The translations under genes and the position numbers were made by a program. Below are positions 1-64,000 of a DNA stretch of 64,000 bases, one piece after another. This stretch comes from an uncultured Paracoccaceae bacterium. Lineage in GTDB: Bacteria; Pseudomonadota; Alphaproteobacteria; Rhodobacterales; Rhodobacteraceae. Position 1 is the stretch's first letter. Each line of letters begins with the position of its first letter. The notes beneath the pieces were generated by a model, which saw only the letters and a list, made by a program, of their open reading frames with translations, ran no database searches and was not told where the DNA came from. The stretch is from contig CANNFA010000001.1 in the NCBI GenBank assembly GCA_947503765.1, forward strand, positions 248,001 to 312,000, given 5' to 3'.

Positions 1-604
1 GCGGGGTGCTGAAATCCCAGTCCGGCATCTTCGCCGGCGGGATATGGCGGGTTGGCAGGTGGCGGTCATCCTCCAGCCACAGCCCGCTTGCCGCGAAGTG
101 CAGGCGGGTGCCCGGAAGGCGCGGGAACCAGGGGTGAAACCCGCCTCCGAACGGCAGTTCGGGGCCGGCATTGGTCATCTCCAGCGCCACATCGAGGCCG
201 TGCGGCGACAGCGCATAGACCGCTTCGGCGGCATAGCGGAACGGGCCGATGGCGCCATCCGCCAGCACCAGCCGCGCCCGCGCATCGGTCCGCTCGGCCA
301 CCTGCCACGGCTTCTGAAAGGCGTCGCCGTGGATCGGCAGCGGCTCTCCGTCGAGATTGGGGGCGACGGGATGGAACCGTCCGTCCGGCCCGGTCACGCC
401 GCCGCCCGAGACGCGGTTGGAAAACGGCGCGAGCAGGTTCATGCCCAGCCCGAACGGCCCCGCAGACGGCCCGGCCCAGGGGCGCAGAACCGGCACCAAT
501 CCCCTGCCCGGCATATCGACGGCCAGATCGGCCACGCCGCCGCCGATATCCGGGGCAACGCCCAGCCGGGCGGCCCCGCTGCGCAGCTCCAGCCTGCCGT
601 GCAT
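1..604 (-). CDS. Aldose 1-epimerase family protein (C-terminal part beyond window)
   Basis: Reading the minus strand from the ATG at 604 gives about 201 residues, open to the window edge, so the C-terminus is missing. The N-terminal half fits the GalM/aldose-1-epimerase superfamily: an early glycine-rich strand (DIGGGVADL), an asparagine/arginine segment around residue 62 (PFSNRVSGGG), and a GGGFHPWFPR motif around residue 162 that carries the usual active-site His. Such enzymes interconvert alpha and beta anomers of sugars in the cytoplasm. The start is supported by GGAGG five bases upstream. It lies 26 bp behind the solute-binding protein gene and is probably co-transcribed with it, which suggests sugar uptake and use. 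The exact sugar cannot be told. Confidence 0.75.
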   Translation of the reverse strand, partial: MHGRLELRSGAARLGVAPDIGGGVADLAVDMPGRGLVPVLRPWAGPSAGPFGLGMNLLAPFSNRVSGGGVTGPDGRFHPVAPNLDGEPLPIHGDAFQKPWQVAERTDARARLVLADGAIGPFRYAAEAVYALSPHGLDVALEMTNAGPELPFGGGFHPWFPRLPGTRLHFAASGLWLEDDRHLPTRHIPPAKMPDWDFSTP

Positions 605-630
605 CCTGCCCTCCTTGCCCCATGCGGCGC

Positions 631-1749
631 TCATGCGGCGCGGGTCGACCTGCCGAACGCCGCTGCCAGCGCATCGGCCGCATCCGCCGCGCTGCGCTGG
701 CCCCGCATACACGCGGCCACGATATCCGACGCCGCCGGCTGGAACCCGACAGAGCCCGCGTGGCGCGGCCGGATCCACGCGCGTTCCAGCGTCTGCGCCG
801 TGTCCGACCAGAACCCGTTGAACCGGGCATCCACGTCCGCATCCCGCTCCGCCCCGAGGCTGGAGGGCTGGCCGCCCGCCGGCGCCACGATGTCGCGCTG
901 CCAGGCCCGCCCGGCCATGTTCGCCGCATAGGACGCCGCCAGTTCGGGTGTCTTGCAATGGCGCGAGACCGCCATGCCGGTGCCGCCCAAGGTGGTGCCC
1001 TGCGGCCCGCCCGGCCCCGGAAATTCGCCAAAGCGCAGCCGGTGCTGGCGGAACCCCTCAAGCCCGTAGGTGCTGTAGCCATAGGCGAGCGGGATCACGT
1101 CCGGGCCGGTCCCCGCCGCCAGCGCCTCATGCGCGGCGATCGGGTCCATTTCCCAGCTGTCCTGCGGCAGATGCGGGGCCAGCGCCGCCAAAAACTCCAG
1201 CGCCCGAACCATCGCGGCACGGTCCGGGGCGCCGGTTTCCGGGAACGGCGTCCCGGCATTCGCCATCAGGGTATAGAGCCCCATCAGCGCGTGCGGCGCA
1301 CGCAGCGGCAGCAGCACCCGGCCCGCGCGCGCAAGGTCCATCACCGCGTCCCAGGTCGCGGGCGCCCGGTCCAGCGCGCCGGGTCGCCAGACCAGCACCT
1401 GCGTCGCGGCATCGACCGGCAGCGCCCAGCTGCGCCGGTCCACGACATAGCTGTCCCAGACCACCGGCAGGCAATCGGCGCGCAGGGCCTCCAGCCGCTC
1501 GGCGGGCAGCAGATCCTGCATCGGGATCACCGCATCCGCCGCGATGGCATCGCCGATATGCGGATGGTCCATCACGATCAGATCGTAGCGTCGCGCCAGG
1601 CCGTCCAGCGGATATTGCTCGAAATCCTGAAGCGAGCGGCGGTCCCACTCCACCTGCACGCCGGGATCCTTCGCGGCGGCAGGCGCGGCGGCCAGAAGCG
1701 GATCCACCCCGCGCGGGTGGTCCCATGTCATGCCGGTCAGTCTGGTCAT
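631..1749 (-). CDS. Extracellular solute-binding-type protein lacking a signal peptide
   Basis: The 372-residue product resembles family 1 (carbohydrate ABC) solute-binding proteins: an opening TGMTWDHPRG, a YDLIVMDHPHIG segment, and a C-terminal half of the usual helical type. ABC substrate-binding proteins normally act in the periplasm, but this one starts with a polar stretch (MTRLTGMTWDHPRG) and has no hydrophobic leader. An in-frame TAG at 1774-1776, nine codons before the ATG, rules out a longer form. AGGGAA precedes the start. It is followed by the aldose epimerase gene, so a sugar-related role is likely. It may be a cytoplasmic sensor or binding protein, or it may be exported by an unrecognised route. 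No permease or ATPase gene is visible beside it in this window. Confidence 0.7.
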   Translation of the reverse strand: MTRLTGMTWDHPRGVDPLLAAAPAAAKDPGVQVEWDRRSLQDFEQYPLDGLARRYDLIVMDHPHIGDAIAADAVIPMQDLLPAERLEALRADCLPVVWDSYVVDRRSWALPVDAATQVLVWRPGALDRAPATWDAVMDLARAGRVLLPLRAPHALMGLYTLMANAGTPFPETGAPDRAAMVRALEFLAALAPHLPQDSWEMDPIAAHEALAAGTGPDVIPLAYGYSTYGLEGFRQHRLRFGEFPGPGGPQGTTLGGTGMAVSRHCKTPELAASYAANMAGRAWQRDIVAPAGGQPSSLGAERDADVDARFNGFWSDTAQTLERAWIRPRHAGSVGFQPAASDIVAACMRGQRSAADAADALAAAFGRSTRAA

Positions 1750-2052
1750 TGCGCTTTCCCTTGCGACGTCTTCCTACAATCGGGATTTGCGCATTCCTGT
1801 CAAAGAGGTTTCGCCGGAACGCCGCCGGGGCCGCCCGGCCAGCCGCGCACCGCATGGGCCGCAGCGCATTGACAGGCGTTTTCCGCTGGTGAATGCTTGA
1901 CCCCATCGCGGCTTGCGTTCGGTTTTGAGAACGCTAACATCGCCGTGCAGGCCGGTCCGGGAGGATGGGATCGCGCCGCAGATACGGATCAGGCGACGGC
2001 GGGCCGAAGGCGGTCCACCGACGCTCCGAACGAAATCCTGGAGGAGGAACAC
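1750..2052. promoter_or_regulatory. Divergent intergenic region with inverted repeat at 1915-1934
   Basis: This 303-bp gap separates the minus-strand solute-binding gene from tctC and must contain both promoters. The clearest element is the inverted repeat GCGTTC-N8-GAACGC at 1915-1934, about 120 bp before the tctC start, which could be an operator. A strong Shine-Dalgarno sequence (GGAGGAG, 2039-2045) ends the region just before tctC. No FNR box or -24/-12 element was seen. Which regulator uses the repeat is unknown. Confidence 0.35.
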
Positions 2053-3036
2053 ATGCTTAGACGACACTTTCTTGCGACCGGGGCGATGCTGGTATCGGCC
2101 GGCATGCTTGCCGCGACATCCGTGGCCGCGCAGGACTATCCCGAGCGTCCGATCCAGATGATCGTGCCCTGGGGCGCGGGCGGCGGCACCGACGCGGTGG
2201 GCCGCGTCTTTGCGGCGCTCCTGCAAGACGATCTCGGCGTTCCGGTCAACGTGGTGAACCGCACCGGCGGCTCGGGCGTGGTCGGCCACAGCGCCATCGC
2301 CAACGCCGAACCCGACGGCTACACGATCGGGATCATGACGATCGAGATCGACATGATGCACTGGCAGGGCCTGACCGATCTGACCTACGAGGATTACGAC
2401 ATCCTCGCGCTGGTGAACGCCGATCCCGGCGGGCTGATGGTCTCTTCGGACAGCGAGTATCAGGATACCGCCGCCCTGCTGGAGGCGATCAAGGCCGAGC
2501 CGAAGGGCACGTTCAAGGCGTCCGGCACCGGACAGGGCGGCATCTGGCATCTGGGCCTTGCCGGCTGGCTGATGGCCGAGGGGCTGGACCCCGATCACGT
2601 CACCTGGGTGCCCAGCGAGGGCGCGGCGCCCGGCATCACCGACATGGTCGCGGGTGGGGTCGACATGGTGCCCTCGTCGCTGGCCGAGGGCCGCTCGATG
2701 ATCGAGGCGGATCGCGTGACGCCGCTGGCCTCGATGTCGGACGAGCGGCAGGACGCCTTCCCGGACGTTCCCACCATCGAGGAGGCGACCGGCACCGATT
2801 ACACCCACGCGGTGTGGCGCTCCGTCGCGGCCCCGGACGGGCTGCCGGACGATGTGAAGGCCAGGCTGGAAGCGGCGATCAAGGCCGCCTATGAAAGCGA
2901 CGAGTACCAGACCTTCATGAAGGATCGCGGGTTCGGCCTGCGCTGGGCCGGCGCCGAAGAGGCGACCGAGATCATCGCCGCCGACGATGCCAGCCTCGGC
3001 AAGGTTATGAAAGAGGCGGGTCTTGCCGCCGAGTGA
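2053..3036 (+). CDS. tctC: Tripartite tricarboxylate transporter substrate-binding protein (TctC/BugT family)
   Basis: The 327-residue periplasmic binding protein has a signal peptide of about 26 residues (RRHFLATGAML... ending SVAAQ). The mature protein opens with the TctC/Bug hallmark YPERPIQMIVPWGAGGGTD. Other family landmarks are a GGSG loop at about residue 75 and a C-terminal helix with MKDRGFGLRW. It captures a carboxylate-type ligand and delivers it to the TctAB membrane complex encoded directly downstream. I chose the ATG at 2053 because GGAGGAG lies seven bases upstream. An ATG-less extension to 1897 would put the signal peptide internally. The actual substrate (citrate, tricarballylate, aromatic acid or other) cannot be read from sequence, because the Bug family is functionally very diverse. 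Confidence 0.93.
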   Translation: MLRRHFLATGAMLVSAGMLAATSVAAQDYPERPIQMIVPWGAGGGTDAVGRVFAALLQDDLGVPVNVVNRTGGSGVVGHSAIANAEPDGYTIGIMTIEIDMMHWQGLTDLTYEDYDILALVNADPGGLMVSSDSEYQDTAALLEAIKAEPKGTFKASGTGQGGIWHLGLAGWLMAEGLDPDHVTWVPSEGAAPGITDMVAGGVDMVPSSLAEGRSMIEADRVTPLASMSDERQDAFPDVPTIEEATGTDYTHAVWRSVAAPDGLPDDVKARLEAAIKAAYESDEYQTFMKDRGFGLRWAGAEEATEIIAADDASLGKVMKEAGLAAE

Positions 3037-3043
3037 TCGACAC

Positions 3044-3075
3044 CGGCGCCGCCCCGCAAAGGGCGGCGCCGCTTT
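3044..3075 (+). terminator. Intrinsic terminator/attenuator between tctC and tctB
   Basis: An 11-bp perfect G+C-rich stem (3044-3054 with 3061-3071), loop CGCAAA, is followed by CTTTTC. It starts eight bases after the tctC stop and lies before the tctB start. A partial terminator here would give much more binding-protein mRNA than permease mRNA, a common arrangement for transport operons. Confidence 0.8.
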
Positions 3076-3101
3076 TCTTGCGGCAGCACGGTGATGGCCC
3101 G

Positions 3102-3575
3102 GTGAAGCTCAACGACATGTTCCTCGGGCTGCTTCTGGTGGCCGCCGCGATCGGCATCTGGCTGTCGGCGCAGAATTTCTCGCGCCTGCCGAACCAGGCC
3201 TACGGGTCCGAAACCATGCCGCTGGTCCTGTCGGGGCTGGCGATGGCGCTGGGCGTGTTCCTGATCGGGCGCAGCATCCTGGCGGGCGACGCCCTGCCGC
3301 GGGCCATGCGGCCGGAATGGGCCGGCAATCCCGGCGCGCTGGGTGCGCTGCTGGTGACGCTGGCGCTGATCGCGGGCTATATCGCGCTGTCCGGCCGGGT
3401 CGGTTTCGTGCCGGTGGCGGTGGGGCTGGTGCTGATCCTGATGCTGGTGATGCAGGTGCGCTGGTGGGTCGCGCTGCCGATGTCCATCGTGGCGACCCTC
3501 GTCGTGCAGCAGGCCTTTGCCCGGCTGCTGCTGGTGCCGCTGCCGCGCAGCGGATTTCTCGGATTTCTCTGGTAG
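3102..3575 (+). CDS. tctB: Tripartite tricarboxylate transporter small membrane subunit (TctB)
   Basis: Starting at GTG 3102, the product is 157 residues with four predicted membrane helices, as expected for TctB, the small integral membrane partner of TctA. The N-terminus (V/M)KLNDMFLGLLL matches the usual TctB start, whereas a GTG at 3033 overlapping the tctC stop would add 23 hydrophilic residues encoded by the terminator hairpin. The Shine-Dalgarno sequence is weak (GGTGATGG). Six bases separate it from tctA. TctB is needed for transport, but its precise task is poorly defined. It works in the inner membrane with TctA and TctC. Confidence 0.85.
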   Translation: MKLNDMFLGLLLVAAAIGIWLSAQNFSRLPNQAYGSETMPLVLSGLAMALGVFLIGRSILAGDALPRAMRPEWAGNPGALGALLVTLALIAGYIALSGRVGFVPVAVGLVLILMLVMQVRWWVALPMSIVATLVVQQAFARLLLVPLPRSGFLGFLW

Positions 3576-3581
3576 ACGCCC

Positions 3582-5066
3582 ATGCCCGTCATCCTCGAGG
3601 CGCTCGGCCTCGTCTTTCAACCGTCCGTCCTGCTGGTCATCCTCGCCTCGGCGGCGTTCGGGATGTTCGTCGGCTCGATCCCCGGCCTGACCGCGACGAT
3701 GGCGACGGCGCTGCTGGTGCCGATCACCTTCTTCATGGACCCGGTGCCGGCCATCGCCGCCATCGTCACCGCGACGGCCATGGCGATCTTTGCCGGCGAC
3801 ATTCCCGGCGCGCTGCTGCGCATGCCCGGCACGCCCGCCAGCGCCGCCTATGTCGAGGACGCCTATGCCATGACCCGCAAGGGCCGCGCCGAAGAGGCGC
3901 TGGGCGCGGCGCTGGTCTTTTCCGCCATCGGCGGCATCTTCGGCACCATCGTGCTGATGACCGCCTCGCCGATCCTGGCGGAGGTGGCGCTCAAATTCTC
4001 GTCCTTCGAGTATTTCTGGCTGGTCGTGCTGGGCCTGTCCTGCGCGGTCTTCGTGTCGCCCGGCAAGGTGTCGAGGGGGCTGATCTCGCTTCTGATCGGG
4101 CTGTTCGCCGCGACCGTGGGCATCGACAACCCGGCGGGCGAGCCGCGCTATACCTTCGGCAATGTCGAGCTGCTGGCCGGGGTGCAGTTCATCCCGGCGA
4201 TGATCGGCCTGTTCGCCGTCAGCGAGGTGCTGCGCGCCGTGGTCAGCCGGTCGAACAAGTCGTTCAAGGGCGGCGGCGACCGCAGCGGCATCTTCCGCAA
4301 CCAGTGGCGCAACCTGCGCCGCTATCCGGTGCAGGTGCTGCGCGGGTCCGCGCTGGGCACCGCCATCGGCGCCCTGCCCGGCGCCGGCGCCGACATCGCG
4401 GCGTGGATTTCCTATGCCGTCTCGAAACGCTTCTCGCGGCAGAAGGAAAAGTTCGGCACCGGCCATGTGGAAGGCCTGGTCGAGGCGGGCGCGTCGAATA
4501 ACGGCGCGGTCAGTGGCGCCTGGATCCCGGCGCTGGTCTTCGGCATTCCCGGCGACAGCATCACCGCCATCGTGATCGGGGTGCTGTACATCAAGGGCAT
4601 CAATCCCGGCCCGATGGTATTCATCAACGACCCGCAACTGATCTACGCGGTGTTCGTGGTGTTCCTCCTGGCCAACATCATCATGCTGCCGCTGGGCTGG
4701 GTGGCGATCAAGGCGGCAGGCACGATGCTGTCGGTGCCGCGCAACGTGCTGATGCCGATCATCCTGCTGTTCTGCATCGTCGGATCCTTCGCCATCAACA
4801 ACACCGTGTTCGGCGTGGTGCTGATGCTGATCTTCGGGGTGCTCGGGTTCCTGATGGATGAAAACGACATCCCCATCGCGCCGGCGATCCTGGGGCTGGT
4901 TCTGGGCCCGATGCTTGAGCAGAACTTCATCACCTCGATGATCAAGGCCGATGGCAGTTTCGCCGCCTTCTTCGAGCGGCCCATCGCCGCCGGGCTGGGC
5001 CTGTTCACCATCGCCATCTGGAGCATCCCGCTGATCGCCTGGGCGATCCGGCGGGCGAAGCGGTAG
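3582..5066 (+). CDS. tctA: Tripartite tricarboxylate transporter large permease (TctA)
   Basis: The 494-residue, roughly 11-12-helix inner-membrane protein has the TctA family signatures GSIPGLTATMATALL (about residues 28-42), an internal-repeat counterpart GALPGAGADIAAWISY (about 264-279), and GDIPGALLRMPGTPASAA between them. It forms the translocation channel, driven by ion gradients rather than ATP. Length and motif order are typical of a complete gene. It ends 25 bp from the convergent iolB stop. Substrate is unknown; the set tctC-tctB-tctA is complete but carries no tctDE two-component genes. Confidence 0.94.
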   Translation: MPVILEALGLVFQPSVLLVILASAAFGMFVGSIPGLTATMATALLVPITFFMDPVPAIAAIVTATAMAIFAGDIPGALLRMPGTPASAAYVEDAYAMTRKGRAEEALGAALVFSAIGGIFGTIVLMTASPILAEVALKFSSFEYFWLVVLGLSCAVFVSPGKVSRGLISLLIGLFAATVGIDNPAGEPRYTFGNVELLAGVQFIPAMIGLFAVSEVLRAVVSRSNKSFKGGGDRSGIFRNQWRNLRRYPVQVLRGSALGTAIGALPGAGADIAAWISYAVSKRFSRQKEKFGTGHVEGLVEAGASNNGAVSGAWIPALVFGIPGDSITAIVIGVLYIKGINPGPMVFINDPQLIYAVFVVFLLANIIMLPLGWVAIKAAGTMLSVPRNVLMPIILLFCIVGSFAINNTVFGVVLMLIFGVLGFLMDENDIPIAPAILGLVLGPMLEQNFITSMIKADGSFAAFFERPIAAGLGLFTIAIWSIPLIAWAIRRAKR

Positions 5067-5090
5067 CGGCGCGCGGGCTGCCGGGGCCGC

Positions 5091-5900
5091 CTACTTGGCG
5101 TCGCGTTCCATGATCCAGGCCACTTCGGGCGCGGCGACGAAGCGCCATTTGCGCAGCGGGCCGGCCATCACGTTGAGATAATACATCTCGAACCCGTAGG
5201 GCGCGCCGCAGGGATGATGGCCGCGCGGCACGCAGACCACGTCGCCATCGGCGACGGCCATCGTCTCGTCAAGGCTGCCATCGTCGGTATAGACCCGCTG
5301 GATGCCGAAGCCGTCCGCCGGGTTCAGCCGGTGGTAATAGGTTTCCTCGAGGTAGGTGATGCGCGGGAAATCGTCTTCGTCATGCCGGTGCGACGGGTAG
5401 GACGACCAGTGGCCCGCGGGGGTGAACACCTCTGTCACCAGCAGGCTGTCGCAGTAATCCTCGGCCTCCATGGCGATGTTGTTGATGTGGCGCGTGTTGG
5501 TGCCGGTGCCGCGTGCGGTCAGGGTGATGCCGTCCGGCCCGATGCGCCGCGCCTCGTGGCCGCCGCGCCCAGGCGCGCGGCATACGGCGATGGTGCAGTC
5601 GGTCGTCGCCTCGGCCTGCCAGTCCTGCCCGTTCGGGACATACAGGCAATGCGGCGGGGTCTTTTCGAACACGTCCATCCGGTCGCCCAGCTCGCCCCAG
5701 TCGCGCCCGGCGGCGGTGATGCGCGCCTTGCCCTCGACCATGACCAGCATGGTCTCTTCGGTGCCGGCGGCGTCCGCCGCGCTTTCGCCCGCGCGCAGCC
5801 GGTGGACCGAGAAGCCGACATAGCGCCAGCCGGCGGTCTGCGGCGTGATGCGGTGCACCTCGCCATGGGTGCCGAAGGGTTTGTGCAGCAGCTCGGGCAT
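5091..5900 (-). CDS. iolB: 5-deoxy-glucuronate isomerase (IolB)
   Basis: The 269-residue cytoplasmic bicupin converts 5-deoxy-D-glucuronate to 2-deoxy-5-keto-D-gluconate in myo-inositol catabolism. Family features visible are MPELLHKPFG at the N-terminus, the metal-binding motif SHRHDE at 170-175 with EETYYH at 185-190, and the C-terminal PRGHHPCGAPYGFEMYYLNVMAGP. Length matches IolB. It is the last gene of the operon iolC-iolD-iolE-iolB, 70 bp after iolE. The ATG is preceded by GGAGAG. The inositol dehydrogenase (iolG) and the aldehyde dehydrogenase (iolA) are not in this window. Confidence 0.95.
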   Translation of the reverse strand: MPELLHKPFGTHGEVHRITPQTAGWRYVGFSVHRLRAGESAADAAGTEETMLVMVEGKARITAAGRDWGELGDRMDVFEKTPPHCLYVPNGQDWQAEATTDCTIAVCRAPGRGGHEARRIGPDGITLTARGTGTNTRHINNIAMEAEDYCDSLLVTEVFTPAGHWSSYPSHRHDEDDFPRITYLEETYYHRLNPADGFGIQRVYTDDGSLDETMAVADGDVVCVPRGHHPCGAPYGFEMYYLNVMAGPLRKWRFVAAPEVAWIMERDAK

Positions 5901-5970
5901 GGATGTCTCTCCTGGATCGGGGCGGGGGTCGTCATTGATGTGGCGGCATGATCGGCAAACCGGAACGCGC

Positions 5971-6870
5971 TCAGGCCGTCAGGCCGGTCTCGCGGGCGAT
6001 CCGGCGCAGGGTATGCAGACCGAGCGTCTGGTACAGCAGCGGGTTGCGCACGGCCGGATCCTGTTCCGCCTCGATCACGATCCAGCCATCATAGCCCGCC
6101 TCGGCCAGCACCGCCAGCAGCGGCGCAAAGTCGATTGCGCCCTCCTGGTCGCCGGGCACGGTGAAGGCCCCGGCAAGCACCCCCTCGATGAAGGACAGCC
6201 CGTCGGTGCGCACCTGCCGGGCGATGCCGGGGCGGATGTTCTTGGCGTGAAAATGCGCCACCCGCCCGACATGGCGGCGCAGCATCGCCTCGGGGTCGCC
6301 TCCGCCGAACACGCAATGGCCCGCATCGAACAGAAGATGCGTGGCCGGGCCGGTTGCGGCCATGAAGGCGTCGATTTCCTCGGGGCTTTCGACGACGGTT
6401 CCCATGTGATGGTGATAGGCCAGCGTGATGCCGCGCCCGGCAAGGTAGGCTGCGAATTCCTCCATCCGGGCGCCGAAGGCAAGCATTTCGGCGGGGGTCA
6501 GCCGGGGACGGTCGTTCACCGGCACGGCCGGATCGCCATGCACGGTGTTGGAACACTCGCAGACGATGCAGACCTTGCAGCCGTTATGCTCCAGCTTTGC
6601 GAGATGGCCCTGCACCGCCGCGATCTCGTCCTCGACGGAACGGGTCAGAAGCGCGGTCGAATACCAGCCGGACACGAAGGCCAGCCCGTATTCCGCCAGC
6701 AGCGCGCGCAGGGCCTCGGGGTCGTCCGGCCAGCGGTGGCCGTTCTCGATCCCGTCGAAGCCGATCAGCCGGCCCGCCTCGTGCAGGATCCGCGCGGTCG
6801 GGATGTCCGCGCCGATGCTCTGGTCGTCGTCATTCGCCCAGGCGATGGGATTGGTGCCGAACCGGATCAT
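5971..6870 (-). CDS. iolE: Myo-inosose-2 dehydratase (IolE)
   Basis: The 299-residue TIM-barrel enzyme of the xylose-isomerase-like family dehydrates scyllo-inosose (2-keto-myo-inositol) in the inositol pathway. Diagnostic segments are FGTNPIAWANDD near the N-terminus, GFDGIENG (about 42), LAYHHHMGTVVE (about 146), HLLFDAGHCVFGGGDP (about 175) and HFHAKNIRPG (about 202), which contain the metal-binding Glu, Asp and His residues. I place the start at the ATG 6870, seven bases after the iolD stop. The longer open frame upstream is in iolD sequence. Downstream, iolB follows after 70 bp. Confidence 0.95.
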   Translation of the reverse strand: MIRFGTNPIAWANDDDQSIGADIPTARILHEAGRLIGFDGIENGHRWPDDPEALRALLAEYGLAFVSGWYSTALLTRSVEDEIAAVQGHLAKLEHNGCKVCIVCECSNTVHGDPAVPVNDRPRLTPAEMLAFGARMEEFAAYLAGRGITLAYHHHMGTVVESPEEIDAFMAATGPATHLLFDAGHCVFGGGDPEAMLRRHVGRVAHFHAKNIRPGIARQVRTDGLSFIEGVLAGAFTVPGDQEGAIDFAPLLAVLAEAGYDGWIVIEAEQDPAVRNPLLYQTLGLHTLRRIARETGLTA

Positions 6871-6877
6871 GGCTGCC

Positions 6878-8707
6878 TCAGTCGTGGATGCGCTGTTTCG
6901 CGCTGTTGGTCTCGTAGCTCTCGCGCGCCCGGTCGAGCCGTTCCGGCCCGCCCGTCTCGGGCACCGCCACATCCCACCAATGCCCGCCCGCGCCGGTGTC
7001 CGGCACGGGATCGGTGTCGATGACGATCACGCTGGGGATGTCGCGGCCGCGCGCGGCGGCGATCTTTGCCTCAAGATCGGCGATCGAGACCGCCTTTTGC
7101 GCATGCGCGCCCATCGCCGCGGCATGGGCGACAAAGTCGATCTCGGGCTGCGCCGCCACCCGGCTGCTGGCATAGAGGTTGTTGAACTCGGCCCCGCCCA
7201 CCGCCTGTTGCAGCCGGTTGATGCAGCCGAAGCCGCGATTGTCGGTCAGGACCACGGTGAACGGGATCCGGCGCATCACCGCCGTCGCCAGCTCGGAATT
7301 GGCCATCATGTAGCTGCCATCGCCGACGAAGCACACCACCTCCTTGTCCGGCGCGGCCAGCTTGACGCCCATCGCGCCGGCGATCTCGTAGCCCATGCAG
7401 GAATAGCCGTATTCCATGTGATAGCCGCCCTGCGCCGCCTGCCACAGGACGTGCAGCGCGCCGGGCATGGTGCCGGCGGCGCACATCGCCACGGTGTCTT
7501 CGGTCGCGGTCCGCTGCACCGCGCCGATCACCTGCGCATCGGTCGGCAGGCCGTCCTCGTTCGGTGCGGCAGTGACGCCGCGCACCGTTTCGTGCCACGC
7601 CTCGCGCGCCGCCGGGTCATGCGCGTCGAACCGGGTATCGCCCAGCGCCGCGCCGATCCGTTCAAGCGCGGTGCGCGCATCGCCCACAACCGGCATCGCG
7701 CCGTGTTTCGCCGCGTCATGGCCGGCAAGGTTGATCGACACCAGCCTCCGCCCCTCGGCCGCGAACAGGGTGCGCGAGCCGGTGGTGAAGTCCTGGAACC
7801 GGGTGCCGACGCCGAGGATCAGGTCGGCCCGCGCGGCCAGCGCGTTGCCGCAATCCGATCCGGTGACGCCGGGCGCGCCGAAGTTCAGCGGCGCGTCCCA
7901 GCCCAGCGCGCCCTTGCCCGCCTGCGTCTCGACCACGGGGATGTTGTGGCGCGCCGCGAAATCCGCCAGCGCCGCCTCGGCCCCGGAATAGAGCACACCG
8001 CCCCCCGCCACGATCAGCGGCCGCGTCGCCGCCCGCAGCGCCGCCGCGACATCGGCGACCTCGCGCGGGTCCGGCTCGGGGCGGCGGATGCGCCATGTGC
8101 GCGGCTCGAAGAAGGCGGCGGGATAATCATGCGCCTCGGCCTGGACGTCCTGGCAGAAGGCCAGCGTCACCGGGCCGCAGCGCGCCGGATCGGTCATCAC
8201 CGACAGTGCGCGCGGCAGGCAGGTCAGCAGGTGCTCGGGCCGGGTGATGCGGTCGAAATAGCTGCTGACCGGGCGGAAGCAGTCATTGGCGCTGACCGTG
8301 CCGTCGCCCATATCCTCGATCTGCTGCAGCACCGGGTCGGGGCGCCGGTTCGCGAACACGTCGCCGGGGATCAGCAGCACCGGCAGCCGGTTCACATGCG
8401 CCAGCGCCGCGGCCGTCACCATGTTGGTCGCCCCCGGCCCGATCGACGAGGTCACCGCCATCGCGCGCCGCCGGCGCGACGTCTTGGCAAAGGCGATCGC
8501 GGCATGGGCCATCGTCTGCTCGTTCTGGCCGCGCCAGGTGGGCAGCGCGTCGCCGATGCCGTGCAGCGCCTCGCCGATGCCAGCGACGTTGCCATGTCCG
8601 AAGATCGCCCAGACCCCGTCGATGAAGCGCTCGCCCTCCTCGGTCATCTGAACGCTGAGCCATTTCACCATGGCCTGCGCAGCCGTCAGCCTGATCGTGT
8701 CCGTCAT
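6878..8707 (-). CDS. iolD: 3D-(3,5/4)-trihydroxycyclohexane-1,2-dione hydrolase (IolD)
   Basis: The 609-residue thiamine-diphosphate enzyme opens the inositol-derived ring to 5-deoxy-glucuronate. It has the three-domain layout of the acetolactate-synthase family: an N-terminal PYR domain (IFGHGNVAGIGEAL, GPGATNMV), a central domain, and a C-terminal PP domain with the ThDP/Mg motif VGDGSYMMANSELATAV. The ATG at 8707 overlaps the iolC stop as ATGA (8704-8707), indicating translational coupling. The 38-codon upstream extension lies inside iolC and is rejected. Length fits the family. Confidence 0.96.
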   Translation of the reverse strand: MTDTIRLTAAQAMVKWLSVQMTEEGERFIDGVWAIFGHGNVAGIGEALHGIGDALPTWRGQNEQTMAHAAIAFAKTSRRRRAMAVTSSIGPGATNMVTAAALAHVNRLPVLLIPGDVFANRRPDPVLQQIEDMGDGTVSANDCFRPVSSYFDRITRPEHLLTCLPRALSVMTDPARCGPVTLAFCQDVQAEAHDYPAAFFEPRTWRIRRPEPDPREVADVAAALRAATRPLIVAGGGVLYSGAEAALADFAARHNIPVVETQAGKGALGWDAPLNFGAPGVTGSDCGNALAARADLILGVGTRFQDFTTGSRTLFAAEGRRLVSINLAGHDAAKHGAMPVVGDARTALERIGAALGDTRFDAHDPAAREAWHETVRGVTAAPNEDGLPTDAQVIGAVQRTATEDTVAMCAAGTMPGALHVLWQAAQGGYHMEYGYSCMGYEIAGAMGVKLAAPDKEVVCFVGDGSYMMANSELATAVMRRIPFTVVLTDNRGFGCINRLQQAVGGAEFNNLYASSRVAAQPEIDFVAHAAAMGAHAQKAVSIADLEAKIAAARGRDIPSVIVIDTDPVPDTGAGGHWWDVAVPETGGPERLDRARESYETNSAKQRIHD

Positions 8708-10650
8708 GTCGCCGTCTCCTTCCTGCCGGCGCGCGCGCCGTCCCAGATGTCGCACAGCCGCGCATAGCGGTCCGCCATCCGGGCGGCGGCCGCCGCATCG
8801 CTCATGTCGCCCTGCATCCACGCCCGCGCCGCGTCGCCGAAGATCGTGCGGCCCACCGCAAAGCCCTTGACCAGCGGCTGGCGCGCGGCCAGCGCAAAGC
8901 TGCTGGCCAGCGCGGCCTCGGGCGCGTCGAGGCCCAGCACGACGATGCCGCGGGTGTGGCGGTCGTGCCGCTCGATCGCGGCGACGGTGGCGGCCCAGGC
9001 CCCGGCGCTGGCCAGCGGCTCAAGCTTCCACCAGTCGGGATAGATCCCGGCGGCATAGAATTGCCCGATCAGGGTGGCGGTAGTGGCATCGTCCACCGCG
9101 CCGACCTTGGACGGGATGATTTCCAGCAGGAATTCCAGCCGGTTGCGCCGCGCGGCATGGAACAGGCGGCGCACCGACGCCTCCTGCGCGGCGCGCATGT
9201 CCGCGTCGTCGTCCGGGTGGCAGAAGCACAGCACCTTGACCACGTTCTCGCGCGGCCATTCGACCAGCCCGCCGCAATCGGGGCCAAGCTCGGACTCCAT
9301 CTCCAGCGGACGCGAGCCGGGCCGCTCGCACGGCCGGCCGATCCACAGCCCGCTGCCCGACGCGCGGTGCAGCGCGGCGCGGCCGATGCGGCCGTCGCAC
9401 AGGATGCCATACCCCGCTCCGCCCCGTTCGCTGCGCACCTTCAGCGCCGCGTTCAGGCACAGCTGCTTGAACGCCGCGCCCTTGTCCGGGGTGTAGCCCG
9501 GCATTTCCTCAAGCTGCGCGCGGTGGTCGAAGGCAAAGACCCGCAAGTCCGGCCAGTCGCCGCCGGGCCTTGTGTGGCGGGTGGTGGCCCAGTGGATCCG
9601 CTCAAGCGCCGCGTCGTTGCGCAGATCGGGCTGCACGACGCCGCGCTCCAGGAAGAAATCAAGCTCCTCGGCGCTGGGATAGGCCGGGGTGCAGCCATGG
9701 CGAGACACCGCGAAGGCACCGCAGGCATTGGCGTATTTCAGCGCGGTGGACCAGTCGGTATCGGCCGGATCCGCCGCCGCCATCCAGCCCTTGAGCAGCC
9801 CGGAAAAGAACCCGTCGCCGGCGCCCAGCACATTGAACACCTCGACCGCGAAGCCCTGCCCCACCGCGCCGCCATCCAGGCTGGACGGGATCGGCCCGGC
9901 AAAGGCGGTCGCGCCCTGCGCGCCGCGCTTGCAGACCAGAACGGCCTTCGACACCGCGCGCACCGCGCGCAGGGCCGCCAGCGTATCGGTGCTGCCGCCG
10001 GCGATGTGGAATTCTTCCTCGGTGCCGACGATCAGGTCGAACAGGTGCAGCGTCGACTGCAGCTTTTCCGTCACCCGCGCGCTTTCGACGAACCGGCTTT
10101 CGCCCGCGCCATGCCCCGCGACCCCCCACAGGTTGGGCCGGTAGTCGATGTCGAGCCCGCAGCGCAGCCCGTGCTTCTTCGCCAGCCGCAGCGCCTTGAG
10201 CACCGCCGCCTCGGTGCGCGGATGCGACAGGTGCGTGCCGGTCACCACCACCGCGCGGGCCGAGGCGATGAAATCCTCGTCGATGTCGTCCTCGCACAGC
10301 GCCATGTCGGCGCAATCCTCGCGGTAGAAGATCAGCGGAAAGCTGTCCTCGTCGCGGATGCCGAGGATCACCAGCGCGGTCAGCCGGTCCGGGTCGACCC
10401 CGACGCCGCGGGTCTCGACGCCTTCGCGCGCCAGCTGTTCAAGGATGAAGCGGCCCATATGCTCGTCGCCGACCCGGCTGATCAGCGCGGTCTTCAGGCC
10501 CAGCCGCGCGGCGCCGCAGGCGATGTTGGTGGGCGAGCCGCCGATGTATTTCTCGAACGAGCCCATATCCTCCAGCCGCCCGCCGACCTGCGCGCCGTAA
10601 AGATCGACGCCCGCGCGCCCGATGGTGATGACATCCAGTTTTTCGCTCAT
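8704..10650 (-). CDS. iolC: 5-dehydro-2-deoxygluconokinase fused to DUF2090 domain (IolC type)
   Basis: The 648-residue two-domain protein begins the inositol operon. Residues 1-330 form a PfkB-family sugar kinase (GGSPTNIACGAARLG at 38-52; NVLGAGDGFFSG around 273-284 with the catalytic Asp) that phosphorylates 2-deoxy-5-keto-gluconate. Residues from about 335 form a DUF2090 domain, which has an aldolase-like fold and may perform the next step, cleavage of the phosphorylated acid; this second role is inferred from the common proteobacterial fusion. The ATG at 10650 has AGCGGGAC upstream; an extension to 10707 lacks support. The region 10651-10819 carries its promoter, but I see no clear operator there. 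Confidence 0.93.
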   Translation of the reverse strand: MSEKLDVITIGRAGVDLYGAQVGGRLEDMGSFEKYIGGSPTNIACGAARLGLKTALISRVGDEHMGRFILEQLAREGVETRGVGVDPDRLTALVILGIRDEDSFPLIFYREDCADMALCEDDIDEDFIASARAVVVTGTHLSHPRTEAAVLKALRLAKKHGLRCGLDIDYRPNLWGVAGHGAGESRFVESARVTEKLQSTLHLFDLIVGTEEEFHIAGGSTDTLAALRAVRAVSKAVLVCKRGAQGATAFAGPIPSSLDGGAVGQGFAVEVFNVLGAGDGFFSGLLKGWMAAADPADTDWSTALKYANACGAFAVSRHGCTPAYPSAEELDFFLERGVVQPDLRNDAALERIHWATTRHTRPGGDWPDLRVFAFDHRAQLEEMPGYTPDKGAAFKQLCLNAALKVRSERGGAGYGILCDGRIGRAALHRASGSGLWIGRPCERPGSRPLEMESELGPDCGGLVEWPRENVVKVLCFCHPDDDADMRAAQEASVRRLFHAARRNRLEFLLEIIPSKVGAVDDATTATLIGQFYAAGIYPDWWKLEPLASAGAWAATVAAIERHDRHTRGIVVLGLDAPEAALASSFALAARQPLVKGFAVGRTIFGDAARAWMQGDMSDAAAAARMADRYARLCDIWDGARAGRKETAT

Positions 10651-10819
10651 GTCCCGCTTCCGGCTGCCCAGTTTCGTCCCCGCGGTAATGGGCCATATCG
10701 CGCGCATCGTAAAGCGGGGTCGGCGCCGACGGCCGTCCCCCGCCGCCCTGGTTCAGCCGCAGAACGCCACCGGGCGGGGCGGCCCCGATGTCGCAAGGTT
10801 TTCCGACCGTCGAAAGGCG

Positions 10820-11332
10820 TCAGGGATTTTCCGCGGCCGCGCCGCACCATGCGGCCAGCGCATCCACGTCGGGCGGCAGATCCTCGGCCATGCCGCCCGC
10901 GAAATCGTCGAACGCGGCGCGGTTGCCGCGCCCCACCCCGACCAGAACCGGGATGCCGCGCTCCAGCGCGCTGCCGATCGCGGCGCAGAAGCCGCGGCCC
11001 GATGCTTCCTCGGGGCCGAACTTGTTGAGCAGGAACAGCTCGGCCCCGTCCAGCGATCCGCCCTCGACCGCGGCGACGGCGGCGGCGATGCCGGCCGGGT
11101 CCAGCCGGCAGGCGCCCGATCCCGCGCCCAGCGCCTGGGTGATGGCGATCACCGGGCCGCCGGGCAGCACCCGCACCTGCGCGTTGCAATGGTGGTCGTC
11201 CGGTGTCGCCGGCTCGGGTGCCTTGACGATCCCGGCAAGCCGCCGGCCCGCCTGTTCCAGCCGCTCGGCGGTCTCGGTGATCAGGCGATCGGTCTCTCCG
11301 GGGGCGGTTCCGGTGACGCAGGCGATCCGCAT
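10820..11332 (-). CDS. DUF2478 domain protein, ubiTUV-linked copy
   Basis: The 170-residue protein belongs to DUF2478, a family thought to derive from P-loop NTPases but without a canonical Walker lysine (here GTAPGETDRL, where GK would be expected). It shares with the second copy at 46980-47504 the patterns C-x-x-x-V-x-VLP-x-G, I-x-Q-x-LG, GCRLDP, NKFG, GRGF and FDDFAG/FHDFAG. The start at 11332 is preceded by GGGAAGGGAC. It follows ubiV by 21 bp and is the last gene of the FNR-linked ubiT-ubiU-ubiV operon. DUF2478 genes are often near molybdenum or nitrate genes. Function is unknown, and an anaerobic accessory role is inferred from the two contexts. Confidence 0.8.
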   Translation of the reverse strand: MRIACVTGTAPGETDRLITETAERLEQAGRRLAGIVKAPEPATPDDHHCNAQVRVLPGGPVIAITQALGAGSGACRLDPAGIAAAVAAVEGGSLDGAELFLLNKFGPEEASGRGFCAAIGSALERGIPVLVGVGRGNRAAFDDFAGGMAEDLPPDVDALAAWCGAAAENP

Positions 11333-11353
11333 GGCAAAGTCCCTTCCCAAATC

Positions 11354-12259
11354 CTAGGCGGCGGGCCGGCCGCCGGACCAGTCCACCCCGCGCGCGCCGG
11401 TCAGGAAGCCGTCCGACAACCGCACACCCGGTGCCTGTGCCTCCAGTTTCGCCGCCAGCCCCGCGCCGTCAAGCGCGCCGTCGATCCGTGCGCGCCAGGC
11501 CCGGCACAGGGCCGCGAAGTCGCCGGTCTGCGGCGACAGGCGCAAAGCCGTCACCCCCGCCTCGACCAGCGCGCCGTATTGATGCGCGGCGCTGGCATGG
11601 GTGTGCGACAGGGTCTGCACCCCGTTCATCGCCAGGAACGGCTGGTCGTCCATCGTGCGCACGTCCAGCCCGTCGGGATCGTCCTCGCAGGCGAACTGGC
11701 AATTGTCCTTGGTGCGGCCGTGCAGCCGCGCGTGATAGCAGCGCCCCGAGATCGCCAGCGGCACGCGGCCATGGCCCCAGACCTCGATGGCGACGCCCAG
11801 GTCGCGCGCGGCGGCGGTCAGCACGCGCACCGAGTCCAGCGTCAGCTCGGGCGGCAGGCAGACCCGGCGCGCGCCGCGCGCGGCCAGCCAGGCCAGCGTG
11901 CCCTCGTTGTAGACATTGACCAGCGGGCCGACCCAGAACGGCGCCCCCTCGGGCAGATGCGCCAGCGCGGTCAGGTCGTTCACCTCGACGGCGACGCCCA
12001 TCTCGGCCAGCTCGGCCGTCATCTTGCGCTCGCGCTTGAGCGTGACCAGCGCCAGCGAGGTCAGCGCCACCTCCTTGCCCGCCGCCAGCAGCGTTTCGAT
12101 CGCCTCGGGGATGCGCGCCTGGTAGAAGGGCGCCCGTTTCGAGCAGACCAGCTCGCCCAGCACGACGCGGTCCACGGGTTCGGCGGCCAGCGTTTCGTAA
12201 AGCTGCGCCCAGGCATCGGCCTTCCAGAAGAACTGGTTCGGGCCCACGGTCAGGTCCAT
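11354..12259 (-). CDS. ubiV: Anaerobic ubiquinone hydroxylation protein UbiV (U32 family)
   Basis: The 301-residue U32-peptidase-like protein forms with UbiU a heterodimer that hydroxylates ubiquinone precursors without O2, with prephenate as oxygen donor in E. coli. The four [4Fe-4S] ligands are visible: Cys39 (GELVCSKR), Cys174, Cys187 and Cys191 in the pattern C-x12-C-x3-C. This corresponds to the E. coli set at 39, 180, 193 and 197. The start at 12259 has GGAGGTGA five bases upstream; an ATG at 12274 would place that ribosome site inside the gene. Five bases separate the ubiU stop and this start. Confidence 0.95.
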   Translation of the reverse strand: MDLTVGPNQFFWKADAWAQLYETLAAEPVDRVVLGELVCSKRAPFYQARIPEAIETLLAAGKEVALTSLALVTLKRERKMTAELAEMGVAVEVNDLTALAHLPEGAPFWVGPLVNVYNEGTLAWLAARGARRVCLPPELTLDSVRVLTAAARDLGVAIEVWGHGRVPLAISGRCYHARLHGRTKDNCQFACEDDPDGLDVRTMDDQPFLAMNGVQTLSHTHASAAHQYGALVEAGVTALRLSPQTGDFAALCRAWRARIDGALDGAGLAAKLEAQAPGVRLSDGFLTGARGVDWSGGRPAA

Positions 12260-12264
12260 GCCGC

Positions 12265-13242
12265 TCACCTCCATGTCTTGCGATAGGCGCCGGTCGTGCC
12301 CGCCTGCCCCTCGGACAGCCGCGCCAGCATCCCCGCCGGCAGCGGCCGCCCGGCGGCGACGGCATCGACCGCGGCGCGGAAATTGCGCACCACCTGCGCC
12401 ACGTAGGACGAGGACCGCTGCCGCCCCTCGATCTTGAGCGCGGTGACGCCGGCCTTTTCCAGCTGCGGGATCAGTTGTTCGGCATTCAGGCTGACCGGAT
12501 CCTCGAACAGGTGGCCGGTCTTTTCGCCGGCGCCGAAGCACCCCTTGCACAGCGTCGGATAGGGCGCAGGTTCGCCCCGCGCGGCGCGGTGGATCGTGTA
12601 GCCGCCCAGCCGCGCATCCAGCGTGCCGTTCTCCTCGACATATTCGACATGGCTCGCGGGGGAACAGACGCCGTTCATGTTGGGCGACTTGCCCGTGGCA
12701 TAGGAGGACAGCGAACAGCGCCCCTCGGCCATGACGCACAGGCCGCCGAACACGAACACCTCGGTCTCGACCTGGGTCTCGGCGTTGATCGCGGCGATTT
12801 CCGGCACCGACAGCACGCGCGGCAGCACGACCCGCTTCACGCCGAACGTGTCGGCATAAAGGTTGATCATGTCGGCATTGGCGGCGGCGGCCTGGACCGA
12901 CAGGTGCCGGCGCAGGCCGGGATGGTGCCGCGCGGCGCGGTCCAGCAGGCCCAGATCGGCGAGGATCACCGCATCGGCGCCCGCCGCCTCGGCATCGGCG
13001 ATGGCGGCGTGCCAGGTGGCCTCGCCGCCGGCGCGCGGAAAGGTGTTGATCGCCACCAGCACCTTCGCGCCGCGCGCATGGGCAAAGGCGATGCCGTCGC
13101 GCATCTCGGCCCGGTCGAAGTTCAGGCCGGGAAAGTTGCGCGCGTTCGTCTCGTCGGCAAAGCCGCAATAGATGGTATGCGCGCCCGCCTTCACCGCGGC
13201 CCGGAGCGAGGCGGGCGTGCCCGCCGGGCAGACGATTTCCAT
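12265..13242 (-). CDS. ubiU: Anaerobic ubiquinone hydroxylation protein UbiU (U32 family)
   Basis: The 325-residue partner of UbiV has a U32 fold and a [4Fe-4S] cluster. Counting from the ATG at 13242, the cluster cysteines fall at 169, 176, 193 and 232, the same numbers as in E. coli UbiU, which supports this start over the alternative ATG two codons earlier (13248) and over the longer frame to 13311. MEIVCPAG at the N-terminus is family-typical. GGTGAG lies nine bases upstream. It sits between ubiT and ubiV, and the three products make up the oxygen-independent arm of ubiquinone synthesis, useful during nitrate respiration encoded further along. Confidence 0.95.
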   Translation of the reverse strand: MEIVCPAGTPASLRAAVKAGAHTIYCGFADETNARNFPGLNFDRAEMRDGIAFAHARGAKVLVAINTFPRAGGEATWHAAIADAEAAGADAVILADLGLLDRAARHHPGLRRHLSVQAAAANADMINLYADTFGVKRVVLPRVLSVPEIAAINAETQVETEVFVFGGLCVMAEGRCSLSSYATGKSPNMNGVCSPASHVEYVEENGTLDARLGGYTIHRAARGEPAPYPTLCKGCFGAGEKTGHLFEDPVSLNAEQLIPQLEKAGVTALKIEGRQRSSSYVAQVVRNFRAAVDAVAAGRPLPAGMLARLSEGQAGTTGAYRKTWR

Positions 13243-13252
13243 CACCATAAGC

Positions 13253-13837
13253 TCACCATTGCGGCATCTCCGTTCTTTGGGACATCTCGCCGGCGTCGTC
13301 GTAGAGGCCATTATCGGGCCGCGACAGGGGCGCGCCGGTGCGCCGTTCGGCCAGGTCGATCAGCCGGCGCAGCGGGCGGGCCAGCGGGCCGGACAGGGTT
13401 TCCACCTCGCGCGCGAGGTCCAGTTCGGCATCGTCCACCGCGTTGCGCAGCGCCAGCGCCGCCTCGGTATCGCCCTCGATCACCAGATCGCGCGAAAAGA
13501 ACAGCGCGTCGCCGTCATAGGCGCCGTGCACCAGCCCGATCAGCGCGGCCAGCGGCCCGGCGATGCGCGCATCCCCCTCGCCCCGCCCGCGCAGTACCGA
13601 CAGGCGCGGCGCGCCGGCCCGCGGCTCCAGCGCGATGACCACCGGCAGGTCGGTGGGATCGAGGATGAACCGGCGGTCCGCATAGGGCCCCAGCCGCCGG
13701 AACAGACCCGGATGGCGCCGCGCGATGCTGCGCGTCAGCGCCGTCATGGACAGCGACAGCGGCGCCAGCGGCAGCACCCGCAGCGGCAGCGTCAGCGGCG
13801 CGGGAAAGGTGGCGATGGTGGATGTCGGCGGCGTCAA
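13253..13837 (-). CDS. ubiT: SCP2-domain ubiquinone accessory factor UbiT
   Basis: The 194-residue protein starts from TTG 13837, preceded by AAAGGA at eight bases. The N-terminal segment PAPLTLPLRVLPLAPLSLSM followed by RRHPGLFRRLG and DPTDLP is typical of UbiT. The C-terminal SCP2 sterol-carrier domain contains FSRDLVIEGDTEAALALRNAVDDAELDL, a segment shared with UbiJ/UbiT lipid carriers. In E. coli UbiT is needed for anaerobic ubiquinone synthesis and binds isoprenoid intermediates. An internal ATG (MTALTRS) would drop the conserved N-terminal part. It is the first gene of the operon, with an FNR box 84-97 bp upstream. Confidence 0.88.
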   Translation of the reverse strand: MTPPTSTIATFPAPLTLPLRVLPLAPLSLSMTALTRSIARRHPGLFRRLGPYADRRFILDPTDLPVVIALEPRAGAPRLSVLRGRGEGDARIAGPLAALIGLVHGAYDGDALFFSRDLVIEGDTEAALALRNAVDDAELDLAREVETLSGPLARPLRRLIDLAERRTGAPLSRPDNGLYDDAGEMSQRTEMPQW

Positions 13838-13913
13838 GGCGGGATCCTTTCGCGGCCGGCACGGGAAGCAGTCCGCCGGCGCTTTCGCCACAGGCTTAGC
13901 AGCGGCGATGCGG

Positions 13914-13941
13914 CCGGAGTTTGACCTCGATCAAACTCCGG
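13914..13941. promoter_or_regulatory. FNR box within a 28-bp palindrome between ubiT and ubiD
   Basis: TTGAC-CTCG-ATCAA occupies 13921-13934 and matches the FNR/FnrL consensus. It is embedded in a longer perfect inverted repeat with 11-bp arms (13914-13924 and 13931-13941, spacer six). Placing the box at -41.5 would give start sites near 13886 (-) and 13969 (+), 49 and 23 nt before the ubiT and ubiD starts chosen here. One dimer site may therefore serve both directions. Confidence 0.75.
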
Positions 13942-13991
13942 GGCGGTCGCGGCTGTTAGACGCAGGATCAGGCCGGCGGCGGAGCAGTCCC

Positions 13992-15500
13992 ATTCGCGAT
14001 CTCAGACCCTTTCCCACCCTGCGCGATTTCCTGTCGTGGTGCGACGAAACCGGGCAGCTTGCGCGCATCGCCGATCCCGTGCCGCTGCGCCACCGGATGA
14101 CCGCCGTGCACCGTGCGGCGCTGGAACGCGGCGGGCCGGTGCTGCGATTCGACCGCGCCGAGGGCGATGGCGGGCGCGCGGCGATGCCGGTGATCGCCAA
14201 CCTGTTCGGCACCACCGCGCGGGTCGCGGCGGGGCTTGGCGTGACGCCGGAGCGTCTGGACGATCTGGGCACGTTCCTGGCCGCCCTGCGCGCGCCGACA
14301 CCGCCCGACGGGCTGCGCGACGCGCTGGCCCATTGGCCGATGCTGAAGGCGGCGCTGGCCACCCGGCCGAAGATCGGCGGGCGCGCCCCGGTGCAGGACG
14401 TCTGCCTTGAGGGCGCCGAGGTTGATCTTGGCGCGATCCCGGTACAGACCCACTGGCCCGGCGATGCCGGCCCGCTGATCACCTGGCCGCTGGTCCTGAC
14501 CCGGCCCGAGGGCAGCCGCGCCGAAGAGGCCGCGCGCTACAATGCCGGCATCTACCGCGCGCAGGTGCTGGGGCCGGACCGGCTGATCATGCGCTGGCTG
14601 CCGCATCGCGGCGGCGCGGCGCATCATCGCGGCTGGGCGGCGCGCGGGGAACGCACTCCTGTGGCGATCGTGCTGGGGGCCGATCCGGCCACGCTTCTGT
14701 CGGCCGCGCTGCCGCTGCCCGAAACCGTGTCCGAGCTGACCTTTGCCGGTGCGCTGAACGGGGCGCGGCCCCGGCTGGTTCTTGCGAAGACCGTGCCGAT
14801 GCTGGTGCCCGCCGAGGCGGAGATCGTGATCGAGGGCTGGGTGTCGCCCACCGAAACCGCGCCCGAGGGCCCGTTCGGCGATCACACCGGCTATTACAAC
14901 GCGGCCGAGCCGTTCCCGGTGGTCGAGGTCAGCGCGATCACCCACCGGCGCGATCCGCTGTACCTGTCCACCTATACCGGCCGCCCGCCCGATGAGCCGT
15001 CGGTCATCGGCGAGGTGTTCAACCGCCTCGCCCTGCCGACGATGCGCGCCCAGATCCCCGAGATCCGCGACGTCTGGCTGCCGCCCGCCGCCTGTTCCTA
15101 CCGGATCGCGGTGGTGTCGATCGACAAGCGCTATCCCGGCCAGGCGCGGCGTGTGATGATGGCGCTGTGGGGGATGCTGCCGCAGTTCAGCTATACCAAG
15201 ATGATCGTGGTCGTGGACGATGACATCGACGTGCGCGACTGGGACGACATCGCCTGGGCGCTGTCCACCCGGATGGACCCGGGCCGCGACACGGTGGTGA
15301 TGGACCGCACGCCGATGGATTACCTGGACTTCGCCTCGCCCGAGCCGGGGCTGGCCGGCAAGATCGGGCTGGACGCGACCACCAAGATCGGCAGCGAAAC
15401 CACCCGCGCCTGGGGCGAGGTGATGCACACCGACCCGGCCGACGCGTCCTTTGCCGCCGATCTGGTGGCGCGGGTGTTGCCGGGGCTGGAGGGCGGTTGA
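13992..15500 (+). CDS. ubiD: UbiD family decarboxylase (3-polyprenyl-4-hydroxybenzoate decarboxylase)
   Basis: About 502 residues of the prenyl-FMN-dependent UbiD family, which decarboxylates polyprenyl-4-hydroxybenzoate in ubiquinone synthesis. Motifs are NAGIYRAQVLGPDRLIMRW, HRGGAAHH and EGPFGDHTGYYN (with an active-site Glu). The conserved region begins at LRPFPTLRDFLSW. The only ATG in frame (13908) lies before the FNR box, so it is probably not transcribed. The best start is an ATT at 13992 with GGAG seven bases upstream, a rare initiation codon that needs proof; CTG 13953 is a weaker alternative. Its divergence from ubiTUV suggests co-regulation for anaerobic ubiquinone supply. The flavin prenyltransferase ubiX is not in this window. 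Confidence 0.88.
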   Translation: MRDLRPFPTLRDFLSWCDETGQLARIADPVPLRHRMTAVHRAALERGGPVLRFDRAEGDGGRAAMPVIANLFGTTARVAAGLGVTPERLDDLGTFLAALRAPTPPDGLRDALAHWPMLKAALATRPKIGGRAPVQDVCLEGAEVDLGAIPVQTHWPGDAGPLITWPLVLTRPEGSRAEEAARYNAGIYRAQVLGPDRLIMRWLPHRGGAAHHRGWAARGERTPVAIVLGADPATLLSAALPLPETVSELTFAGALNGARPRLVLAKTVPMLVPAEAEIVIEGWVSPTETAPEGPFGDHTGYYNAAEPFPVVEVSAITHRRDPLYLSTYTGRPPDEPSVIGEVFNRLALPTMRAQIPEIRDVWLPPAACSYRIAVVSIDKRYPGQARRVMMALWGMLPQFSYTKMIVVVDDDIDVRDWDDIAWALSTRMDPGRDTVVMDRTPMDYLDFASPEPGLAGKIGLDATTKIGSETTRAWGEVMHTDPADASFAADLVARVLPGLEGG

Positions 15501-15529
15501 GGAAGGCCGCCGCGCGAGCGCCTGGCCGG

Positions 15530-15660
15530 GGGATGGCGCCGCAACGGTGGGGCGGTGCGCTTTATACCGGCCATGTCCGCGCGACATGCGAACGATGCGC
15601 GTCGATTGTCAAAGCGCCAGCCCGCCGGGCCGGGCAGGCGCTCGCGCGGCGGGCTTCGCC
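15530..15660 (+). repeat. Intergenic repeat, copy A
   Basis: The segment after ubiD contains GGTGCGCTTTATACC (15554-15568) and a following CCGC..GACAT, matching copy C (50946-50979) at roughly three quarters of positions, and copy B more weakly. A hairpin follows with arms AGCCCGCCG (15619-15627) and CGGCGGGCT (15647-15655). It lies between convergent genes, so the hairpin may end transcription from one or both sides. Confidence 0.5.
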
Positions 15661-15690
15661 CTCGATTCCGCGCTTTCCCCGCCCCCGATC

Positions 15691-15849
15691 TCAGCGTTTG
15701 CGGCCCGCCGATGTCACCACGTCATAGGCCACCAGCGCCAGCGTCAGGATCGCCACCGCGATCAGGTCCGGGCTGGGCACCTCGACGATCAGGATGCCGA
15801 TGAACGCCGCCAGAGAGAGAAACGCGATGATCGCCATCGTCCAGTTCAT
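15691..15849 (-). CDS. Small two-helix membrane protein (52 residues)
   Basis: This short gene starts with ATG at 15849, preceded by GAGGAG at five bases, and overlaps the amidase stop codon as ATGA, so it is translationally coupled. The product has two hydrophobic stretches (about residues 4-22 and 29-45) separated by a short VPSPD turn and a basic C-terminus (GRKR), which suggests a two-pass inner-membrane protein with its tail in the cytoplasm. I recognise no family. Its position at the end of a TRAP transporter-amidase operon suggests a role with that system, but this is inference. Confidence 0.7.
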   Translation of the reverse strand: MNWTMAIIAFLSLAAFIGILIVEVPSPDLIAVAILTLALVAYDVVTSAGRKR

Positions 15850-17174
15850 GCCGACTCCTCCTGCGCCTCGTCCACCCAATCGTACAACCACTGGACGGTC
15901 CGCAGCAAGCGCCCGTCGCCGCCGCGCGGGCCAATCAGCTGCACCCCCAGCGGCAGGCCGTCGACTTCGAGGATCGGCACCGAGACCGCCGGCGTGCCGC
16001 ACAAGGTCCAGAGCCCGTTGAACACCGGATCGCCCGTGCTGTCGCGCGTCGGCGCCGGGCCGGGCGCAGCGGGGCACAGGATCGCGTCGCAGCGCGCGAA
16101 CACCTCGTCCAGCGCGGTGTTCAGAACGTCCGGCCAGTCCAGCGCGGCGATGTAGTCGGAGGCCAGGATCGCGCCGCCTTCCTTCAAGGCATCCGCCATT
16201 CCGTCCGACAGCCCGCCCTTGCGGCCGTAATGCAGGTAATTGCGCGCCATTTCCGCCAGGTTGATGCGGCGGCGGATGCCTTCGGCCTCGTCGAACAGCG
16301 GCGGCAGCTCGAAGGTGAACGCCTGCTCGCCCAGTGCCTCTGTCAGCTCGTCCAGCGCGGCGCCGGTGCCGGGCGCCGCGCGGTCCCAGTGGGGCGGGCG
16401 CAGCACGGCGAAGACCGGGGGCAGCGGCACGCCGGCCTCGAGCGTGGCAAGCAGCCCCGGCGGCGGCACCGGCATGTCGCCGCGCATATCCGCCAACAGC
16501 ACATCCGCCAGCAAGGCCGCCTCGCGCGGGGTGCGCGCGAAGACGCCCGGCGTGTCTAGGCTGGGCGACTGGCGCAGCACACCGGCGGTGGAGATGGCGC
16601 CGCGCGTCGGCTTGAACCCGACCGTACCGCAGAACGAGGCGGGCCGGATCACCGAGCCGGCGGTCTGGGTGCCCACGGCCAGCGGCGTCATCCCCGCCGC
16701 CACCGCCGCGGCGGAGCCCGAGGACGACCCGCCCGGCGTGCGGTCCGCATCATGCGGGTTGCGCGTCTCGGGCGGCGCCATGAAGGCCAGCTCGGTCGTG
16801 ACGGTCTTGCCGAGGATCAGCGCGCCGGCCGATTTCAGCCGCGCCACCAGCGCCGCATCCTCCAGCGGCACGCGCCCCCTGTCGGCCGCCGCGCCGTTTT
16901 CGGTCGGGATGCCGGCGGTGTCGATGATGTCCTTCAGTCCCACCGGCACGCCGTGCAGCGGGCCGACCGGGCGGCCGGTGCCGCGCATCCTGTCCAGCGC
17001 CTCGGCCTGGCGGCGCACATGGTCGGCATCGAACCACGCCCAGGCGCGCAGATCCGGCTCCAGCGCCTCGATCCGGGCGATGTGGGTTTCCGCCACCTCG
17101 GCGGTCTTCAGCGCGCCGGATGCGATGCGGTCCCGAAGGGTGACCGCGCCCGGCGCGTCAGCGTCAGTTGCCAT
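15846..17174 (-). CDS. Amidase signature family protein
   Basis: The 442-residue amidase-signature hydrolase has the complete Ser-cisSer-Lys catalytic machinery: Lys in GLKDIID (about residue 79), the signature GGSSSGSAAAVAAG (about 148-161) and the nucleophile Ser in GTQTAGSVIRPASF. These enzymes hydrolyse amides such as arylamides, carbamoyl compounds or acyl-amino acids in the cytoplasm. The gene starts inside the last codons of dctM (11-bp overlap) and overlaps the small membrane-protein gene at its end, so it is part of the TRAP operon. The likely reading is that the TRAP system imports the acid or amide that this enzyme handles. Substrate unknown. Confidence 0.92.
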   Translation of the reverse strand: MATDADAPGAVTLRDRIASGALKTAEVAETHIARIEALEPDLRAWAWFDADHVRRQAEALDRMRGTGRPVGPLHGVPVGLKDIIDTAGIPTENGAAADRGRVPLEDAALVARLKSAGALILGKTVTTELAFMAPPETRNPHDADRTPGGSSSGSAAAVAAGMTPLAVGTQTAGSVIRPASFCGTVGFKPTRGAISTAGVLRQSPSLDTPGVFARTPREAALLADVLLADMRGDMPVPPPGLLATLEAGVPLPPVFAVLRPPHWDRAAPGTGAALDELTEALGEQAFTFELPPLFDEAEGIRRRINLAEMARNYLHYGRKGGLSDGMADALKEGGAILASDYIAALDWPDVLNTALDEVFARCDAILCPAAPGPAPTRDSTGDPVFNGLWTLCGTPAVSVPILEVDGLPLGVQLIGPRGGDGRLLRTVQWLYDWVDEAQEESA

Positions 17175-18585
17175 AAAAAGCCTCGGGCAGGTAGAACACG
17201 ATCTGCGGGAAGACGTACATCAGGATCATCGCGATGAACACGCAGGCCAGGAACGGCATGCAGCCGGCGAAGATCTGCGTCAGCTTGACCTGCGGCGGCG
17301 CGATGCCCTTCAGGTAGTAGGCCGACATCGCCATTGGCGGTGTCAGGAAACTGGTCTGCAGGTTCAGCGCCACCAGCACCCCGAAGAACAGCGGGTCGAT
17401 ATCGAACAGCCCCAGCAGCGGCAGGAAGATCGGCACGAAGATGATGATGATCTCGGACCATTCCAGCGGCCAGCCCAGCAGGAAGATGATCAGCTGCGCC
17501 AGCAGCAGGAACATCAGCGGCGTCAGGTTCAGCGACTGGACGAATTCGCTGATCACCTGCTCGCCGCCGAGATACGAGAACACCGACGAGAACGTGTAGG
17601 ATCCGACGAACAGCCAGCACACCATCGCCGTGGTGCGCACCGTCAGGTAGACCGACTCGCGCATCCTTTGCCAGGTCATCGCGCGGTAGATGAATGCGAG
17701 GAAAATCCCGCCCAGCGCCCCGATCGACGCGGCCTCCGTCGGGGTGGCGAGGCCCAGCAGGATCGAGCCCAGCACCGCCAGGATCAGCACCGCCAGCGGC
17801 AGGAACGAGGTCGCCATCATCAGCATCAGCTTGCCGGCCGGCACGTCCGGCACATCCTCGCTGGTGGGGCGCGGCGCGACCGAGGGTTGCAGGATCGCGC
17901 GGCCGATCACATAGGCCAGGTAAAGCCCGGTCAGCGTCAGGCCCGGCAGCAGCGCGCCGGCATAGAGCTTGACGATCGACACGTTCGACGCGGCGGCATA
18001 GACGATCAGCATGATCGAGGGCGGGATCAGGATGCCCAGCGTGCCGCCGGCGCAGATGATCCCCGACGCGAAGCTTTCCGAATACCGCGCCTTCAGCATC
18101 GCCGGCAGCGCCAGCAGCCCCATCAGCGTGACCACCGCGCCGACGATGCCGGTGGCCGTGGCGAACAGCGCGCAGGTGATCAGCGCGGCGACGCCCATGC
18201 TGCCCGGCATCCGTTTCGAGGCGATGTTCAGGGTGGAAAACAGCCGGTCGACGATGTTCGCGCGCTCCACGATGTAGCCCATGAACAGGAACAGCGGCAC
18301 CGCCGTCAGCACCTCGTTCGCCATGACCGTGTAGGTCTGGTTCACGAACAGATCGAATATCCGGTTGTTGAACAGACCCTCCCACCAGAGCCGGGTCTGT
18401 TCCCACCACGAGGCGACATCGAAATCCAGCCGGTCATAGGACCGCCACATCCGGCGCTCGTCGAAATAGGCGTAATAGCCGAACCCGATGCCCATCGCCA
18501 TCAGCGTGAAGGCGATCGGGAACCCGAGGAACACGAACACGATGAACAGCCCCAGCATCGTCAGGGCGACCTGGGGGTCGGTCAT
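17164..18585 (-). CDS. dctM: TRAP transporter large permease (DctM)
   Basis: The 473-residue, about 12-13-helix membrane protein is the ion-coupled channel of a TRAP transporter. Family motifs are PLFLFMGYIVERA, GGTLGILIPPSIMLIVYA and GLATPTEAASIGALG. It carries an extra loop of roughly 60 residues after the first helix (YFDERRMWRSYDR through LWWEGLFNN), a feature of the subfamily paired with large DctQ subunits and TakP-type receptors. The start ATG at 18585 overlaps the dctQ stop as ATGA. The open frame extending to 18669 lies within dctQ and is rejected. Confidence 0.93.
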   Translation of the reverse strand: MTDPQVALTMLGLFIVFVFLGFPIAFTLMAMGIGFGYYAYFDERRMWRSYDRLDFDVASWWEQTRLWWEGLFNNRIFDLFVNQTYTVMANEVLTAVPLFLFMGYIVERANIVDRLFSTLNIASKRMPGSMGVAALITCALFATATGIVGAVVTLMGLLALPAMLKARYSESFASGIICAGGTLGILIPPSIMLIVYAAASNVSIVKLYAGALLPGLTLTGLYLAYVIGRAILQPSVAPRPTSEDVPDVPAGKLMLMMATSFLPLAVLILAVLGSILLGLATPTEAASIGALGGIFLAFIYRAMTWQRMRESVYLTVRTTAMVCWLFVGSYTFSSVFSYLGGEQVISEFVQSLNLTPLMFLLLAQLIIFLLGWPLEWSEIIIIFVPIFLPLLGLFDIDPLFFGVLVALNLQTSFLTPPMAMSAYYLKGIAPPQVKLTQIFAGCMPFLACVFIAMILMYVFPQIVFYLPEAFYGN

Positions 18586-19166
18586 GGATGGGCGTCCTTT
18601 TCGGCTTCGTTGGCCTGCTGTATCAGCAGATCCTCGGTTTCGAACACGTCCTCCTCGGCTTCCAGCCATACGCCCGTGCGGATGCAGTGGATGCAGCGGA
18701 ACACCTCGGCGATGCCCTGGATGAACAGCAGGATGCCGGCCACGACGATCGCCGTCTTGAACTGGTAGATCGGCACGCCCGCCGGGCTGTTCACCGACAC
18801 TTCACCGTAGGACCAGGACCGCGAGGCGTATTTCCACCCCGCCAGGATCAGCGCCAGCACGCCCGGAAAGAAGAACAGGAAATACAGCACCAGGTCGACC
18901 CGCGCCTGCCACCGGTTTGACCAGAGCCGGTAGATGAAATCGCCCCGCACATGGCCGCGGCGCGACAGGGTATAGGCCCCGCCCATCATGAACAGCGTGC
19001 CGTACATGATGAACGACACGTCCAGCGCCCAGGCGGTCGGGCTGTTGAGCACGTAGCGCACGAAGACCTCATACCCGGTGCCGACCGACATGAAGACGAT
19101 CAGCCAGGCAAAGGTCTTTCCGAACCACGCGGACAGGTTGTCGGCGAAGCGGATGAAACGAAGCAA
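18582..19166 (-). CDS. dctQ: TRAP transporter small permease (DctQ)
   Basis: The 194-residue four-helix membrane subunit is longer than the usual 150-170 residues and ends in an acidic cytoplasmic tail (EAEEDVFETEDLL). The N-terminal MLRFIRFADNLSAWFGKTFAWLIV and the RYVLNSPTAWALD segment are typical of DctQ. It pairs with DctM and receives substrate from the DctP-type protein encoded upstream. A G+C-rich hairpin lies between dctP and this gene. Four bases overlap with dctM. Confidence 0.92.
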   Translation of the reverse strand: MLRFIRFADNLSAWFGKTFAWLIVFMSVGTGYEVFVRYVLNSPTAWALDVSFIMYGTLFMMGGAYTLSRRGHVRGDFIYRLWSNRWQARVDLVLYFLFFFPGVLALILAGWKYASRSWSYGEVSVNSPAGVPIYQFKTAIVVAGILLFIQGIAEVFRCIHCIRTGVWLEAEEDVFETEDLLIQQANEAEKDAHP

Positions 19167-19188
19167 GAAGCGGTCCCCTCAGATGCGT

Positions 19189-19214
19189 GGCCCCCGCCCT
19201 GCGGGGCGGGGGCC
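19189..19214 (-). other. Intercistronic stem-loop between dctP and dctQ
   Basis: An 11-bp perfect stem (19189-19199 with 19204-19214) with a four-base loop lies in the 55-bp gap between the binding-protein and small-permease genes. On the transcribed strand no T-run follows, so it is more likely an mRNA-protecting structure or weak pause than a full terminator. It could raise binding-protein output over permease. Confidence 0.6.
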
Positions 19215-19221
19215 GGGCCGG

Positions 19222-20355
19222 TCAGAGATTGAGCCGACCGGGGAAGTAATGCTCGTAGGCGAGCGTGTAGTCGGGCGAGTTCATCAGCTCGTAATACACG
19301 ACCTCCTCGACCCAGGCGCGCTGGCTGTCGAGGGTCTTCTTCATGAACGGATCGGCCTCGAGTTCGGGGATGATCTCGTCCCATGCCTTGAGCTGCGCCG
19401 CCAGGATTTCCTGCGAGGTGCGCTGCACGTCCACGCCGGCCTCTTCCTGAAGCCATTTCAGGTCGGCCGAGTAGCGCCGCGCCGCCTTGGCGGTGTTCGC
19501 GGTCGAGACCGCTTCCACGCCGTGGATCAGGATCGCCTTGAGGTCCGGCTCCAGGTCTTCCATCAGGAGGCCGTTGAACAGGAACTCGAAGCTTTCGGAC
19601 GCCTGGTGATACGACGACAGGATGTAGTTCTTGGCCACGTCCTGCGCACCGAAGTCGCGGTCCGAGGACGGGTTGTTGAACTCGAACGCGTCGATCACGC
19701 CGCGCTCCATCGCGGGCACGATCTCGCCGCCCGGAAGCTGTGCGACGGACATGCCGAGCTTGGTCATCAGCTCGGCCGCCAGGCCCACCGTGCGGTACTT
19801 GAAGCCCTGCAGGTCCGACACCTTGGTCACCGGATTCTTGAACCAGCCGAACGGCTGCGCCGGCATCGGGAAGGCCATGTAGCCATCGACGTCGAGGCCC
19901 ATGATGTCGCGCGTCAGCTCGTCATAAAGCGCCTTGCCGCCGCCTTCGTAGAACCAGTTCATCATCGTCGTGGCCGAGCCGCCGAAGACCGGGCCGGTGC
20001 CGAACAGCGACGCCGCCTTGTTCTTGCCGTACCAGTAGACCGGCACGTCGTGGCCGATATCCAGCAGGCCGTCATTCACCGCGTCGAGCACCTGGAACGC
20101 CGCGACCACCGCGCCCGCGGGCAGCAGGTCGATCTTGATACGTCCGCCCGACATCGCCTCGACCCGGTCGACGTAATCCTTGGCCATTTCCTGCCACACG
20201 TTGGATGCGGGCCAGGCCGACTGCATCTTGAGCACCATCGGCGCCTGCGCCAGGACCGCCGGCGCGGCCAGCGTCGTGGCGCCCAGCGCCCCGCCGCCCA
20301 TCAGCGCGGATTTCTTCAGAAAGGACCGCCGTCCCATCACCTTCGATTTCGTCAC
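19222..20355 (-). CDS. dctP: TRAP transporter substrate-binding protein (TakP-like DctP)
   Basis: The 377-residue periplasmic receptor has a twin-arginine leader (GRRSFLKKSALMGGG, cleavage after AVLAQ near residue 37), so it is likely exported folded by Tat. The mature domain contains KMQSAWPASNVWQEM, GPVFGGSATTMMNWFYEGGG, FKYRTVGLAAELMTKLG and DAFEFNNPSSDRDFG, which resemble the Rhodobacter TakP alpha-keto-acid-binding protein. It heads the operon dctP-dctQ-dctM-amidase-small protein. Ligand is likely a 2-oxo or hydroxy acid, inferred from the TakP resemblance only. The 366-bp region upstream contains inverted repeats. Confidence 0.93.
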   Translation of the reverse strand: MTKSKVMGRRSFLKKSALMGGGALGATTLAAPAVLAQAPMVLKMQSAWPASNVWQEMAKDYVDRVEAMSGGRIKIDLLPAGAVVAAFQVLDAVNDGLLDIGHDVPVYWYGKNKAASLFGTGPVFGGSATTMMNWFYEGGGKALYDELTRDIMGLDVDGYMAFPMPAQPFGWFKNPVTKVSDLQGFKYRTVGLAAELMTKLGMSVAQLPGGEIVPAMERGVIDAFEFNNPSSDRDFGAQDVAKNYILSSYHQASESFEFLFNGLLMEDLEPDLKAILIHGVEAVSTANTAKAARRYSADLKWLQEEAGVDVQRTSQEILAAQLKAWDEIIPELEADPFMKKTLDSQRAWVEEVVYYELMNSPDYTLAYEHYFPGRLNL

Positions 20356-20721
20356 ATCAACCTCCCTTTGAAGTGCAAGTGGCGCGCCGGTCGAACGGCC
20401 GCACCTGCGCCGTGCGCGAGACTTGCGTTTCGCGCATGCGCGACATGTCTAACATGCAAGGGCCATCTGGCAAGAGCGAACCCGCCCCCGGCCCCGAATT
20501 GACACAGGATGTCAGATGACGGACAAAGCCAACTTTTGTGACAGCCCGCTGACCCGGACAGCATGCAGGATCAGGCTAGGCAGCCTTTCGTGCCGGGTGC
20601 AGCGAAGGCGCGGAAAGAGTCCATTTTGGCGGATTTCTGCGGTGCAGCGAAAATTCTCGTTTAGAAAACAAAAAATGATGCGCAGAGAACTTGGCTCGAA
20701 TGTTGACTTTGAGCGATTGCG
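20356..20721. promoter_or_regulatory. dctP upstream region with two palindromes
   Basis: This gap must contain the dctP promoter (minus strand) and lies beyond the 3' end of the HNH gene. A perfect 12-bp palindrome CGCGCATGCGCG sits at 20431-20442, and two bases later the inverted repeat CATGT-CTA-ACATG sits at 20444-20456, about 76-101 bp before the dctP start. The second resembles operators of GntR-type regulators in form, but no regulator gene is adjacent. From about 20600 onward the DNA becomes AT-rich, merging with the HNH gene. No FNR or -24/-12 element was seen. Confidence 0.4.
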
Positions 20722-21375
20722 TTAAACGGGCAACTGAAGGTATTCAGCAAAGTCTTCTGTAAACTCAAAGCGATCAGTATTGTTGTGAGTTGTTTCAATG
20801 ATCGCACCATAATTTTCCATCAATTTCAGCATTGACTTCAGCTTGTCATGGTCCTCGAAATAATAAGAAAAAATAGGATTCTTTGGGTCGCTATTGTAGG
20901 ACCAGTTTTTCGACAGAATTACAAACTCTCGGATAAACGGCTCACTGCCAATATCGTTTCGCATTTCCGCTACAAGTTTCGGAATCTTTTTTTCAAGTCT
21001 TTGAAAGCTTCTGGAGACTGCAATTGCAAAGCCGCGAATGCCCAGATACGCCCGCATCTCTGCTAGGGTTTTCCACTCTCTAAGTTGATCAATGGAATGA
21101 CTGGTGACATCCACGTCCACTAGCCTGCTACAGGTCTGACAGAGCCAAATACCATTTTCGGCAGCGGCTCGTTCCTCGGAGGTTAAAGTAGGATCATACC
21201 TCGGCCCGCCTTCAGCAGCGGCAGTAATGTGCGCGGCAACACCAATGCTAGCGCTATCATCTGCGCCATCCGGTCCAATGGTCGGACGCAAACAGGTCTG
21301 ATTTGAACAACGGTATCCTGCACGTTGCGCAATTGTTCTTATTACGAGCGCTCTGAAATCATCACGATTTGCCAT
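20722..21375 (-). CDS. HNH-like zinc-binding protein in an AT-rich patch
   Basis: The 217-residue product has an N-terminal HNH-type module (residues about 18-90): YRCSNQTC, VAAHITAAAEGGPRYDPTLTSEER, then NGIWLCQTCSRLVD. The two CxxC-type pairs should bind zinc, and His in AAHI would be the catalytic base. In classical HNH enzymes the second pair is followed by His; here it is Ser, so cleavage activity is uncertain. The C-terminal half is helical and unrecognised. Base composition differs sharply from the surroundings: 20821-20880 has 20 G+C in 60 bases. No integrase, methylase or partner gene is adjacent. It is probably a horizontally acquired nuclease or DNA-binding protein, possibly defensive. 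Confidence 0.75.
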   Translation of the reverse strand: MANRDDFRALVIRTIAQRAGYRCSNQTCLRPTIGPDGADDSASIGVAAHITAAAEGGPRYDPTLTSEERAAAENGIWLCQTCSRLVDVDVTSHSIDQLREWKTLAEMRAYLGIRGFAIAVSRSFQRLEKKIPKLVAEMRNDIGSEPFIREFVILSKNWSYNSDPKNPIFSYYFEDHDKLKSMLKLMENYGAIIETTHNNTDRFEFTEDFAEYLQLPV

Positions 21376-21756
21376 ATGTAAAGCAATACAACATCAGATG
21401 TTTTGTGAGAAGCGTTTGTTGTCCGCGTCGGTGGAAAGGTCCGCTCCGTCCGCTCTCCGGTCCTTCGCGCGTCCTTCGTCGTAGGTCCGGTCTGGGTCAG
21501 AAATGCTTGTCAGTTGGGTCGGTTTTGCTTGGCATAGCCTGCCGACAGGATTCCGACAACCGAACGCGACGAGTCGCTCTTGCGCGGCATTCGATACGGG
21601 AACCGGCGCGGACGGGCGCGGCGGCGGCGGAGGTGGCGGCGGCCGTGCCGCGCCGGCAGAGGATTGATCGTGGACGTATCGGCCGGGAAAGGGGCGCCGC
21701 CGGCCGGGCGGCGGTGGCGGGGGCCGCACCGCAGCGGCGATGCGGCCCCTGCCCCG
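21376..21756. other. Non-coding stretch between HNH gene and DUF4387 gene
   Basis: This 381-bp gap begins AT-rich (promoter of the HNH gene on the minus strand; palindrome ACATC-A-GATGT at 21391-21401) and becomes G+C-rich by about 21420. Near the other end a 9-bp stem (21720-21728 with 21741-21749) follows the DUF4387 stop and could end that transcript, though no T-run follows. Short frames in between have no recognisable coding character. I see no direct repeats marking an insertion. Confidence 0.4.
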
Positions 21757-22083
21757 TCACGCGGCGCTGTCGATCTCCAGGTCGAGGAACGGCGCGTATT
21801 GCTGCGCGCCGAAGATGTCGCCGTCGCCGGGGCTGCCGCTGGGCCGCTCGCGCAGGATCGTGAACTTGATCGCGTAGGCCGGATCGTATTCCACGAAATC
21901 GGTCACCCGATCGGGGTCGATCCGCAGGATCGCGGCCACGCTGTCCCGGCTGAGCGCGCCCGAGCGTTTCACCAACTCGTAGGCGTCCGATTCGCGGAAG
22001 ATCACGTCGAAGGTGATCTTGTCGGTTCCGGCATTCTTGGAACGGATCGTCTTGGCGAGGTCCGACAGTTTCCTAACGGGCAT
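21757..22083 (-). CDS. DUF4387 domain protein
   Basis: The 108-residue protein opens with VRKLSDLAKTIRSKNAGTDKITFDVIF and ends in a DIFGAQQYAPFLDLEI segment, both typical of DUF4387. This family is almost always encoded next to or fused with AtuA-like DUF1446 proteins and is assumed to be their small partner. Here the ATG at 22083 lies 11 bp inside the end of the AtuA-family gene, so translation is coupled. Activity is unknown. The hydrophobicity profile is that of a soluble protein. Confidence 0.88.
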   Translation of the reverse strand: MPVRKLSDLAKTIRSKNAGTDKITFDVIFRESDAYELVKRSGALSRDSVAAILRIDPDRVTDFVEYDPAYAIKFTILRERPSGSPGDGDIFGAQQYAPFLDLEIDSAA

Positions 22084-23461
22084 GGGCGGTCTCCGGGGTC
22101 TTGGCGCCGATCTCGGCGGTGTGGGTCGGGAACAGGTCCAGCGGTGCATCGACCGCCATGGTGTGGTTGACCGTCCAGGTATGGGCCGGGCTGGCCTGCA
22201 TCACCTCGTCGAACACGAAGGACACGCCCCCCGCCGTGCCCTTCACGTCGGGCAGGCGCGCATAGAAAAGCTGCCGCGTGCCGGTCATCGCCACCTCCTC
22301 GGCCATCTCGACGGTGGGGGCGACGCCCTGCACCATGACCAGCAATTCATGGCCCGGCGTGTCGCGCAGCGGCTCCATCGCGCCCATGATCCCGTCGCGG
22401 CCGAAGACGTTGTAATGCAGCTCCCATCCGTCGGGGCCGAAGCGTTCGCGCACCTGCTCGCGCGCCCACTCGATCACCGCATCGACATTGGCGATGGTAT
22501 AGGGATCGCGGATCCCGGCCATGCCGACGAACCGCTCGCCCAGCTTGCCCGATCCTTCCAGCTTGACCCGAAGCTGTTCGGCGGGGATGAATTTCATGCC
22601 CGTCACGCGGGTGGTCTTTTCCGACACCTGTTCATAATGGCAATCGGTCATGTCCAGCAGCCCGCCGGCCACGTATTCGTGGAACGGGTCGGCCCGCTCG
22701 TACATCGCGTGCCCGGCGACCGAGGCGACGGTGCAGCGCTGGCCGGGATGCATCGCCGTCACCTCGACCCAGTCATGGGTGATCTCGCCCAGCACGGTTT
22801 CCTTGGCGCCGTAGGGTTCGGCGCAGAACGACGCGCATTCCAGCACCTTGCCCAGGTAGTAGGCCTGCGCCTCGGGGAAGCCGTGATGCAGCGCGCAGGC
22901 GGCAAAGATCGCGCTGTCCGAAGACCGCCCGCCGATGATCACGTCGCAGCCCTGCTCGAGCAGCGCGCGGAACGGATGCACGCCGGCCATCGCGACGACG
23001 CGGGTGGTCCGGTCAAGGTCTTCCTCGGTCAGCGGCGCGCGGGCGTCCAGACCCTCGACAGTGCGGCCGGCGCGGATGTTGGCGCGCACCACCTCGTTGT
23101 CGACCTCGGAATAGAACCAGCCGATGCGGAACGGGGCCAGCCCGTGCTCGGCCGCGATCTCGCGGATCATCTCGACATACATGTCGACGCGCGAATCGGA
23201 TCCGGTATCGCCGGCCGAGCCGATCAGCATCGGCACGCCGATCTCGCGCGCGGCCAGCAGCATTTCCTCCAGGTCGTGGCGCTGCCACGCCTTGGGACTG
23301 GCGCAGGTGTCGCTGCCCAGCGGCACCGGCCCGATATCGTCGCTGCCCGAATCGGCGGCGATGTAGTCGGGCCGCTCCGCCACGCCGAGGCGAAAGCTCT
23401 CGCGCTTGAGCGGGGCGAACCCGAGATGCCCGTTGGGGCAGATGATCCTGAGCGACTTCAT
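22073..23461 (-). CDS. AtuA/DUF1446 family protein
   Basis: The 462-residue cytoplasmic protein is of the acyclic-terpene-utilisation AtuA (DUF1446) family. Visible segments are an N-terminal ICPNGHLGF, ADSGSDDIGPVPLG, a GSAGDTGSD loop (about 95), DVIIGGRSSDSAIFAA (about 188) and DCHYEQV (about 273). AtuA is required for citronellol/geraniol use in Pseudomonas, but most family members have no known reaction and are found with diverse transporters. The ATG at 23461 has GGAGAC upstream. A -24/-12 element at 23494-23509 suggests sigma-54-dependent expression, and the neighbouring enhancer-binding protein gene (23602-24609) is the likely activator. Confidence 0.88.
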   Translation of the reverse strand: MKSLRIICPNGHLGFAPLKRESFRLGVAERPDYIAADSGSDDIGPVPLGSDTCASPKAWQRHDLEEMLLAAREIGVPMLIGSAGDTGSDSRVDMYVEMIREIAAEHGLAPFRIGWFYSEVDNEVVRANIRAGRTVEGLDARAPLTEEDLDRTTRVVAMAGVHPFRALLEQGCDVIIGGRSSDSAIFAACALHHGFPEAQAYYLGKVLECASFCAEPYGAKETVLGEITHDWVEVTAMHPGQRCTVASVAGHAMYERADPFHEYVAGGLLDMTDCHYEQVSEKTTRVTGMKFIPAEQLRVKLEGSGKLGERFVGMAGIRDPYTIANVDAVIEWAREQVRERFGPDGWELHYNVFGRDGIMGAMEPLRDTPGHELLVMVQGVAPTVEMAEEVAMTGTRQLFYARLPDVKGTAGGVSFVFDEVMQASPAHTWTVNHTMAVDAPLDLFPTHTAEIGAKTPETAHAR

Positions 23462-23493
23462 TTTGGTCTCCAGCTTGGCTTTGCACCTTGCCA

Positions 23494-23509
23494 TGCAGGA
23501 AGCGTGCCA
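23494..23509 (-). promoter_or_regulatory. Sigma-54 (-24/-12) promoter for the AtuA-DUF4387 genes
   Basis: The minus strand reads TTGGCACGCTTCCTGCA: a consensus -24 element (TGGCACG) and a -12 element CTGCA, with GG and GC separated by exactly 10 bases. The predicted start near 23483 leaves a leader of about 22 nt containing the ribosome site. One base in the -12 box departs from the TTGCA of the dppA promoter. Confidence 0.75.
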
Positions 23510-23587
23510 AGCCCCGAGAAAGACGCAAGGTCATGGGATGTAACGGGTTTCCCGGCGGGTGGGGGGCGGCCGCGTGAAGGCCACGCA

Positions 23588-23601
23588 GCGTGATGCGGAT
23601 T

Positions 23602-23607
<6 letters not shown>
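23588..23607. promoter_or_regulatory. Inverted repeat upstream of the atuA sigma-54 promoter
   Basis: GCGTGA-N8-TCACGC overlaps the stop of the enhancer-binding protein gene and lies 80-100 bp upstream of the -24 element, a usual distance for activator sites. A second shorter repeat (GCGTG-N5-CACGC) abuts it at 23572-23586. It could equally be a weak terminator hairpin. Confidence 0.35.
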
Positions 23608-24609
<1,002 letters not shown>

Positions 24610-24623
24610 GGCGCGTCCCGGCG

Positions 24624-25703
24624 TCAGATGTCCAGTGTCAGACGATGCCACGCCCCGGAACACGGCGTGTCGAGGCAAGCATAGAGCACCCGGTCGCGGC
24701 AGCAATAGACAGTGGAGGACAGCGTGTGCGCGCTGCCCGCCTCGCGGTGCTGGCACAGCGGCGCGGCCCCGTCATGGCGCCCCATCAGCCGTGCCGCGGC
24801 GGCCGCGTCCCAGGCCGTGCCGGGCAGCGCCGCGTCCAGCACTTCGCGCCGGCCCGCCGAATTGCCGTCGATCCGGCTGGCATCGTCGCGCAGCGTGTCG
24901 GGCGCCAGCGCGGTGGTGGTGAAGTGGTTGGTGCGCGCGACCAGCGGCGCCTGTTCGACCGACACCGCGTTCGCGCCCAGCTCCACCGCCGCCACCGCGC
25001 CGGACGCATCGCCCAGCACCAGCGTGCCGCCGCCGGCATGGGGCACGGCACGGATCAGCGCCAGCGCGCCGGCCACGTCACCGGCCCGCGACAGAAGCTC
25101 GGTCATCAGGAAATAGCGCAGCCATCCGGTGCCATGGGTGCGCACGCCAACCTGCATGTCCACCACCGCCAGCCCGGCCGCGTTCATCCCGCTGGAATAG
25201 GCGCCGGGCGCGCCGAGGCTGCCAAGGCACAGCAGCGCGCCATGCTGCAAATCCGGCCCCTCGTGGCGGAAAATCCGCTGGATCGCGGCGTGCTTGCCGG
25301 AAAAGTCGCGGTTCTTGACCACCAGCGGCCCGTCCGGCCCGTCCGAGACGGCCCAGGCGCTGCACCCGTCCTCATCCGTTCGCGCGGTGCGCGCCAGATC
25401 CGACAGCGTGCCGAGATAAAGATGCGCGAACACGTCCGCTTCGGGCAGATCGAAGCCGTCGGCGATGCCCGCCACCTCGGCCAGGGCGTTCGGGCAATGA
25501 CGCTCTGCAAAGCGGCGCTGATCGTCCAGGTAGCCGTCCGCCGCGCCGCCGAAGGCGCCGGCCTGCCGCGCCGCGTCCAGCCGCTGCGCCAGCGCGGCGC
25601 GCACCTCGGCTGCCGGGGCGCCGTCCGCCTGCGCCCTGCCCCGCTCGAACGGGGTGCCGGCAAGGGTTTGCGGGGTGAAGGGGGCTGCGTCCGGGGCGGT
25701 CAT
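24624..25703 (-). CDS. C45 family autoproteolytic acyltransferase/hydrolase
   Basis: The 359-residue Ntn-hydrolase is of the C45 family, which includes fungal isopenicillin-N acyltransferase and bacterial homologues. The proenzyme is expected to cleave itself between Gly113 and Cys114 (DEDG-CSAWAV), leaving Cys114 as N-terminal nucleophile. The following KNRDFSG and later RTNHF are family features. No signal peptide is visible, so it should act in the cytoplasm. It overlaps the last transporter ATPase gene as ATGA and ends 14 bp before the enhancer-binding protein start. A sensible inference is that the transporter imports an N-acyl peptide or amide that this enzyme opens. Substrate unknown. 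Confidence 0.85.
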   Translation of the reverse strand: MTAPDAAPFTPQTLAGTPFERGRAQADGAPAAEVRAALAQRLDAARQAGAFGGAADGYLDDQRRFAERHCPNALAEVAGIADGFDLPEADVFAHLYLGTLSDLARTARTDEDGCSAWAVSDGPDGPLVVKNRDFSGKHAAIQRIFRHEGPDLQHGALLCLGSLGAPGAYSSGMNAAGLAVVDMQVGVRTHGTGWLRYFLMTELLSRAGDVAGALALIRAVPHAGGGTLVLGDASGAVAAVELGANAVSVEQAPLVARTNHFTTTALAPDTLRDDASRIDGNSAGRREVLDAALPGTAWDAAAAARLMGRHDGAAPLCQHREAGSAHTLSSTVYCCRDRVLYACLDTPCSGAWHRLTLDI

Positions 25704-26752
25704 GCCGGTTCCTCCTCTTCCAGCAGCGACAGGTTCTCGTGCAGGCGGTGGCAGGCGGCGGTATGGCCCGGCCCGACCGTTTCGACCTTCGGCGCCTCGC
25801 GCCGGCAGATGTCGATCGCCAGCGGACAGCGGGTGTGGAACCGGCAGCCCGGCGGCGGCGCGATCGGCGAGGGCAGGTCGCCCGACAGCCGCACCCGGTT
25901 GCGATGGCCGGGACGGTCCACCTCGGGGACGGCGGACATCAGGCTTTGCGTATAGGGATGGCGCGGGTTCGACAGCACCGCCTCGGCGCTGCCCAGTTCC
26001 ACGATCTCGCCCAGATACATCACCGCCACCCGGTCGCTGAGATAGCCGATCACCGAGATGTCGTGCGAGATGAACAGGTAGGTCAGGCCCATTTCCTGCT
26101 TCAGCTCGGTCAGAAGCTGGATGATCTGCGCCTGGATCGACACGTCTAGCGCCGAGACCGGCTCGTCGCAGACGATGAATTCGGGGTGGCTGACCAGCGC
26201 CCGCGCGATGCCGATCCTTTGGCGTTGCCCGCCCGAGAACTGGTGCGGATAGCGGTCGAGATGCGCCGATTTCAGGCCCACCTTTTCCACGATGGCGGCG
26301 GTCTTGGCGCGCAAGTCCTCGCGGCCGGAGGCCAGCCCGTGCAGCCGCAGCGGCAGGCCCACGATCTCCTCGACCGTGCGGCGCGGGTTGAGCGAGGCAT
26401 AGGGATCCTGAAAGATGATCTGCATCCGCCGGCGCATCGCCTTCATCTGGTCATCGGAAAGCGCGGTCACGTCGGCCCCGTCGAAGATCACCCGCCCCGC
26501 CGTCGGCTCGTGCAGGCGCAGGATGGTGCGGCCGAGGGTGGACTTGCCGCAGCCGCTTTCGCCGATCAGGCCCATGATTTCGCCGCGGCGGATGGAAAAG
26601 CTGACCTCCTTGACCGCCTGCACCCTGATCTCGGCCCGCCCGGTCAGGCGGTCGGCCAGACGGCGGCCGGAAGAGTAGGTCTTCGACAGGCCCTCGACCG
26701 ACAGCAGCGGCGCGTCCGTGTCCCTTGCGGCGGCGTTTCCGGTATCGCTCAT
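25700..26752 (-). CDS. dppF: Peptide ABC transporter ATP-binding protein (DppF/OppF type)
   Basis: The 350-residue ATPase has Walker A GLIGESGCGKST, Q-loop IIFQDPYASLNP, ABC signature FSGGQRQRIGIARAL, Walker B FIVCDEPVSALDV, switch His in FISHD, and the C-terminal oligopeptide extension (NPRHPYTQSLMSAVP, then three Cys in the segment RFHTRCPLAIDIC and AACHRL) typical of DppF/OppF. It powers the DppBC channel together with DppD. The ATG at 26752 overlaps the dppD stop, and its own stop overlaps the C45 start, both as ATGA. A longer frame to 27061 lies in dppD and is rejected. Confidence 0.94.
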   Translation of the reverse strand: MSDTGNAAARDTDAPLLSVEGLSKTYSSGRRLADRLTGRAEIRVQAVKEVSFSIRRGEIMGLIGESGCGKSTLGRTILRLHEPTAGRVIFDGADVTALSDDQMKAMRRRMQIIFQDPYASLNPRRTVEEIVGLPLRLHGLASGREDLRAKTAAIVEKVGLKSAHLDRYPHQFSGGQRQRIGIARALVSHPEFIVCDEPVSALDVSIQAQIIQLLTELKQEMGLTYLFISHDISVIGYLSDRVAVMYLGEIVELGSAEAVLSNPRHPYTQSLMSAVPEVDRPGHRNRVRLSGDLPSPIAPPPGCRFHTRCPLAIDICRREAPKVETVGPGHTAACHRLHENLSLLEEEEPA

Positions 26753-27759
26753 GCCTCTTCCTCCGTTCCGACCCGGATGCAGCGCGCGGTGCGGCCCGGC
26801 CCCACCTTGCGCATCGGGATCGTCTTCAGGCAGTCCGGCCCCCGCTCGCGGCAGCGCGAGTAGAACCGGCATTGCGCCGGCAGATCGATCAGCTCGGGCA
26901 CCTGCCCCTCGATCGGCTCGATCCGCTGGCCGCGCAGCGACAGCCGCGGCAGCGATCCCAGCAGGCCCTTGGTATAGGGATGCTGCGGGTCGCCGATCAC
27001 CTCGGCAGTTGCGCCCTGCTCGACCACCTGGCCGGCATACATCACCATCACGCGGTCGCAATGCTCGGCCACCACGCCCAGATCGTGGGTGATCAGCACC
27101 ACGCTCATGCCCAACTCGGCGCGGATGTCGCTGATCAGCTCCAGCACCTGCGCCTGGATCGTCACGTCAAGCGCCGTCGTCGGCTCGTCCGCGATCAGGA
27201 GCTTGGGCCGCGAGGCAAGCGCGATGGCGATCATGATCCGCTGGCGCATCCCGCCGGAAAACTCGTGCGGGTACTGGCCCAGCCGCGCCTCCGGCGACGG
27301 GATGCCGACGAGGCCCAGCATTTCCACCGACCGCGCGCGAATGGCGCGGGCGCGGGCGCGGCGCCCGGCGGGCAGATCGGCATCATGGGCGATCATCACC
27401 TCGGCCAGCTGCTCGCCCACGGTCAGCGCCGGGTTCAGCGCGGTCAGCGCGTCCTGCATGGTCATGGCGATGTCGCGGCCGCGCACGGCGCGCATCTGCC
27501 GCGTGCTCAGCGATCGCAGGTCGCGCCCCTCGAACAGGATGCGGCCCGCGTCGATCCGGCCCGGCGGGCGAACCAGCCCCATCACCGAGTTGAAGGTCAC
27601 GCTCTTGCCCGACCCGGATTCGCCCACCACGCCCAGGCATTCGCCGCGCCGCACCGCCACGTCCACGCCGTCGACGGCGCAGACCGTGCCGGCCCGCGTG
27701 TCGAACACGGTACGCAGCCCGTCCACCTGCAAAAGCGGCGTTTCGTCATGCACGTTCAT
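26749..27759 (-). CDS. dppD: Peptide ABC transporter ATP-binding protein (DppD/OppD type)
   Basis: The 336-residue ATPase has Walker A GVVGESGSGKS, Q-loop region TMQDALTALNP, signature FSGGMRQRIMIAIAL, Walker B LLIADEPTTALDV, switch His in LITHD and the C-terminal HPYTKGLLGSLP plus Cys-rich tail (CRFYSRC, DCLK, ARCIRV), which in DppD proteins can carry an Fe-S cluster. It is one of two ATPases of the transporter. It starts in the last bases of dppC (ATGA overlap at 27756-27759). Confidence 0.94.
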   Translation of the reverse strand: MNVHDETPLLQVDGLRTVFDTRAGTVCAVDGVDVAVRRGECLGVVGESGSGKSVTFNSVMGLVRPPGRIDAGRILFEGRDLRSLSTRQMRAVRGRDIAMTMQDALTALNPALTVGEQLAEVMIAHDADLPAGRRARARAIRARSVEMLGLVGIPSPEARLGQYPHEFSGGMRQRIMIAIALASRPKLLIADEPTTALDVTIQAQVLELISDIRAELGMSVVLITHDLGVVAEHCDRVMVMYAGQVVEQGATAEVIGDPQHPYTKGLLGSLPRLSLRGQRIEPIEGQVPELIDLPAQCRFYSRCRERGPDCLKTIPMRKVGPGRTARCIRVGTEEEA

Positions 27760-28664
27760 TCGTGGAACCTCGGATCGAAGGCGTCGCGCAGGCCCTGGCT
27801 GGCCACGTTGATCGCCAGCACCAGCAGCAGGATCGCCACGCCCGGAAATGTGCTGACCCACCACGCCTGAAGGATGAAGGCGCGCCCGTCCGACACCATC
27901 GCCCCCCAGGAGGCGGTCGGCGGCTGCACGCCCAGGCCAAGGAAGGACAGGCTTGCCTCGAGGATGATGACATGCGCCATGCGGATCGTGGACACGACGA
28001 TGACCGGCGACAGGATGTTGGGCAGGATCTCGCGCAGCATGATGTGCCGGCCCGACGCGCCCAGCGCGCGCGCCGCCTCGACATATTCCAGCTCGCGGGT
28101 GACCAGCGTCTCGCCGCGCACCACGCGGCAGGGGATCACCCATTCCTTGTAGACCAGCGCGAGGATGATGTTGAACAGCCCCGGCCCCATCATCGCCATC
28201 AGCCCGATGGCGAAGATCAGGTAGGGGAAGCCCAGCAGGATGTCGACGATCCGCGAGATCACGGTATCGACCCAGCCGCGCAGATAGCCCGCGGCCAGCC
28301 CGGCGACGATGCCCACCGTGGTCGCCACCAGCACCACCGCGGCGCCGATGAAGATCGAGATGCGCGCGCCGTAGATGATCCGCGACAGGATGTCCCGGCC
28401 CAGCGCGTCACAGCCCAGCAGGTAGCTCCATTCGCCGCCGGGCATCCAGCCGGGCGGTTGCAGGCGGCGGAACAGGTCGGTCTCGGCCGGATCGTGCGGC
28501 GCCACCAGCGGGGCAAAGATCGCAAGGAAGACGAAGATCACGACCACGACCGCGCTGCCCAGCGCCAGCCGGTTCTCGGCGAAGCTGCGCATGTTGCGCC
28601 GAAAGATCGTGTCGCCCGCCGCGCCCGCGCCGGACGCCGCCTCGGTATCGGTCATCGAGGTCAC
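27756..28664 (-). CDS. dppC: Peptide ABC transporter permease (DppC type)
   Basis: The 302-residue inner-membrane protein has six predicted helices, the N-terminal RNMRSFAENRLALGSAVVV typical of DppC/OppC, the HPLGCD-like segment LLGCDALGRDILSRIIYGARIS and the EAA loop YVEAARALGASGRHIMLREILPN that docks with the ATPases. It forms the channel with DppB. It overlaps dppB at 28661-28664 and dppD at 27756-27759. Confidence 0.95.
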   Translation of the reverse strand: MTSMTDTEAASGAGAAGDTIFRRNMRSFAENRLALGSAVVVVIFVFLAIFAPLVAPHDPAETDLFRRLQPPGWMPGGEWSYLLGCDALGRDILSRIIYGARISIFIGAAVVLVATTVGIVAGLAAGYLRGWVDTVISRIVDILLGFPYLIFAIGLMAMMGPGLFNIILALVYKEWVIPCRVVRGETLVTRELEYVEAARALGASGRHIMLREILPNILSPVIVVSTIRMAHVIILEASLSFLGLGVQPPTASWGAMVSDGRAFILQAWWVSTFPGVAILLLVLAINVASQGLRDAFDPRFHE

Positions 28665-29668
28665 AGCTTCACCCGCGGGTTGAGGACGGTATAGAGGATG
28701 TCGGCAAGGAAATTCAGCATCACATAGGTCACCGCGTAGAACAGCACCGCCGCCTGGACGAGCGGGTAGTTGCGCACGAAGATGCTCTCGACCACCAGCC
28801 GGCCCAGGCCCGGCCAGCCGAACACGGTTTCCACGATCATGTTGCCGCCCAGCAGCGATCCGGTCTCGATCGCGGCGACCGACACGGTCGGGATCAGCGC
28901 GTTCTTCAGCGCGTGGCGAAACAGCACGCGGCGGCGCGGCAGGCCCTTGGCCTCGGCGAAGGTGACGTAGTCCTGGCGCATCACTTCCAGCATCGAGGTG
29001 CGGGTGACGCGCATCAGGATCGCCGTCATCGGCAAGCCCAGCGTGATCGCCGGCATGATGATGTGCGACAGCGCGTCGAGGAAGGCATCGGGACGGCCGC
29101 GCAAGAGCGTGTCGATCAGCAGGAAATGGGTGATCGGGTCGATTTCGCTGGAATAGCCGATGCGGCCCGAGACCGGCAGGATCTGCAGGTGCACCGCGAA
29201 CAGCATGATCAGCAGGATGCCGAACCAGAAGCCCGGCAGCGACACCCCCAGAAGCGAGCCGACCGTCGCCAGCCGGTCGAGGATCGAGTTGCGCCGGATC
29301 GCGGCCAGCACCCCCAGCGGGATCGCCGTGGCCAGCGCGATCAGCAGCGCCACGAGGCTCAGCTCGATGGTGGCGGGAAGGCGTTCGGCGATCACGTCGA
29401 TCACCGGACGGCGGTGATAGAAGCTTTCGCCGAAATCGCCCTGCACCGCGTTGCCGATGAACACGAAGAAGCGTTCGTGCACCGGCCGGTCAAGCCCCAG
29501 ATCGCGGCGCATCTGCGCCTCCTGTTCGGGGGTCACGACCTGATCCCCGATCATGATTTCCACCGGGTCGCCCGGCGTCAGCGTGATCATCACGAAGACG
29601 ATCACGCTGACCCCCAGCAGGACCGGGACAAGTTGCAGCAGACGCTCTACCAGGCGTGCCATGGACAT
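28661..29668 (-). CDS. dppB: Peptide ABC transporter permease (DppB type)
   Basis: The 335-residue six-helix permease starts with the family N-terminus ARLVERLLQLVPVLLGVSV and TPGDPVEIM and contains the EAA loop FAEAKGLPRRRVLFRHALKNALIP and the FGWPGLGRLVVESI motif. With DppC it forms the pore of the importer. It begins 28 bp after dppA, close enough for co-transcription, and overlaps dppC by four bases. Confidence 0.95.
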   Translation of the reverse strand: MSMARLVERLLQLVPVLLGVSVIVFVMITLTPGDPVEIMIGDQVVTPEQEAQMRRDLGLDRPVHERFFVFIGNAVQGDFGESFYHRRPVIDVIAERLPATIELSLVALLIALATAIPLGVLAAIRRNSILDRLATVGSLLGVSLPGFWFGILLIMLFAVHLQILPVSGRIGYSSEIDPITHFLLIDTLLRGRPDAFLDALSHIIMPAITLGLPMTAILMRVTRTSMLEVMRQDYVTFAEAKGLPRRRVLFRHALKNALIPTVSVAAIETGSLLGGNMIVETVFGWPGLGRLVVESIFVRNYPLVQAAVLFYAVTYVMLNFLADILYTVLNPRVKL

Positions 29669-29696
29669 GCGGTGCTCTCCTCCCGGTCCGGGTCTG

Positions 29697-31235
29697 TCAG
29701 TCGAGACAGGCGTCGTGCAGGTTGATGCGGCTGTCGGGGCTGGGGCTCCAGCCGCTCAGACGCCTGGACACGCCGTAGATGTCCTGCGGCACCCACAGGT
29801 AGATGTAGGGCAGGTCCGCATTGGCGATCGCCTCGGCTTCCTGGTACATCCCGGCGCGCTTCTCGCGGTCGACCTCGGTCGAGGCCGCGTCAAGCAGGCT
29901 GTCGACCTCGGGGTTGGCATAGCCCGCGGAGTTGCCGCGCGCGTCGGTCACATGCGTCGGCACGAAGATGCCCTGCGGATCGAGCGAGCCGTTGCCCCAC
30001 GAGGTGAAGTACATGTCGCCCGACTTTTCGCCGCCCTCGGTGCGCCACTTCTCGGTCAGAAGCGCCGCTTCGCCGACCGCGACCTTGGTGGTGATGCCCG
30101 CGCGGGTCATCAGCGAGGCGACGGCCTCGGCGGTGTCCTTGTAGGCGCCGGTCGTGTCCATCGTGATCTCGATCCCGTCGGGATAGCCGGCCTCGGCCAG
30201 CAATGCCCTGCTCTTCTCGGGGTCGTATTCGTAGGCCGGCAGGTCGGTGTTCTTGCCGAAGGCGTCGGGGCTGAGAATGCCCGAGATCGCCGCGGCGTTG
30301 CCGCCCAGGATCTTGTCGATGATCAGATCCTTGTCGATGGCATGGGCCACCGCCTGGCGCACCTTGGGATCGTCGAACACGTCGCCTTCGAGATTCATGG
30401 CGATGAAGAAGCTGCGGGTGCCGTTGACGGTCATCACCGTGGCGGTATCGCTCGCCTCGACCTGCTCGACCGCGAAGGCGGGCAGCTCGTTGATGATGTG
30501 CACATCGCCCGCCAGCAGCGCGGCCACGCGCGAGGCGGATTCGGGGATCACCTTGAAGATCACCCGCTCGACACAGGCCGGGCCCACAGGCTCGATCCCC
30601 GCCGCGCCGCCGTAATAGTCGTCGAACCGCTCCATGATGATGGAATCGCCCTTGCGCCAGTCCACCAGCTTGAACGGGCCGGCGCCGTTGACCTGGGTGG
30701 CCATGCCTTCGGTGCCGACGCTTTCGACGAAGCTCTTCGAGACAACCTCGTTGAAGGGCAGCATCGCGGGCAGCAGCGGCCACGGCTCTGACAGGGTGAC
30801 GCGGACGGTGTTTCCGTCCACCACCTCGACACCCGAAACCGGGCCCAGAAGACTTTGGCGGGGGCTGGTCTGGTCGTTGCCCAGCGCGCCCTCGCGGGTC
30901 AGCCGGTCGAGGGTGAAGCGGACATCCTCGGCGGTCAGCGCGCTGCCGTCGTGGAAGGTGATGCCGTCCTTGATCCTGAAGTCGTACACGGTCGGCGAGA
31001 CCTGGTTATAGGACTCGGCGATTTCCGGCAGGATGTTCATCGACGAATCCCGCGTCAGGATCCCGTCATACATGTTGCGGATGATCGTCTCGGTCTCGCG
31101 GTTGCGGTGGTTGCCGGGATCGAGCGTGTTCGCATCCTGCGTGAACCCGACGACGAGTTCCTGCGCAATGGCGGCCGGGGGTGTCGCCCCGACAGCCAGC
31201 AGCGCGGCGGAAAGCAAGAGTGACGTGCGTTTCAT
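29697..31235 (-). CDS. dppA: Peptide/solute ABC transporter substrate-binding protein (DppA, SBP_bac_5 family)
   Basis: The 512-residue periplasmic protein has a signal peptide (KRTSLLLSAALLAVGA, cleavage after AIAQ near residue 25). The SBP_bac_5 family is recognised by DANTLDPGNHRNRETETIIRNMYDGIL, the segment PEIAESYNQVSPTVYDFRIKDG and the DDPKVRQAVAHAIDKD stretch. It binds di- or oligopeptides or related ligands and feeds DppBCDF. The ATG at 31235 is preceded by GGGAGA; the longer frame to 31328 would bury the signal peptide. Upstream lie a -24/-12 promoter, an FNR box and an inverted repeat. Confidence 0.94.
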   Translation of the reverse strand: MKRTSLLLSAALLAVGATPPAAIAQELVVGFTQDANTLDPGNHRNRETETIIRNMYDGILTRDSSMNILPEIAESYNQVSPTVYDFRIKDGITFHDGSALTAEDVRFTLDRLTREGALGNDQTSPRQSLLGPVSGVEVVDGNTVRVTLSEPWPLLPAMLPFNEVVSKSFVESVGTEGMATQVNGAGPFKLVDWRKGDSIIMERFDDYYGGAAGIEPVGPACVERVIFKVIPESASRVAALLAGDVHIINELPAFAVEQVEASDTATVMTVNGTRSFFIAMNLEGDVFDDPKVRQAVAHAIDKDLIIDKILGGNAAAISGILSPDAFGKNTDLPAYEYDPEKSRALLAEAGYPDGIEITMDTTGAYKDTAEAVASLMTRAGITTKVAVGEAALLTEKWRTEGGEKSGDMYFTSWGNGSLDPQGIFVPTHVTDARGNSAGYANPEVDSLLDAASTEVDREKRAGMYQEAEAIANADLPYIYLWVPQDIYGVSRRLSGWSPSPDSRINLHDACLD

Positions 31236-31281
31236 GTTTCGGATTCTCCCATCGTTGGACATCTGTTTGTCGTTGTCGCAG

Positions 31282-31298
31282 CAGGCGCGTGACGCCTG
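31282..31298. promoter_or_regulatory. Palindrome at the predicted dppA transcription start
   Basis: CAGGCG-CGTGA-CGCCTG has six-base arms and lies at about +3 to +19 relative to the start predicted from the -24/-12 element. A protein bound here would block transcription; alternatively it is a hairpin at the 5' end of the mRNA. Confidence 0.35.
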
Positions 31299-31311
31299 AT
31301 GCGGGGATACA

Positions 31312-31327
31312 TGCAAGGGGTGTGCCA
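31312..31327 (-). promoter_or_regulatory. Sigma-54 (-24/-12) promoter for the dpp operon
   Basis: The minus strand reads TTGGCACACCCCTTGCA. TGGCAC and TTGCA match the consensus elements and the invariant GG and GC are exactly 10 bases apart. The start site would be near 31301, leaving a leader of about 66 nt before dppA. An rpoN gene ends 148 bp upstream. Confidence 0.85.
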
Positions 31328-31346
31328 AACTGCGGGCGGGGCCGCA

Positions 31347-31360
31347 TTGACCGCGATCAA
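31347..31360. promoter_or_regulatory. FNR box upstream of dppA
   Basis: TTGAC-CGCG-ATCAA is a perfect FNR/FnrL-type site. Its centre lies about 52 bp upstream of the start predicted from the -24/-12 promoter and 118 bp before dppA, suggesting that anaerobiosis also affects this operon. FNR family proteins normally act with sigma-70, so the mode of action here is unclear. Confidence 0.65.
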
Positions 31361-31361
31361 T

Positions 31362-31383
31362 CGTTACAAATCAAGGCGTAACG
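31362..31383. promoter_or_regulatory. Inverted repeat, candidate activator site for the dpp promoter
   Basis: CGTTAC-N10-GTAACG directly follows the FNR box and lies roughly 60-82 bp upstream of the predicted start, a position suitable for the enhancer-binding protein. A single GTAACG occurs again at 23540-23545, upstream of the second -24/-12 promoter. Confidence 0.45.
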
Positions 31384-31474
31384 CAGGGCCGCGCGCGGTT
31401 TCAGCACTTTCTCCGCGCGGCTGGCGCGCGAAACGCACGCATCGGCGTGAAACCCGCCCGCCCCGGTACACGCA

Positions 31475-32761
31475 TCATGGCGCGGCCCCGTCCCGCCGCC
31501 GCACGGAAGAGCCGGGAATGCCCATCCGGGCGCGGTACTTGGCGACGGTGCGCCGCCGGATCGTCACCTCCCCGTCGCGCAGACGCGCGGCGATCGCCTC
31601 GTCGCTCAGCGGCGCGGCGGCGGGTTCCTCGCGGATCATCGCGGCGATGCGCGCCTGCACCTGCGGAACCGACACCGCGCCGCCATCCTCGGCGCCCGGC
31701 AGCCCGCGGCAGAACAGCGCGCGCAGCTCGATCACCCCGCGCGGCGTTTCGGCAAGCATGCCGGTGACGATCCGGCTGACGGTGCTTTCGTGCAGGTCCA
31801 GCGCATCGGCCACGTCCTTGCGCGTCACCGGCGCCGGATGCGCCGCCTGCCGCGACAGGTAGCCGGCCTGCCGCCGCACGAGATCCGAGGCGACCGCCAG
31901 CGTGTTCGCGTTGCGCAGCTCGATCGCCTGCTTGAGGCCGCGCGCGCTGGCCAGCGCCTCGGCCACGAAGGCCTCGCGGCCGTCGCGCGCGGTCAGCAGA
32001 TCCTCGCGCAGGTCCACGCCCGGCAGGGTCGAGGCGTTGAATTCCACATGCCACGCGTCGCCGTCGCGGGTGACGAACAGGTCCGGCGGGCGCAGCGGCG
32101 CGTCGTCCTGGGCGTACCGCGCCCCCGGTTTCGGATCGAAGCCGCGCAGCAGGGCCAGCCGCGCATCGACCGCATCCGCATCGGCGCCGCACACCTCCGC
32201 CAGCGCCGCGCGGTCGCCCGACGCCACCAGGTCGAGCCGCCCGAGGATCGCGCGCATCGCCGGGTCCAAGACGCCCGCCTCGCGCGCCTGAAGCGCCAGG
32301 CATTCGGCCAGCGACCGGGCGAACAGGCCCGCCGGCTCCAGCCCCTGAAGGATGTGCAGCACGGCCTCCGCCTCGGGCTCGGGCACGCCGCAATCGGCGG
32401 CGATATCGGCGACATCGCGGCCCAGCCAGCCATAGGGTTCCAGCGCATCGAGGAACACGGCGGCGATGCGCGCCTGCGCCGGATCGCGGAAGGTCAGGCC
32501 GATCTGCCGGGCCACATGCTGCGCCAGACCGCCCTGCGGCGCGGCCAGCCGATCCGCCCCGTCCGTGCCGCCGCCGCCGCCGGATGCCCCTGCCCCCTGC
32601 GGGGCGCGCACCCGCAAGGCCGGGTTCTTCGCCGCCTCGCGCGCCAGAAGGGCGTGCAGTTCCGCGTTGTTGAGCTGCAAAAGCCCGATGGCCTGCCGCA
32701 ACTGCGCCGTCATCGCAAGGTTGCGCGTCTGCCTGATGCCAAGTGCCGGCCCGATATTCAT
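31475..32761 (-). CDS. rpoN: RNA polymerase sigma-54 factor (RpoN paralog)
   Basis: The 428-residue sigma-54 has region I at the N-terminus (RQTRNLAMTAQLRQAIGLLQLNN), a short acidic/glycine-rich region II, the core-binding and HTH parts, and the RpoN box RRRTVAKYR at about 402-410 that contacts the -24 element. It directs RNA polymerase to GG-N10-GC promoters and needs an AAA+ activator. It lies directly ahead of the dpp operon, which has such a promoter and ends in an activator gene, so it may be a specialised copy. It is somewhat shorter than E. coli RpoN (477 residues), as in several alphaproteobacterial paralogs. The start at 32761 was chosen because region I begins there. Confidence 0.93.
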   Translation of the reverse strand: MNIGPALGIRQTRNLAMTAQLRQAIGLLQLNNAELHALLAREAAKNPALRVRAPQGAGASGGGGGTDGADRLAAPQGGLAQHVARQIGLTFRDPAQARIAAVFLDALEPYGWLGRDVADIAADCGVPEPEAEAVLHILQGLEPAGLFARSLAECLALQAREAGVLDPAMRAILGRLDLVASGDRAALAEVCGADADAVDARLALLRGFDPKPGARYAQDDAPLRPPDLFVTRDGDAWHVEFNASTLPGVDLREDLLTARDGREAFVAEALASARGLKQAIELRNANTLAVASDLVRRQAGYLSRQAAHPAPVTRKDVADALDLHESTVSRIVTGMLAETPRGVIELRALFCRGLPGAEDGGAVSVPQVQARIAAMIREEPAAAPLSDEAIAARLRDGEVTIRRRTVAKYRARMGIPGSSVRRRDGAAP

Positions 32762-32771
32762 GCGTTCATCC

Positions 32772-32792
32772 CCCGGCCAAGGCTTGGCCGGG
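32772..32792 (-). promoter_or_regulatory. Hairpin in the rpoN leader
   Basis: A perfect 9-bp inverted repeat (32772-32780 with 32784-32792, spacer three) ends eleven bases before the rpoN start and next to the GGGGGAT ribosome site. Formed in the mRNA, it could hold back translation of rpoN; as DNA it could be an operator. The rest of 32793-32989 shows no feature I can support. Confidence 0.45.
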
Positions 32793-32989
32793 ACGAGCGG
32801 CATGTCAAGCGCGGTGCGGACCCCTGCCCCGACATGCCGCGCCTCGCGTGGCGTCAGGGCGCGGTCAGCCCCCGTCCTCGATCCTGGTCCGGGCCGCACC
32901 GAGGCCGGAGCAGGCTTGCCGGACACGGGGAACCGCCTCGGCGATGTCGCCCGCGGCGCCGAGAACGGGCTGTGCCGCGCCTTGTCCTG

Positions 32990-33697
32990 TCAGAAGGTGA
33001 AATCGTCGATCAGCTCGGTCGGCTTGGCGAGGCGCGACAGGTCGGTGTCGTCGGCGATCTCGACATGGCTGCCCCGGACGGTGACGCCGTAAGGTTGCAG
33101 CGCCTTGATCGCGCGGCTCAGGTTTTCCGGCGTCATGCCCAGATACGAGGCCAGGCGGCGCTTTTCGATCGGCAGGTCGAACCCGGCATCGCCGGCATTG
33201 CGGTATTGCCGGATCAGGTAGTTCGCCAGCCGTTCGGTCCCGGTCCGCAGCTTGAGCGTCTTGGTGTTCTTGACCACCGAGCGATAGCATTGCGCCAGCT
33301 CGCGCACGATCGACCGCGAGAATGCCGGATCGGAATCGAAAATCTCCCGCACATCGACCGAGGGCAGCAGCATGATGCGCGATTTCTGCAAGGTGCGGGC
33401 CGACATCAGGTAGGGCGCATCGCGCGCGGTGGCCGCCAGGATGAAGGTCGAGACCGGCCGCACGATGGCCATCGAGGTTTCCCGCCCGTTCCACGTCGCG
33501 TATAGCTCCGCCCCGCCGTCAAGCAGGACGTGCAGGAAATCGCTGGGGTCGCCCTCTGCGATGAGGTCGATGCCGGGCGGGAAATTCTGGACATAGGCAC
33601 GCCGCATCAGGCTGTCGAAATGGACATCCTGCATGTCGGCGAAAAGCTCCAGCTTGCGAAGCTCGCACGATTCGTCTGCCCTGGCCCGAAGCGGCAT
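32990..33697 (-). CDS. narR: Crp/Fnr family regulator, NarR-like
   Basis: The 235-residue regulator has an N-terminal cyclic-nucleotide-type beta-roll (about 25-130), a long dimer helix, and a C-terminal HTH with KRRLASYLGMTPENLSRAIKAL. It lacks the N-terminal cysteine cluster of FNR (only one Cys before residue 20), so it does not sense oxygen through an Fe-S centre. Its place, divergent from narK1 and narGHJI with FNR boxes between, is that of Paracoccus NarR, which activates nar genes in response to nitrate or nitrite. The start at 33697 has GAGAGGGG upstream. An NnrR/Dnr-type NO sensor is the main alternative. Confidence 0.82.
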   Translation of the reverse strand: MPLRARADESCELRKLELFADMQDVHFDSLMRRAYVQNFPPGIDLIAEGDPSDFLHVLLDGGAELYATWNGRETSMAIVRPVSTFILAATARDAPYLMSARTLQKSRIMLLPSVDVREIFDSDPAFSRSIVRELAQCYRSVVKNTKTLKLRTGTERLANYLIRQYRNAGDAGFDLPIEKRRLASYLGMTPENLSRAIKALQPYGVTVRGSHVEIADDTDLSRLAKPTELIDDFTF

Positions 33698-33734
33698 GGC
33701 CCCTCTCTTTGCTGCGCGCAACCGACCAGCGAAA

Positions 33735-33748
33735 TTGACAAATGTCAA
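33735..33748. promoter_or_regulatory. FNR-type box near narR
   Basis: TTGAC-AAAT-GTCAA is a perfect palindromic FNR-family site. It lies only 38-51 bp upstream of the narR start, so it may mediate autoregulation by NarR or repression, or act on narK1 from a distance. Confidence 0.75.
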
Positions 33749-33848
33749 GCGGCCGCACGGCGGATGTCGCGGCGGCACATGACGTCCTCAAAGCCGGCGC
33801 CAGACACTTGTTCCCGGCGGCCTTGTTTCGCTGTGAAAGCCGCGATTC

Positions 33849-33862
33849 TTGACATGGATCAA
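33849..33862. promoter_or_regulatory. FNR-type box upstream of narK1
   Basis: TTGAC-ATGG-ATCAA. With the site centred at -41.5 the start would be near 33897, 46 nt before the narK1 ATG, the geometry of a class II FNR-activated promoter. It should drive narK1K2GHJI under low oxygen. Confidence 0.8.
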
Positions 33863-33942
33863 GATGGCGCGCCGCCCCGTCGGGCATGCCCGCTGGCGAC
33901 TTCGCCGGCCATGCGCCGGAACAAGCGAGCGGAGAGGGACAG

Positions 33943-35355
33943 ATGGAACTGCAAAACAAGGCCACCGCGCTGTGGTCAAACTTCTTTAACGTAAGAATGG
34001 TCCAGATCAGGACGTTCCACATGACGTGGTTCGCCTTTTTCGCGTGCTTTTTTGCGTGGTTCGGCATCGCGCCGCTGATGAGCGTGGTGCGCGACGAGCT
34101 GCAGCTGACCAAGGACCAGATCGGCTGGGCGATCATCGGCTCGGTATCGATGACCATCTTCGCGCGGCTGTTCATCGGCTGGCTGTGCGACCGGATCGGG
34201 CCGCGGAAGACCTATACCTGGCTGCTGATCCTGGGCTCGCTGCCGGTGATGGGCATCGGGTTGTCGTGGAACTTCGAAAGCTTCCTGCTGTTTCGCGTCC
34301 TGATCGGCTGCATCGGCGCGTCCTTCGTCATCACACAGTACCATACCAGCGTGATGTTTGCGCCGAACGTGGTCGGCCAGGCCAACGCCACCTCGGCGGG
34401 CTGGGGCAACCTGGGCGGGGGCGTGACGCAATTCGTCATGCCGCTGCTGTTCTCGGTCTTCGTGATCGGCTTCGGCTTTTCCGAGGCGGTCGGCTGGCGG
34501 CTGGCCATGGTCGTGGTCGGGATCATCATCTTCGTGATCGGCATCGCCTATTACTTCCTGACGCAGGACGCGCCGGACGGCAATTTCGACGACCTGCGCA
34601 CCCAGAACCGCATGGAGGAAAAGAAGAACGTCACCGGCAACTACATGCAGGCGCTGAAGGATCCGCGCGTGTGGGTGCTGTTCGTCATCTATGGGGCCTG
34701 CTTCGGCATCGAGCTGACGGTGAACAACGTCGCCGCGCTGTACTTCTTCGACTACTTCGAGCTCAGCCTCGTCGCCGCCGGGTTCGTCGCCGCCTCTTTC
34801 GGGCTAATGAACCTGTTCGCGCGGACGCTGGGCGGGCTGTTCGGCGACAATTTCGGCGCGCTGTGGGGCCTGAAGGGGCGCAGCTTCTGGCTGTTCATCT
34901 GCCTTTTCTTCGAAGGCTGCGCGCTGCTTGTCTTCAGCCAGATGCACGTCCTGTTCCTGGCCCTGCCGGCGCTGATCGTGTTCTCGCTGTTCACGCAGAT
35001 GGCCGAGGGCGCCACCTATTCGGTCGTGCCGTTCGTCAACAAGCGGGCGCTGGGCGCGGTGGCGGGCGTCGTCGGCGCGGGCGGCAATGCCGGCGCGGTG
35101 CTGGCCGGCTTCCTGTTCAAGAACATGATCGACTGGTCCGAAGCCTTCATGATCCTCGGCTTCGTGGTCGTGGCCGCGTCGTTCCTGGCCTTCTTCGTGC
35201 GCTTCTCGACGCGCCAGGAGGACGAGGAGCGCGCCAACTTCGCCGCCGCCAACATCGAGACGCTGCGCCGCCGCGCCGAGCGGGCCAACGCCGCGCTGGA
35301 AGAGGGGCTGACGGCGATCTCGCGCCGCGACGGCCGCCCTGCCCCGGCCGAATGA
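33943..35355 (+). CDS. narK1: Nitrate/nitrite transporter NarK1 type
   Basis: The 470-residue major facilitator protein has 12 predicted helices. The nitrate-porter segment GWGNLGGGVTQFVMPLL (about 146-162) and its second-half counterpart GAVAGVVGAGGNAGAVLAG (about 366-384) form the nitrate signature motifs. Position and N-terminus suggest the NarK1 (proton-coupled nitrate uptake) subtype; assignment to subtype is inferred. It starts at the ATG 33943 with GGAGAGG upstream. In Paracoccus denitrificans NarK1 and NarK2 are fused, while here they are separate genes 74 bp apart. Confidence 0.92.
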   Translation: MELQNKATALWSNFFNVRMVQIRTFHMTWFAFFACFFAWFGIAPLMSVVRDELQLTKDQIGWAIIGSVSMTIFARLFIGWLCDRIGPRKTYTWLLILGSLPVMGIGLSWNFESFLLFRVLIGCIGASFVITQYHTSVMFAPNVVGQANATSAGWGNLGGGVTQFVMPLLFSVFVIGFGFSEAVGWRLAMVVVGIIIFVIGIAYYFLTQDAPDGNFDDLRTQNRMEEKKNVTGNYMQALKDPRVWVLFVIYGACFGIELTVNNVAALYFFDYFELSLVAAGFVAASFGLMNLFARTLGGLFGDNFGALWGLKGRSFWLFICLFFEGCALLVFSQMHVLFLALPALIVFSLFTQMAEGATYSVVPFVNKRALGAVAGVVGAGGNAGAVLAGFLFKNMIDWSEAFMILGFVVVAASFLAFFVRFSTRQEDEERANFAAANIETLRRRAERANAALEEGLTAISRRDGRPAPAE

Positions 35356-35374
35356 CCGGCCACTGAAATGGACA

Positions 35375-35400
35375 TGCGGGCCGCAAGGCCGCGGCCCGCA
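35375..35400 (+). other. Intercistronic stem-loop between narK1 and narK2
   Basis: TGCGGGCC (35375-35382) pairs with GGCCCGCA (35393-35400); the ten-base loop can pair further. No T-run follows, so it probably stabilises or segments the polycistronic mRNA. Confidence 0.5.
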
Positions 35401-35429
35401 CCACATCCGAAGAAAAAGGATTTTTCGAC

Positions 35430-36824
35430 ATGGCTATCGCCGCAACACCGATGCCGAACAAGGGCCACACGCTGACCGACTGGCGGCCCGAAGACAGCGA
35501 GTTCTGGGAAAGCCAGGGCCGCGCCATCGCCTCGCGCAACCTGTGGATCTCGATCCCCAACCTTCTGCTGGCCTTCTCGGTCTGGATGGTGTGGTCGGTC
35601 GTGGTCGCCAAGCTGCCGGCGATCGGCTTCAACTACACCACCGGCCAGTTGTTCTGGCTGGCGGCGCTGCCCGGCCTGTCGGGCGCCACGCTGCGCATCT
35701 TCTACAGCTTCATGATCCCGATCTTCGGCGGCCGCAAATGGACCGCGATTTCCACCGCGTCGCTGCTGCTGCCGGCGCTGGGCATCGGGTTCGCGGTGCA
35801 GAACCCCGACACCTCGTATGTGTGGTTCCTGATCCTGGCGCTGATGTGCGGCTTCGGCGGCGGCAACTTTGCCTCGTCGATGGCGAACATCGCCTATTTC
35901 TACCCGAAAAAGACCAAGGGCAACGCGCTGGCGCTGAATGCGGGTCTCGGCAATGCCGGCGTGTCGGTGATGCAGTTCGTCGTGCCGCTGGTCATCACCG
36001 CCGGCGTGTTCGCGGCCATCGGCGGCGAGCCGCAGACCCTGAGCGACGGCAGCCAGCTGTGGCTGCAGAATGCCGGCTTCATCTGGGTGCCCTTCATCGC
36101 GCTGGCCGCGATCGCGGCCTGGTTCGGGATGAACGACATCGCCGACGCCAAGGCATCGCTGGGCGACCAGCTGTCGATCCTCAAGCGCAAGCACAACTGG
36201 ATCATGTGCATCCTCTATACCGGCACCTTCGGCAGCTTCATCGGCTATTCGGCGGGTTTCCCGCTGCTGATGAAGACGCAGTTCCCGGACGTGAACGTGC
36301 TGCAATTCGCCTTTCTCGGCCCGCTCGTGGGCGCGCTGAGCCGTGCCGCGACCGGCTGGATTTCGGACAAGTTCGGCGGCGGGCGCGTGACCTTCTGGGT
36401 GTTTCTGGGCATGATCGTCGCGGTGTTCGGCGTGCTGCAATTCCTGCCGCTGGGCGATACCGCCGGCAACTTCTGGGGCTTCTTCGCCTGCTTCATGGCG
36501 CTGTTCTTCCTGACCGGCGTGGGCAATGCGTCGACCTTCCAGATGATCCCCTCGATCATGCGCCAGGAAATCCCGCGCGTGGAGCCGGGGCTGGACAAGG
36601 CCGCAAGCCTGAAGGTGGCCGAGCGCGAGAGCGCGGCGATCATCGCCTTCACGTCGGCGATTGCGGCATATGGCGCATTCTTCATCCCGAAAAGCTATGG
36701 TACCTCCATCGCAATGACCGGCGGACCGGCCGCCGCGCTTTGGGGTTTCCTGATATTTTATGCTGTCTGCGCGGTGATCACGATCATCTTCTACGCCCGC
36801 AAAAGCGCCCCCGTGCCGTGCTGA
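35430..36824 (+). CDS. narK2: Nitrate/nitrite transporter NarK2 type
   Basis: The 464-residue major facilitator protein has a hydrophilic N-terminal extension (LTDWRPEDSEFWESQG) before the first helix, as in NarK/NarK2 antiporters. The nitrate signature motifs are GFGGGNFASSMANI (about 139-152) and GLGNAGVSVMQFVVP (about 172-186). It exchanges cytoplasmic nitrite for external nitrate, feeding the cytoplasm-facing NarG. AAGAAAAAGGA precedes the start. It lies between narK1 and narG in the same orientation. Confidence 0.92.
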   Translation: MAIAATPMPNKGHTLTDWRPEDSEFWESQGRAIASRNLWISIPNLLLAFSVWMVWSVVVAKLPAIGFNYTTGQLFWLAALPGLSGATLRIFYSFMIPIFGGRKWTAISTASLLLPALGIGFAVQNPDTSYVWFLILALMCGFGGGNFASSMANIAYFYPKKTKGNALALNAGLGNAGVSVMQFVVPLVITAGVFAAIGGEPQTLSDGSQLWLQNAGFIWVPFIALAAIAAWFGMNDIADAKASLGDQLSILKRKHNWIMCILYTGTFGSFIGYSAGFPLLMKTQFPDVNVLQFAFLGPLVGALSRAATGWISDKFGGGRVTFWVFLGMIVAVFGVLQFLPLGDTAGNFWGFFACFMALFFLTGVGNASTFQMIPSIMRQEIPRVEPGLDKAASLKVAERESAAIIAFTSAIAAYGAFFIPKSYGTSIAMTGGPAAALWGFLIFYAVCAVITIIFYARKSAPVPC

Positions 36825-36845
36825 GCTGACCAGAACGAATCCCCG

Positions 36846-36867
36846 CGGCGGCGCCCCGGCGCCGCCG
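36846..36867 (+). other. Intercistronic stem-loop between narK2 and narG
   Basis: CGGCGGCGCC (36846-36855) and GGCGCCGCCG (36858-36867) form a very G+C-rich hairpin in the 68-bp gap. There is no T-run; a role in mRNA stability or differential expression is likely. Confidence 0.5.
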
Positions 36868-36892
36868 CCGACATGCCAATCGGAGAGACCAG

Positions 36893-39800
36893 ATGAGCCA
36901 CCTGCTCGACAGACTGAACTTCCTCCAGTCCAAGGAACTGGAACGCTTCTCGAACGGCCACGGGCAGGTGACCCGCGAGAGCCGCGACTGGGAAGAGACC
37001 TACCGCAACCGCTGGCGCCACGACAAGATCGTGCGCTCCACCCACGGGGTGAACTGCACCGGGTCGTGCAGCTGGAAGATCTACGTGAAATCCGGGATCG
37101 TCACCTGGGAGACGCAGCAGACCGATTACCCGCGCACCCGTGCCGGGCTGCCCAACCACGAGCCGCGCGGCTGTGCCCGCGGCGCGTCCTATTCATGGTA
37201 CCTCTATTCCGCCAACCGGGTGAAGAACCCGCTGGTGCGCGGCCGGCTGATGAAGGCCTGGCGCCGGATGCGCGAGACGATGGACCCGATCACCGCCTGG
37301 ACCAAGCTGCAATCGGACCCGGTGCTGCGCGCCAGCTATGTCGAGACCCGCGGCAAGGGCGGCTTCGTGCGCGCGTCCTGGGACGAGGCGACCGAGATCG
37401 TGGCCGCCGCCAACGCCTATACCGCCAAGACCTACGGGCCCGACCGGGTGTTCGGCTTCTCGCCGATCCCGGCGATGTCGATGGTCAGCTATGCCGCCGG
37501 CTCGCGCTACCTGTCGCTGCTGGGCGGCGTCTGCCTGAGCTTCTACGACTGGTATTGCGACCTGCCGCCGGCCTCGCCCATGACCTGGGGCGAGCAGACC
37601 GACGTGCCGGAATCGGCCGACTGGTACAATGCGGGCTACCTGCTGCTCTGGGGCTCGAACGTGCCGCAGACGCGCACGCCGGATGCGCATTTCTACACCG
37701 AGGCACGCTATCGCGGCGCCAAGTCCGCCGTGGTCAGCCCCGACTATTCCGAGGCCGCCAAGTTCGGCGACGTGTGGCTGAACGCCAAGCAGGGCACCGA
37801 TGCGGCGCTGTCGATGGCCTTCGGCCACGTCATCCTGCGCGAGTTCCACATCGACCGGCAGGCCGAGTATTTCCAGGAATACTGCCGCAAATACACCGAT
37901 TTCCCCATGCTGGTGAAGCTGGAGGAAAAGGACGGCCGCCATGTCGCCGGCCGGTTCCTGCGCGCCGCCGACCTGGACGGCACGCTGGGCGAGGACAACA
38001 ACCCCGAATGGAAGACCGTCGCGCTTGACGAGATCTCGGGCGGCATGGTCGCGCCCAACGGCTCTGTCGGCTATCGCTGGGGCGAGGCGGGCGAATGGAA
38101 CCTTGAAGAGCGCGCCAAGGACGCGGACACGCGGCTGAAGATGACGCTGGCGGACAAGGCCGACCATGACGAGATGGCGGCGGTCGATTTCCCCTATTTC
38201 GGCGGCGCGGCAACCGAAGCCTTCGCCACCGACGCCTCGCACCCCGATGTGTTGACCCGCACGATCCCGGTGCGCAAGGTGCAGACCGAAGACGGCGAGG
38301 TGCTGGTCGCCACCGTGTTCGACCTGTTCTGCGCCAATTACGGGCTGGATCGCGGCTTCGGCGGCGACTGGGTGGCCAGCGACTATGCCGACGACATGCC
38401 CGGCACCCCCGCCTGGGCCGAGAAGATCACCGGCGTTCCGGCCGACAAGATCATCCATGTCGCGCGCGAATTCGCGCAGAACGCCGAGAAGACCGACGGC
38501 AAGTCGATGGTGATCCTGGGGGCCGGTCTGAACCACTGGTACCACATGGACATGAACTATCGCGGCATCATCAACATGTTGGTGATGTGCGGCTGCGTCG
38601 GCCAGTCGGGCGGCGGCTGGGCCCACTATGTCGGGCAGGAAAAGCTGCGCCCGCAGACCGGCTGGCTGCCGCTGGCCTTCGCGCTGGACTGGAGCCGCCC
38701 GCCGCGGCACATGAACGGCACCTCGGCCTGGTACGCCCATTCCGACCAGTGGCGCTACGAGACGATGACGGCCAACGACATCCTCAGCCCCACCGCCCCC
38801 GAGGGCGACTGGGACGTGTCGATGATCGACTACAACATCCGCGCCGAGCGGATGGGCTGGCTGCCATCCGCGCCGCAGCTCAAGACCAACCCGCTGGAGG
38901 TGGCCAAGGCCGCCAAGGCGGCAGGCCAGGAGATCCCGGCCTATGTCACCGAAAAGCTGAAATCGGGCGAGCTGGAAATGTCCTGCGAAGACCCGGATGC
39001 GCCGGAAAACTGGCCGCGCAACCTGTTCGTGTGGCGGTCGAACCTGCTGGGATCGTCCGGCAAGGGGCATGAATACTTCCTCAAGCACCTTTTGGGCACC
39101 GATCACGGCGTCATGGGCAAGGATCTGGGCGAGGAAGGCCGGCAATTGCCGAAAGAGGCCAAGTGGCACGAGGACGGCCCGCGCGGCAAGCTGGACCTGC
39201 TGGTGACCATCGACTTCCGCATGTCCACCACCTGCGTCTATTCGGACATCGTGCTGCCGACCGCGTCCTGGTACGAGAAGAACGACCTGAACACATCCGA
39301 CATGCACCCGTTCATCCACCCGCTTCAGGCGGCCGTGGACCCGGCGTATGAATCGAAATCGGACTGGGAAATCTTCAAGGCCATCGCCGGCAAGCTGCAG
39401 GAAATCGCGCCGGGCTATCTGGGCCAGGAAACCGACATCGTCGCGCTTCCGATCCTGCACGACACCCCGGCGGAGATCGCCCAGGACCAGGTGAAGGACT
39501 GGAAGAAGGGCGAGTGCGAGCTGATCCCCGGCAAGACCGCGCCAAGCTATATCGCGGTCGAGCGGGATTATACCGCGATCCACGACCGCTATACCGCGCT
39601 TGGCCCGCTTCTGGACAAGCTGGGCAATGGCGGCAAGGGCATCTCGTGGAAGACCGAGACCGAGGTGCAGCACCTGCGCGACCTGAACGGCGTGCATCTT
39701 GAGGGATCGGCCACCGGCTGCGCCAAGATCGACACCGACATCGACGCGACCGAGGTGATCCTGATGCTCGCCCCCGAGACCAACGGCGAGGTCGCGGTCA

Positions 39801-40621
39801 AGGCCTGGGACGCGCTGGGCAAGTTCACGGGACGCGATCACACGCATCTCGCCCTGCCCAAGGAGGACGAGAAGATCCGGTTCCGCGACATCGCCGCGCA
39901 GCCGCGCAAGATCATCTCTTCGCCGACATGGTCGGGCCTGGAATCGGAGCATGTGTGCTACAACGCGGGCTATACCAACGTCCACGAGCTGATCCCGTGG
40001 CGCACCCTGACCGGACGCCAGCAGCTGTACCAGGATCACCTGTGGATGCGGGCCTTCGGCGAGGGCTTCATGTCCTACCGCCCGCCGGTCGACCTGCGCA
40101 CGATCACCAAGGACGTGAAGGACGACGGCGACAACCTGATCCTGAACTTCATCACGCCGCACCAGAAATGGGGGATCCACTCGACCTATACCGACAACCT
40201 GCTGATGCTTACGCTGAACCGCGGCGGGCCGGTCGTGTGGCTGTCCGAGAACGACGCGAAATCGGCCGGGATCGTCGATAACGACTGGATCGAGCTGTAC
40301 AACACCAACGGCGCGCTGACGGCGCGGGCGGTGGTGTCGCAGCGGATCAAGGACGGCACCACGTTCATGTATCACGCCCAGGAAAAGATCGTGAACACGC
40401 CCGGATCGGAAAAGACCGGCAATCGCGGCGGGATCCACAACTCCGTCACGCGCGCGGTGCTGAAACCGACCCACATGATCGGCGGCTACGCCCATCAATC
40501 CTACGGCTTCAACTACTACGGCACCGTGGGATCGAACCGCGACGAGTTCGTCGTTGTCAGAAAAATGAAAAAGGTCGACTGGCTCGACCGCGAAGCGAGC
40601 GCGAAGGAGACCGCGGAATGA
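36893..40621 (+). CDS. narG: Respiratory nitrate reductase alpha subunit (NarG)
   Basis: The 1242-residue catalytic subunit reduces nitrate to nitrite at a Mo-bis-MGD centre on the cytoplasmic face of the membrane. The N-terminal [4Fe-4S] (FS0) ligands are visible as His51, Cys55, Cys59 and Cys94, two residues beyond the E. coli numbers. The Mo-coordinating Asp lies in SFYDWYCD (216-223), followed by YNAGYLLLWGSNVPQTRTPDAH. Length matches the family. The stop overlaps the narH start as ATGA (40618-40621). There is no Tat leader, as expected for the cytoplasm-facing enzyme. Confidence 0.98.
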   Translation: MSHLLDRLNFLQSKELERFSNGHGQVTRESRDWEETYRNRWRHDKIVRSTHGVNCTGSCSWKIYVKSGIVTWETQQTDYPRTRAGLPNHEPRGCARGASYSWYLYSANRVKNPLVRGRLMKAWRRMRETMDPITAWTKLQSDPVLRASYVETRGKGGFVRASWDEATEIVAAANAYTAKTYGPDRVFGFSPIPAMSMVSYAAGSRYLSLLGGVCLSFYDWYCDLPPASPMTWGEQTDVPESADWYNAGYLLLWGSNVPQTRTPDAHFYTEARYRGAKSAVVSPDYSEAAKFGDVWLNAKQGTDAALSMAFGHVILREFHIDRQAEYFQEYCRKYTDFPMLVKLEEKDGRHVAGRFLRAADLDGTLGEDNNPEWKTVALDEISGGMVAPNGSVGYRWGEAGEWNLEERAKDADTRLKMTLADKADHDEMAAVDFPYFGGAATEAFATDASHPDVLTRTIPVRKVQTEDGEVLVATVFDLFCANYGLDRGFGGDWVASDYADDMPGTPAWAEKITGVPADKIIHVAREFAQNAEKTDGKSMVILGAGLNHWYHMDMNYRGIINMLVMCGCVGQSGGGWAHYVGQEKLRPQTGWLPLAFALDWSRPPRHMNGTSAWYAHSDQWRYETMTANDILSPTAPEGDWDVSMIDYNIRAERMGWLPSAPQLKTNPLEVAKAAKAAGQEIPAYVTEKLKSGELEMSCEDPDAPENWPRNLFVWRSNLLGSSGKGHEYFLKHLLGTDHGVMGKDLGEEGRQLPKEAKWHEDGPRGKLDLLVTIDFRMSTTCVYSDIVLPTASWYEKNDLNTSDMHPFIHPLQAAVDPAYESKSDWEIFKAIAGKLQEIAPGYLGQETDIVALPILHDTPAEIAQDQVKDWKKGECELIPGKTAPSYIAVERDYTAIHDRYTALGPLLDKLGNGGKGISWKTETEVQHLRDLNGVHLEGSATGCAKIDTDIDATEVILMLAPETNGEVAVKAWDALGKFTGRDHTHLALPKEDEKIRFRDIAAQPRKIISSPTWSGLESEHVCYNAGYTNVHELIPWRTLTGRQQLYQDHLWMRAFGEGFMSYRPPVDLRTITKDVKDDGDNLILNFITPHQKWGIHSTYTDNLLMLTLNRGGPVVWLSENDAKSAGIVDNDWIELYNTNGALTARAVVSQRIKDGTTFMYHAQEKIVNTPGSEKTGNRGGIHNSVTRAVLKPTHMIGGYAHQSYGFNYYGTVGSNRDEFVVVRKMKKVDWLDREASAKETAE

Positions 40622-42141
40622 GAGTTCGTGCGCAAATCGGCATGGTGCTGAACCTCGACAAATGCATCGGCTGTCACACCTGTTCCGTCACATGCAAGAA
40701 CGTGTGGACCAGCCGGGACGGCGTCGAATACGCCTGGTTCAACAACGTCGAGACGAAGCCGGGCACCGGCTATCCGACCGACTGGGAAAACCAGGCGCGC
40801 TGGAAGGGCGGCTGGACCCGGACCCGTTCGGGCAAGCTGCACCCGCGGCAGGGGTCGAAATGGCGGATCGCGGCAAACATCTTTGCCAACCCCGACCTGC
40901 CCGAGATCGACGATTACTACGAGCCGTTCGATTTCGACTACGACCACCTGAAATCGGCGCCGGAGATGGAGGCGTTCCCGACGGCACGTCCCCGCTCGAA
41001 GATCACCGGCGAGCGGATCGAGAAGATCGAGAAGGGCCCGAACTGGGAGGAAATCCTGGGCGGCGAATTCGAGAAACGCTCGAAGGACTACAACTTCGAG
41101 GGGGTGCAGAAGGAAATCTACGGCGAGTACGAAAATACCTTCATGATGTACCTGCCGCGCCTGTGCGAGCACTGCCTGAACCCGGCCTGTGCCGCGTCGT
41201 GCCCGTCGGGCGCGATCTACAAGCGCGAGGAGGACGGCATCGTCCTGATCGACCAGGAGAAATGCCGCGGCTGGCGGATGTGCGTGTCCGGCTGCCCCTA
41301 CAAGAAGGTGTACTACAACTGGTCGACCGGCAAATCCGAGAAATGCACCATGTGCTATCCGCGGATCGAAAGCGGCAATCCGACGGTCTGTTCGGAAACC
41401 TGCGTCGGGCGCATCCGGTATATCGGGGTCATCCTGTATGACGCCGACAAGATCGAGGCCGCGGCCAGCGCCCCGGACGAGAAGGATCTGTACGACGCGC
41501 AGCTCGACGTGTTCCTCGATCCGAACGATCCGGGCGTGATCGAGGCCGCGCGCGCAGACGGCATCCCCGAGGACTGGATCAAGGCCGCGCGGCAAAGCCC
41601 GATCTGGAAGATGGCGATGGAATGGAAGGTCGCCTTCCCGCTGCATCCCGAATACCGCACCCTGCCGATGGTGTGGTACATCCCGCCGCTGTCGCCGATC
41701 CAGAACGCGGCCGAGGCCGGCGCGATCGGCACCGACGGCACCATGCCCGACGTGCGCAGCCTGCGCATCCCGGTGCGGTACCTGGCCAACATGCTGACGG
41801 CGGGCGACGAGGCGCCGGTGGTCAGCGCGCTGGAGCGGATGCTGGCGATGCGCGCCTACATGCGGTCGAAAACCGTGGACGGCGTCATCGACGAGGCGAT
41901 CGCGGCCCGTGTCGGCCTGTCCGGCCGGGTGATCGAGGAGATGTACAAGATCATGGCGCTGGCCGATTACGAGGACCGGTTCGTGATCCCGACGACGCAC
42001 CGCGAACAGGTCGAGGAAGCATACGACCTGAAGGGTGGCTGCGGGTTCACCGACGGCAACGGCTGTTCCACCGGCATCTCCAAGGGGTCGCTGTTCGGCG
42101 GGTCCAAGAAACCGCTGAAAATGCCCGAGGAGGTACGCTGA
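40618..42141 (+). CDS. narH: Respiratory nitrate reductase beta subunit (NarH)
   Basis: The 507-residue electron-transfer subunit holds three [4Fe-4S] clusters and one [3Fe-4S] cluster. Four cysteine groups are visible: C16-x2-C19-x2-C22-x3-C26; CEHCLNPACAASCP; CRGWRMCVSGCP, where Trp replaces Cys and defines the [3Fe-4S] site; and CTMCYPR with CSETC. It passes electrons from NarI haems to NarG. The start overlaps narG and its stop overlaps narJ by one base (TGATG). Confidence 0.98.
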   Translation: MRVRAQIGMVLNLDKCIGCHTCSVTCKNVWTSRDGVEYAWFNNVETKPGTGYPTDWENQARWKGGWTRTRSGKLHPRQGSKWRIAANIFANPDLPEIDDYYEPFDFDYDHLKSAPEMEAFPTARPRSKITGERIEKIEKGPNWEEILGGEFEKRSKDYNFEGVQKEIYGEYENTFMMYLPRLCEHCLNPACAASCPSGAIYKREEDGIVLIDQEKCRGWRMCVSGCPYKKVYYNWSTGKSEKCTMCYPRIESGNPTVCSETCVGRIRYIGVILYDADKIEAAASAPDEKDLYDAQLDVFLDPNDPGVIEAARADGIPEDWIKAARQSPIWKMAMEWKVAFPLHPEYRTLPMVWYIPPLSPIQNAAEAGAIGTDGTMPDVRSLRIPVRYLANMLTAGDEAPVVSALERMLAMRAYMRSKTVDGVIDEAIAARVGLSGRVIEEMYKIMALADYEDRFVIPTTHREQVEEAYDLKGGCGFTDGNGCSTGISKGSLFGGSKKPLKMPEEVR

Positions 42142-42860
42142 TGGCCCTGCAACTCAATGACCGCACGCTCAAGGCGCTGTCGCTGGTCCTGAGCTATCCC
42201 ACGCGGGAGCTTCAGGCGGCGATGCCGGAAATCGGGGGCGTTCTCGCCTCCGACACAAGGCTGACCGCGGCGGCGCGGCGGGCGCTGCGCCCGTTGGCCG
42301 AAGAGCTGTCGGCGCGCGACATCTACGAGCTGGAAGCGCAGTTCGTGATGCTGTTCGACCGCTCGCGCACGCTGTCGCTCAACCTGTTCGAACATGTCCA
42401 CGGCGAAAGCCGGGATCGCGGCGGCGCGATGGTCTCGTTGATCGAGACCTACCGCGACGGCGGGTTCGAGCCGGCCACGAGCGAGCTGCCCGATCACCTG
42501 CCCGTGCTGCTGGAATACCTTTCCACCCGGCCCGCGGCCGAAGCGCAGGAAATCCTGGCCGATGCCGCGCATATCTTCGAGGCGCTGGCCGAGCGGCTGG
42601 GCCGCAGGGACAGCCCCTATGCGCCGGTCTTCGCGGCGCTGGTGCAGCTTTCGGGCGCCGAGGCGGACCGCGCGGCGGTGGCCGGGCTGCTGGACCAGCC
42701 CGAGACCGATCCGAACGACCTGGAGGCGCTGGACAAGGTCTGGGAGGAATCCGAGGTGACCTTCGGCCCCGATCCGAATGCCGGCTGCCCGCAGGTGCGC
42801 GACATGCTCGCCGAAATGGACACCCCCATCAATCCCGCGCCGCGACACGCCGCCGAATAG
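42141..42860 (+). CDS. narJ: Nitrate reductase chaperone NarJ
   Basis: The 239-residue TorD-family chaperone is needed for molybdenum cofactor and Fe-S insertion into NarG and for membrane docking, but it is not part of the final enzyme. Typical segments are LSLVLSYPTRELQ near the N-terminus, YELEAQFVMLFDRSRTLSLNLFEHVHGESRDRG (long helix bundle region) and PDHLPVLLEYLS. The ATG at 42141 shares one base with the narH stop; a much longer frame from 41622 is narH shadow. Confidence 0.96.
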   Translation: MALQLNDRTLKALSLVLSYPTRELQAAMPEIGGVLASDTRLTAAARRALRPLAEELSARDIYELEAQFVMLFDRSRTLSLNLFEHVHGESRDRGGAMVSLIETYRDGGFEPATSELPDHLPVLLEYLSTRPAAEAQEILADAAHIFEALAERLGRRDSPYAPVFAALVQLSGAEADRAAVAGLLDQPETDPNDLEALDKVWEESEVTFGPDPNAGCPQVRDMLAEMDTPINPAPRHAAE

Positions 42861-42872
42861 GAAGAGAAAGCC

Positions 42873-43667
42873 ATGTTTGCGAACTTCAGCATCGACTACT
42901 TCATCTTCGGGATCATGCCCTACATCGCGCTGACCGTGCTGCTTGTCGGCTCGATCGCGCGGTACGAGCGCGACCCCTTCACCTGGAAATCCTCGTCCAG
43001 CCAGCTCTTGCGCCGCAAGCAGTTGATCTGGGGGTCGATCCTGTTTCATGTCGGCATCATCACGGTGTTCTTCGGGCACCTGATCGGGCTGTTCACGCCG
43101 GTGTGGGTGCTTGATACGCTGGGCGTGCCCTACGCTCTCAAGCAATGGCTGGCGGTGGTGGTCGGCGGCGTGGCCGGCATCGCGGCGCTGATCGGCGCGT
43201 CGATGCTGCTGCACCGGCGGCTGACCGATGCGCGTATCCGGCAGACCTCCAGCTTCGCGGATATCGCGATCCTGGCGCTGATCTGGCTGCAACTCCTGAT
43301 CGGGCTGGTCACGATCACCCTGACGCTGCAGCACATGGACGGGGTCGAGATGGTCCGCTTCATGACCTGGTCGCAAAGCGTCGTGCTGCTCAAGCTCAAC
43401 GCCTGGACCGAGGTGATCAACGTGCACTGGCTGTACAAGACGCACATCTTCCTTGGCCTGCTGATCACGATCCTGTTCCCGTTCACGCGGCTGGTTCACA
43501 TGATCTCGGGCTTTGCGGCGCCGGTGCGGTTCCTGCTGCGGCCGGGCTACCAGATCGTGCGCTCGCGCCGGAAGACACCGCTCGCCAGCGCGGGCAAGAC
43601 GGGCGGGGCCGCCTCGGCGACGATGGGCCGGACGCGGGCATCCGCTGCCGCCAACCCCGCGGAGTGA
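42873..43667 (+). CDS. narI: Respiratory nitrate reductase gamma subunit (NarI)
   Basis: The 264-residue cytochrome b subunit has five membrane helices. Haem-ligand histidines are present in helix 2 (FHVGIITVFFGH) and helix 5 (VHWLYKTHIFLGL). It oxidises quinol at the periplasmic side and passes electrons to NarH. It starts 12 bp after narJ, with GGAAGAG upstream. The C-terminal tail (after RSRRKTP) is longer and more Ala/Gly/Ser-rich than in E. coli. Confidence 0.97.
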   Translation: MFANFSIDYFIFGIMPYIALTVLLVGSIARYERDPFTWKSSSSQLLRRKQLIWGSILFHVGIITVFFGHLIGLFTPVWVLDTLGVPYALKQWLAVVVGGVAGIAALIGASMLLHRRLTDARIRQTSSFADIAILALIWLQLLIGLVTITLTLQHMDGVEMVRFMTWSQSVVLLKLNAWTEVINVHWLYKTHIFLGLLITILFPFTRLVHMISGFAAPVRFLLRPGYQIVRSRRKTPLASAGKTGGAASATMGRTRASAAANPAE

Positions 43668-43672
43668 CCGGC

Positions 43673-44473
43673 ATGAACCCTGCGATGTTCCCCGATGTCG
43701 TCGTCAACGGCGAAACCGTGCCCCATGCGCTGATCGCCGCCGAGACGCAGAACCAGGCGGCGCCGGCGGGCAAGCCCGGCATCGCCTGGCGCAAGGCGGC
43801 CAACGCCGTCGCGGTCCGCACCCTGCTGCTTCAGGAGGCACGCCGGCGCGGGATGGAGCCTGACCCTGAAGAGGTCGGTCCCGGACGCTTTGAAACCGAG
43901 GAGGAGGCCCTGATCCGGGGCCTTCTCGACACGCTGCCCGGCCAGGGCGCACCGTCCGAGGACGCCGTGCGCGCCGAATGGAGCCGCGATCCGGCCCGGT
44001 TCCGCGCGCCGCCCCTGTGGGAGGTGTCGCATATCCTCGCCGCCTGCGATCCGCGCGACGAGGCCGCCCGCGACAAGGCCGGGATCCGCGCACGGGCGCT
44101 GACCGCCGACGCCTTGAAAAATCCCGCCGGTTTCGCCAGACTGGCCGCAAGTCAAAGCGATTGCGGCTCCAAGGGGAACGGCGGCGCGCTGGGCCAGCTC
44201 GGGCCGGGCGATACCGTGCCGGAATTCGAGGCCGCGCTGCGCCGCCTGTCCGAGGGCGAGATCACCGCCGAGCCGGTGCTGTCGCGCCATGGCTGGCACG
44301 TCATCCGGCTTGATGCGGCGGCCGAGGGTGCGGTGCTTCCGTTCGAGGCGGCGGCGCCCCGGATCCGCGACGCGATGGAAAAGGCCGCCTGGACCCGCAC
44401 GGTACGCGATTTCGTGGCCGAACTGGTGGCACAGGCCGACATCACCGGCGCCGATCCGGCCCGGCAAATCTAG
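43673..44473 (+). CDS. Parvulin-type peptidyl-prolyl isomerase (nar operon, NifM-like)
   Basis: The 266-residue protein has an N-terminal helical region and a C-terminal rotamase domain (about 120-225) containing VSHILAA, GGALGQLGPGDTVPEFE and SRHGWHVIRLD, the parvulin core. No signal peptide is visible, so it acts in the cytoplasm. Similar genes follow narI in many denitrifiers and are thought to help nitrate reductase folding or maturation, in the way NifM helps nitrogenase. The start at 43673 lies five bases after the narI stop. Function is inferred from context. Confidence 0.85.
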   Translation: MNPAMFPDVVVNGETVPHALIAAETQNQAAPAGKPGIAWRKAANAVAVRTLLLQEARRRGMEPDPEEVGPGRFETEEEALIRGLLDTLPGQGAPSEDAVRAEWSRDPARFRAPPLWEVSHILAACDPRDEAARDKAGIRARALTADALKNPAGFARLAASQSDCGSKGNGGALGQLGPGDTVPEFEAALRRLSEGEITAEPVLSRHGWHVIRLDAAAEGAVLPFEAAAPRIRDAMEKAAWTRTVRDFVAELVAQADITGADPARQI

Positions 44474-44486
44474 CGAGGCACGCGCG

Positions 44487-45050
44487 ATGGCCGTTCATCC
44501 CCAGACCTGCCGCGACGACGGCACGCTGCCGACATCGCCGCGCAGCCTGCACGACCCGCTCGACTTTCTGTCGCAGGATCACATGCGCGCGCGGCAGGTC
44601 TGCGCGATGATCGACCGGCTTGCCGCCGCACCCGACCCCGACAGCGGCGATGCCGAGGCGATCCTGACCTTCCTGGGCGAGGAATTCCGCGATCACGTCG
44701 CCGACGAGGAACAGGTGCTGTATCCGATGCTGCTGTCGCGCTGCCGCTCGGAAGACGAGATCTGGAAGGCGATCGAGCGGGTGAGCGAGGACCGGGGCGA
44801 CAGTGTCGCCGCGCTTGCCGATCTGCGCTTGCGGCTGCGCCCGCTGCTGGCCGGCGGCGCGCTGTCCGAGGACGACCGCGCGGCATTGCGCGCCTTCGCC
44901 GCACGGGCGCGGCGCTACATCATCGCGGAAAACGCCATCATCCTGCCGCTGGCCCGTGCCCGCCTGTCGCCGGGCGATCTGGCCGAGTTGCAGGAGGCGA
45001 TGCGCGCCCGCCGGTCCTGGCCGCTGCCGAAGGGGGCGCGCGATGCTTGA
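44487..45050 (+). CDS. Hemerythrin-domain protein
   Basis: The 187-residue protein contains a four-helix hemerythrin-like domain. HDPLDFLSQDHMRARQVC and FRDHVADEEQVLYPML supply the His/Glu/Asp pattern for a di-iron centre (H-x3-E spacing in the second motif), and a later RRYIIAENAIILPLAR helix completes the bundle. It may bind oxygen or nitric oxide, or protect or repair Fe-S proteins; its location after narGHJI favours a role against reactive nitrogen species. It overlaps the carbonic anhydrase gene by eight bases. Confidence 0.82.
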   Translation: MAVHPQTCRDDGTLPTSPRSLHDPLDFLSQDHMRARQVCAMIDRLAAAPDPDSGDAEAILTFLGEEFRDHVADEEQVLYPMLLSRCRSEDEIWKAIERVSEDRGDSVAALADLRLRLRPLLAGGALSEDDRAALRAFAARARRYIIAENAIILPLARARLSPGDLAELQEAMRARRSWPLPKGARDA

Positions 45051-45675
45051 GGAACTGCTCAGGCGCAACCGCCACTGGTCGGCCCGGCGCAACGCCGAAC
45101 AGCCCGGCTATTTCGAGGGGCTGGCCGCCTTGCAGGCGCCGGAATTCTTCTGGATCGGCTGTTCCGACAGCCGGGTGCCGGCCAACGTGGTGTCGGGTCT
45201 CGCCCCCGGCGAGGTGTTCGTGCATCGCAACGTGGCGAACGTGGTGCATTCGTCGGACATGAACCTGCTCAGCTCGCTGGAATTCGCGGTGGACACGCTG
45301 GGCGTCCGGCAGATCATCGTGTGCGGCCATTACGGCTGCGGCGGGGTGCGCGCGGCGACCGAGACGCTGCCGCAGGGGCAGGCCGATCACGGGCTGGCCG
45401 ATCACTGGCTTGAACCGATCCGCCGGATCGCCCGCGGCGCGGCCGAGGAATTGGGACGGATGAACGACCCCGAGACGCGGCGCGACCGGATTGCCGAGCT
45501 GAACGTCGTCGAAGGTGTCGGCCGAGTCGCCGAGACCCCGATCCTGCGCCGTGCCTGGGCGCGCGGGCAGGATGTGCGGATCCACGGGCTGATCTACGGG
45601 CTGAAGGACGGGCTGCTGCGCAATCTCGACTGCACGGTCGAAGGGCCGGCCGGAACCGGCGAGGTGCAAGCATGA
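45043..45675 (+). CDS. can: Beta-class carbonic anhydrase
   Basis: The 210-residue cytoplasmic zinc enzyme interconverts CO2 and bicarbonate. The zinc ligands Cys40, His96 and Cys99 and the catalytic pair Asp42-Arg44 (CSDSR, HYGCGG) are all present, two residues short of E. coli Can numbering. Length is typical of the Can subgroup. The ATG at 45043 lies eight bases inside the hemerythrin gene, and its stop overlaps moeA as ATGA. Placement inside a nitrate-reductase operon is unusual; supply of bicarbonate or pH buffering during nitrate respiration is possible. Confidence 0.95.
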   Translation: MLEELLRRNRHWSARRNAEQPGYFEGLAALQAPEFFWIGCSDSRVPANVVSGLAPGEVFVHRNVANVVHSSDMNLLSSLEFAVDTLGVRQIIVCGHYGCGGVRAATETLPQGQADHGLADHWLEPIRRIARGAAEELGRMNDPETRRDRIAELNVVEGVGRVAETPILRRAWARGQDVRIHGLIYGLKDGLLRNLDCTVEGPAGTGEVQA

Positions 45676-46967
45676 GCCGCCCCCTGCGCCCCGATCCTGC
45701 CCTGCCCGCCACGGCCTGCGGCTGCGACGCGTCCGAGGTTCGCGGCGGGCTTCTGACGGTGGATGCGGCGCTGGCGGCCTGTACGGACTGGGCCAAGGCA
45801 GTGCACGGCACCGAACGCGCCGCGCTGGCAGAGGCCGCGGGACGGCACCTGGCCGGGCCCGTGGCGGCAGCGGCAAGCGTGCCGCCCTTCGACAACGCCG
45901 CCGTCGACGGCTATGCGGTGCGGCGCGCGGCGCTGCCCGGTGCCGGGCCGTGGACCCTGCCGGTCGGCCTGCGCGTCGCGGCGGGCGATGCCCCCGCCGC
46001 CCTGCCCCCGGCCAGCGCCGCACGGATCCTGACCGGCGCGCCGGTGCCCGCCGGCGCGGATGCCGTCATCGCGCAGGAGGACGTGCGCGCCGGCGGCGGC
46101 ATGGTGGGCGCATCGCGGCGGCCGGCCGAGGGCGTGAACATCCGCCATGCCGGCGAGGACATGCGCGCGGGCGACATCGTTCTGCGCGGCGGCCGACGCC
46201 TGAGCCGGCGCGACATCGCGCTGGCGGCGGCGGCCGGGGCGGACATGCTGGAGGTGCGCCGCAAGGTCCGCATCGCGCTGCTGATCACCGGCTCGGAACT
46301 GCGAAAGGCGGGCGCGGCGGGCGGTGCGGGCACGATCAACGACGTGAACGGACCGATGCTGGCCGCGCTGGCCGCCCGCCCCGATACCGCACTGGTCGCG
46401 CATGAAACCGGCGCCGACGATCCGGCCGCGCTGGCGGCGGCGCTGGCGCGGCTGGCGGGCAAGGCCGACCTGGTGGTGACCACCGGCGGCGTTTCCGTCG
46501 GGGACGAGGATCACCTGCACCGCGCCATCGCCGCGGCCGGCGGCGAGACGCGGTTTTCGGGCGTGGCGATCAAGCCGGGCAAGCCGATCAGTTTCGGCCG
46601 GATCGGGCCGGCCGGAGGGGCGCTGTGGCTGGGCCTGCCGGGCAACCCGCTGGCCGCCTTCGTCGGCTGGCACCTGTTCGGCCGGGCGCTGTTATGCGCG
46701 CTTCAGGGCGGCACGCCGCGCCCCGACACTCGGCTGGTCGTCACCATCGCCGACCTGCGCCACAAGCCGGGGCGCTGCGAGATGCGGCCCGCGCGGCTGG
46801 CGGGCCATGACGGCCAGGGCCGCGCGCTCGTGGCGATGGACGGCGCCGTCAATTCCGCGCGGGTCCGCCCGCTGGCCGGGGCGGACGGGCTGGTGCTGAT
46901 CCCGGCCCAGGCCGACAAGGTGCGCGCCGGCGATCTGCTGGAATTCCATCCGTTCGACGATTTCTGA
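45672..46967 (+). CDS. moeA: Molybdopterin molybdenumtransferase MoeA
   Basis: The 431-residue cytoplasmic enzyme inserts molybdate into adenylylated molybdopterin, giving the cofactor that NarG requires. Motifs are VPPFDNAAVDGYAVR (about 69-83), GAPVPAGADAVIAQED, ALLITGSEL, the MPT-binding TTGGVSVGDEDHL and GLPGNPLAAFVG. A 30-residue N-terminal extension includes ACGCD, which may be a metal site but has no known role. It is translationally coupled to the carbonic anhydrase gene. Its presence in the nar operon ties cofactor supply to nitrate-reductase expression. Confidence 0.95.
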   Translation: MSRPLRPDPALPATACGCDASEVRGGLLTVDAALAACTDWAKAVHGTERAALAEAAGRHLAGPVAAAASVPPFDNAAVDGYAVRRAALPGAGPWTLPVGLRVAAGDAPAALPPASAARILTGAPVPAGADAVIAQEDVRAGGGMVGASRRPAEGVNIRHAGEDMRAGDIVLRGGRRLSRRDIALAAAAGADMLEVRRKVRIALLITGSELRKAGAAGGAGTINDVNGPMLAALAARPDTALVAHETGADDPAALAAALARLAGKADLVVTTGGVSVGDEDHLHRAIAAAGGETRFSGVAIKPGKPISFGRIGPAGGALWLGLPGNPLAAFVGWHLFGRALLCALQGGTPRPDTRLVVTIADLRHKPGRCEMRPARLAGHDGQGRALVAMDGAVNSARVRPLAGADGLVLIPAQADKVRAGDLLEFHPFDDF

Positions 46968-46979
46968 AAGGGCGGCCGC

Positions 46980-47504
46980 ATGTCCCCCATCGCCACGATC
47001 ATCTGCCCCGGACGCGGGGATACCGACCTGGTGCTGACGCATTTCGCCAGGGCCATGCTGGCGCGCGGCGTGCGGGTGCGCGGCGTCGTGCAGATGAACA
47101 CGGAGCGCGACGGCCGCGCCTGCGACATGGATGTGCAGGTGCTGCCGGACGGCAAGCCGATCCGCATCTCGCAAAGCCTCGGGCGTGCATCGCGCGGCTG
47201 CCGGCTGGACCCGGCGGCGCTGGAACAGGCGGTGGCGGAGGTCGCTGCATCGCTGCGGCAGGGCGCGGATCTGCTGATCATCAACAAGTTCGGCAAGCAC
47301 GAGGCCGAGGGCCGCGGCTTTCGCGGGATCATCGCCGAGGCGGCGGCGCAGGGCATTCCGATGGTCGTCGGGCTGAACCGGCTGAACCAGGACGCGTTCC
47401 ACGACTTCGCCGGCGCGATGTCCGAGCCTTGCGCGCCCGATCAGGCGGCGCTGGAACGCTGGGCGGAGGCCGCGCTTGGCGGCCGGATTGCGCTGGCGTC
47501 CTGA
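46980..47504 (+). CDS. DUF2478 domain protein, nar-linked copy
   Basis: The 174-residue paralog of the protein at 10820-11332. Shared elements are C-x-x-x-V-x-VLP-x-G, I-x-Q-x-LG, GCRLDP, INKFGKHEAEGRGF and FHDFAG. As in the other copy, the putative phosphate-binding loop (PGRGDTDLV) lacks the Walker lysine. It starts 12 bp after moeA and ends the nar-moeA operon. DUF2478 proteins are unstudied; closeness to MoeA suggests a link with molybdenum cofactor or anaerobic metabolism. Confidence 0.85.
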   Translation: MSPIATIICPGRGDTDLVLTHFARAMLARGVRVRGVVQMNTERDGRACDMDVQVLPDGKPIRISQSLGRASRGCRLDPAALEQAVAEVAASLRQGADLLIINKFGKHEAEGRGFRGIIAEAAAQGIPMVVGLNRLNQDAFHDFAGAMSEPCAPDQAALERWAEAALGGRIALAS

Positions 47505-47898
47505 AGGCAGGCTTGCCCTGGCGAGACGGCCCGCCGCAAGCGGAGCTTCAGCCGAACGGCAAGCTGCCGGCCCGCGCCGTGTCCGCCCCTGGGCGGGCGC
47601 CGCGCAACGTCCGCGCGGCGCGCTTTACCCCTGACTTCCGTCAAAACGGCCGTTCGGTGCAGGAGGCCGGCCATGCGCCCGCCCGCGGGAAGGGGCGGGC
47701 ACGGCGCGGGCCGGCCGCCCGCGCCCTTCCGGCTCGATCCGCGACCCCACCGCACGGTGCGTTTCCGGTTGCGTAATCCTTGTCGCCAATGATGCCCGCC
47801 ACTTGGCATCACCCCGCCGAGGGCCCCGCCGACCCGGCATGGCGGGCCGCCCCGGCGCATGACCGCAGGCACGGCCTGCGCCAGTTCTGGAGGCGAAC
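47505..47898. other. Non-coding stretch between the nar operon and the tailspike-like gene
   Basis: This 394-bp gap holds intergenic repeat copy B in its middle and, toward its end, the promoter of the 991-residue protein gene. GGAGG at 47890-47894 is the ribosome site. A weak promoter-like pair (TTGCGT ... TTGTCG) occurs around 47768-47785. No FNR, CtrA or -24/-12 element was seen. The short frames here have no coding character. Confidence 0.4.
47580..47735 (+). repeat. Intergenic repeat, copy B
   Basis: Closely similar to copy C along most of its length. Shared blocks are CGCCCCTGGG..GGGCGCCG, GGxGCGCTTTAxCCC, TTCGG, CCATGCGCCCGCCC and GGGGCGGG followed by CGGCG. The hairpin arms are CCCGCCC (47678-47684) and GGGCGGG (47693-47699). 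It lies upstream of the tailspike-like gene in direct orientation to copy C downstream. Confidence 0.7.
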
Positions 47899-50874
47899 AT
47901 GGGATTGTTTCACGCGACCGACATTCACCGCGCGGAGGATCCGCACGGCAACCCGATTGCCGGGGCGACGCGGCATGTCTACGCGGCCGGCAGCAGCACG
48001 CTGAGCGTGCTCTACCGCGATCCGGACCTGACCGTGACGGTGGCCAACCCGATGGTCGCCGGGGCGAATGGCGAGTTCGACCTGTGCTACCTGGAGGACG
48101 GCACCTACCGCGCGGAGCTGCGCGATGCGCGCGGCGCGCTGCTGGCGGAGCGGGAGGGCATATCGGTCGCCTCGGGGCTGACCGCCGGCATCGCCGGCAG
48201 CTTTGCCCGCGCCGCCGACCTGCTGCGCGACCGGACGCTGTCCTATGATGGCGGCGGCGGGCGGATCGCGGTCCACCCCGGCGCGGCGATCACGACGGCC
48301 GAGGGCGGTTTCGTCTATCGCATCGCACCGCCGGAGGCCGCCGATCACCACGTGGCCACCCCCGGCGGCGTCAAGCTGCATGTCGTGCCGGGCGCGGGCG
48401 GGTTCGACGTGCGGGCCTTCGGGGCGGCGGGCGACGGCATCGCCGATGACACCGCCGCGATCCAGGCGGCGATCGACGCAGGCTCGGTGGGCCGCGTGGT
48501 CCTGCCGCGCGGCACCTACCGCGTGGTGCCGCCGCCGGGCGGAGCCGGCGCGCTGACCGTGCCGGAATACAGCCAGGTCTCGCTGCATGGCGAAAGCGGC
48601 ACCTATATCGCCGGCGACACGGCGCATGGCCCGCTGCTGAACTACTGCGCCGGCCGTGCGGGCGGCTGGCGCGAGGCGAGCGCCGGCATCGCCGATATCA
48701 CCTTCGACGGGCTCTGGACGTCCGATCCGGCGCAAGTCAACGACCACGGCTTCGACTTTTCCAGGGCAGAGGGCTGCCTTGTCGCGTGGCGCAACGACAA
48801 CCTGTCGATCGACGGCTGTTCGTTCGTCAACGCGCCGCTCGGGCTGATGTTCGAAAGCACGGCGCGGCAGGTGGCCGGGCGCGGCGGGCATGTGTTCGGC
48901 GCGCGGGTGCGCGGCATCCGCTGCCGCAACCTGCTGTATGGCGTCTATTTCAACGCCCACGATCCGGCCAATCCGACGACCTATGTCGGACAGGTCGAGA
49001 TCGCGGGCGGCTGGATGGACACGATCTACAAGGCGGCCTTTGCCGCGACCGCGCAGGTCACCCAGTGCCGCGCGCAGGGGATCACCTTTGACAACGTGGC
49101 GTTCCTGCATGCCTTCGGCGGGAGCATCTGCGATTTCCATTTCGGCCAGGGCCAGTACGAGCTTGGCTTCAAGGATGCCGAGCTTGCGGCGCTGGGGCTG
49201 CCCGAGGTGCTGGATTTCGGCGACGTGCTGCGCGGCTGGGACATCGGGGCGGAGCCGGAGCGCGTGAGCAATGGCAGCTTCGCCAATGCAGACGGCTGGA
49301 GCGCCAGCGACCCCGCCCTGAGCGTCGGCGGCGGGCGCGCGGCCTTTGCCGCGGCCCCCGAGGGCACGGTGCTGTCGGGCGGCGTCACGCTGGAGCCGGG
49401 GCGCACCTACGAGGTGCAGGCGGTGGTCACCGGGCACCAGCAGGGCACGGCGCATCTGCGGCTGGAGGCGAGCAGCACCAGCGACGCGGGCGATCTGGTG
49501 TTCGACGGGCCGCCGATTTCGGGCGACGGGCTTTATACCGCGCGGATCCGGGCGGCAGCGCATGGCCGCACGCTTCAGGTCCGGGCCGGTGCCGGGGGCT
49601 TCACCGCCGATATCGAAAGCCTGTCGCTGAAACTGGTGCGCTATGTCGTGCCGCATTGGGATGCCGGGCGGGCGCAGCAGAAACAGCTGTTCTGGGGCTA
49701 TGCCGATTCGCAGAGCGGCGACATCCGCACGATCCGCTACGAGCGGCTGCGCACCGCGATGCTGCTGGACCGCGGCGTGCTGGCCATCGCCTCGGTGCGA
49801 GACGAGCCGAACATCCCGGATGAAAGCGTGGTGGACCGGATGCATCTGGGCGACGGCTCGGCCCTGCGGATGACGGATTATTCCGGCGACAAGGGGGGTG
49901 TCGGCCCCTCGGTCTTCTCGCAGATCGTACCGGATGCCGTGGGGTTCAAGAAGGCGGCGCTGCTGCGCTCGCGGCATTGCAATGCGATCGCGTTCGGCAA
50001 GCCGAACCTGGCGAAGTCGCCCTCGGGCCTGCTCAAGCCGTTTCCGATGAACGGCGCCGCGCTGACCGACATCGTGGCGGACGGCCCGCTGTTTCCGCAT
50101 TCGAGCGAGGCGGCGTTGCCGCCGGGCGGCGCGGTGCGGCTGAACTACCGGACCGGCCATGTGCCCACGACGCGGGCCGGAGAGTACATCCTGATCACCG
50201 CCGCGCTGCGGGTGATGTCCACCGACGATGGCGCCGCGGCGCGGCTGGTGCTGGATTATGCCAACCGCACCAACCGCGCCGGCGCGGTCGCAGCGGACGG
50301 CGAGTGGCGCAGCTTCGACATGATCCTGCCCGCCCGGCCGGGCGCCGCGCCCTACATGGACATCCGCAACGCAGGCGGCAGCACGGCAATCCTGCGGATC
50401 GGCGATGTGCAATATTGCGAATTCGCCTCCTATGCCGAGCTGCTGGAATTCCGCGCGCATCGGCAATGGGCCGGGAAGATCGACGACGGCAGCGTGTCCG
50501 ACGGACTGGTCAAGCTGCGCCCCACGCTGGAGGGCGCGATCGCCACCACGCGCTACACCTGGGACGGCAGCATCGCGGCCAAGCAGTTCTACGGCGGCAG
50601 CGACCGCGACCCGGGGCCGTATTACCGGATCGAGCGGATGGAATGCCGGCTGGTGTCGGGCACCGGCGTGGCGCTTCGGGGCGAGAATCCGGGCGGCGGG
50701 GTGCTGTACTGGTTCGCCTCGGTCACGCCGGGCGCGGGCTGGGCGGACGTGCCGCTGACCCATGACATCCCGCCGAACGAGACGCTGGCAGACCGGGGGA
50801 TCACCTTCCGCCCGGCGGGCGCGGCCACGATGCAGGTCGAGTTCCGCACGCGGCTGCGGTATCTGCTGCTGTGA
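47899..50874 (+). CDS. Tailspike-like pectate-lyase-superfamily beta-helix protein
   Basis: The 991-residue protein has no signal peptide. Residues 1-95 resemble the N-terminal domain of phage tail fibres and tailspikes (GNPIAGATRHVYAAGSS, LYRDPDLTVTVANPMVAGANGEF, DGTYRAEL). A right-handed beta-helix of the pectate_lyase_3 type starts near 169 (FDVRAFGAAGDGIADDTAAI, then LPRGTYRV) and runs to about 415. A carbohydrate-binding-like beta-sandwich (about 420-545) and a large unrecognised C-terminal region follow. Family members bind or cut polysaccharides. Next to an exopolysaccharide cluster it may process the cell's own polymer, but a phage-derived fibre cannot be excluded. No other phage genes are nearby. 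Confidence 0.75.
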   Translation: MGLFHATDIHRAEDPHGNPIAGATRHVYAAGSSTLSVLYRDPDLTVTVANPMVAGANGEFDLCYLEDGTYRAELRDARGALLAEREGISVASGLTAGIAGSFARAADLLRDRTLSYDGGGGRIAVHPGAAITTAEGGFVYRIAPPEAADHHVATPGGVKLHVVPGAGGFDVRAFGAAGDGIADDTAAIQAAIDAGSVGRVVLPRGTYRVVPPPGGAGALTVPEYSQVSLHGESGTYIAGDTAHGPLLNYCAGRAGGWREASAGIADITFDGLWTSDPAQVNDHGFDFSRAEGCLVAWRNDNLSIDGCSFVNAPLGLMFESTARQVAGRGGHVFGARVRGIRCRNLLYGVYFNAHDPANPTTYVGQVEIAGGWMDTIYKAAFAATAQVTQCRAQGITFDNVAFLHAFGGSICDFHFGQGQYELGFKDAELAALGLPEVLDFGDVLRGWDIGAEPERVSNGSFANADGWSASDPALSVGGGRAAFAAAPEGTVLSGGVTLEPGRTYEVQAVVTGHQQGTAHLRLEASSTSDAGDLVFDGPPISGDGLYTARIRAAAHGRTLQVRAGAGGFTADIESLSLKLVRYVVPHWDAGRAQQKQLFWGYADSQSGDIRTIRYERLRTAMLLDRGVLAIASVRDEPNIPDESVVDRMHLGDGSALRMTDYSGDKGGVGPSVFSQIVPDAVGFKKAALLRSRHCNAIAFGKPNLAKSPSGLLKPFPMNGAALTDIVADGPLFPHSSEAALPPGGAVRLNYRTGHVPTTRAGEYILITAALRVMSTDDGAAARLVLDYANRTNRAGAVAADGEWRSFDMILPARPGAAPYMDIRNAGGSTAILRIGDVQYCEFASYAELLEFRAHRQWAGKIDDGSVSDGLVKLRPTLEGAIATTRYTWDGSIAAKQFYGGSDRDPGPYYRIERMECRLVSGTGVALRGENPGGGVLYWFASVTPGAGWADVPLTHDIPPNETLADRGITFRPAGAATMQVEFRTRLRYLLL

Positions 50875-50911
50875 GCGGGCGCGGGCGGGCTTGGCCAGCG
50901 CCCGGCGCGGC

Positions 50912-51055
50912 CGCCCCTGGGTGGGCGCCGGCCGGGCGTTGGTTCGGTGCGCTTTATCCCCGCCTTCCCGCATGACATCGCTTCGGCGCGGGGCGTCGAC
51001 CATGCGCCCGCCCTTCGGGAGGGGCGGGAGCGGCGGGGGCTGGTCGCCCCCGCCA
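50912..51055 (+). repeat. Intergenic repeat, copy C
   Basis: Direct copy of the element at 47580-47735. Hairpin arms are CCCGCCC (51007-51013) and GGGCGGG (51022-51028) around a TTCGGG loop. It lies between the convergent stops of the tailspike-like gene and the GT2 gene, where it could serve as a terminator. Confidence 0.7.
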
Positions 51056-51079
51056 GCACAGCTCGGCCCCTGCTACCCT

Positions 51080-52000
51080 TCACGCGCGGTCCTGCCCCTG
51101 CTCCACCTCGATCCCCAGCACGGCGCGGATCGCGTCCTCGGGGCCGGCGCCGGTGCGCCCCATATGGGCGCGCAGCTCGGCCAGTTTCGCATCCACGAGA
51201 TAGCGATACCAGAAGCCTTGCAGGACGTGGAACATCCGCGCCTCGCGCCGGTCGAGGAATCCCAGCCGCAGCACGAAGCGATAGAGAAAATAGAGCGCCG
51301 CGCGGGTGCCGCCGGGCAGCCGCGCATAGGCGCGTTCCTTCAGCCACCGCTTGACGCCCGCCTGCCGCAGCCCGCGCAGGTCGGCGATGCTGTCCTGCGG
51401 CATGAACCCGAATTCGAGATTCAGCAGGTCCACCGCCTCGCGCCCGGCATAGGCGTTGTGCTTGGCGGTCCACCAATCCAGCGGGTTGAGGTTGTCGTCG
51501 AGGATCTCGCCCTTCAGGTCGCCGGTACGGCCCGGCACGGTCAGATGTTCATCCATCCAGCGGTTTTCGCAGGCGGCGCGGCCGGCCCGCACCAGCCGCA
51601 GCACCCGCGCCGGGAACAGCCCGCCGCGCCGCACCGGGCAGCCGAGGAAATTCATCCGGCGGCCCAGGTGAAACCCGTCGATGTCGGCCCCGGCACGCGG
51701 CAGTACGCGCGCGATCTCGGCCGCGAGGGCGGGGGTGACGATCTCGTCGGCGTCGAGCCGCAGGATCCACCCGCCCGCGGGGGCGAGCCGCCCAAGCGCC
51801 CAGGTCACCTGCACCGCGTGGTTGACCCAGGGGTTTTCCAGCACCTCGGCCCCTTCGGCGGCGGCGATGGCGCGGGTGGCGTCGGTGGAGCCGCTGTCGA
51901 CCACCACCACGCGCGCGGCGATGGCGCGGACCGAGCGGATGGCACGGGCGATGTGCAATTCCTCGTCGCGGGTCAGGATCACCACGGTCAGGGCGGTCAT
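51080..52000 (-). CDS. Glycosyltransferase family 2 (WaaE/KdtX-like)
   Basis: The 306-residue enzyme has a GT-A fold. The nucleotide-binding start TVVILTRDEELHIARAIRSV, VVVDSGSTDATRAIA, the divalent-metal motif LRLDADE (about 90) and the later QDSIADLRG are typical of the LPS-core type GT2 subgroup. It transfers a sugar in the cytoplasm to a lipid-linked glycan. It is the last gene of the minus-strand exopolysaccharide operon and starts with an ATGA overlap with the acetyltransferase gene. Donor and acceptor are unknown. Confidence 0.9.
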   Translation of the reverse strand: MTALTVVILTRDEELHIARAIRSVRAIAARVVVVDSGSTDATRAIAAAEGAEVLENPWVNHAVQVTWALGRLAPAGGWILRLDADEIVTPALAAEIARVLPRAGADIDGFHLGRRMNFLGCPVRRGGLFPARVLRLVRAGRAACENRWMDEHLTVPGRTGDLKGEILDDNLNPLDWWTAKHNAYAGREAVDLLNLEFGFMPQDSIADLRGLRQAGVKRWLKERAYARLPGGTRAALYFLYRFVLRLGFLDRREARMFHVLQGFWYRYLVDAKLAELRAHMGRTGAGPEDAIRAVLGIEVEQGQDRA

Positions 52001-52545
52001 TGCCCGCACCTTCCGATGGCGCGCGCGGGGTTTCCGGCCACGATGGTGCCGGCCGCCACGTCGCGCATCGCCACCGCGCGGGCGCCGACCACCGCGCCCT
52101 GCCCGATGCGCACGCCGGGGCCGACGAACGCCTCGGCCGCGATCCAGGCATCCGCGCCGATCTCGATGGGGGGTTTGATCAAGGGCCGGTCGGGGCGCGA
52201 TAGGTCGTGACTGCCGGCGCACAGATGCGCGCCCTGCGAGACCGTCGCGCGCGCGCCGATGCTGACCGGCCCCAGCGCATAGAGGATCGCGCCGTCGCCC
52301 AAGGCCGCGCCGTCGCCGATGCGCATATTCCACGGCATGACGATCCGCGCGGTCGGGTAGACGTGTACCGCGCGGCCCACCCGCGCGCCGAACAGCCGCA
52401 GCAGCCCGCGCCGCCAGCCCCAGCAGGGCCGTGGGCTGAGCCGGAAGAGCGGCCAGGCTGCCGCCCAGAGCACACGGCGCACCTGTTCGGCGCGGGTCCA
52501 TTTGCGGGCGGCACGGTTGGCGGCGACATCGACGCGAAGGCTCAT
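51997..52545 (-). CDS. Left-handed beta-helix acetyltransferase (WcaF-like)
   Basis: The 182-residue protein contains hexapeptide repeats (IGDGAALGDGAILYALGPVSIG; then IGADAWIAAEAFVGPGVRIGQGAVVGARAV) that fold as a left-handed beta-helix, with a catalytic His in SQGAHLCAGSHD. The N-terminal WTRAEQVRRVLWAAAWPLFRLSP segment resembles WcaF of the colanic-acid pathway. It likely O-acetylates a sugar of the exopolysaccharide repeat unit with acetyl-CoA. Both ends overlap neighbouring genes by four bases. Confidence 0.9.
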   Translation of the reverse strand: MSLRVDVAANRAARKWTRAEQVRRVLWAAAWPLFRLSPRPCWGWRRGLLRLFGARVGRAVHVYPTARIVMPWNMRIGDGAALGDGAILYALGPVSIGARATVSQGAHLCAGSHDLSRPDRPLIKPPIEIGADAWIAAEAFVGPGVRIGQGAVVGARAVAMRDVAAGTIVAGNPARAIGRCGQ

Positions 52546-53693
52546 GCCGCCGCCGCCATGTCCAGATCCGCAGGTGCCGGGGCGGTGCCCTGCATCCAGC
52601 GATAGGCACAGCCCATGCGCGCCGCGATCCCGTCCCAGCCGAAATCGCGCAGCATCCAGGCCCGCCCGCGCGCTCCCATCGCCCGGCGCTCGGCCCCCGG
52701 CAGGCGCATCAGCCGGTCCATCGCACCCGCCAGCGACGCCGCGCCCAGCGGCACCCAGAGGCCGCAGCCTTCGCTCTCCAGCCCCAGCCAGGGGGCGCCG
52801 TGGCTGGCGATCACCGGCACCTGCATCATCAGGCTTTCGGCGACGGTCAGCGCGAAATTCTCGCTGCGTGTGGGCAGCACGAACAGATCCGCCGCCGCCA
52901 GCGCCGCGTCGCGGGCCGCGCCGTGGACCGGACCGGAGATGGTGCAGCGCGCAAGGCCCAGCCGCCGGGCCTGCGCGGCCAGCTCGGCGCCGTGGCCGCC
53001 CTCGTCCGGGCCGACCAGCGCCAGCCGCCAGCCGGGATGAGCGGCCTCGATCCGGGCCCAGGCGTCCAGCAGCACGTCCAGCCCCTTCTTGCGGTGCAGC
53101 CGGCCCAGCGACAGCACCGTGCGCGCACCGCCCGGCGCGGGACGCGGCGGCACCGGGGCGGCGGCGACGCCGTTCGGCAGGCACAGGACCGGCCCGGTCA
53201 GGCCGAAGGCGCGCAGCTCCGCCCGTTCGGCCGGGCCGGTGGCGTGCAGGCAGGCGGCGCTGGCCAGCGCGCGGTCCTGGAACAGCGCGCGGGCCAGCCG
53301 CTTCTTGGCGGGGCTGTAGCCCAGCGCCACCTCGGACAGCATCCCGTGCACCGACAGCGCATAGGGCCGACCGCTGCGCCGGTGCCAGCCCAGCACCGCC
53401 GCGCCGGGATACATCCAGAGGCCGTGCAGGTGCACGATGTCGGGCGCCGCCGCGTCCAGCGCGCGGCCCATGGCCGGGGCGAAACCGGCGGCGGCGGGGC
53501 CGCGCGCGCGGCAGGCGGTGACGGAAAGGCCCTGCCAGTCGGCGCGGTCGGCGCGGGCGAAATCGGCATCCGACAACCCGATCACCGCGACATCGTGGCC
53601 TTGCGCGGCCTGCGCGCGGGCAAGGTGCAGCACCACCTCGCGCACCCCGGCGCCGCGCCGCGACAGCGATGCGGTGACATGGGCGATCCTCAT
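52542..53693 (-). CDS. Glycosyltransferase family 4
   Basis: The 383-residue GT-B fold enzyme opens with the acceptor-side MRIAHVTASLSRRGAGVREVV glycine-rich loop. HLHGLWMYPG follows, then SLGRLHRKKGLDVLLDAW, and the C-terminal donor-binding E-x7-E element FVLPTRSENFALTVAESLMMQVPV. It retains the stereochemistry of the nucleotide-sugar donor. It sits in the middle of the minus-strand exopolysaccharide operon, coupled to genes on both sides. The sugar is unknown. Confidence 0.92.
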   Translation of the reverse strand: MRIAHVTASLSRRGAGVREVVLHLARAQAAQGHDVAVIGLSDADFARADRADWQGLSVTACRARGPAAAGFAPAMGRALDAAAPDIVHLHGLWMYPGAAVLGWHRRSGRPYALSVHGMLSEVALGYSPAKKRLARALFQDRALASAACLHATGPAERAELRAFGLTGPVLCLPNGVAAAPVPPRPAPGGARTVLSLGRLHRKKGLDVLLDAWARIEAAHPGWRLALVGPDEGGHGAELAAQARRLGLARCTISGPVHGAARDAALAAADLFVLPTRSENFALTVAESLMMQVPVIASHGAPWLGLESEGCGLWVPLGAASLAGAMDRLMRLPGAERRAMGARGRAWMLRDFGWDGIAARMGCAYRWMQGTAPAPADLDMAAAA

Positions 53694-54817
53694 CGGCGCG
53701 CCTCCCTTTCGGCCAGCGCGGCCACCAGCGCGGCGAAACGCGCGGCCATGCGTTCGGTGTTGAACTCGGCGCGCACGGTGTTCAGCGCGCCCCGCGACAG
53801 CCGGTCGAGCGCGGAAGCGTCCCGCGTCATCGCGTCCAGCGCCGCGGCCAGCGCGCGGGCATCGCCGCGCGCAAAGGTCCGCCCATTGATCCCCGGCGCC
53901 AGCGCGGCGATCTCGGGCATGTGGTGCGCGGTGTCGCCGTGGACCAGCGCGGGCAGGCCGTAGGCCAGCCCGTGGATCAGGCTCAGCCCCACATCGCCGG
54001 GGTAGAGGAAGACGCGGCAGGTGTTGGCGATGGCGGCGATGCGCGCCTCGTCCGTCATGCCGCCATGCCAGGCCACGCGCGCGCCCACGCCCAGCCGGGC
54101 GGCCAGCGCGCGCAAGGCCGCGCCCTCGGCCCCGTCGCCGATGACATGCAGATGCGTGTCCCCCCCTACGGCGAGCGCGGCCAGCGCCACGTCCAGCCCC
54201 GCCTTGCGGGTCAGCCGGCCGACGAACAGCGCGGCGTTGTCGCGCCCCTCTGCCCGGTAGGGGCGCCGCAGCGGGTCGATGCGCGCGCGGTCCAGCCCGT
54301 TGTTCAGCGCGCCCAGCGGGCGGGTGTCGCGCGCGCCGGCGGGCGTGGCGCGCCAGGCGTCAAGCTCGCGCTCGGTATAGAACAGCACGGCATCGGCGGC
54401 GCCCATCAGCCGGGTGCGCAGGGCGCGGCGCCAGCGCGGGCTGCCGGGCGACAGGTAATGCCCCCACCAGATCACCCGGGCGCCCCGCGCCCGCGCCCGC
54501 GTCATGGCGGCCAGCGTGCTGAGACTGCGCGGCGCACCGCACAGCACCAGCACGTCGCCGCGCCCGGCGCGCACCTTCAGCGCGCCGGCTTGCCAGTCAA
54601 GCCCCGGCGCCAGCCGCCTCGTGCCGCCCAGCGCGTGCAGCCACAGGGGCGGCGCGGCACGCTCGGTCAGCAGCCCGAGGCTGCCCGGTGAGGCATGGAC
54701 GCTGAACCGCCCGCCCCATCCGGCAGCCAGCCGATCGAACAGGTCCAGCCGGTAATGCGGCACCTCGGGCTGGATGACGCGGATCGCCCCTGCCCCGATG
54801 ATCGCCGCCACCGTCAT
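53690..54817 (-). CDS. Glycosyltransferase family 4-like protein
   Basis: The 375-residue GT-B protein starts IRVIQPEVPHYRLDLFDRLA, the N-terminal type of acceptor loop seen in several capsule glycosyltransferases. Later it shows ALFVGRLTRKAGLDVALAAL and FLYPGDVGLSLIHGLAYGLPALVHGD, the donor-binding site with a GDVGLS variant in place of the usual E-x7-E glutamates. Start at ATG 54817 overlaps the fusion-protein gene by four bases. A role in exopolysaccharide assembly is clear from context; activity is probable but the altered motif is noted. Confidence 0.87.
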   Translation of the reverse strand: MTVAAIIGAGAIRVIQPEVPHYRLDLFDRLAAGWGGRFSVHASPGSLGLLTERAAPPLWLHALGGTRRLAPGLDWQAGALKVRAGRGDVLVLCGAPRSLSTLAAMTRARARGARVIWWGHYLSPGSPRWRRALRTRLMGAADAVLFYTERELDAWRATPAGARDTRPLGALNNGLDRARIDPLRRPYRAEGRDNAALFVGRLTRKAGLDVALAALAVGGDTHLHVIGDGAEGAALRALAARLGVGARVAWHGGMTDEARIAAIANTCRVFLYPGDVGLSLIHGLAYGLPALVHGDTAHHMPEIAALAPGINGRTFARGDARALAAALDAMTRDASALDRLSRGALNTVRAEFNTERMAARFAALVAALAEREARR

Positions 54818-57465
54818 GGCGCCACCACGCGCGCCACGTCGACACGGTAGACCTGGCGCGTGCCCTCGTGGATCGAATCGAACAGCACGGCGCGGCCATC
54901 CCCGCTCCATCTCGGGTGCAGGTCGCAATGCAGGCCGCTGCGCGTGAAGGCATAGAGCGCGGGGTCGATCGCCACGTCCAGCGCGCCGCGCATCCATCGG
55001 GCGGTATCCGCCACCGTCCCCGGCGCGGGACGCGCGGGCGACATGGCGTAGCGGCCGAGATCGGTGCGCCGCCCCGTGGGCAGGTGATAGAGCATCAGCG
55101 CCCGCATCCCCGCGGCGTCCGGGTAGGTGTCGAGCGTCAGCCAATCGGGAAAGACCGGGTTGCGCATCGGGTGCCCGTCGGCGGTCAGCACCCCGGCGGC
55201 AAAGGGGGCGGCCGCCGCGCCGCCGCGGTCCTCCACCCGCAGCCAGCCCATGGCCAGCGCGGGGCTGCGCCCGGCCAGCGCGCGCAGCGGCGCCTTGATC
55301 GCGGGCAGGATGGCGCGCGCCAGCGGGTTCGAGGCCAGCGCGCTGCGCCGAAGCGCGGCAACGGCGCGGCCGCGCCGCCCCCAGATCATCAGCGCGTCCT
55401 CGCCGGTCCAGTCGAAATGGCTTAGGAACCCGCGCGCCAGCAGGTGCGGCGCCGCGCCATCGGTGCCGGCGGTCCACAGGCATGTCTCCTCGCCCCCGTC
55501 GGCAAGCCGGAAGCGGTGCAGAAAGGCGATCCGCCGGCCCGTGGGGGACAGGCGCGGATGCGTCAGGTACTGCGCGCCGGACCCGGCCGGGTCGATGCCG
55601 GCGCGCTGCGCCAGCTCGGCGATGGACAGCATGAGCCGGGTATCGTCGGCGGCGATGTCGGTGACGAAAAGCCCGTTCGCGGCCGGCGCCGCCTGATCGG
55701 GCGTGCGGTCGGGGATGCCGGCATGGCCGTAGCCGCCCAGCCGCGCGGCGCGTCCGAAATCCACCCCGAAGGCGCGCGCGCCGGCGGCGTCGGTGCAGGA
55801 CACGGGCGCGCCGATCTGCCCGATGCGGGTTCCGTCACCGGCGTCATAAAGCCCGGCGACGGGGCGGCCGGCGCAGTCGGTCTCGTTCACGATGACGGTG
55901 GCGGTGCCGCCCAGCCAATGCTGGCGCGCACCCTGCGGGAAGTTGAAACAACGGGTGCGGGTCAGAATGCGCGGCGCGAAACCCTGTTCGGAATCCCAGA
56001 CGATCACATCGGCGCTGTCCTGCCCCATTGGCGGGCGGTCGATGCGCGGCACGGAAAGGCCGAGGCAGAGGCCGGTCTCGCGGCTGGTCATCGTCAAGTC
56101 ATGGAAGCCGAAGAAGTGATGCGCGGGGCCGTGGGTCAGGCGTTCGGCATCGAAGCCTTCGGCGGCGCCGGTTCGGGCAGCGCCGGCCGGGCGGGGCGGG
56201 GCCGGGTTGTGCGGGGTGCGCTCCGACGCATCGACGCTGCGCGCTTTGCCATCGGGCCGCGAGAAGCGTCGCCCTGCGGGGGGCGTGCCGCCGGGCGCGG
56301 CGCGCGCCTCCGTCATCTCCGCCAGCCAGGCATCGAACGCCTCTGCCCGCGCCTGCCAGGTGTGATCCTCGGCCGTCCAGGACGCGGACCAGTCCTCGGG
56401 CGTCTCCAGCGCGGCGCGCAGCCGGCCCGCCATTGCCTCCACGTCGGCGGGGGCGAAATGGAACGGGTAATCCGCACCGAACAGCGCGCGCGCCTCGCCC
56501 ACGGGCGAGGTGACGATCGGGCGGCCGAACGGCAGGTACATGAACAGCTTGCTGGGGCAGCGCGCGATGTCCTGCACCGTGTCGAAGACCGGCGCGACGA
56601 AGGCGTCGGCCTCGGCCAGGTGCTGCGGCAACGCGTCCTCGGGGACATAGCCGCGAAACTCCGTGATCCGCGCGATGCCCAGCGCGGCGGCATGGGCGCG
56701 CGCCTCGGCGAAATGGCGGCCCTTGCCCAGCACCACGAGCCGCGCCTCGGGCATGTCCGGGGCAAGGCGGGCCATCGCCTCCATGATGTGGAAGATGCCG
56801 TAATTGCGCGCCAATGTCCCCATGTAGAGCACCCGGCGCAGCCCGTCCGCGCCGCGCGGTGCAGGCGCGCCGCCGGGCAGCAGCATATGGGGCGAATAGC
56901 CGTAGGCGGAGTAATGCGCGCGCCCGCCCTGCCCCGCCGGCAGCCGCGCGCGCACGAGGTCCAGCAGATGGCCGCTGGCGCAGACCTGGCCGCGGAAGGC
57001 GCGCAGGGCCAGCCGCTCCAGCGCCGCATCGGCCAGCCGGCGCGCGGCGGGCCGCGTCGTTATGGCCGAGGGCAGTTCCGAATGCTCGACCACGAACAGC
57101 GCCCGGCAGGGCGGCAGCGGCGCCACCAGATTGCGCAGCCCGTAGGAGCCGACATAGACGATATCGGGCGCAAGCCGCGCCAGTGCCCGCCGCTTGGCGC
57201 GCATTTCCGCGAGAGCAGGCCCGGCGGGAAACCATTCCATGCGGGCGGCGGGTGCCTCCATCAGGTGGCGGGCGCGGTTGGCGGGGCTGCCCTGCATCAG
57301 GATCGCCACCTCGTGGCCCAGCGCCGCCAGCGGCCCCGCCATGCCGAAGGCACGTTTCGAGGTGGCGATATCCTCGATGTCGCCGGTGGTGACGAAGGCG
57401 ATGCGCCGCCCGCGCGCGCATGCGGGGGCGAAGCGTGCGGGGGCCGGCAGGGCGAAATCCTTCAT
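54814..57465 (-). CDS. Glycosyltransferase family 4 fused to a propeller-like domain
   Basis: The 883-residue protein has two parts. Residues 1-385 form a GT4-type enzyme (RRIAFVTTGDIEDIATSKRAFGM, VLYMGTLARNYGIFHIMEAM, FVAPVFDTVQDIARCPSKLFMYLPFGRPIV). A proline/arginine-rich linker spans 386-440. From about 449 (HHFFGFHDLTMTSRETG) a second domain with repeated short beta motifs such as HPRLSPTGRRIAFLHR, GFLSHFDWTG and HPRWSGDGRAVLFDS reads like a WD40/TolB-type beta-propeller seen in polysaccharide clusters. No frameshift or stop separates the parts, and ATGA overlaps exist at both ends. The propeller could hold the glycan or a partner protein. Confidence 0.85.
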   Translation of the reverse strand: MKDFALPAPARFAPACARGRRIAFVTTGDIEDIATSKRAFGMAGPLAALGHEVAILMQGSPANRARHLMEAPAARMEWFPAGPALAEMRAKRRALARLAPDIVYVGSYGLRNLVAPLPPCRALFVVEHSELPSAITTRPAARRLADAALERLALRAFRGQVCASGHLLDLVRARLPAGQGGRAHYSAYGYSPHMLLPGGAPAPRGADGLRRVLYMGTLARNYGIFHIMEAMARLAPDMPEARLVVLGKGRHFAEARAHAAALGIARITEFRGYVPEDALPQHLAEADAFVAPVFDTVQDIARCPSKLFMYLPFGRPIVTSPVGEARALFGADYPFHFAPADVEAMAGRLRAALETPEDWSASWTAEDHTWQARAEAFDAWLAEMTEARAAPGGTPPAGRRFSRPDGKARSVDASERTPHNPAPPRPAGAARTGAAEGFDAERLTHGPAHHFFGFHDLTMTSRETGLCLGLSVPRIDRPPMGQDSADVIVWDSEQGFAPRILTRTRCFNFPQGARQHWLGGTATVIVNETDCAGRPVAGLYDAGDGTRIGQIGAPVSCTDAAGARAFGVDFGRAARLGGYGHAGIPDRTPDQAAPAANGLFVTDIAADDTRLMLSIAELAQRAGIDPAGSGAQYLTHPRLSPTGRRIAFLHRFRLADGGEETCLWTAGTDGAAPHLLARGFLSHFDWTGEDALMIWGRRGRAVAALRRSALASNPLARAILPAIKAPLRALAGRSPALAMGWLRVEDRGGAAAAPFAAGVLTADGHPMRNPVFPDWLTLDTYPDAAGMRALMLYHLPTGRRTDLGRYAMSPARPAPGTVADTARWMRGALDVAIDPALYAFTRSGLHCDLHPRWSGDGRAVLFDSIHEGTRQVYRVDVARVVAP

Positions 57466-58709
57466 GCGCCGCGCCCCCGCGCATCGCCCGGCCGCGCGGC
57501 AAGCACCAGGCTCGCGGCGATGGCCAGCGGAAAGCTGGTGCGCAGATGCCCGACCGGGGAAAAGCAGGCGTTCCACAGGAAATCGACGACCAGCACCGCG
57601 ATCACCGGCCGCCACGCGGTCTGCGCGCGCATCGCAGAGGCGCCGCAGCGGATCACGGTGCCCACCACCAGCGCGATCCCGATGGCTCCCGCGATGCCGC
57701 CCCACAGCCAGGCGGTCAGCACGACCGAGTGCGCGACGATCCGCGGGACGTAAACCACGGTGTCGCGGCCCAGCATATCGGCCCACATCACCGCAAAGCG
57801 CCCGCCGGTATCCTGCGCCCAGGATCCGTGCCCCAGCACCGGCGCCTCCGCGATCGCCGCCAGCGCCACCCGGATCTCGGACCGGCCCTGCGCCAGCAGC
57901 GACAGGGGGTTGTACGGGTTCGCCGCGCGCATCAGCTGGTCAAAGGCATTGCCCGCGACGCCGCCGGCCAGCACGTGATCGACATAGGCCGCATACAGCG
58001 CATAGCCCGCAAGCGGCAGCACCGCGCAGAACGCCAGCCGCTGGCCGCCGCGCACCGGCACCCGCTGCACGAAGGCCCACAGCGCGGCAAGCCCAAGGAC
58101 CAGCCCCATGGACCGCGCGCCCGACAGCAGGTAAAGCGCCGCCGCCGCCAGCAGCAGACCCTCGGCCGCCGCCGCGCTGCGCCGGGCCAGCCGGTGGCTC
58201 AGGACCAGCAGAAGCGGCGTTGCGACCGGCACCACGCGCACCTTGAACGCATTGCCTCCATCCAGCGCCGCCGAGGCGAGCGCCATCGCATCCACGCTCA
58301 GCAGCCGGGCGGCGGCCATGCCCAGCAGCACGCAGGACAGCGCCCGCAAGTCGCGGTGCAGGATCGCGGCCAGGAAAAGGACATTCACCAGCGCAAAGCC
58401 GGTATTGGCCCAGCCGCGCAGCGCGTTGGCCGCGCTGCCCGCATTGGCGATGTCGGCCAGCACCAGCCCGAACAGCATCAGCCCGTATCCGGCCGCCACC
58501 GCCCCCAGCGCCCGCGAGCGCGCCATCGGCCCGATCCCGCCCGCCAGCACCAACGCACCCAGCGCGACGATCTCGGACAGGTAAAGCTGGCCATGGAACT
58601 GCACATGCAGGTTGCTCGTCGCGCCATAGGCGAATCCAAGCAGCGCCGCCGGCCCGGGCGTCAGCGCCCCCGGCCCCCGCGCCCGGTACGGATTGTGCCC
58701 GGCCGCCAT
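57462..58709 (-). CDS. O-antigen polymerase/ligase-like membrane protein (Wzy type)
   Basis: The 415-residue protein has about 11-12 predicted membrane helices and a large periplasmic loop in the second half that contains LLAQGRSEIRVALAAIAEAPVLGHGSW, the Wzy_C/O-antigen-ligase-like region. Genes of this type polymerise flipped repeat units or ligate chains in the periplasm. It lies between the flippase and glycosyltransferase genes, which favours the polymerase role. Its start shares one base with the flippase stop (TGATG). Sequence conservation in this family is low, so the assignment rests on topology and position. Confidence 0.8.
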   Translation of the reverse strand: MAAGHNPYRARGPGALTPGPAALLGFAYGATSNLHVQFHGQLYLSEIVALGALVLAGGIGPMARSRALGAVAAGYGLMLFGLVLADIANAGSAANALRGWANTGFALVNVLFLAAILHRDLRALSCVLLGMAAARLLSVDAMALASAALDGGNAFKVRVVPVATPLLLVLSHRLARRSAAAAEGLLLAAAALYLLSGARSMGLVLGLAALWAFVQRVPVRGGQRLAFCAVLPLAGYALYAAYVDHVLAGGVAGNAFDQLMRAANPYNPLSLLAQGRSEIRVALAAIAEAPVLGHGSWAQDTGGRFAVMWADMLGRDTVVYVPRIVAHSVVLTAWLWGGIAGAIGIALVVGTVIRCGASAMRAQTAWRPVIAVLVVDFLWNACFSPVGHLRTSFPLAIAASLVLAARPGDARGRGA

Positions 58710-60082
58710 CACCCTGCCCCGCCCCTGGCCAGTATCCGGCGCGGCAGCGCGGCAAGCCGGGCGATATCCGCGCGGCCGGGCAGCAGGGTGCGATCCGCCG
58801 GCAGATCGCCGTCCCGGCACAGGCGCAGAAAGCCGGCCAGCGCCGACAGCAGGGTCGCCAGCCCCAGCGCCAGGATCAGCTGCCTTGGCCGCACATAGCC
58901 CGACAGCGCATATCCCGCCGCCATGACGGCGATCGACACCAGCGCGATCTCCACCGGCGGCCAGAACCGGCCCCGCGCCCGCGCCGCCTCGACCGCCACC
59001 GCGCGCAGCGGCAGCGGCGCCAGCGCCGCCAGCAGCCCCAGCGACAGCCCCGCGGCCGGGGCAAAGCCGGCGCCGAACAGCAGCGGCACCGCGGCGGGCA
59101 GGATCGCGGCCCCCGCCGCCACGGCGCCCGCGCTGGCCAACAGCGTCATCCGCACCACCTGGGCGATGCGCGCGCGGCGCGCGGCGCGGTCCAGCCCGGC
59201 CAGGTAGGGCAGCAGCACGATGCTCATCGCCGTCGAGATCACGCCATAGCCCGCGCCCACCGCCGCACTGGCGACGAAATACTGGCCCAGCAGGTCCGCC
59301 GGCCAGATCGCCACGGCAATCAGCCGGTCCATCTGCCCCGCCAGCGCCCCCAGAACCAGCGCCGGGTGCAGGCGCAGCCCGGTCCACCCCGAGGCGGCGA
59401 CGAAGCTGCGGCGCGGCGCCCCCGCCAGCGCGCCGCCGTAGCGCGCCAGCCACACCAGCAGCACCGGCAGCCGGCTGAGCAGCAGCAGCGACAGCACCAG
59501 CGGCAGGCCCGCGCGTTCCGGCCCGGCAAGCAGCACGGCGCCCAGCAGCAGGCACAGGATCGCCGGGCCGGCCACCCGCGACAGGTTCACGAGGCCAAAG
59601 CGCATCTGGCTGCGCTCGGCCGCGCTGAACAATTGCGCGGCAAGGTATTCCAGCACGATCAGGACCGAGAACAGCGCGCCCTGGCCAAAGGTCAGCCCGC
59701 CCCGCCCCGGCCCCGCCAGCCAAAGAACGGCAACCAGCACCGCCGAGGTCGCCGCCCAGAGGCACAGCGCCGCGGCCGCCATGCCCGGCAGCAGGGGCCG
59801 CAGCCGCTCCGCCCCGGCGCGCAGCACCACGATGGCCCCGTCGAAGAACGACAGGCACCCAATGGTCGCGGCGAGTTGGGCAAGCAGGATGACGGCGCCG
59901 TACTCGCCCCGCGCCGCCGGCCCCAGCGCCCGCGCGATCAGCACGCCGGACGCAAAGGTGAACAGCGCGACCAGCACGCTCGACGCCGAGGTGCCGATGA
60001 AGGCCGCCAGCGGCGGGGCCGGCGCGCCGGCGCGCGGGCTGCCGGACAGTCCGGCACAGGAAGGCGATGTCGTGTGTTCCAA
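58709..60082 (-). CDS. Polysaccharide flippase (Wzx/MATE-like)
   Basis: The 457-residue protein has 12-14 predicted helices and the polysaccharide-synthesis protein family N-terminus (TSASSVLVALFTFASGVLIARALGPAARGEYGAVILLAQLA). It should move lipid-linked repeat units across the inner membrane. It is the first gene of the minus-strand operon. A longer frame of the overlapping reading frame to 60125 is not this gene. The intergenic region upstream carries GTTAAC half-sites at 60118-60123 and 60143-60148. Confidence 0.88.
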   Translation of the reverse strand: MEHTTSPSCAGLSGSPRAGAPAPPLAAFIGTSASSVLVALFTFASGVLIARALGPAARGEYGAVILLAQLAATIGCLSFFDGAIVVLRAGAERLRPLLPGMAAAALCLWAATSAVLVAVLWLAGPGRGGLTFGQGALFSVLIVLEYLAAQLFSAAERSQMRFGLVNLSRVAGPAILCLLLGAVLLAGPERAGLPLVLSLLLLSRLPVLLVWLARYGGALAGAPRRSFVAASGWTGLRLHPALVLGALAGQMDRLIAVAIWPADLLGQYFVASAAVGAGYGVISTAMSIVLLPYLAGLDRAARRARIAQVVRMTLLASAGAVAAGAAILPAAVPLLFGAGFAPAAGLSLGLLAALAPLPLRAVAVEAARARGRFWPPVEIALVSIAVMAAGYALSGYVRPRQLILALGLATLLSALAGFLRLCRDGDLPADRTLLPGRADIARLAALPRRILARGGAG

Positions 60083-60116
60083 GACCGCGACGCGGGGCCC
60101 CGTTCGGTGACGAAAT

Positions 60117-60148
60117 GGTTAACAACCGGGTAGGCCAAAGCGGTTAAC
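60117..60148. promoter_or_regulatory. Two GGTTAACAA motifs upstream of the flippase gene
   Basis: GGTTAACAA occurs at 60117-60125 and again at 60142-60150, 25 bases apart. The core GTTAAC is palindromic and matches CtrA half-sites. The first lies 35 bp before the flippase ATG, where binding could affect that promoter. Confidence 0.45.
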
Positions 60149-60185
60149 AAACTGTGAACGCCGCCCCGCCCCCAGGCCCTCCCCC

Positions 60186-60246
60186 GCTCCTCATCTTGCC
60201 CGAAATACCTTCGGGGGGGCCGGGGGGGGCAGACAGCCCCCCCGCA
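60186..60246. repeat. Intergenic Rhodobacteraceae-type repeat with hairpin
   Basis: CTCCTCATCTTGCCCGAAATACC followed by a G-rich run and the hairpin GGGGGGGC-AGACA-GCCCCCCC (60223-60230 with 60236-60243). This composite resembles an intergenic motif I know as frequent in Rhodobacteraceae genomes, usually near gene ends. Here it stands between two divergent operons. The family link is from memory, without a search. Confidence 0.6.
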
Positions 60247-60301
60247 CCTTCCGCGACATGCCCGCATCGCCCGCCGGCGCGGGATACACCGGCCCCGCGC
60301 C

Positions 60302-60320
60302 GGTTAATCCAAATTTAACC
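60302..60320 (+). promoter_or_regulatory. CtrA-type binding site upstream of the GT2-gmd-fcl operon
   Basis: GGTTAATCCAAATTTAACC contains TTAA-N7-TTAAC, the full CtrA consensus, and is itself an inverted repeat (GGTTAA/TTAACC). It lies 49-67 bp upstream of the GT2 start, a good place to control that promoter. CtrA is a conserved alphaproteobacterial response regulator that in Rhodobacteraceae controls motility and surface traits. Confidence 0.6.
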
Positions 60321-60368
60321 AATTGCCCGCATCACTGGCCGAACCCGCAGCAAGCCAAGAGACCCGCA

Positions 60369-61169
60369 ATGAAGTTTACCGTGATCACGGCGGTCCTGAA
60401 CCGGGCGGGTACGATCGAACAGGCGGTGCGTTCGGTGCAGCGGCAAGGCTGGCGCGACATCGAACATGTGGTGCAGGACGGCGGCTCGACCGATGGCACG
60501 CTGGACATCCTGCACCGCACCGCCGATGCGCGCACCCGCATCGTCTCGGAGCGGGATGGCGGCATCTATGACGCGCTGAACCGCGCGCTGGCGCGGGCCA
60601 CCGGCGACGCGGTCGGGCTGATGCACTCGGACGATGTGTTCGCCCATGCGGACGTGCTTGCGCATGTCGCCGCCGCGATGGCCGATCCGTCCGTGGACGG
60701 GGTGTACGGCGATCTCGACTATGTCAGCGCCGCCGATCCCGCGCGCATCCTGCGCCGCTGGGTGTCCGGGCAGTACGACCGGCGCAAGCTGGCGCGCGGC
60801 TGGATGCCGCCGCATCCCGCGCTGTTCCTGCGCCGCGCCGTGCTGGACCGGCATGGCGGCTACGACACGAGCTTTCGCATCGCCGCCGATTACGAGGCGA
60901 TGCTGCGCTACCTTGTGCAGGGCGGGATCCGGCTGGCCTATCTTCCCGAGGTCATGGTGCGCATGCGCATGGGAGGCGCCAGCAACGGCAGCGCGGGCGG
61001 GATCCTGCGAAAAAGCCGCGAAGACCTGCGCGCCATGCGCCGCCACGGCGTCGGCGGGATCGGCACGCTGGCGGCCAAGAACCTGGGCAAGCTGCCCCAG
61101 TTCCTGCCGCGCCCGGCGCTGCCCGCCCTGCCGCCCGCCTGTTCAACCGAAAGGCCCCTGCCACGATGA
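60369..61169 (+). CDS. Glycosyltransferase family 2 (WcaE-like)
   Basis: The 266-residue GT-A enzyme has [58 protein letters not shown] and the metal-site region LMHSDD, followed by [20 protein letters not shown]. This pattern resembles WcaE/colanic-acid GT2 enzymes. It transfers one sugar of the repeat unit. The ATG at 60369 has AAGAGA upstream; the open frame from 60258 includes the CtrA site and is rejected. The stop overlaps gmd as ATGA (61166-61169). Confidence 0.9.
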
Positions 61170-62284
61170 AACGCGCGCTGATCACCGGCATCACCGGGCA
61201 GGACGGGTCGTACCTGGCGGAACTGCTGCTCGGAAAGGGCTACGAGGTGCACGGCCTCAAGCGCCGCGCCTCGCAGCTCAATACCGCGCGGATCGACCAT
61301 ATCTATCAGGATCCGCACGATCCCGACCCGCGCCTGACACTGCATTACGGCGATCTCGGCGACAGCTCGGGCCTGACCCGCGTGATCAGCGAGGTGCGGC
61401 CCGACGAGATCTACAACCTCGCCGCGCAAAGCCATGTCGCGGTCAGCTTCGAGGCGCCCGAATACACCGCCGACGTGGACGCGCTGGGCACGCTGCGCCT
61501 GCTCGAGGCGATCCGCTTTCTCGGCCTGACGGAGCGGACGCGGTTCTACCAGGCCTCCACCTCGGAACTCTACGGGCAGGCCGCCGAGAGCCCGCAGCGC
61601 GAGGCGACGCCGTTCCACCCGCGCAGCCCCTATGCCGTCGCCAAGCTCTATGCCTACTGGATCACGGTGAACTACCGCGAAGCCTACGGGATGTATGCCT
61701 GCAACGGGATCCTGTTCAACCACGAGAGCCCGCGCCGCGGCGAGACCTTCGTGACCCGCAAGATCACCCGCGGGCTGGCCAATATCGCCCAGGGGCTGGA
61801 GCAGTGCCTGTATCTCGGCAATCTCGACAGCCTGCGCGACTGGGGCCATGCGAAGGATTACGTGGCGATGCAATGGCTGATGCTGCAACAGGACCGCGCC
61901 GACGACTTCGTCATCGCCACCGGCCAGCAGCATTCGGTGCGCCAGTTCGCGCTCTGGGCGGCCGAGGATCTGGGGATTCGGCTGGAATTTTCCGGCAGCG
62001 GCCCGAACGAGGTGGCCCGCGTCGCCGCCGTGACCAGCGATGCCGCCCCCGCGGTGAAGCCGGGCGATGTCGTGCTGCGGGTCGATCCGCGCTATTACCG
62101 CCCCGCCGAGGTCGAGACGTTGCTGGGCGATCCCAGCCGCGCCTGGGAAAAGCTGGGCTGGGTGCCGCGGATCACCGCGCGCGAGATGTGCGCCGAGATG
62201 GTGGCCGAGGATCTGCGGGCCGCGCAGCGCCACGCGCTGCTCAAATGCCACGGCTATCCGGTGCCGGTGGCGGTGGAGCACTGA
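61166..62284 (+). CDS. gmd: GDP-mannose 4,6-dehydratase (Gmd)
   Basis: The 372-residue short-chain dehydrogenase/reductase makes GDP-4-keto-6-deoxymannose from GDP-mannose. It shows the NADP-binding [24 protein letters not shown] at the N-terminus, [12 protein letters not shown], the catalytic Ser/Tyr-Lys in STSELYG and [12 protein letters not shown], and [16 protein letters not shown]. Length is typical. With fcl downstream it supplies GDP-L-fucose for the exopolysaccharide. It is coupled to the GT2 gene upstream. Confidence 0.97.
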
Positions 62285-62289
62285 GCGTC

Positions 62290-63264
62290 ATGGCGGGTCT
62301 GACGGGACGGGGGCGCACCGCGCCGCGCTCGGCCTCGTCGGCGCAGCCGATCCCGCTGCGGCTGAAACTGGCAGAGGCGGCGCGCCAGTTCCGCGCGCTG
62401 TGGCGTAGCCGCTCGCCCTTTGCCGCGCGCGCCTGGCCGGGGCTGGACCGCGACCTTGCCGAATACCGGGCGCTGGCGCGGCGGCATGCGGGCATCGCGC
62501 TGGAGGATGCCGCGATCCTCGAGATCGGCTGCGGCCAGCGGCCCTACCGGCTGTGCCACCTGCTGGCGCACGGGCTGGATGCGCGCGGCATCGACATGGA
62601 CCGGGTGGTGTTCCGGCTGGGCCTGCGCGAATTGCGCCGGTCGCTGCGGACGAACGGGGCCGAACGCACGCTCAAGACCGCGCTGCGCTACGTGCTGTTC
62701 GACATCGCCGAGAATCGCAGGTTCCGCCGCGCGCTGAGCGCGATACAGGGCCGCCCGTTCGACTGGCCGCGCGGCCGGATCGCCACCGGCGACGCGGCTC
62801 AGGCGGACGCCTGGCCGGACCGGGCGCTTGATTTCATCTATTCCGAGGACGTGTTCGAACATGTGCCCGCCGCCGCGCTGCCCGCCCTGTGCCGCTGCAT
62901 CGCGGCGCACCTGTCGCCGCAGGGCATCGCGGTGATCCGGCCGATGGTGTTCACCGGGATCATGGGCGGCCACAATGTCGAGTATTACGACCTTGATCCG
63001 AAGACCCGCCGCACCTGCCCGCCCTGGGACCACCTGCGCGGCCACCGCTTTCCGGCCAACACCTGCCTGAACCGGCTGTCGCTGGCGGAGTACCGCGCGC
63101 TGTTCGCGGCGCATTTCGAGATCCTGGACGAGAGAGTGCGCGCGCCGGATCTCGGCCGCGCCTTCATGACCCCGGCGCTGCGCACGGAGCTGGGCAACTG
63201 GTCGGACGAAGAGCTGTTTTCCAACCATGTGCGCTTTGTCCTGCGCCGGAAGGCGTGCGCGTGA
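62290..63264 (+). CDS. SAM-dependent methyltransferase-like protein
   Basis: The 324-residue protein has a class I methyltransferase motif I ([11 protein letters not shown], about residues 76-86), a following acidic residue in RGIDMDRVV, and a motif [32 protein letters not shown] typical of Methyltransf_11 proteins. It probably methylates a sugar or lipid-linked intermediate of the polysaccharide. Six bases follow gmd and it precedes fcl by ten bases. No specific acceptor can be named. Confidence 0.82.
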
Positions 63265-63274
63265 CGGAGGACGC

Positions 63275-64000
63275 ATGACATTGGGCAAGGTGTTCGTCGC
63301 CGGGCATCGCGGCATGGTCGGCAGCGCCATCCTGCGGCGGCTCGAGGCGCGGGCGGCGGCCGGAGAGGCGATAACGCCGATGACCCGCAGCCGCGCCATG
63401 CTTGACCTGACCGATGCCGGGGCGGTGCGCGCCTTCATGCAGGCCGAGCGGCCGGATGCCGTGGTGCTGGCCGCCGCACGGGTCGGCGGCATCCTGGCGA
63501 ACCGGGACCGGCCGGCGGAGTTCATCCGCGACAACCTGGCGATCGAATGCAATGTCATCCACGCGGCGCATGAAACCGGGGTGCGGCGCCTGCTGAACCT
63601 GGGATCAAGCTGCATCTATCCGCGCGGCGCCCCGCAACCGATGCGCGAGGAGGCGCTGCTGACCGGCCCGCTGGAGCCGACGAACGAGCCCTATGCCATC
63701 GCCAAGATCGCCGGGATCAAGCTGTGCGAAAGCTACAACCGGCAGCACGGCACCGATTTCCGGTCGATCATGCCGACCAACCTTTACGGGCCGGGCGACA
63801 ATTTCGACGCGGCCGGCAGCCATGTCCTGCCCGCTCTGATCCGCCGGTTCGACAGGGCGCGGCAGGCGGGCGCGGACGAGGTGACGATCTGGGGCACCGG
63901 CACGCCGCGCCGCGAATTCCTGCACGTGGACGACCTGGCGGATGCGGCCTTGTTCGTGCTGGACCTGCCGAAACCCGCCTGGGACACGCAGACCGCACCG
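63275..64000 (+). CDS. fcl: GDP-L-fucose synthase (Fcl/WcaG), truncated at window end
   Basis: The first 242 residues of a GDP-4-keto-6-deoxymannose epimerase/reductase are present, and the frame is open at the window edge. It has the NADPH-binding [54 protein letters not shown] with the catalytic Ser, and the Tyr-x3-Lys motif [18 protein letters not shown], followed by [13 protein letters not shown]. It completes GDP-L-fucose synthesis after Gmd. The ATG at 63275 is preceded by GGAGGA. Confidence 0.96.

Follow-up and report, generated by a model that had tools for sequence, protein, structure and literature searches.

DUF2478 proteins as probable helpers in molybdenum and tungsten cofactor making

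DUF2478 genes often adjoin genes for making the molybdenum/tungsten (Mo/W) cofactor and are sometimes fused to them, which makes their products probable helpers in the making of that cofactor. The link to the Mo/W cofactor is well supported: of 28 DUF2478 places in other genomes, 15 have a Mo/W-specific gene no more than 5 kb away, whereas none of 20 control regions has one, a linkage above background. What the contexts share across genomes is the supply of Mo/W (sensing, uptake, MoeA, MobA, and a bis-MGD enzyme) more than anaerobiosis. Our best reading is that DUF2478, a family previously without an assigned function, assists cofactor assembly as an accessory factor built on a scaffold other than that of MobB.

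The analysis started from two DUF2478 genes in a stretch of 64,000 nucleotides (the window), for which the original prediction proposed a role in anaerobic respiration, perhaps in molybdenum cofactor or electron-carrier maintenance. The molybdenum cofactor part is backed by the neighbouring genes, by fusions to MobA and MobB and by the control regions. Anaerobic respiration or electron-carrier maintenance as the common factor does not hold, since arsenite oxidase, xanthine-dehydrogenase-type, moa/moe/mob and ModE contexts are also found. That the family has no assigned function agrees with the open-access literature, in which we found none, nor any published mutant, biochemistry or genetics of DUF2478/PF10649. 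The only mention of DUF2478 found there is a table entry for a plasmid protein in the accessible part of one paper (PMC9674854), and PF10649 goes unmentioned.

The window genes and their paralogues

The features of the window are collected in Table 1. Both DUF2478 proteins belong to PF10649 by score, and they are 43% identical to each other. VLP-x-G, NKFG, and GRGF are common to the two, as had been predicted, but GCRLDP is exact in the nar copy only; the ubi copy reads ACRLDP, so that the common part is CRLDP. The Walker lysine (GK[ST]) is indeed absent from both sequences.

Table 1. Features of the window (nucleotide positions) and sites of the nar-copy protein (residues)
Feature	Position	Strand	Basis or remark
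DUF2478 copy 1 (ubi copy; P0001, 170 aa)	10820..11332	minus	21 bp past ubiV; PF10649 151.2 bits, E 2.4e-44, gathering cut-off 22.3
ubiV	11354..12274	minus	NCBIfam UbiV 349.8 bits, cut-off 275
ubiU	12265..13248	minus	NCBIfam UbiU 500.4 bits, cut-off 440
ubiT ORF, start uncertain	13253..13891	minus	NCBIfam UbiT 76.5 bits, cut-off 46.9
FNR-like box TTGACCTCGATCAA	13921..13934	no strand	pattern scan; between ubiT and ubiD
ubiD-like ORF; true start probably downstream of the called one	13725..15500	plus	blastp label ubiD
FNR-like box ahead of narK-nar genes	33849..33862	no strand	pattern scan; second box at 33735
narK-like transporter, first gene past box	33886..35355	plus	NCBIfam NarK subfamily 302.4 bits, slightly under cut-off 311.7
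narG, Mo-bis-MGD nitrate reductase	36893..40621	plus	TIGR01580 2091.8 bits, cut-off 1084; PF01568
narH, narJ, narI	40642..43667	plus	blastp labels
PpiC-type isomerase, hemerythrin-domain protein, carbonic-anhydrase-like protein	43664..45675	plus	blastp to annotated L005 operon; PpiC-type isomerase and carbonic anhydrase models under cut-off
moeA-type molybdotransferase	45672..46967	plus	PF03453 above cut-off (C1:293756); best NCBIfam match MoeA, 294.7 bits, under equivalog cut-off 440
DUF2478 copy 2 (nar copy; P0002, 174 aa)	46980..47504	plus	12 bp past moeA; PF10649 177.5 bits, E 1.9e-52, gathering cut-off 22.3
nar-copy sites: pseudo-P-loop, C48, C74, N102-K103-F104-G105, E108, G111, G113	residues 10-17, 48, 74, 102-105, 108, 111, 113		conservation

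UbiT, UbiU, UbiV, and NarG all exceed the NCBI curated equivalog cut-offs, and besides the moeA-type gene the genome has two more MoeA_N genes. The nar copy had been placed after narGHJI-moeA; it does directly follow moeA, but the PpiC, hemerythrin, and carbonic anhydrase genes also stand between narI and moeA. Each DUF2478 gene had further been taken as the last of its operon. This is plausible for the nar copy, where the next gene begins 395 bp downstream, but unproven for the ubi copy, which is followed on the same strand, after a gap of about 110-170 bp, by an inositol-catabolism kinase/aldolase gene; a terminator-like site sought after the ubi copy was not found. The near-invariant residues of the family are present in the ubi copy, but no Mo gene is found within 5 kb of it. 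Exact FNR-like boxes (TTGAYNNNNRTCAA) lie at 13921, 31347, 33735, and 33849. With up to one mismatch, six boxes are seen where 2.05 are expected (2 of 100 shuffles reach six), but as pattern matches they say nothing directly on regulation. The exact box at 31347-31360 lies upstream of a minus-strand gene (29697-31235), whose product we take to resemble a transporter binding protein.

The window pair were described as two paralogues; the genome (3.98 Mb, 30 contigs) in fact carries four DUF2478 copies, with pairwise identities of 27-46%. Copy 3 (locus L009) is flanked on one side by formate dehydrogenase genes and on the other by a transporter of the tupBCA-like (tungstate/molybdate) type. The beta and gamma subunits of the dehydrogenase pass their NCBIfam cut-offs (344.1 bits against 240 and 134.9 against 115.85), and the best NCBIfam match of the alpha subunit is formate dehydrogenase, under cut-off. 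The binding protein of the transporter matches TupA and the permease TupB, both under the equivalog cut-offs, and uptake is therefore called tungstate/molybdate-type; 'tup' labels at other loci likewise rest on TupA/TupB-like proteins under these cut-offs. Copy 4 (L010) stands alone, with no molybdenum gene nearby and a neighbour that is presumably rhodanese-like; the evidence for this copy is its family membership. Thus, two of the four copies have a Mo/W gene nearby, and copies 1 and 4 do not.

A tree was made of 95 domains, with about three quarters of the close relatives left out; its bootstrap values are rough, according to a warning of the tool, and L073 is mislabelled in it (as FecCD uptake). 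The four copies fall into four separate sets, indicating that the paralogues are old. The set of the nar copy (96/95) has 32 rows: 24 nar, two aio, one fdh, one moco, and four without label. The ubi copy joins ubi-linked L056 and unlabelled L071 (100/99), and copy 3 joins a copy from Alloyangia whose neighbours are fdhD-mobA-mobB-glp and genes for formate dehydrogenase (99/93). The five-row set of copy 4 (100/98) includes two xdh-linked copies, one near moeA and modAB, and L066 (none). Over the whole tree the neighbour labels cluster (44 changes, against a shuffled mean of 58.7), and the ubi, aio, fdh, and xdh labels, taken singly, show no clustering on these 95 domains. A small set (100/95) unites nar- (L007), aio- (L006), bisC- (L011), and mog/ubi-linked (L014) copies, suggesting that one DUF2478 subfamily moves between molybdenum enzymes.

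Neighbours and fusions across genomes

DUF2478 is present in 25 of 299 genomes sampled from the phylum (Pseudomonadota). All 29 regions around the matches in the 24 genomes other than our own were surveyed, and 28 places were counted. The one left out (G200:C123) has no domain of 100 or more positions; at 43691-44160 its DUF2478 gene is broken into overlapping pieces, of which one contains an in-frame TAG. The 20 control regions came from 19 of these 24 genomes, with positions picked blind. A single pooled codon model served for gene calling, and labels were taken from blastp matches (E up to 1e-8) to 85 reference proteins; these came from E. coli K-12, annotated plasmid neighbours, the window, and L009, and some of them are themselves encoded next to DUF2478. 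Labels for ABC ATPases and permeases did not score as Mo genes, a rule that in the controls set aside tupC, carbonic anhydrase, cydB, and torC labels. The TupA label at L065 proved to be merely a generic binding protein, and this locus was therefore not counted.

The difference between the surveyed places and the controls gives a one-sided Fisher value of about 3e-5 (computed by hand), in genomes that include related ones, so that the counts are not independent. Within 1.5 kb, 12 of the 28 places have a Mo/W-specific gene, and no control region has a Mo/W label even across its full 19 kb. No confirmed label was found within 5 kb at 13 places. The original prediction looked to other genomes for a consistent association of the family; one exists, but with Mo/W genes and not in the form expected. 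Three further sets are selected and biased, and all three carry uncorrected labels. A Mo/W neighbour is found at 13 of 16 loci on plasmids, picked out of 46 records, and at 16 of 20 loci of the family of genome G163, picked for variety (three of the positives, L200-L202, rest on a sub-cut-off regulator match, tested for L200). Among close relatives of the nar copy, a set biased towards that copy, the count is 63 of 81; moeA is the immediate upstream gene in 43 of them, and eight of the 18 lacking Mo neighbours are from Ruegeria.

The partner genes vary depending upon the locus. In annotated plasmid records the order is narGHJI, PpiC, hemerythrin (missing from one record), in some carbonic anhydrase, MoeA/Glp, and DUF2478. 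Other plasmid orders are aioBA (arsenite oxidase)-DUF2478, torA (TMAO reductase)-DUF2478, and a run of molybdopterin oxidoreductase-moeA-moaA-moaD-moeB-moaC-DUF2478-mog; in one plasmid, fdhD-mobA-mobB-glp is divergent from DUF2478. Xanthine-dehydrogenase-type genes are near DUF2478 at L076 and L077. DUF2478 stands between mobA, confirmed by profile, and mobB at L053 and is followed by mobB at L214; mog is also among the survey partners. Among sensing and uptake genes, ModE is a neighbour at L062, L064, and L199 (confirmed by profile at L062 and L199), with a TOBE-domain small protein and ModA also present at L199. A TupA-like binding protein is found beside DUF2478 at L206, L207, and L213, the order at the first two being tupBCA-like-DUF2478-moeA. 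FecCD-type uptake operons (PF01032) are found at L058, L062, L065, L216, and L217, ModE adjoining at L062 only.

Some loci call for separate mention. At L200, L201, and L202, DUF2478 adjoins an HTH protein whose second domain resembles the C-terminal part of a molybdopterin-biosynthesis model, and a similar HTH protein is encoded downstream of the tupA-like gene of our genome (L009, 12990-13853); these proteins are perhaps tungstate/molybdate sensors. At L073 (4607-9524), DUF2478 lies a few genes past fdhE, selA, and selB, and the locus was left out of the Mo/W count. The selenocysteine genes selA and selB are needed by some formate dehydrogenases, and the locus may point to a link with a selenium-containing formate dehydrogenase. 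On a Paracoccus marcusii plasmid (L015, 1-7534), nar-like pieces annotated as many short ORFs precede DUF2478, the region being either decayed or poorly sequenced. Paracoccus denitrificans also has a DUF2478 homologue, in record NZ_CP141053.1.

DUF2478 is also found in one chain with other domains. A MobA-DUF2478 chain is encoded in three genomes, G163, G303, and G312; the MobA halves score 168.5, 172.8, and 176.1 bits, respectively, against TIGR02665 (cut-off 151.85), and the fusion gene follows moeA and moaE at L051, L204, and L205. A DUF2478-MobB chain is encoded in G306 (L213, 9512-10612; MobB 168.3 bits, cut-off 26.6), flanked by genes for a tupBCA-like transporter and formate dehydrogenase. 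At L017, L049, L211, L216, and L217, DUF2478 is fused to DUF4213-DUF364, of which the DUF364 part is missing from both window proteins. In the G163 family, L169 (273-1472) encodes a diverged DUF2478-DUF364-like protein without the CRLD segment, and partial matches in several other genomes, covering the C-terminal half of DUF2478, may be of the same kind. The fusions show a functional link, not which step it concerns.

Enzymes with the bis-MGD domain PF01568 are present in 25 of 25 genomes with DUF2478 and 233 of 274 others (cross-read by eye), a co-occurrence that by itself is weak evidence for a cofactor role. Conversely, 233 of 258 genomes with bis-MGD enzymes do without DUF2478, which therefore cannot be a general requirement. 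Like the maturation factors NarJ, TorD, and FdhD, DUF2478 is encoded in Mo-enzyme operons and seems dedicated to particular enzymes; unlike them, it has no match to their profiles, and it is no substitute for them, as one or another is found beside it.

Predicted fold and conserved site

An AlphaFold2 model of the nar copy, made from 51 sequences, has a pLDDT of 88.7 and a pTM of 0.86. Its closest structural matches are two THEP1/NTPCR NTPases, 1ye8 (Z 13.5, 154 residues aligned, 3.2 A) and 2i3b (Z 12.9, 160 aligned, 3.3 A), the next match having a Z of 8.1; the predicted likeness extends over nearly the whole chain. In sequence, P0002 scores 21.2 bits against NTPase_1 (PF03266; cut-off 23.9) and P0001 has no match, while two of ten relatives scanned pass (L211, 28.1; L213, 26.3); a sequence search of solved structures gave nothing credible. 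Matches in the archaeal controls (M. jannaschii, M. acetivorans) may be THEP1-like.

DUF2478 differs from THEP1 in its Mo/W gene context, in a near-invariant C74, in the N-[KR]-F-G that follows the putative Walker B strand and in lacking GK[ST]. The last is missing from the first 30 residues in 148 of 149 DUF2478 domains, a count in which at least the L201 and L210 domains are trimmed N-terminally. The sole exception, at L055 (9334-9807, genome G235), has GKT in the P-loop, PGRGKTN, as a relic or a reversal; aligned with PGRGDTD of the nar copy, it places the lost lysine at D14, and it would be useful as an NTPase control. Over the 149 domains G35 is conserved in 100%, C74, F104, E108, and G113 in 99%, and K/R103 in about 99%, [KR]-F-x-x-x-E being near-invariant; N102 is conserved in 93%, and in 84% of 68 more diverse domains. 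In the model, N102-E108 would follow the strand that takes the place of Walker B in P-loop proteins, and the near-invariant residues may cluster into one site. A two-cysteine metal site of C48 and C74 was also considered, and is weakened by the occurrence of C48 in 74% of the 149 domains and 44% of the diverse 68.

DUF2478 resembles MobB (PF03205) in size and in company, the MobB-type linkage to MobA, MoeA, and tup-like genes being found for it as well, but the resemblance is in the way of working only: DUF2478 has neither a PF03205 match (E up to 1) nor a P-loop GKT. Homology to MobB was rejected, the hhalign probability being 1-2.4% against four MobB sequences; in Foldseek MobB 1xjc matched at E 0.1, and it is absent among the 50 best structure matches listed. 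DUF2478 as a replacement of MobB was also rejected as a rule, since the two coexist, once in one protein. MobB is held by 17 of 25 DUF2478 genomes, against 137 of 274 others (counted by eye); G163, one of the genomes with a MobA-DUF2478 fusion, has no MobB match.

Proposed role and alternatives

We hold with moderate confidence that DUF2478 assists in late steps of Mo/W-bis-MGD cofactor assembly, working alongside MoeA, MobA, and MobB as an operon-dedicated accessory factor. A THEP1-type fold that has lost the Walker lysine would most likely be a pseudo-NTPase adaptor and not an NTP-hydrolysing enzyme. The adaptor would dock on the MoeA/MobA(/MobB) machinery, between metal insertion and the step of guanylylation and hand-over, through a former phosphate site remade around C74, N102, K/R103, and E108. 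Separate copies would serve separate operons, such as those of nar, formate dehydrogenase, arsenite oxidase, and TMAO reductase. Family membership, the predicted fold, the missing GK[ST], the Mo/W surroundings, the fusions, and the clade-specific copies are what the analysis shows; we infer at which step DUF2478 acts, which partner and ligand it binds, and what C74 does. Most weight is given to action at the MoeA-to-MobA step, which is modelled on MobB of M. extorquens and would hold by analogy. There, according to the accessible text of a 2026 paper, the genes moeA1, mobB, and tupBCA form a cluster that serves a tungsten formate dehydrogenase; MobB is needed, and its role is still treated as uncertain (PMC13197769); that text has no mention of 'DUF'. 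Copy 3 beside its tupBCA-like genes, and the tupBCA-like-DUF2478-moeA order, parallel this cluster. The ubiTUV copy falls outside the cofactor-assembly model, and contexts with uptake genes only fit metal handling at least as well as a role at the MobA step.

These uptake contexts are better explained by the alternative ranked second, a tentative one, namely, that DUF2478 is a cytosolic carrier whose dead phosphate pocket holds molybdate or tungstate and passes it from uptake to MoeA. It is favoured by the ModE, ModA, TOBE, and TupA-like neighbours and FecCD-type operons described above, by the near-invariance of K/R103 and C74, and by the fusions to the DUF4213-DUF364 'heavy-metal chelation' domains. 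In the accessible part of the DUF364 structure paper, the genomic context includes tungstate, molybdate, and vanadium proteins, and flavin- or pterin-like chelators are proposed (PMC2954201). However, the fusions with MobA and MobB indicate a later step, and the Tup-like proteins are under the TupA equivalog cut-off. FecCD transporters, moreover, carry many substrates. A related and doubtful variant has DUF2478 as a dead-NTPase chaperone for molybdate/tungstate or a metal-pterin, feeding a dedicated MoeA/MobA in each operon. In effect, the Walker A lysine would have moved to where the Walker B strand ends (K/R103), joined by C74; the reshaped phosphate pocket would grip the oxyanion or metal-pterin, and the copy of each operon would steer metal to its own enzyme.

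A general factor of anaerobic respiration or quinone metabolism, with the Mo link a by-product of denitrification islands, is improbable. DUF2478 does lie near ubi genes at L007, L014, L056, L098, and in the window, so that the predicted association with ubiTUV is real, but it is small. Moreover, at L007 and L014 nar or mog likewise adjoins DUF2478, and the ubi link may thus itself reflect denitrification islands and not quinone synthesis. NnrS/NnrU and Ric neighbours and the FNR-like boxes of the window are in keeping with such a factor, but it leaves the MobA/MobB fusions and the ModE, xdh, arsenite oxidase, and moa links without a reason. Least probable is a carrier of persulfide sulfur on C74 for cofactor sulfuration, in spite of the conservation of that residue, the TusA-like sulfur carrier genes near DUF2478 (L012, L017, L068) and the neighbour of copy 4 that we take to be rhodanese-like: cofactor sulfuration is a matter of formate dehydrogenase, whereas many DUF2478 copies accompany nar or aio, and tusA is found at these three loci only.

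The preferred reading, an accessory factor in late cofactor assembly, bears on how molybdate and tungstate are routed to the right enzyme and how MobB-type adaptors function, a question that DUF2478 could address. Being fused to MobA or MobB and often placed behind moeA, it offers a direct, testable handle on that step. A working annotation would follow for genes now listed merely as DUF2478.
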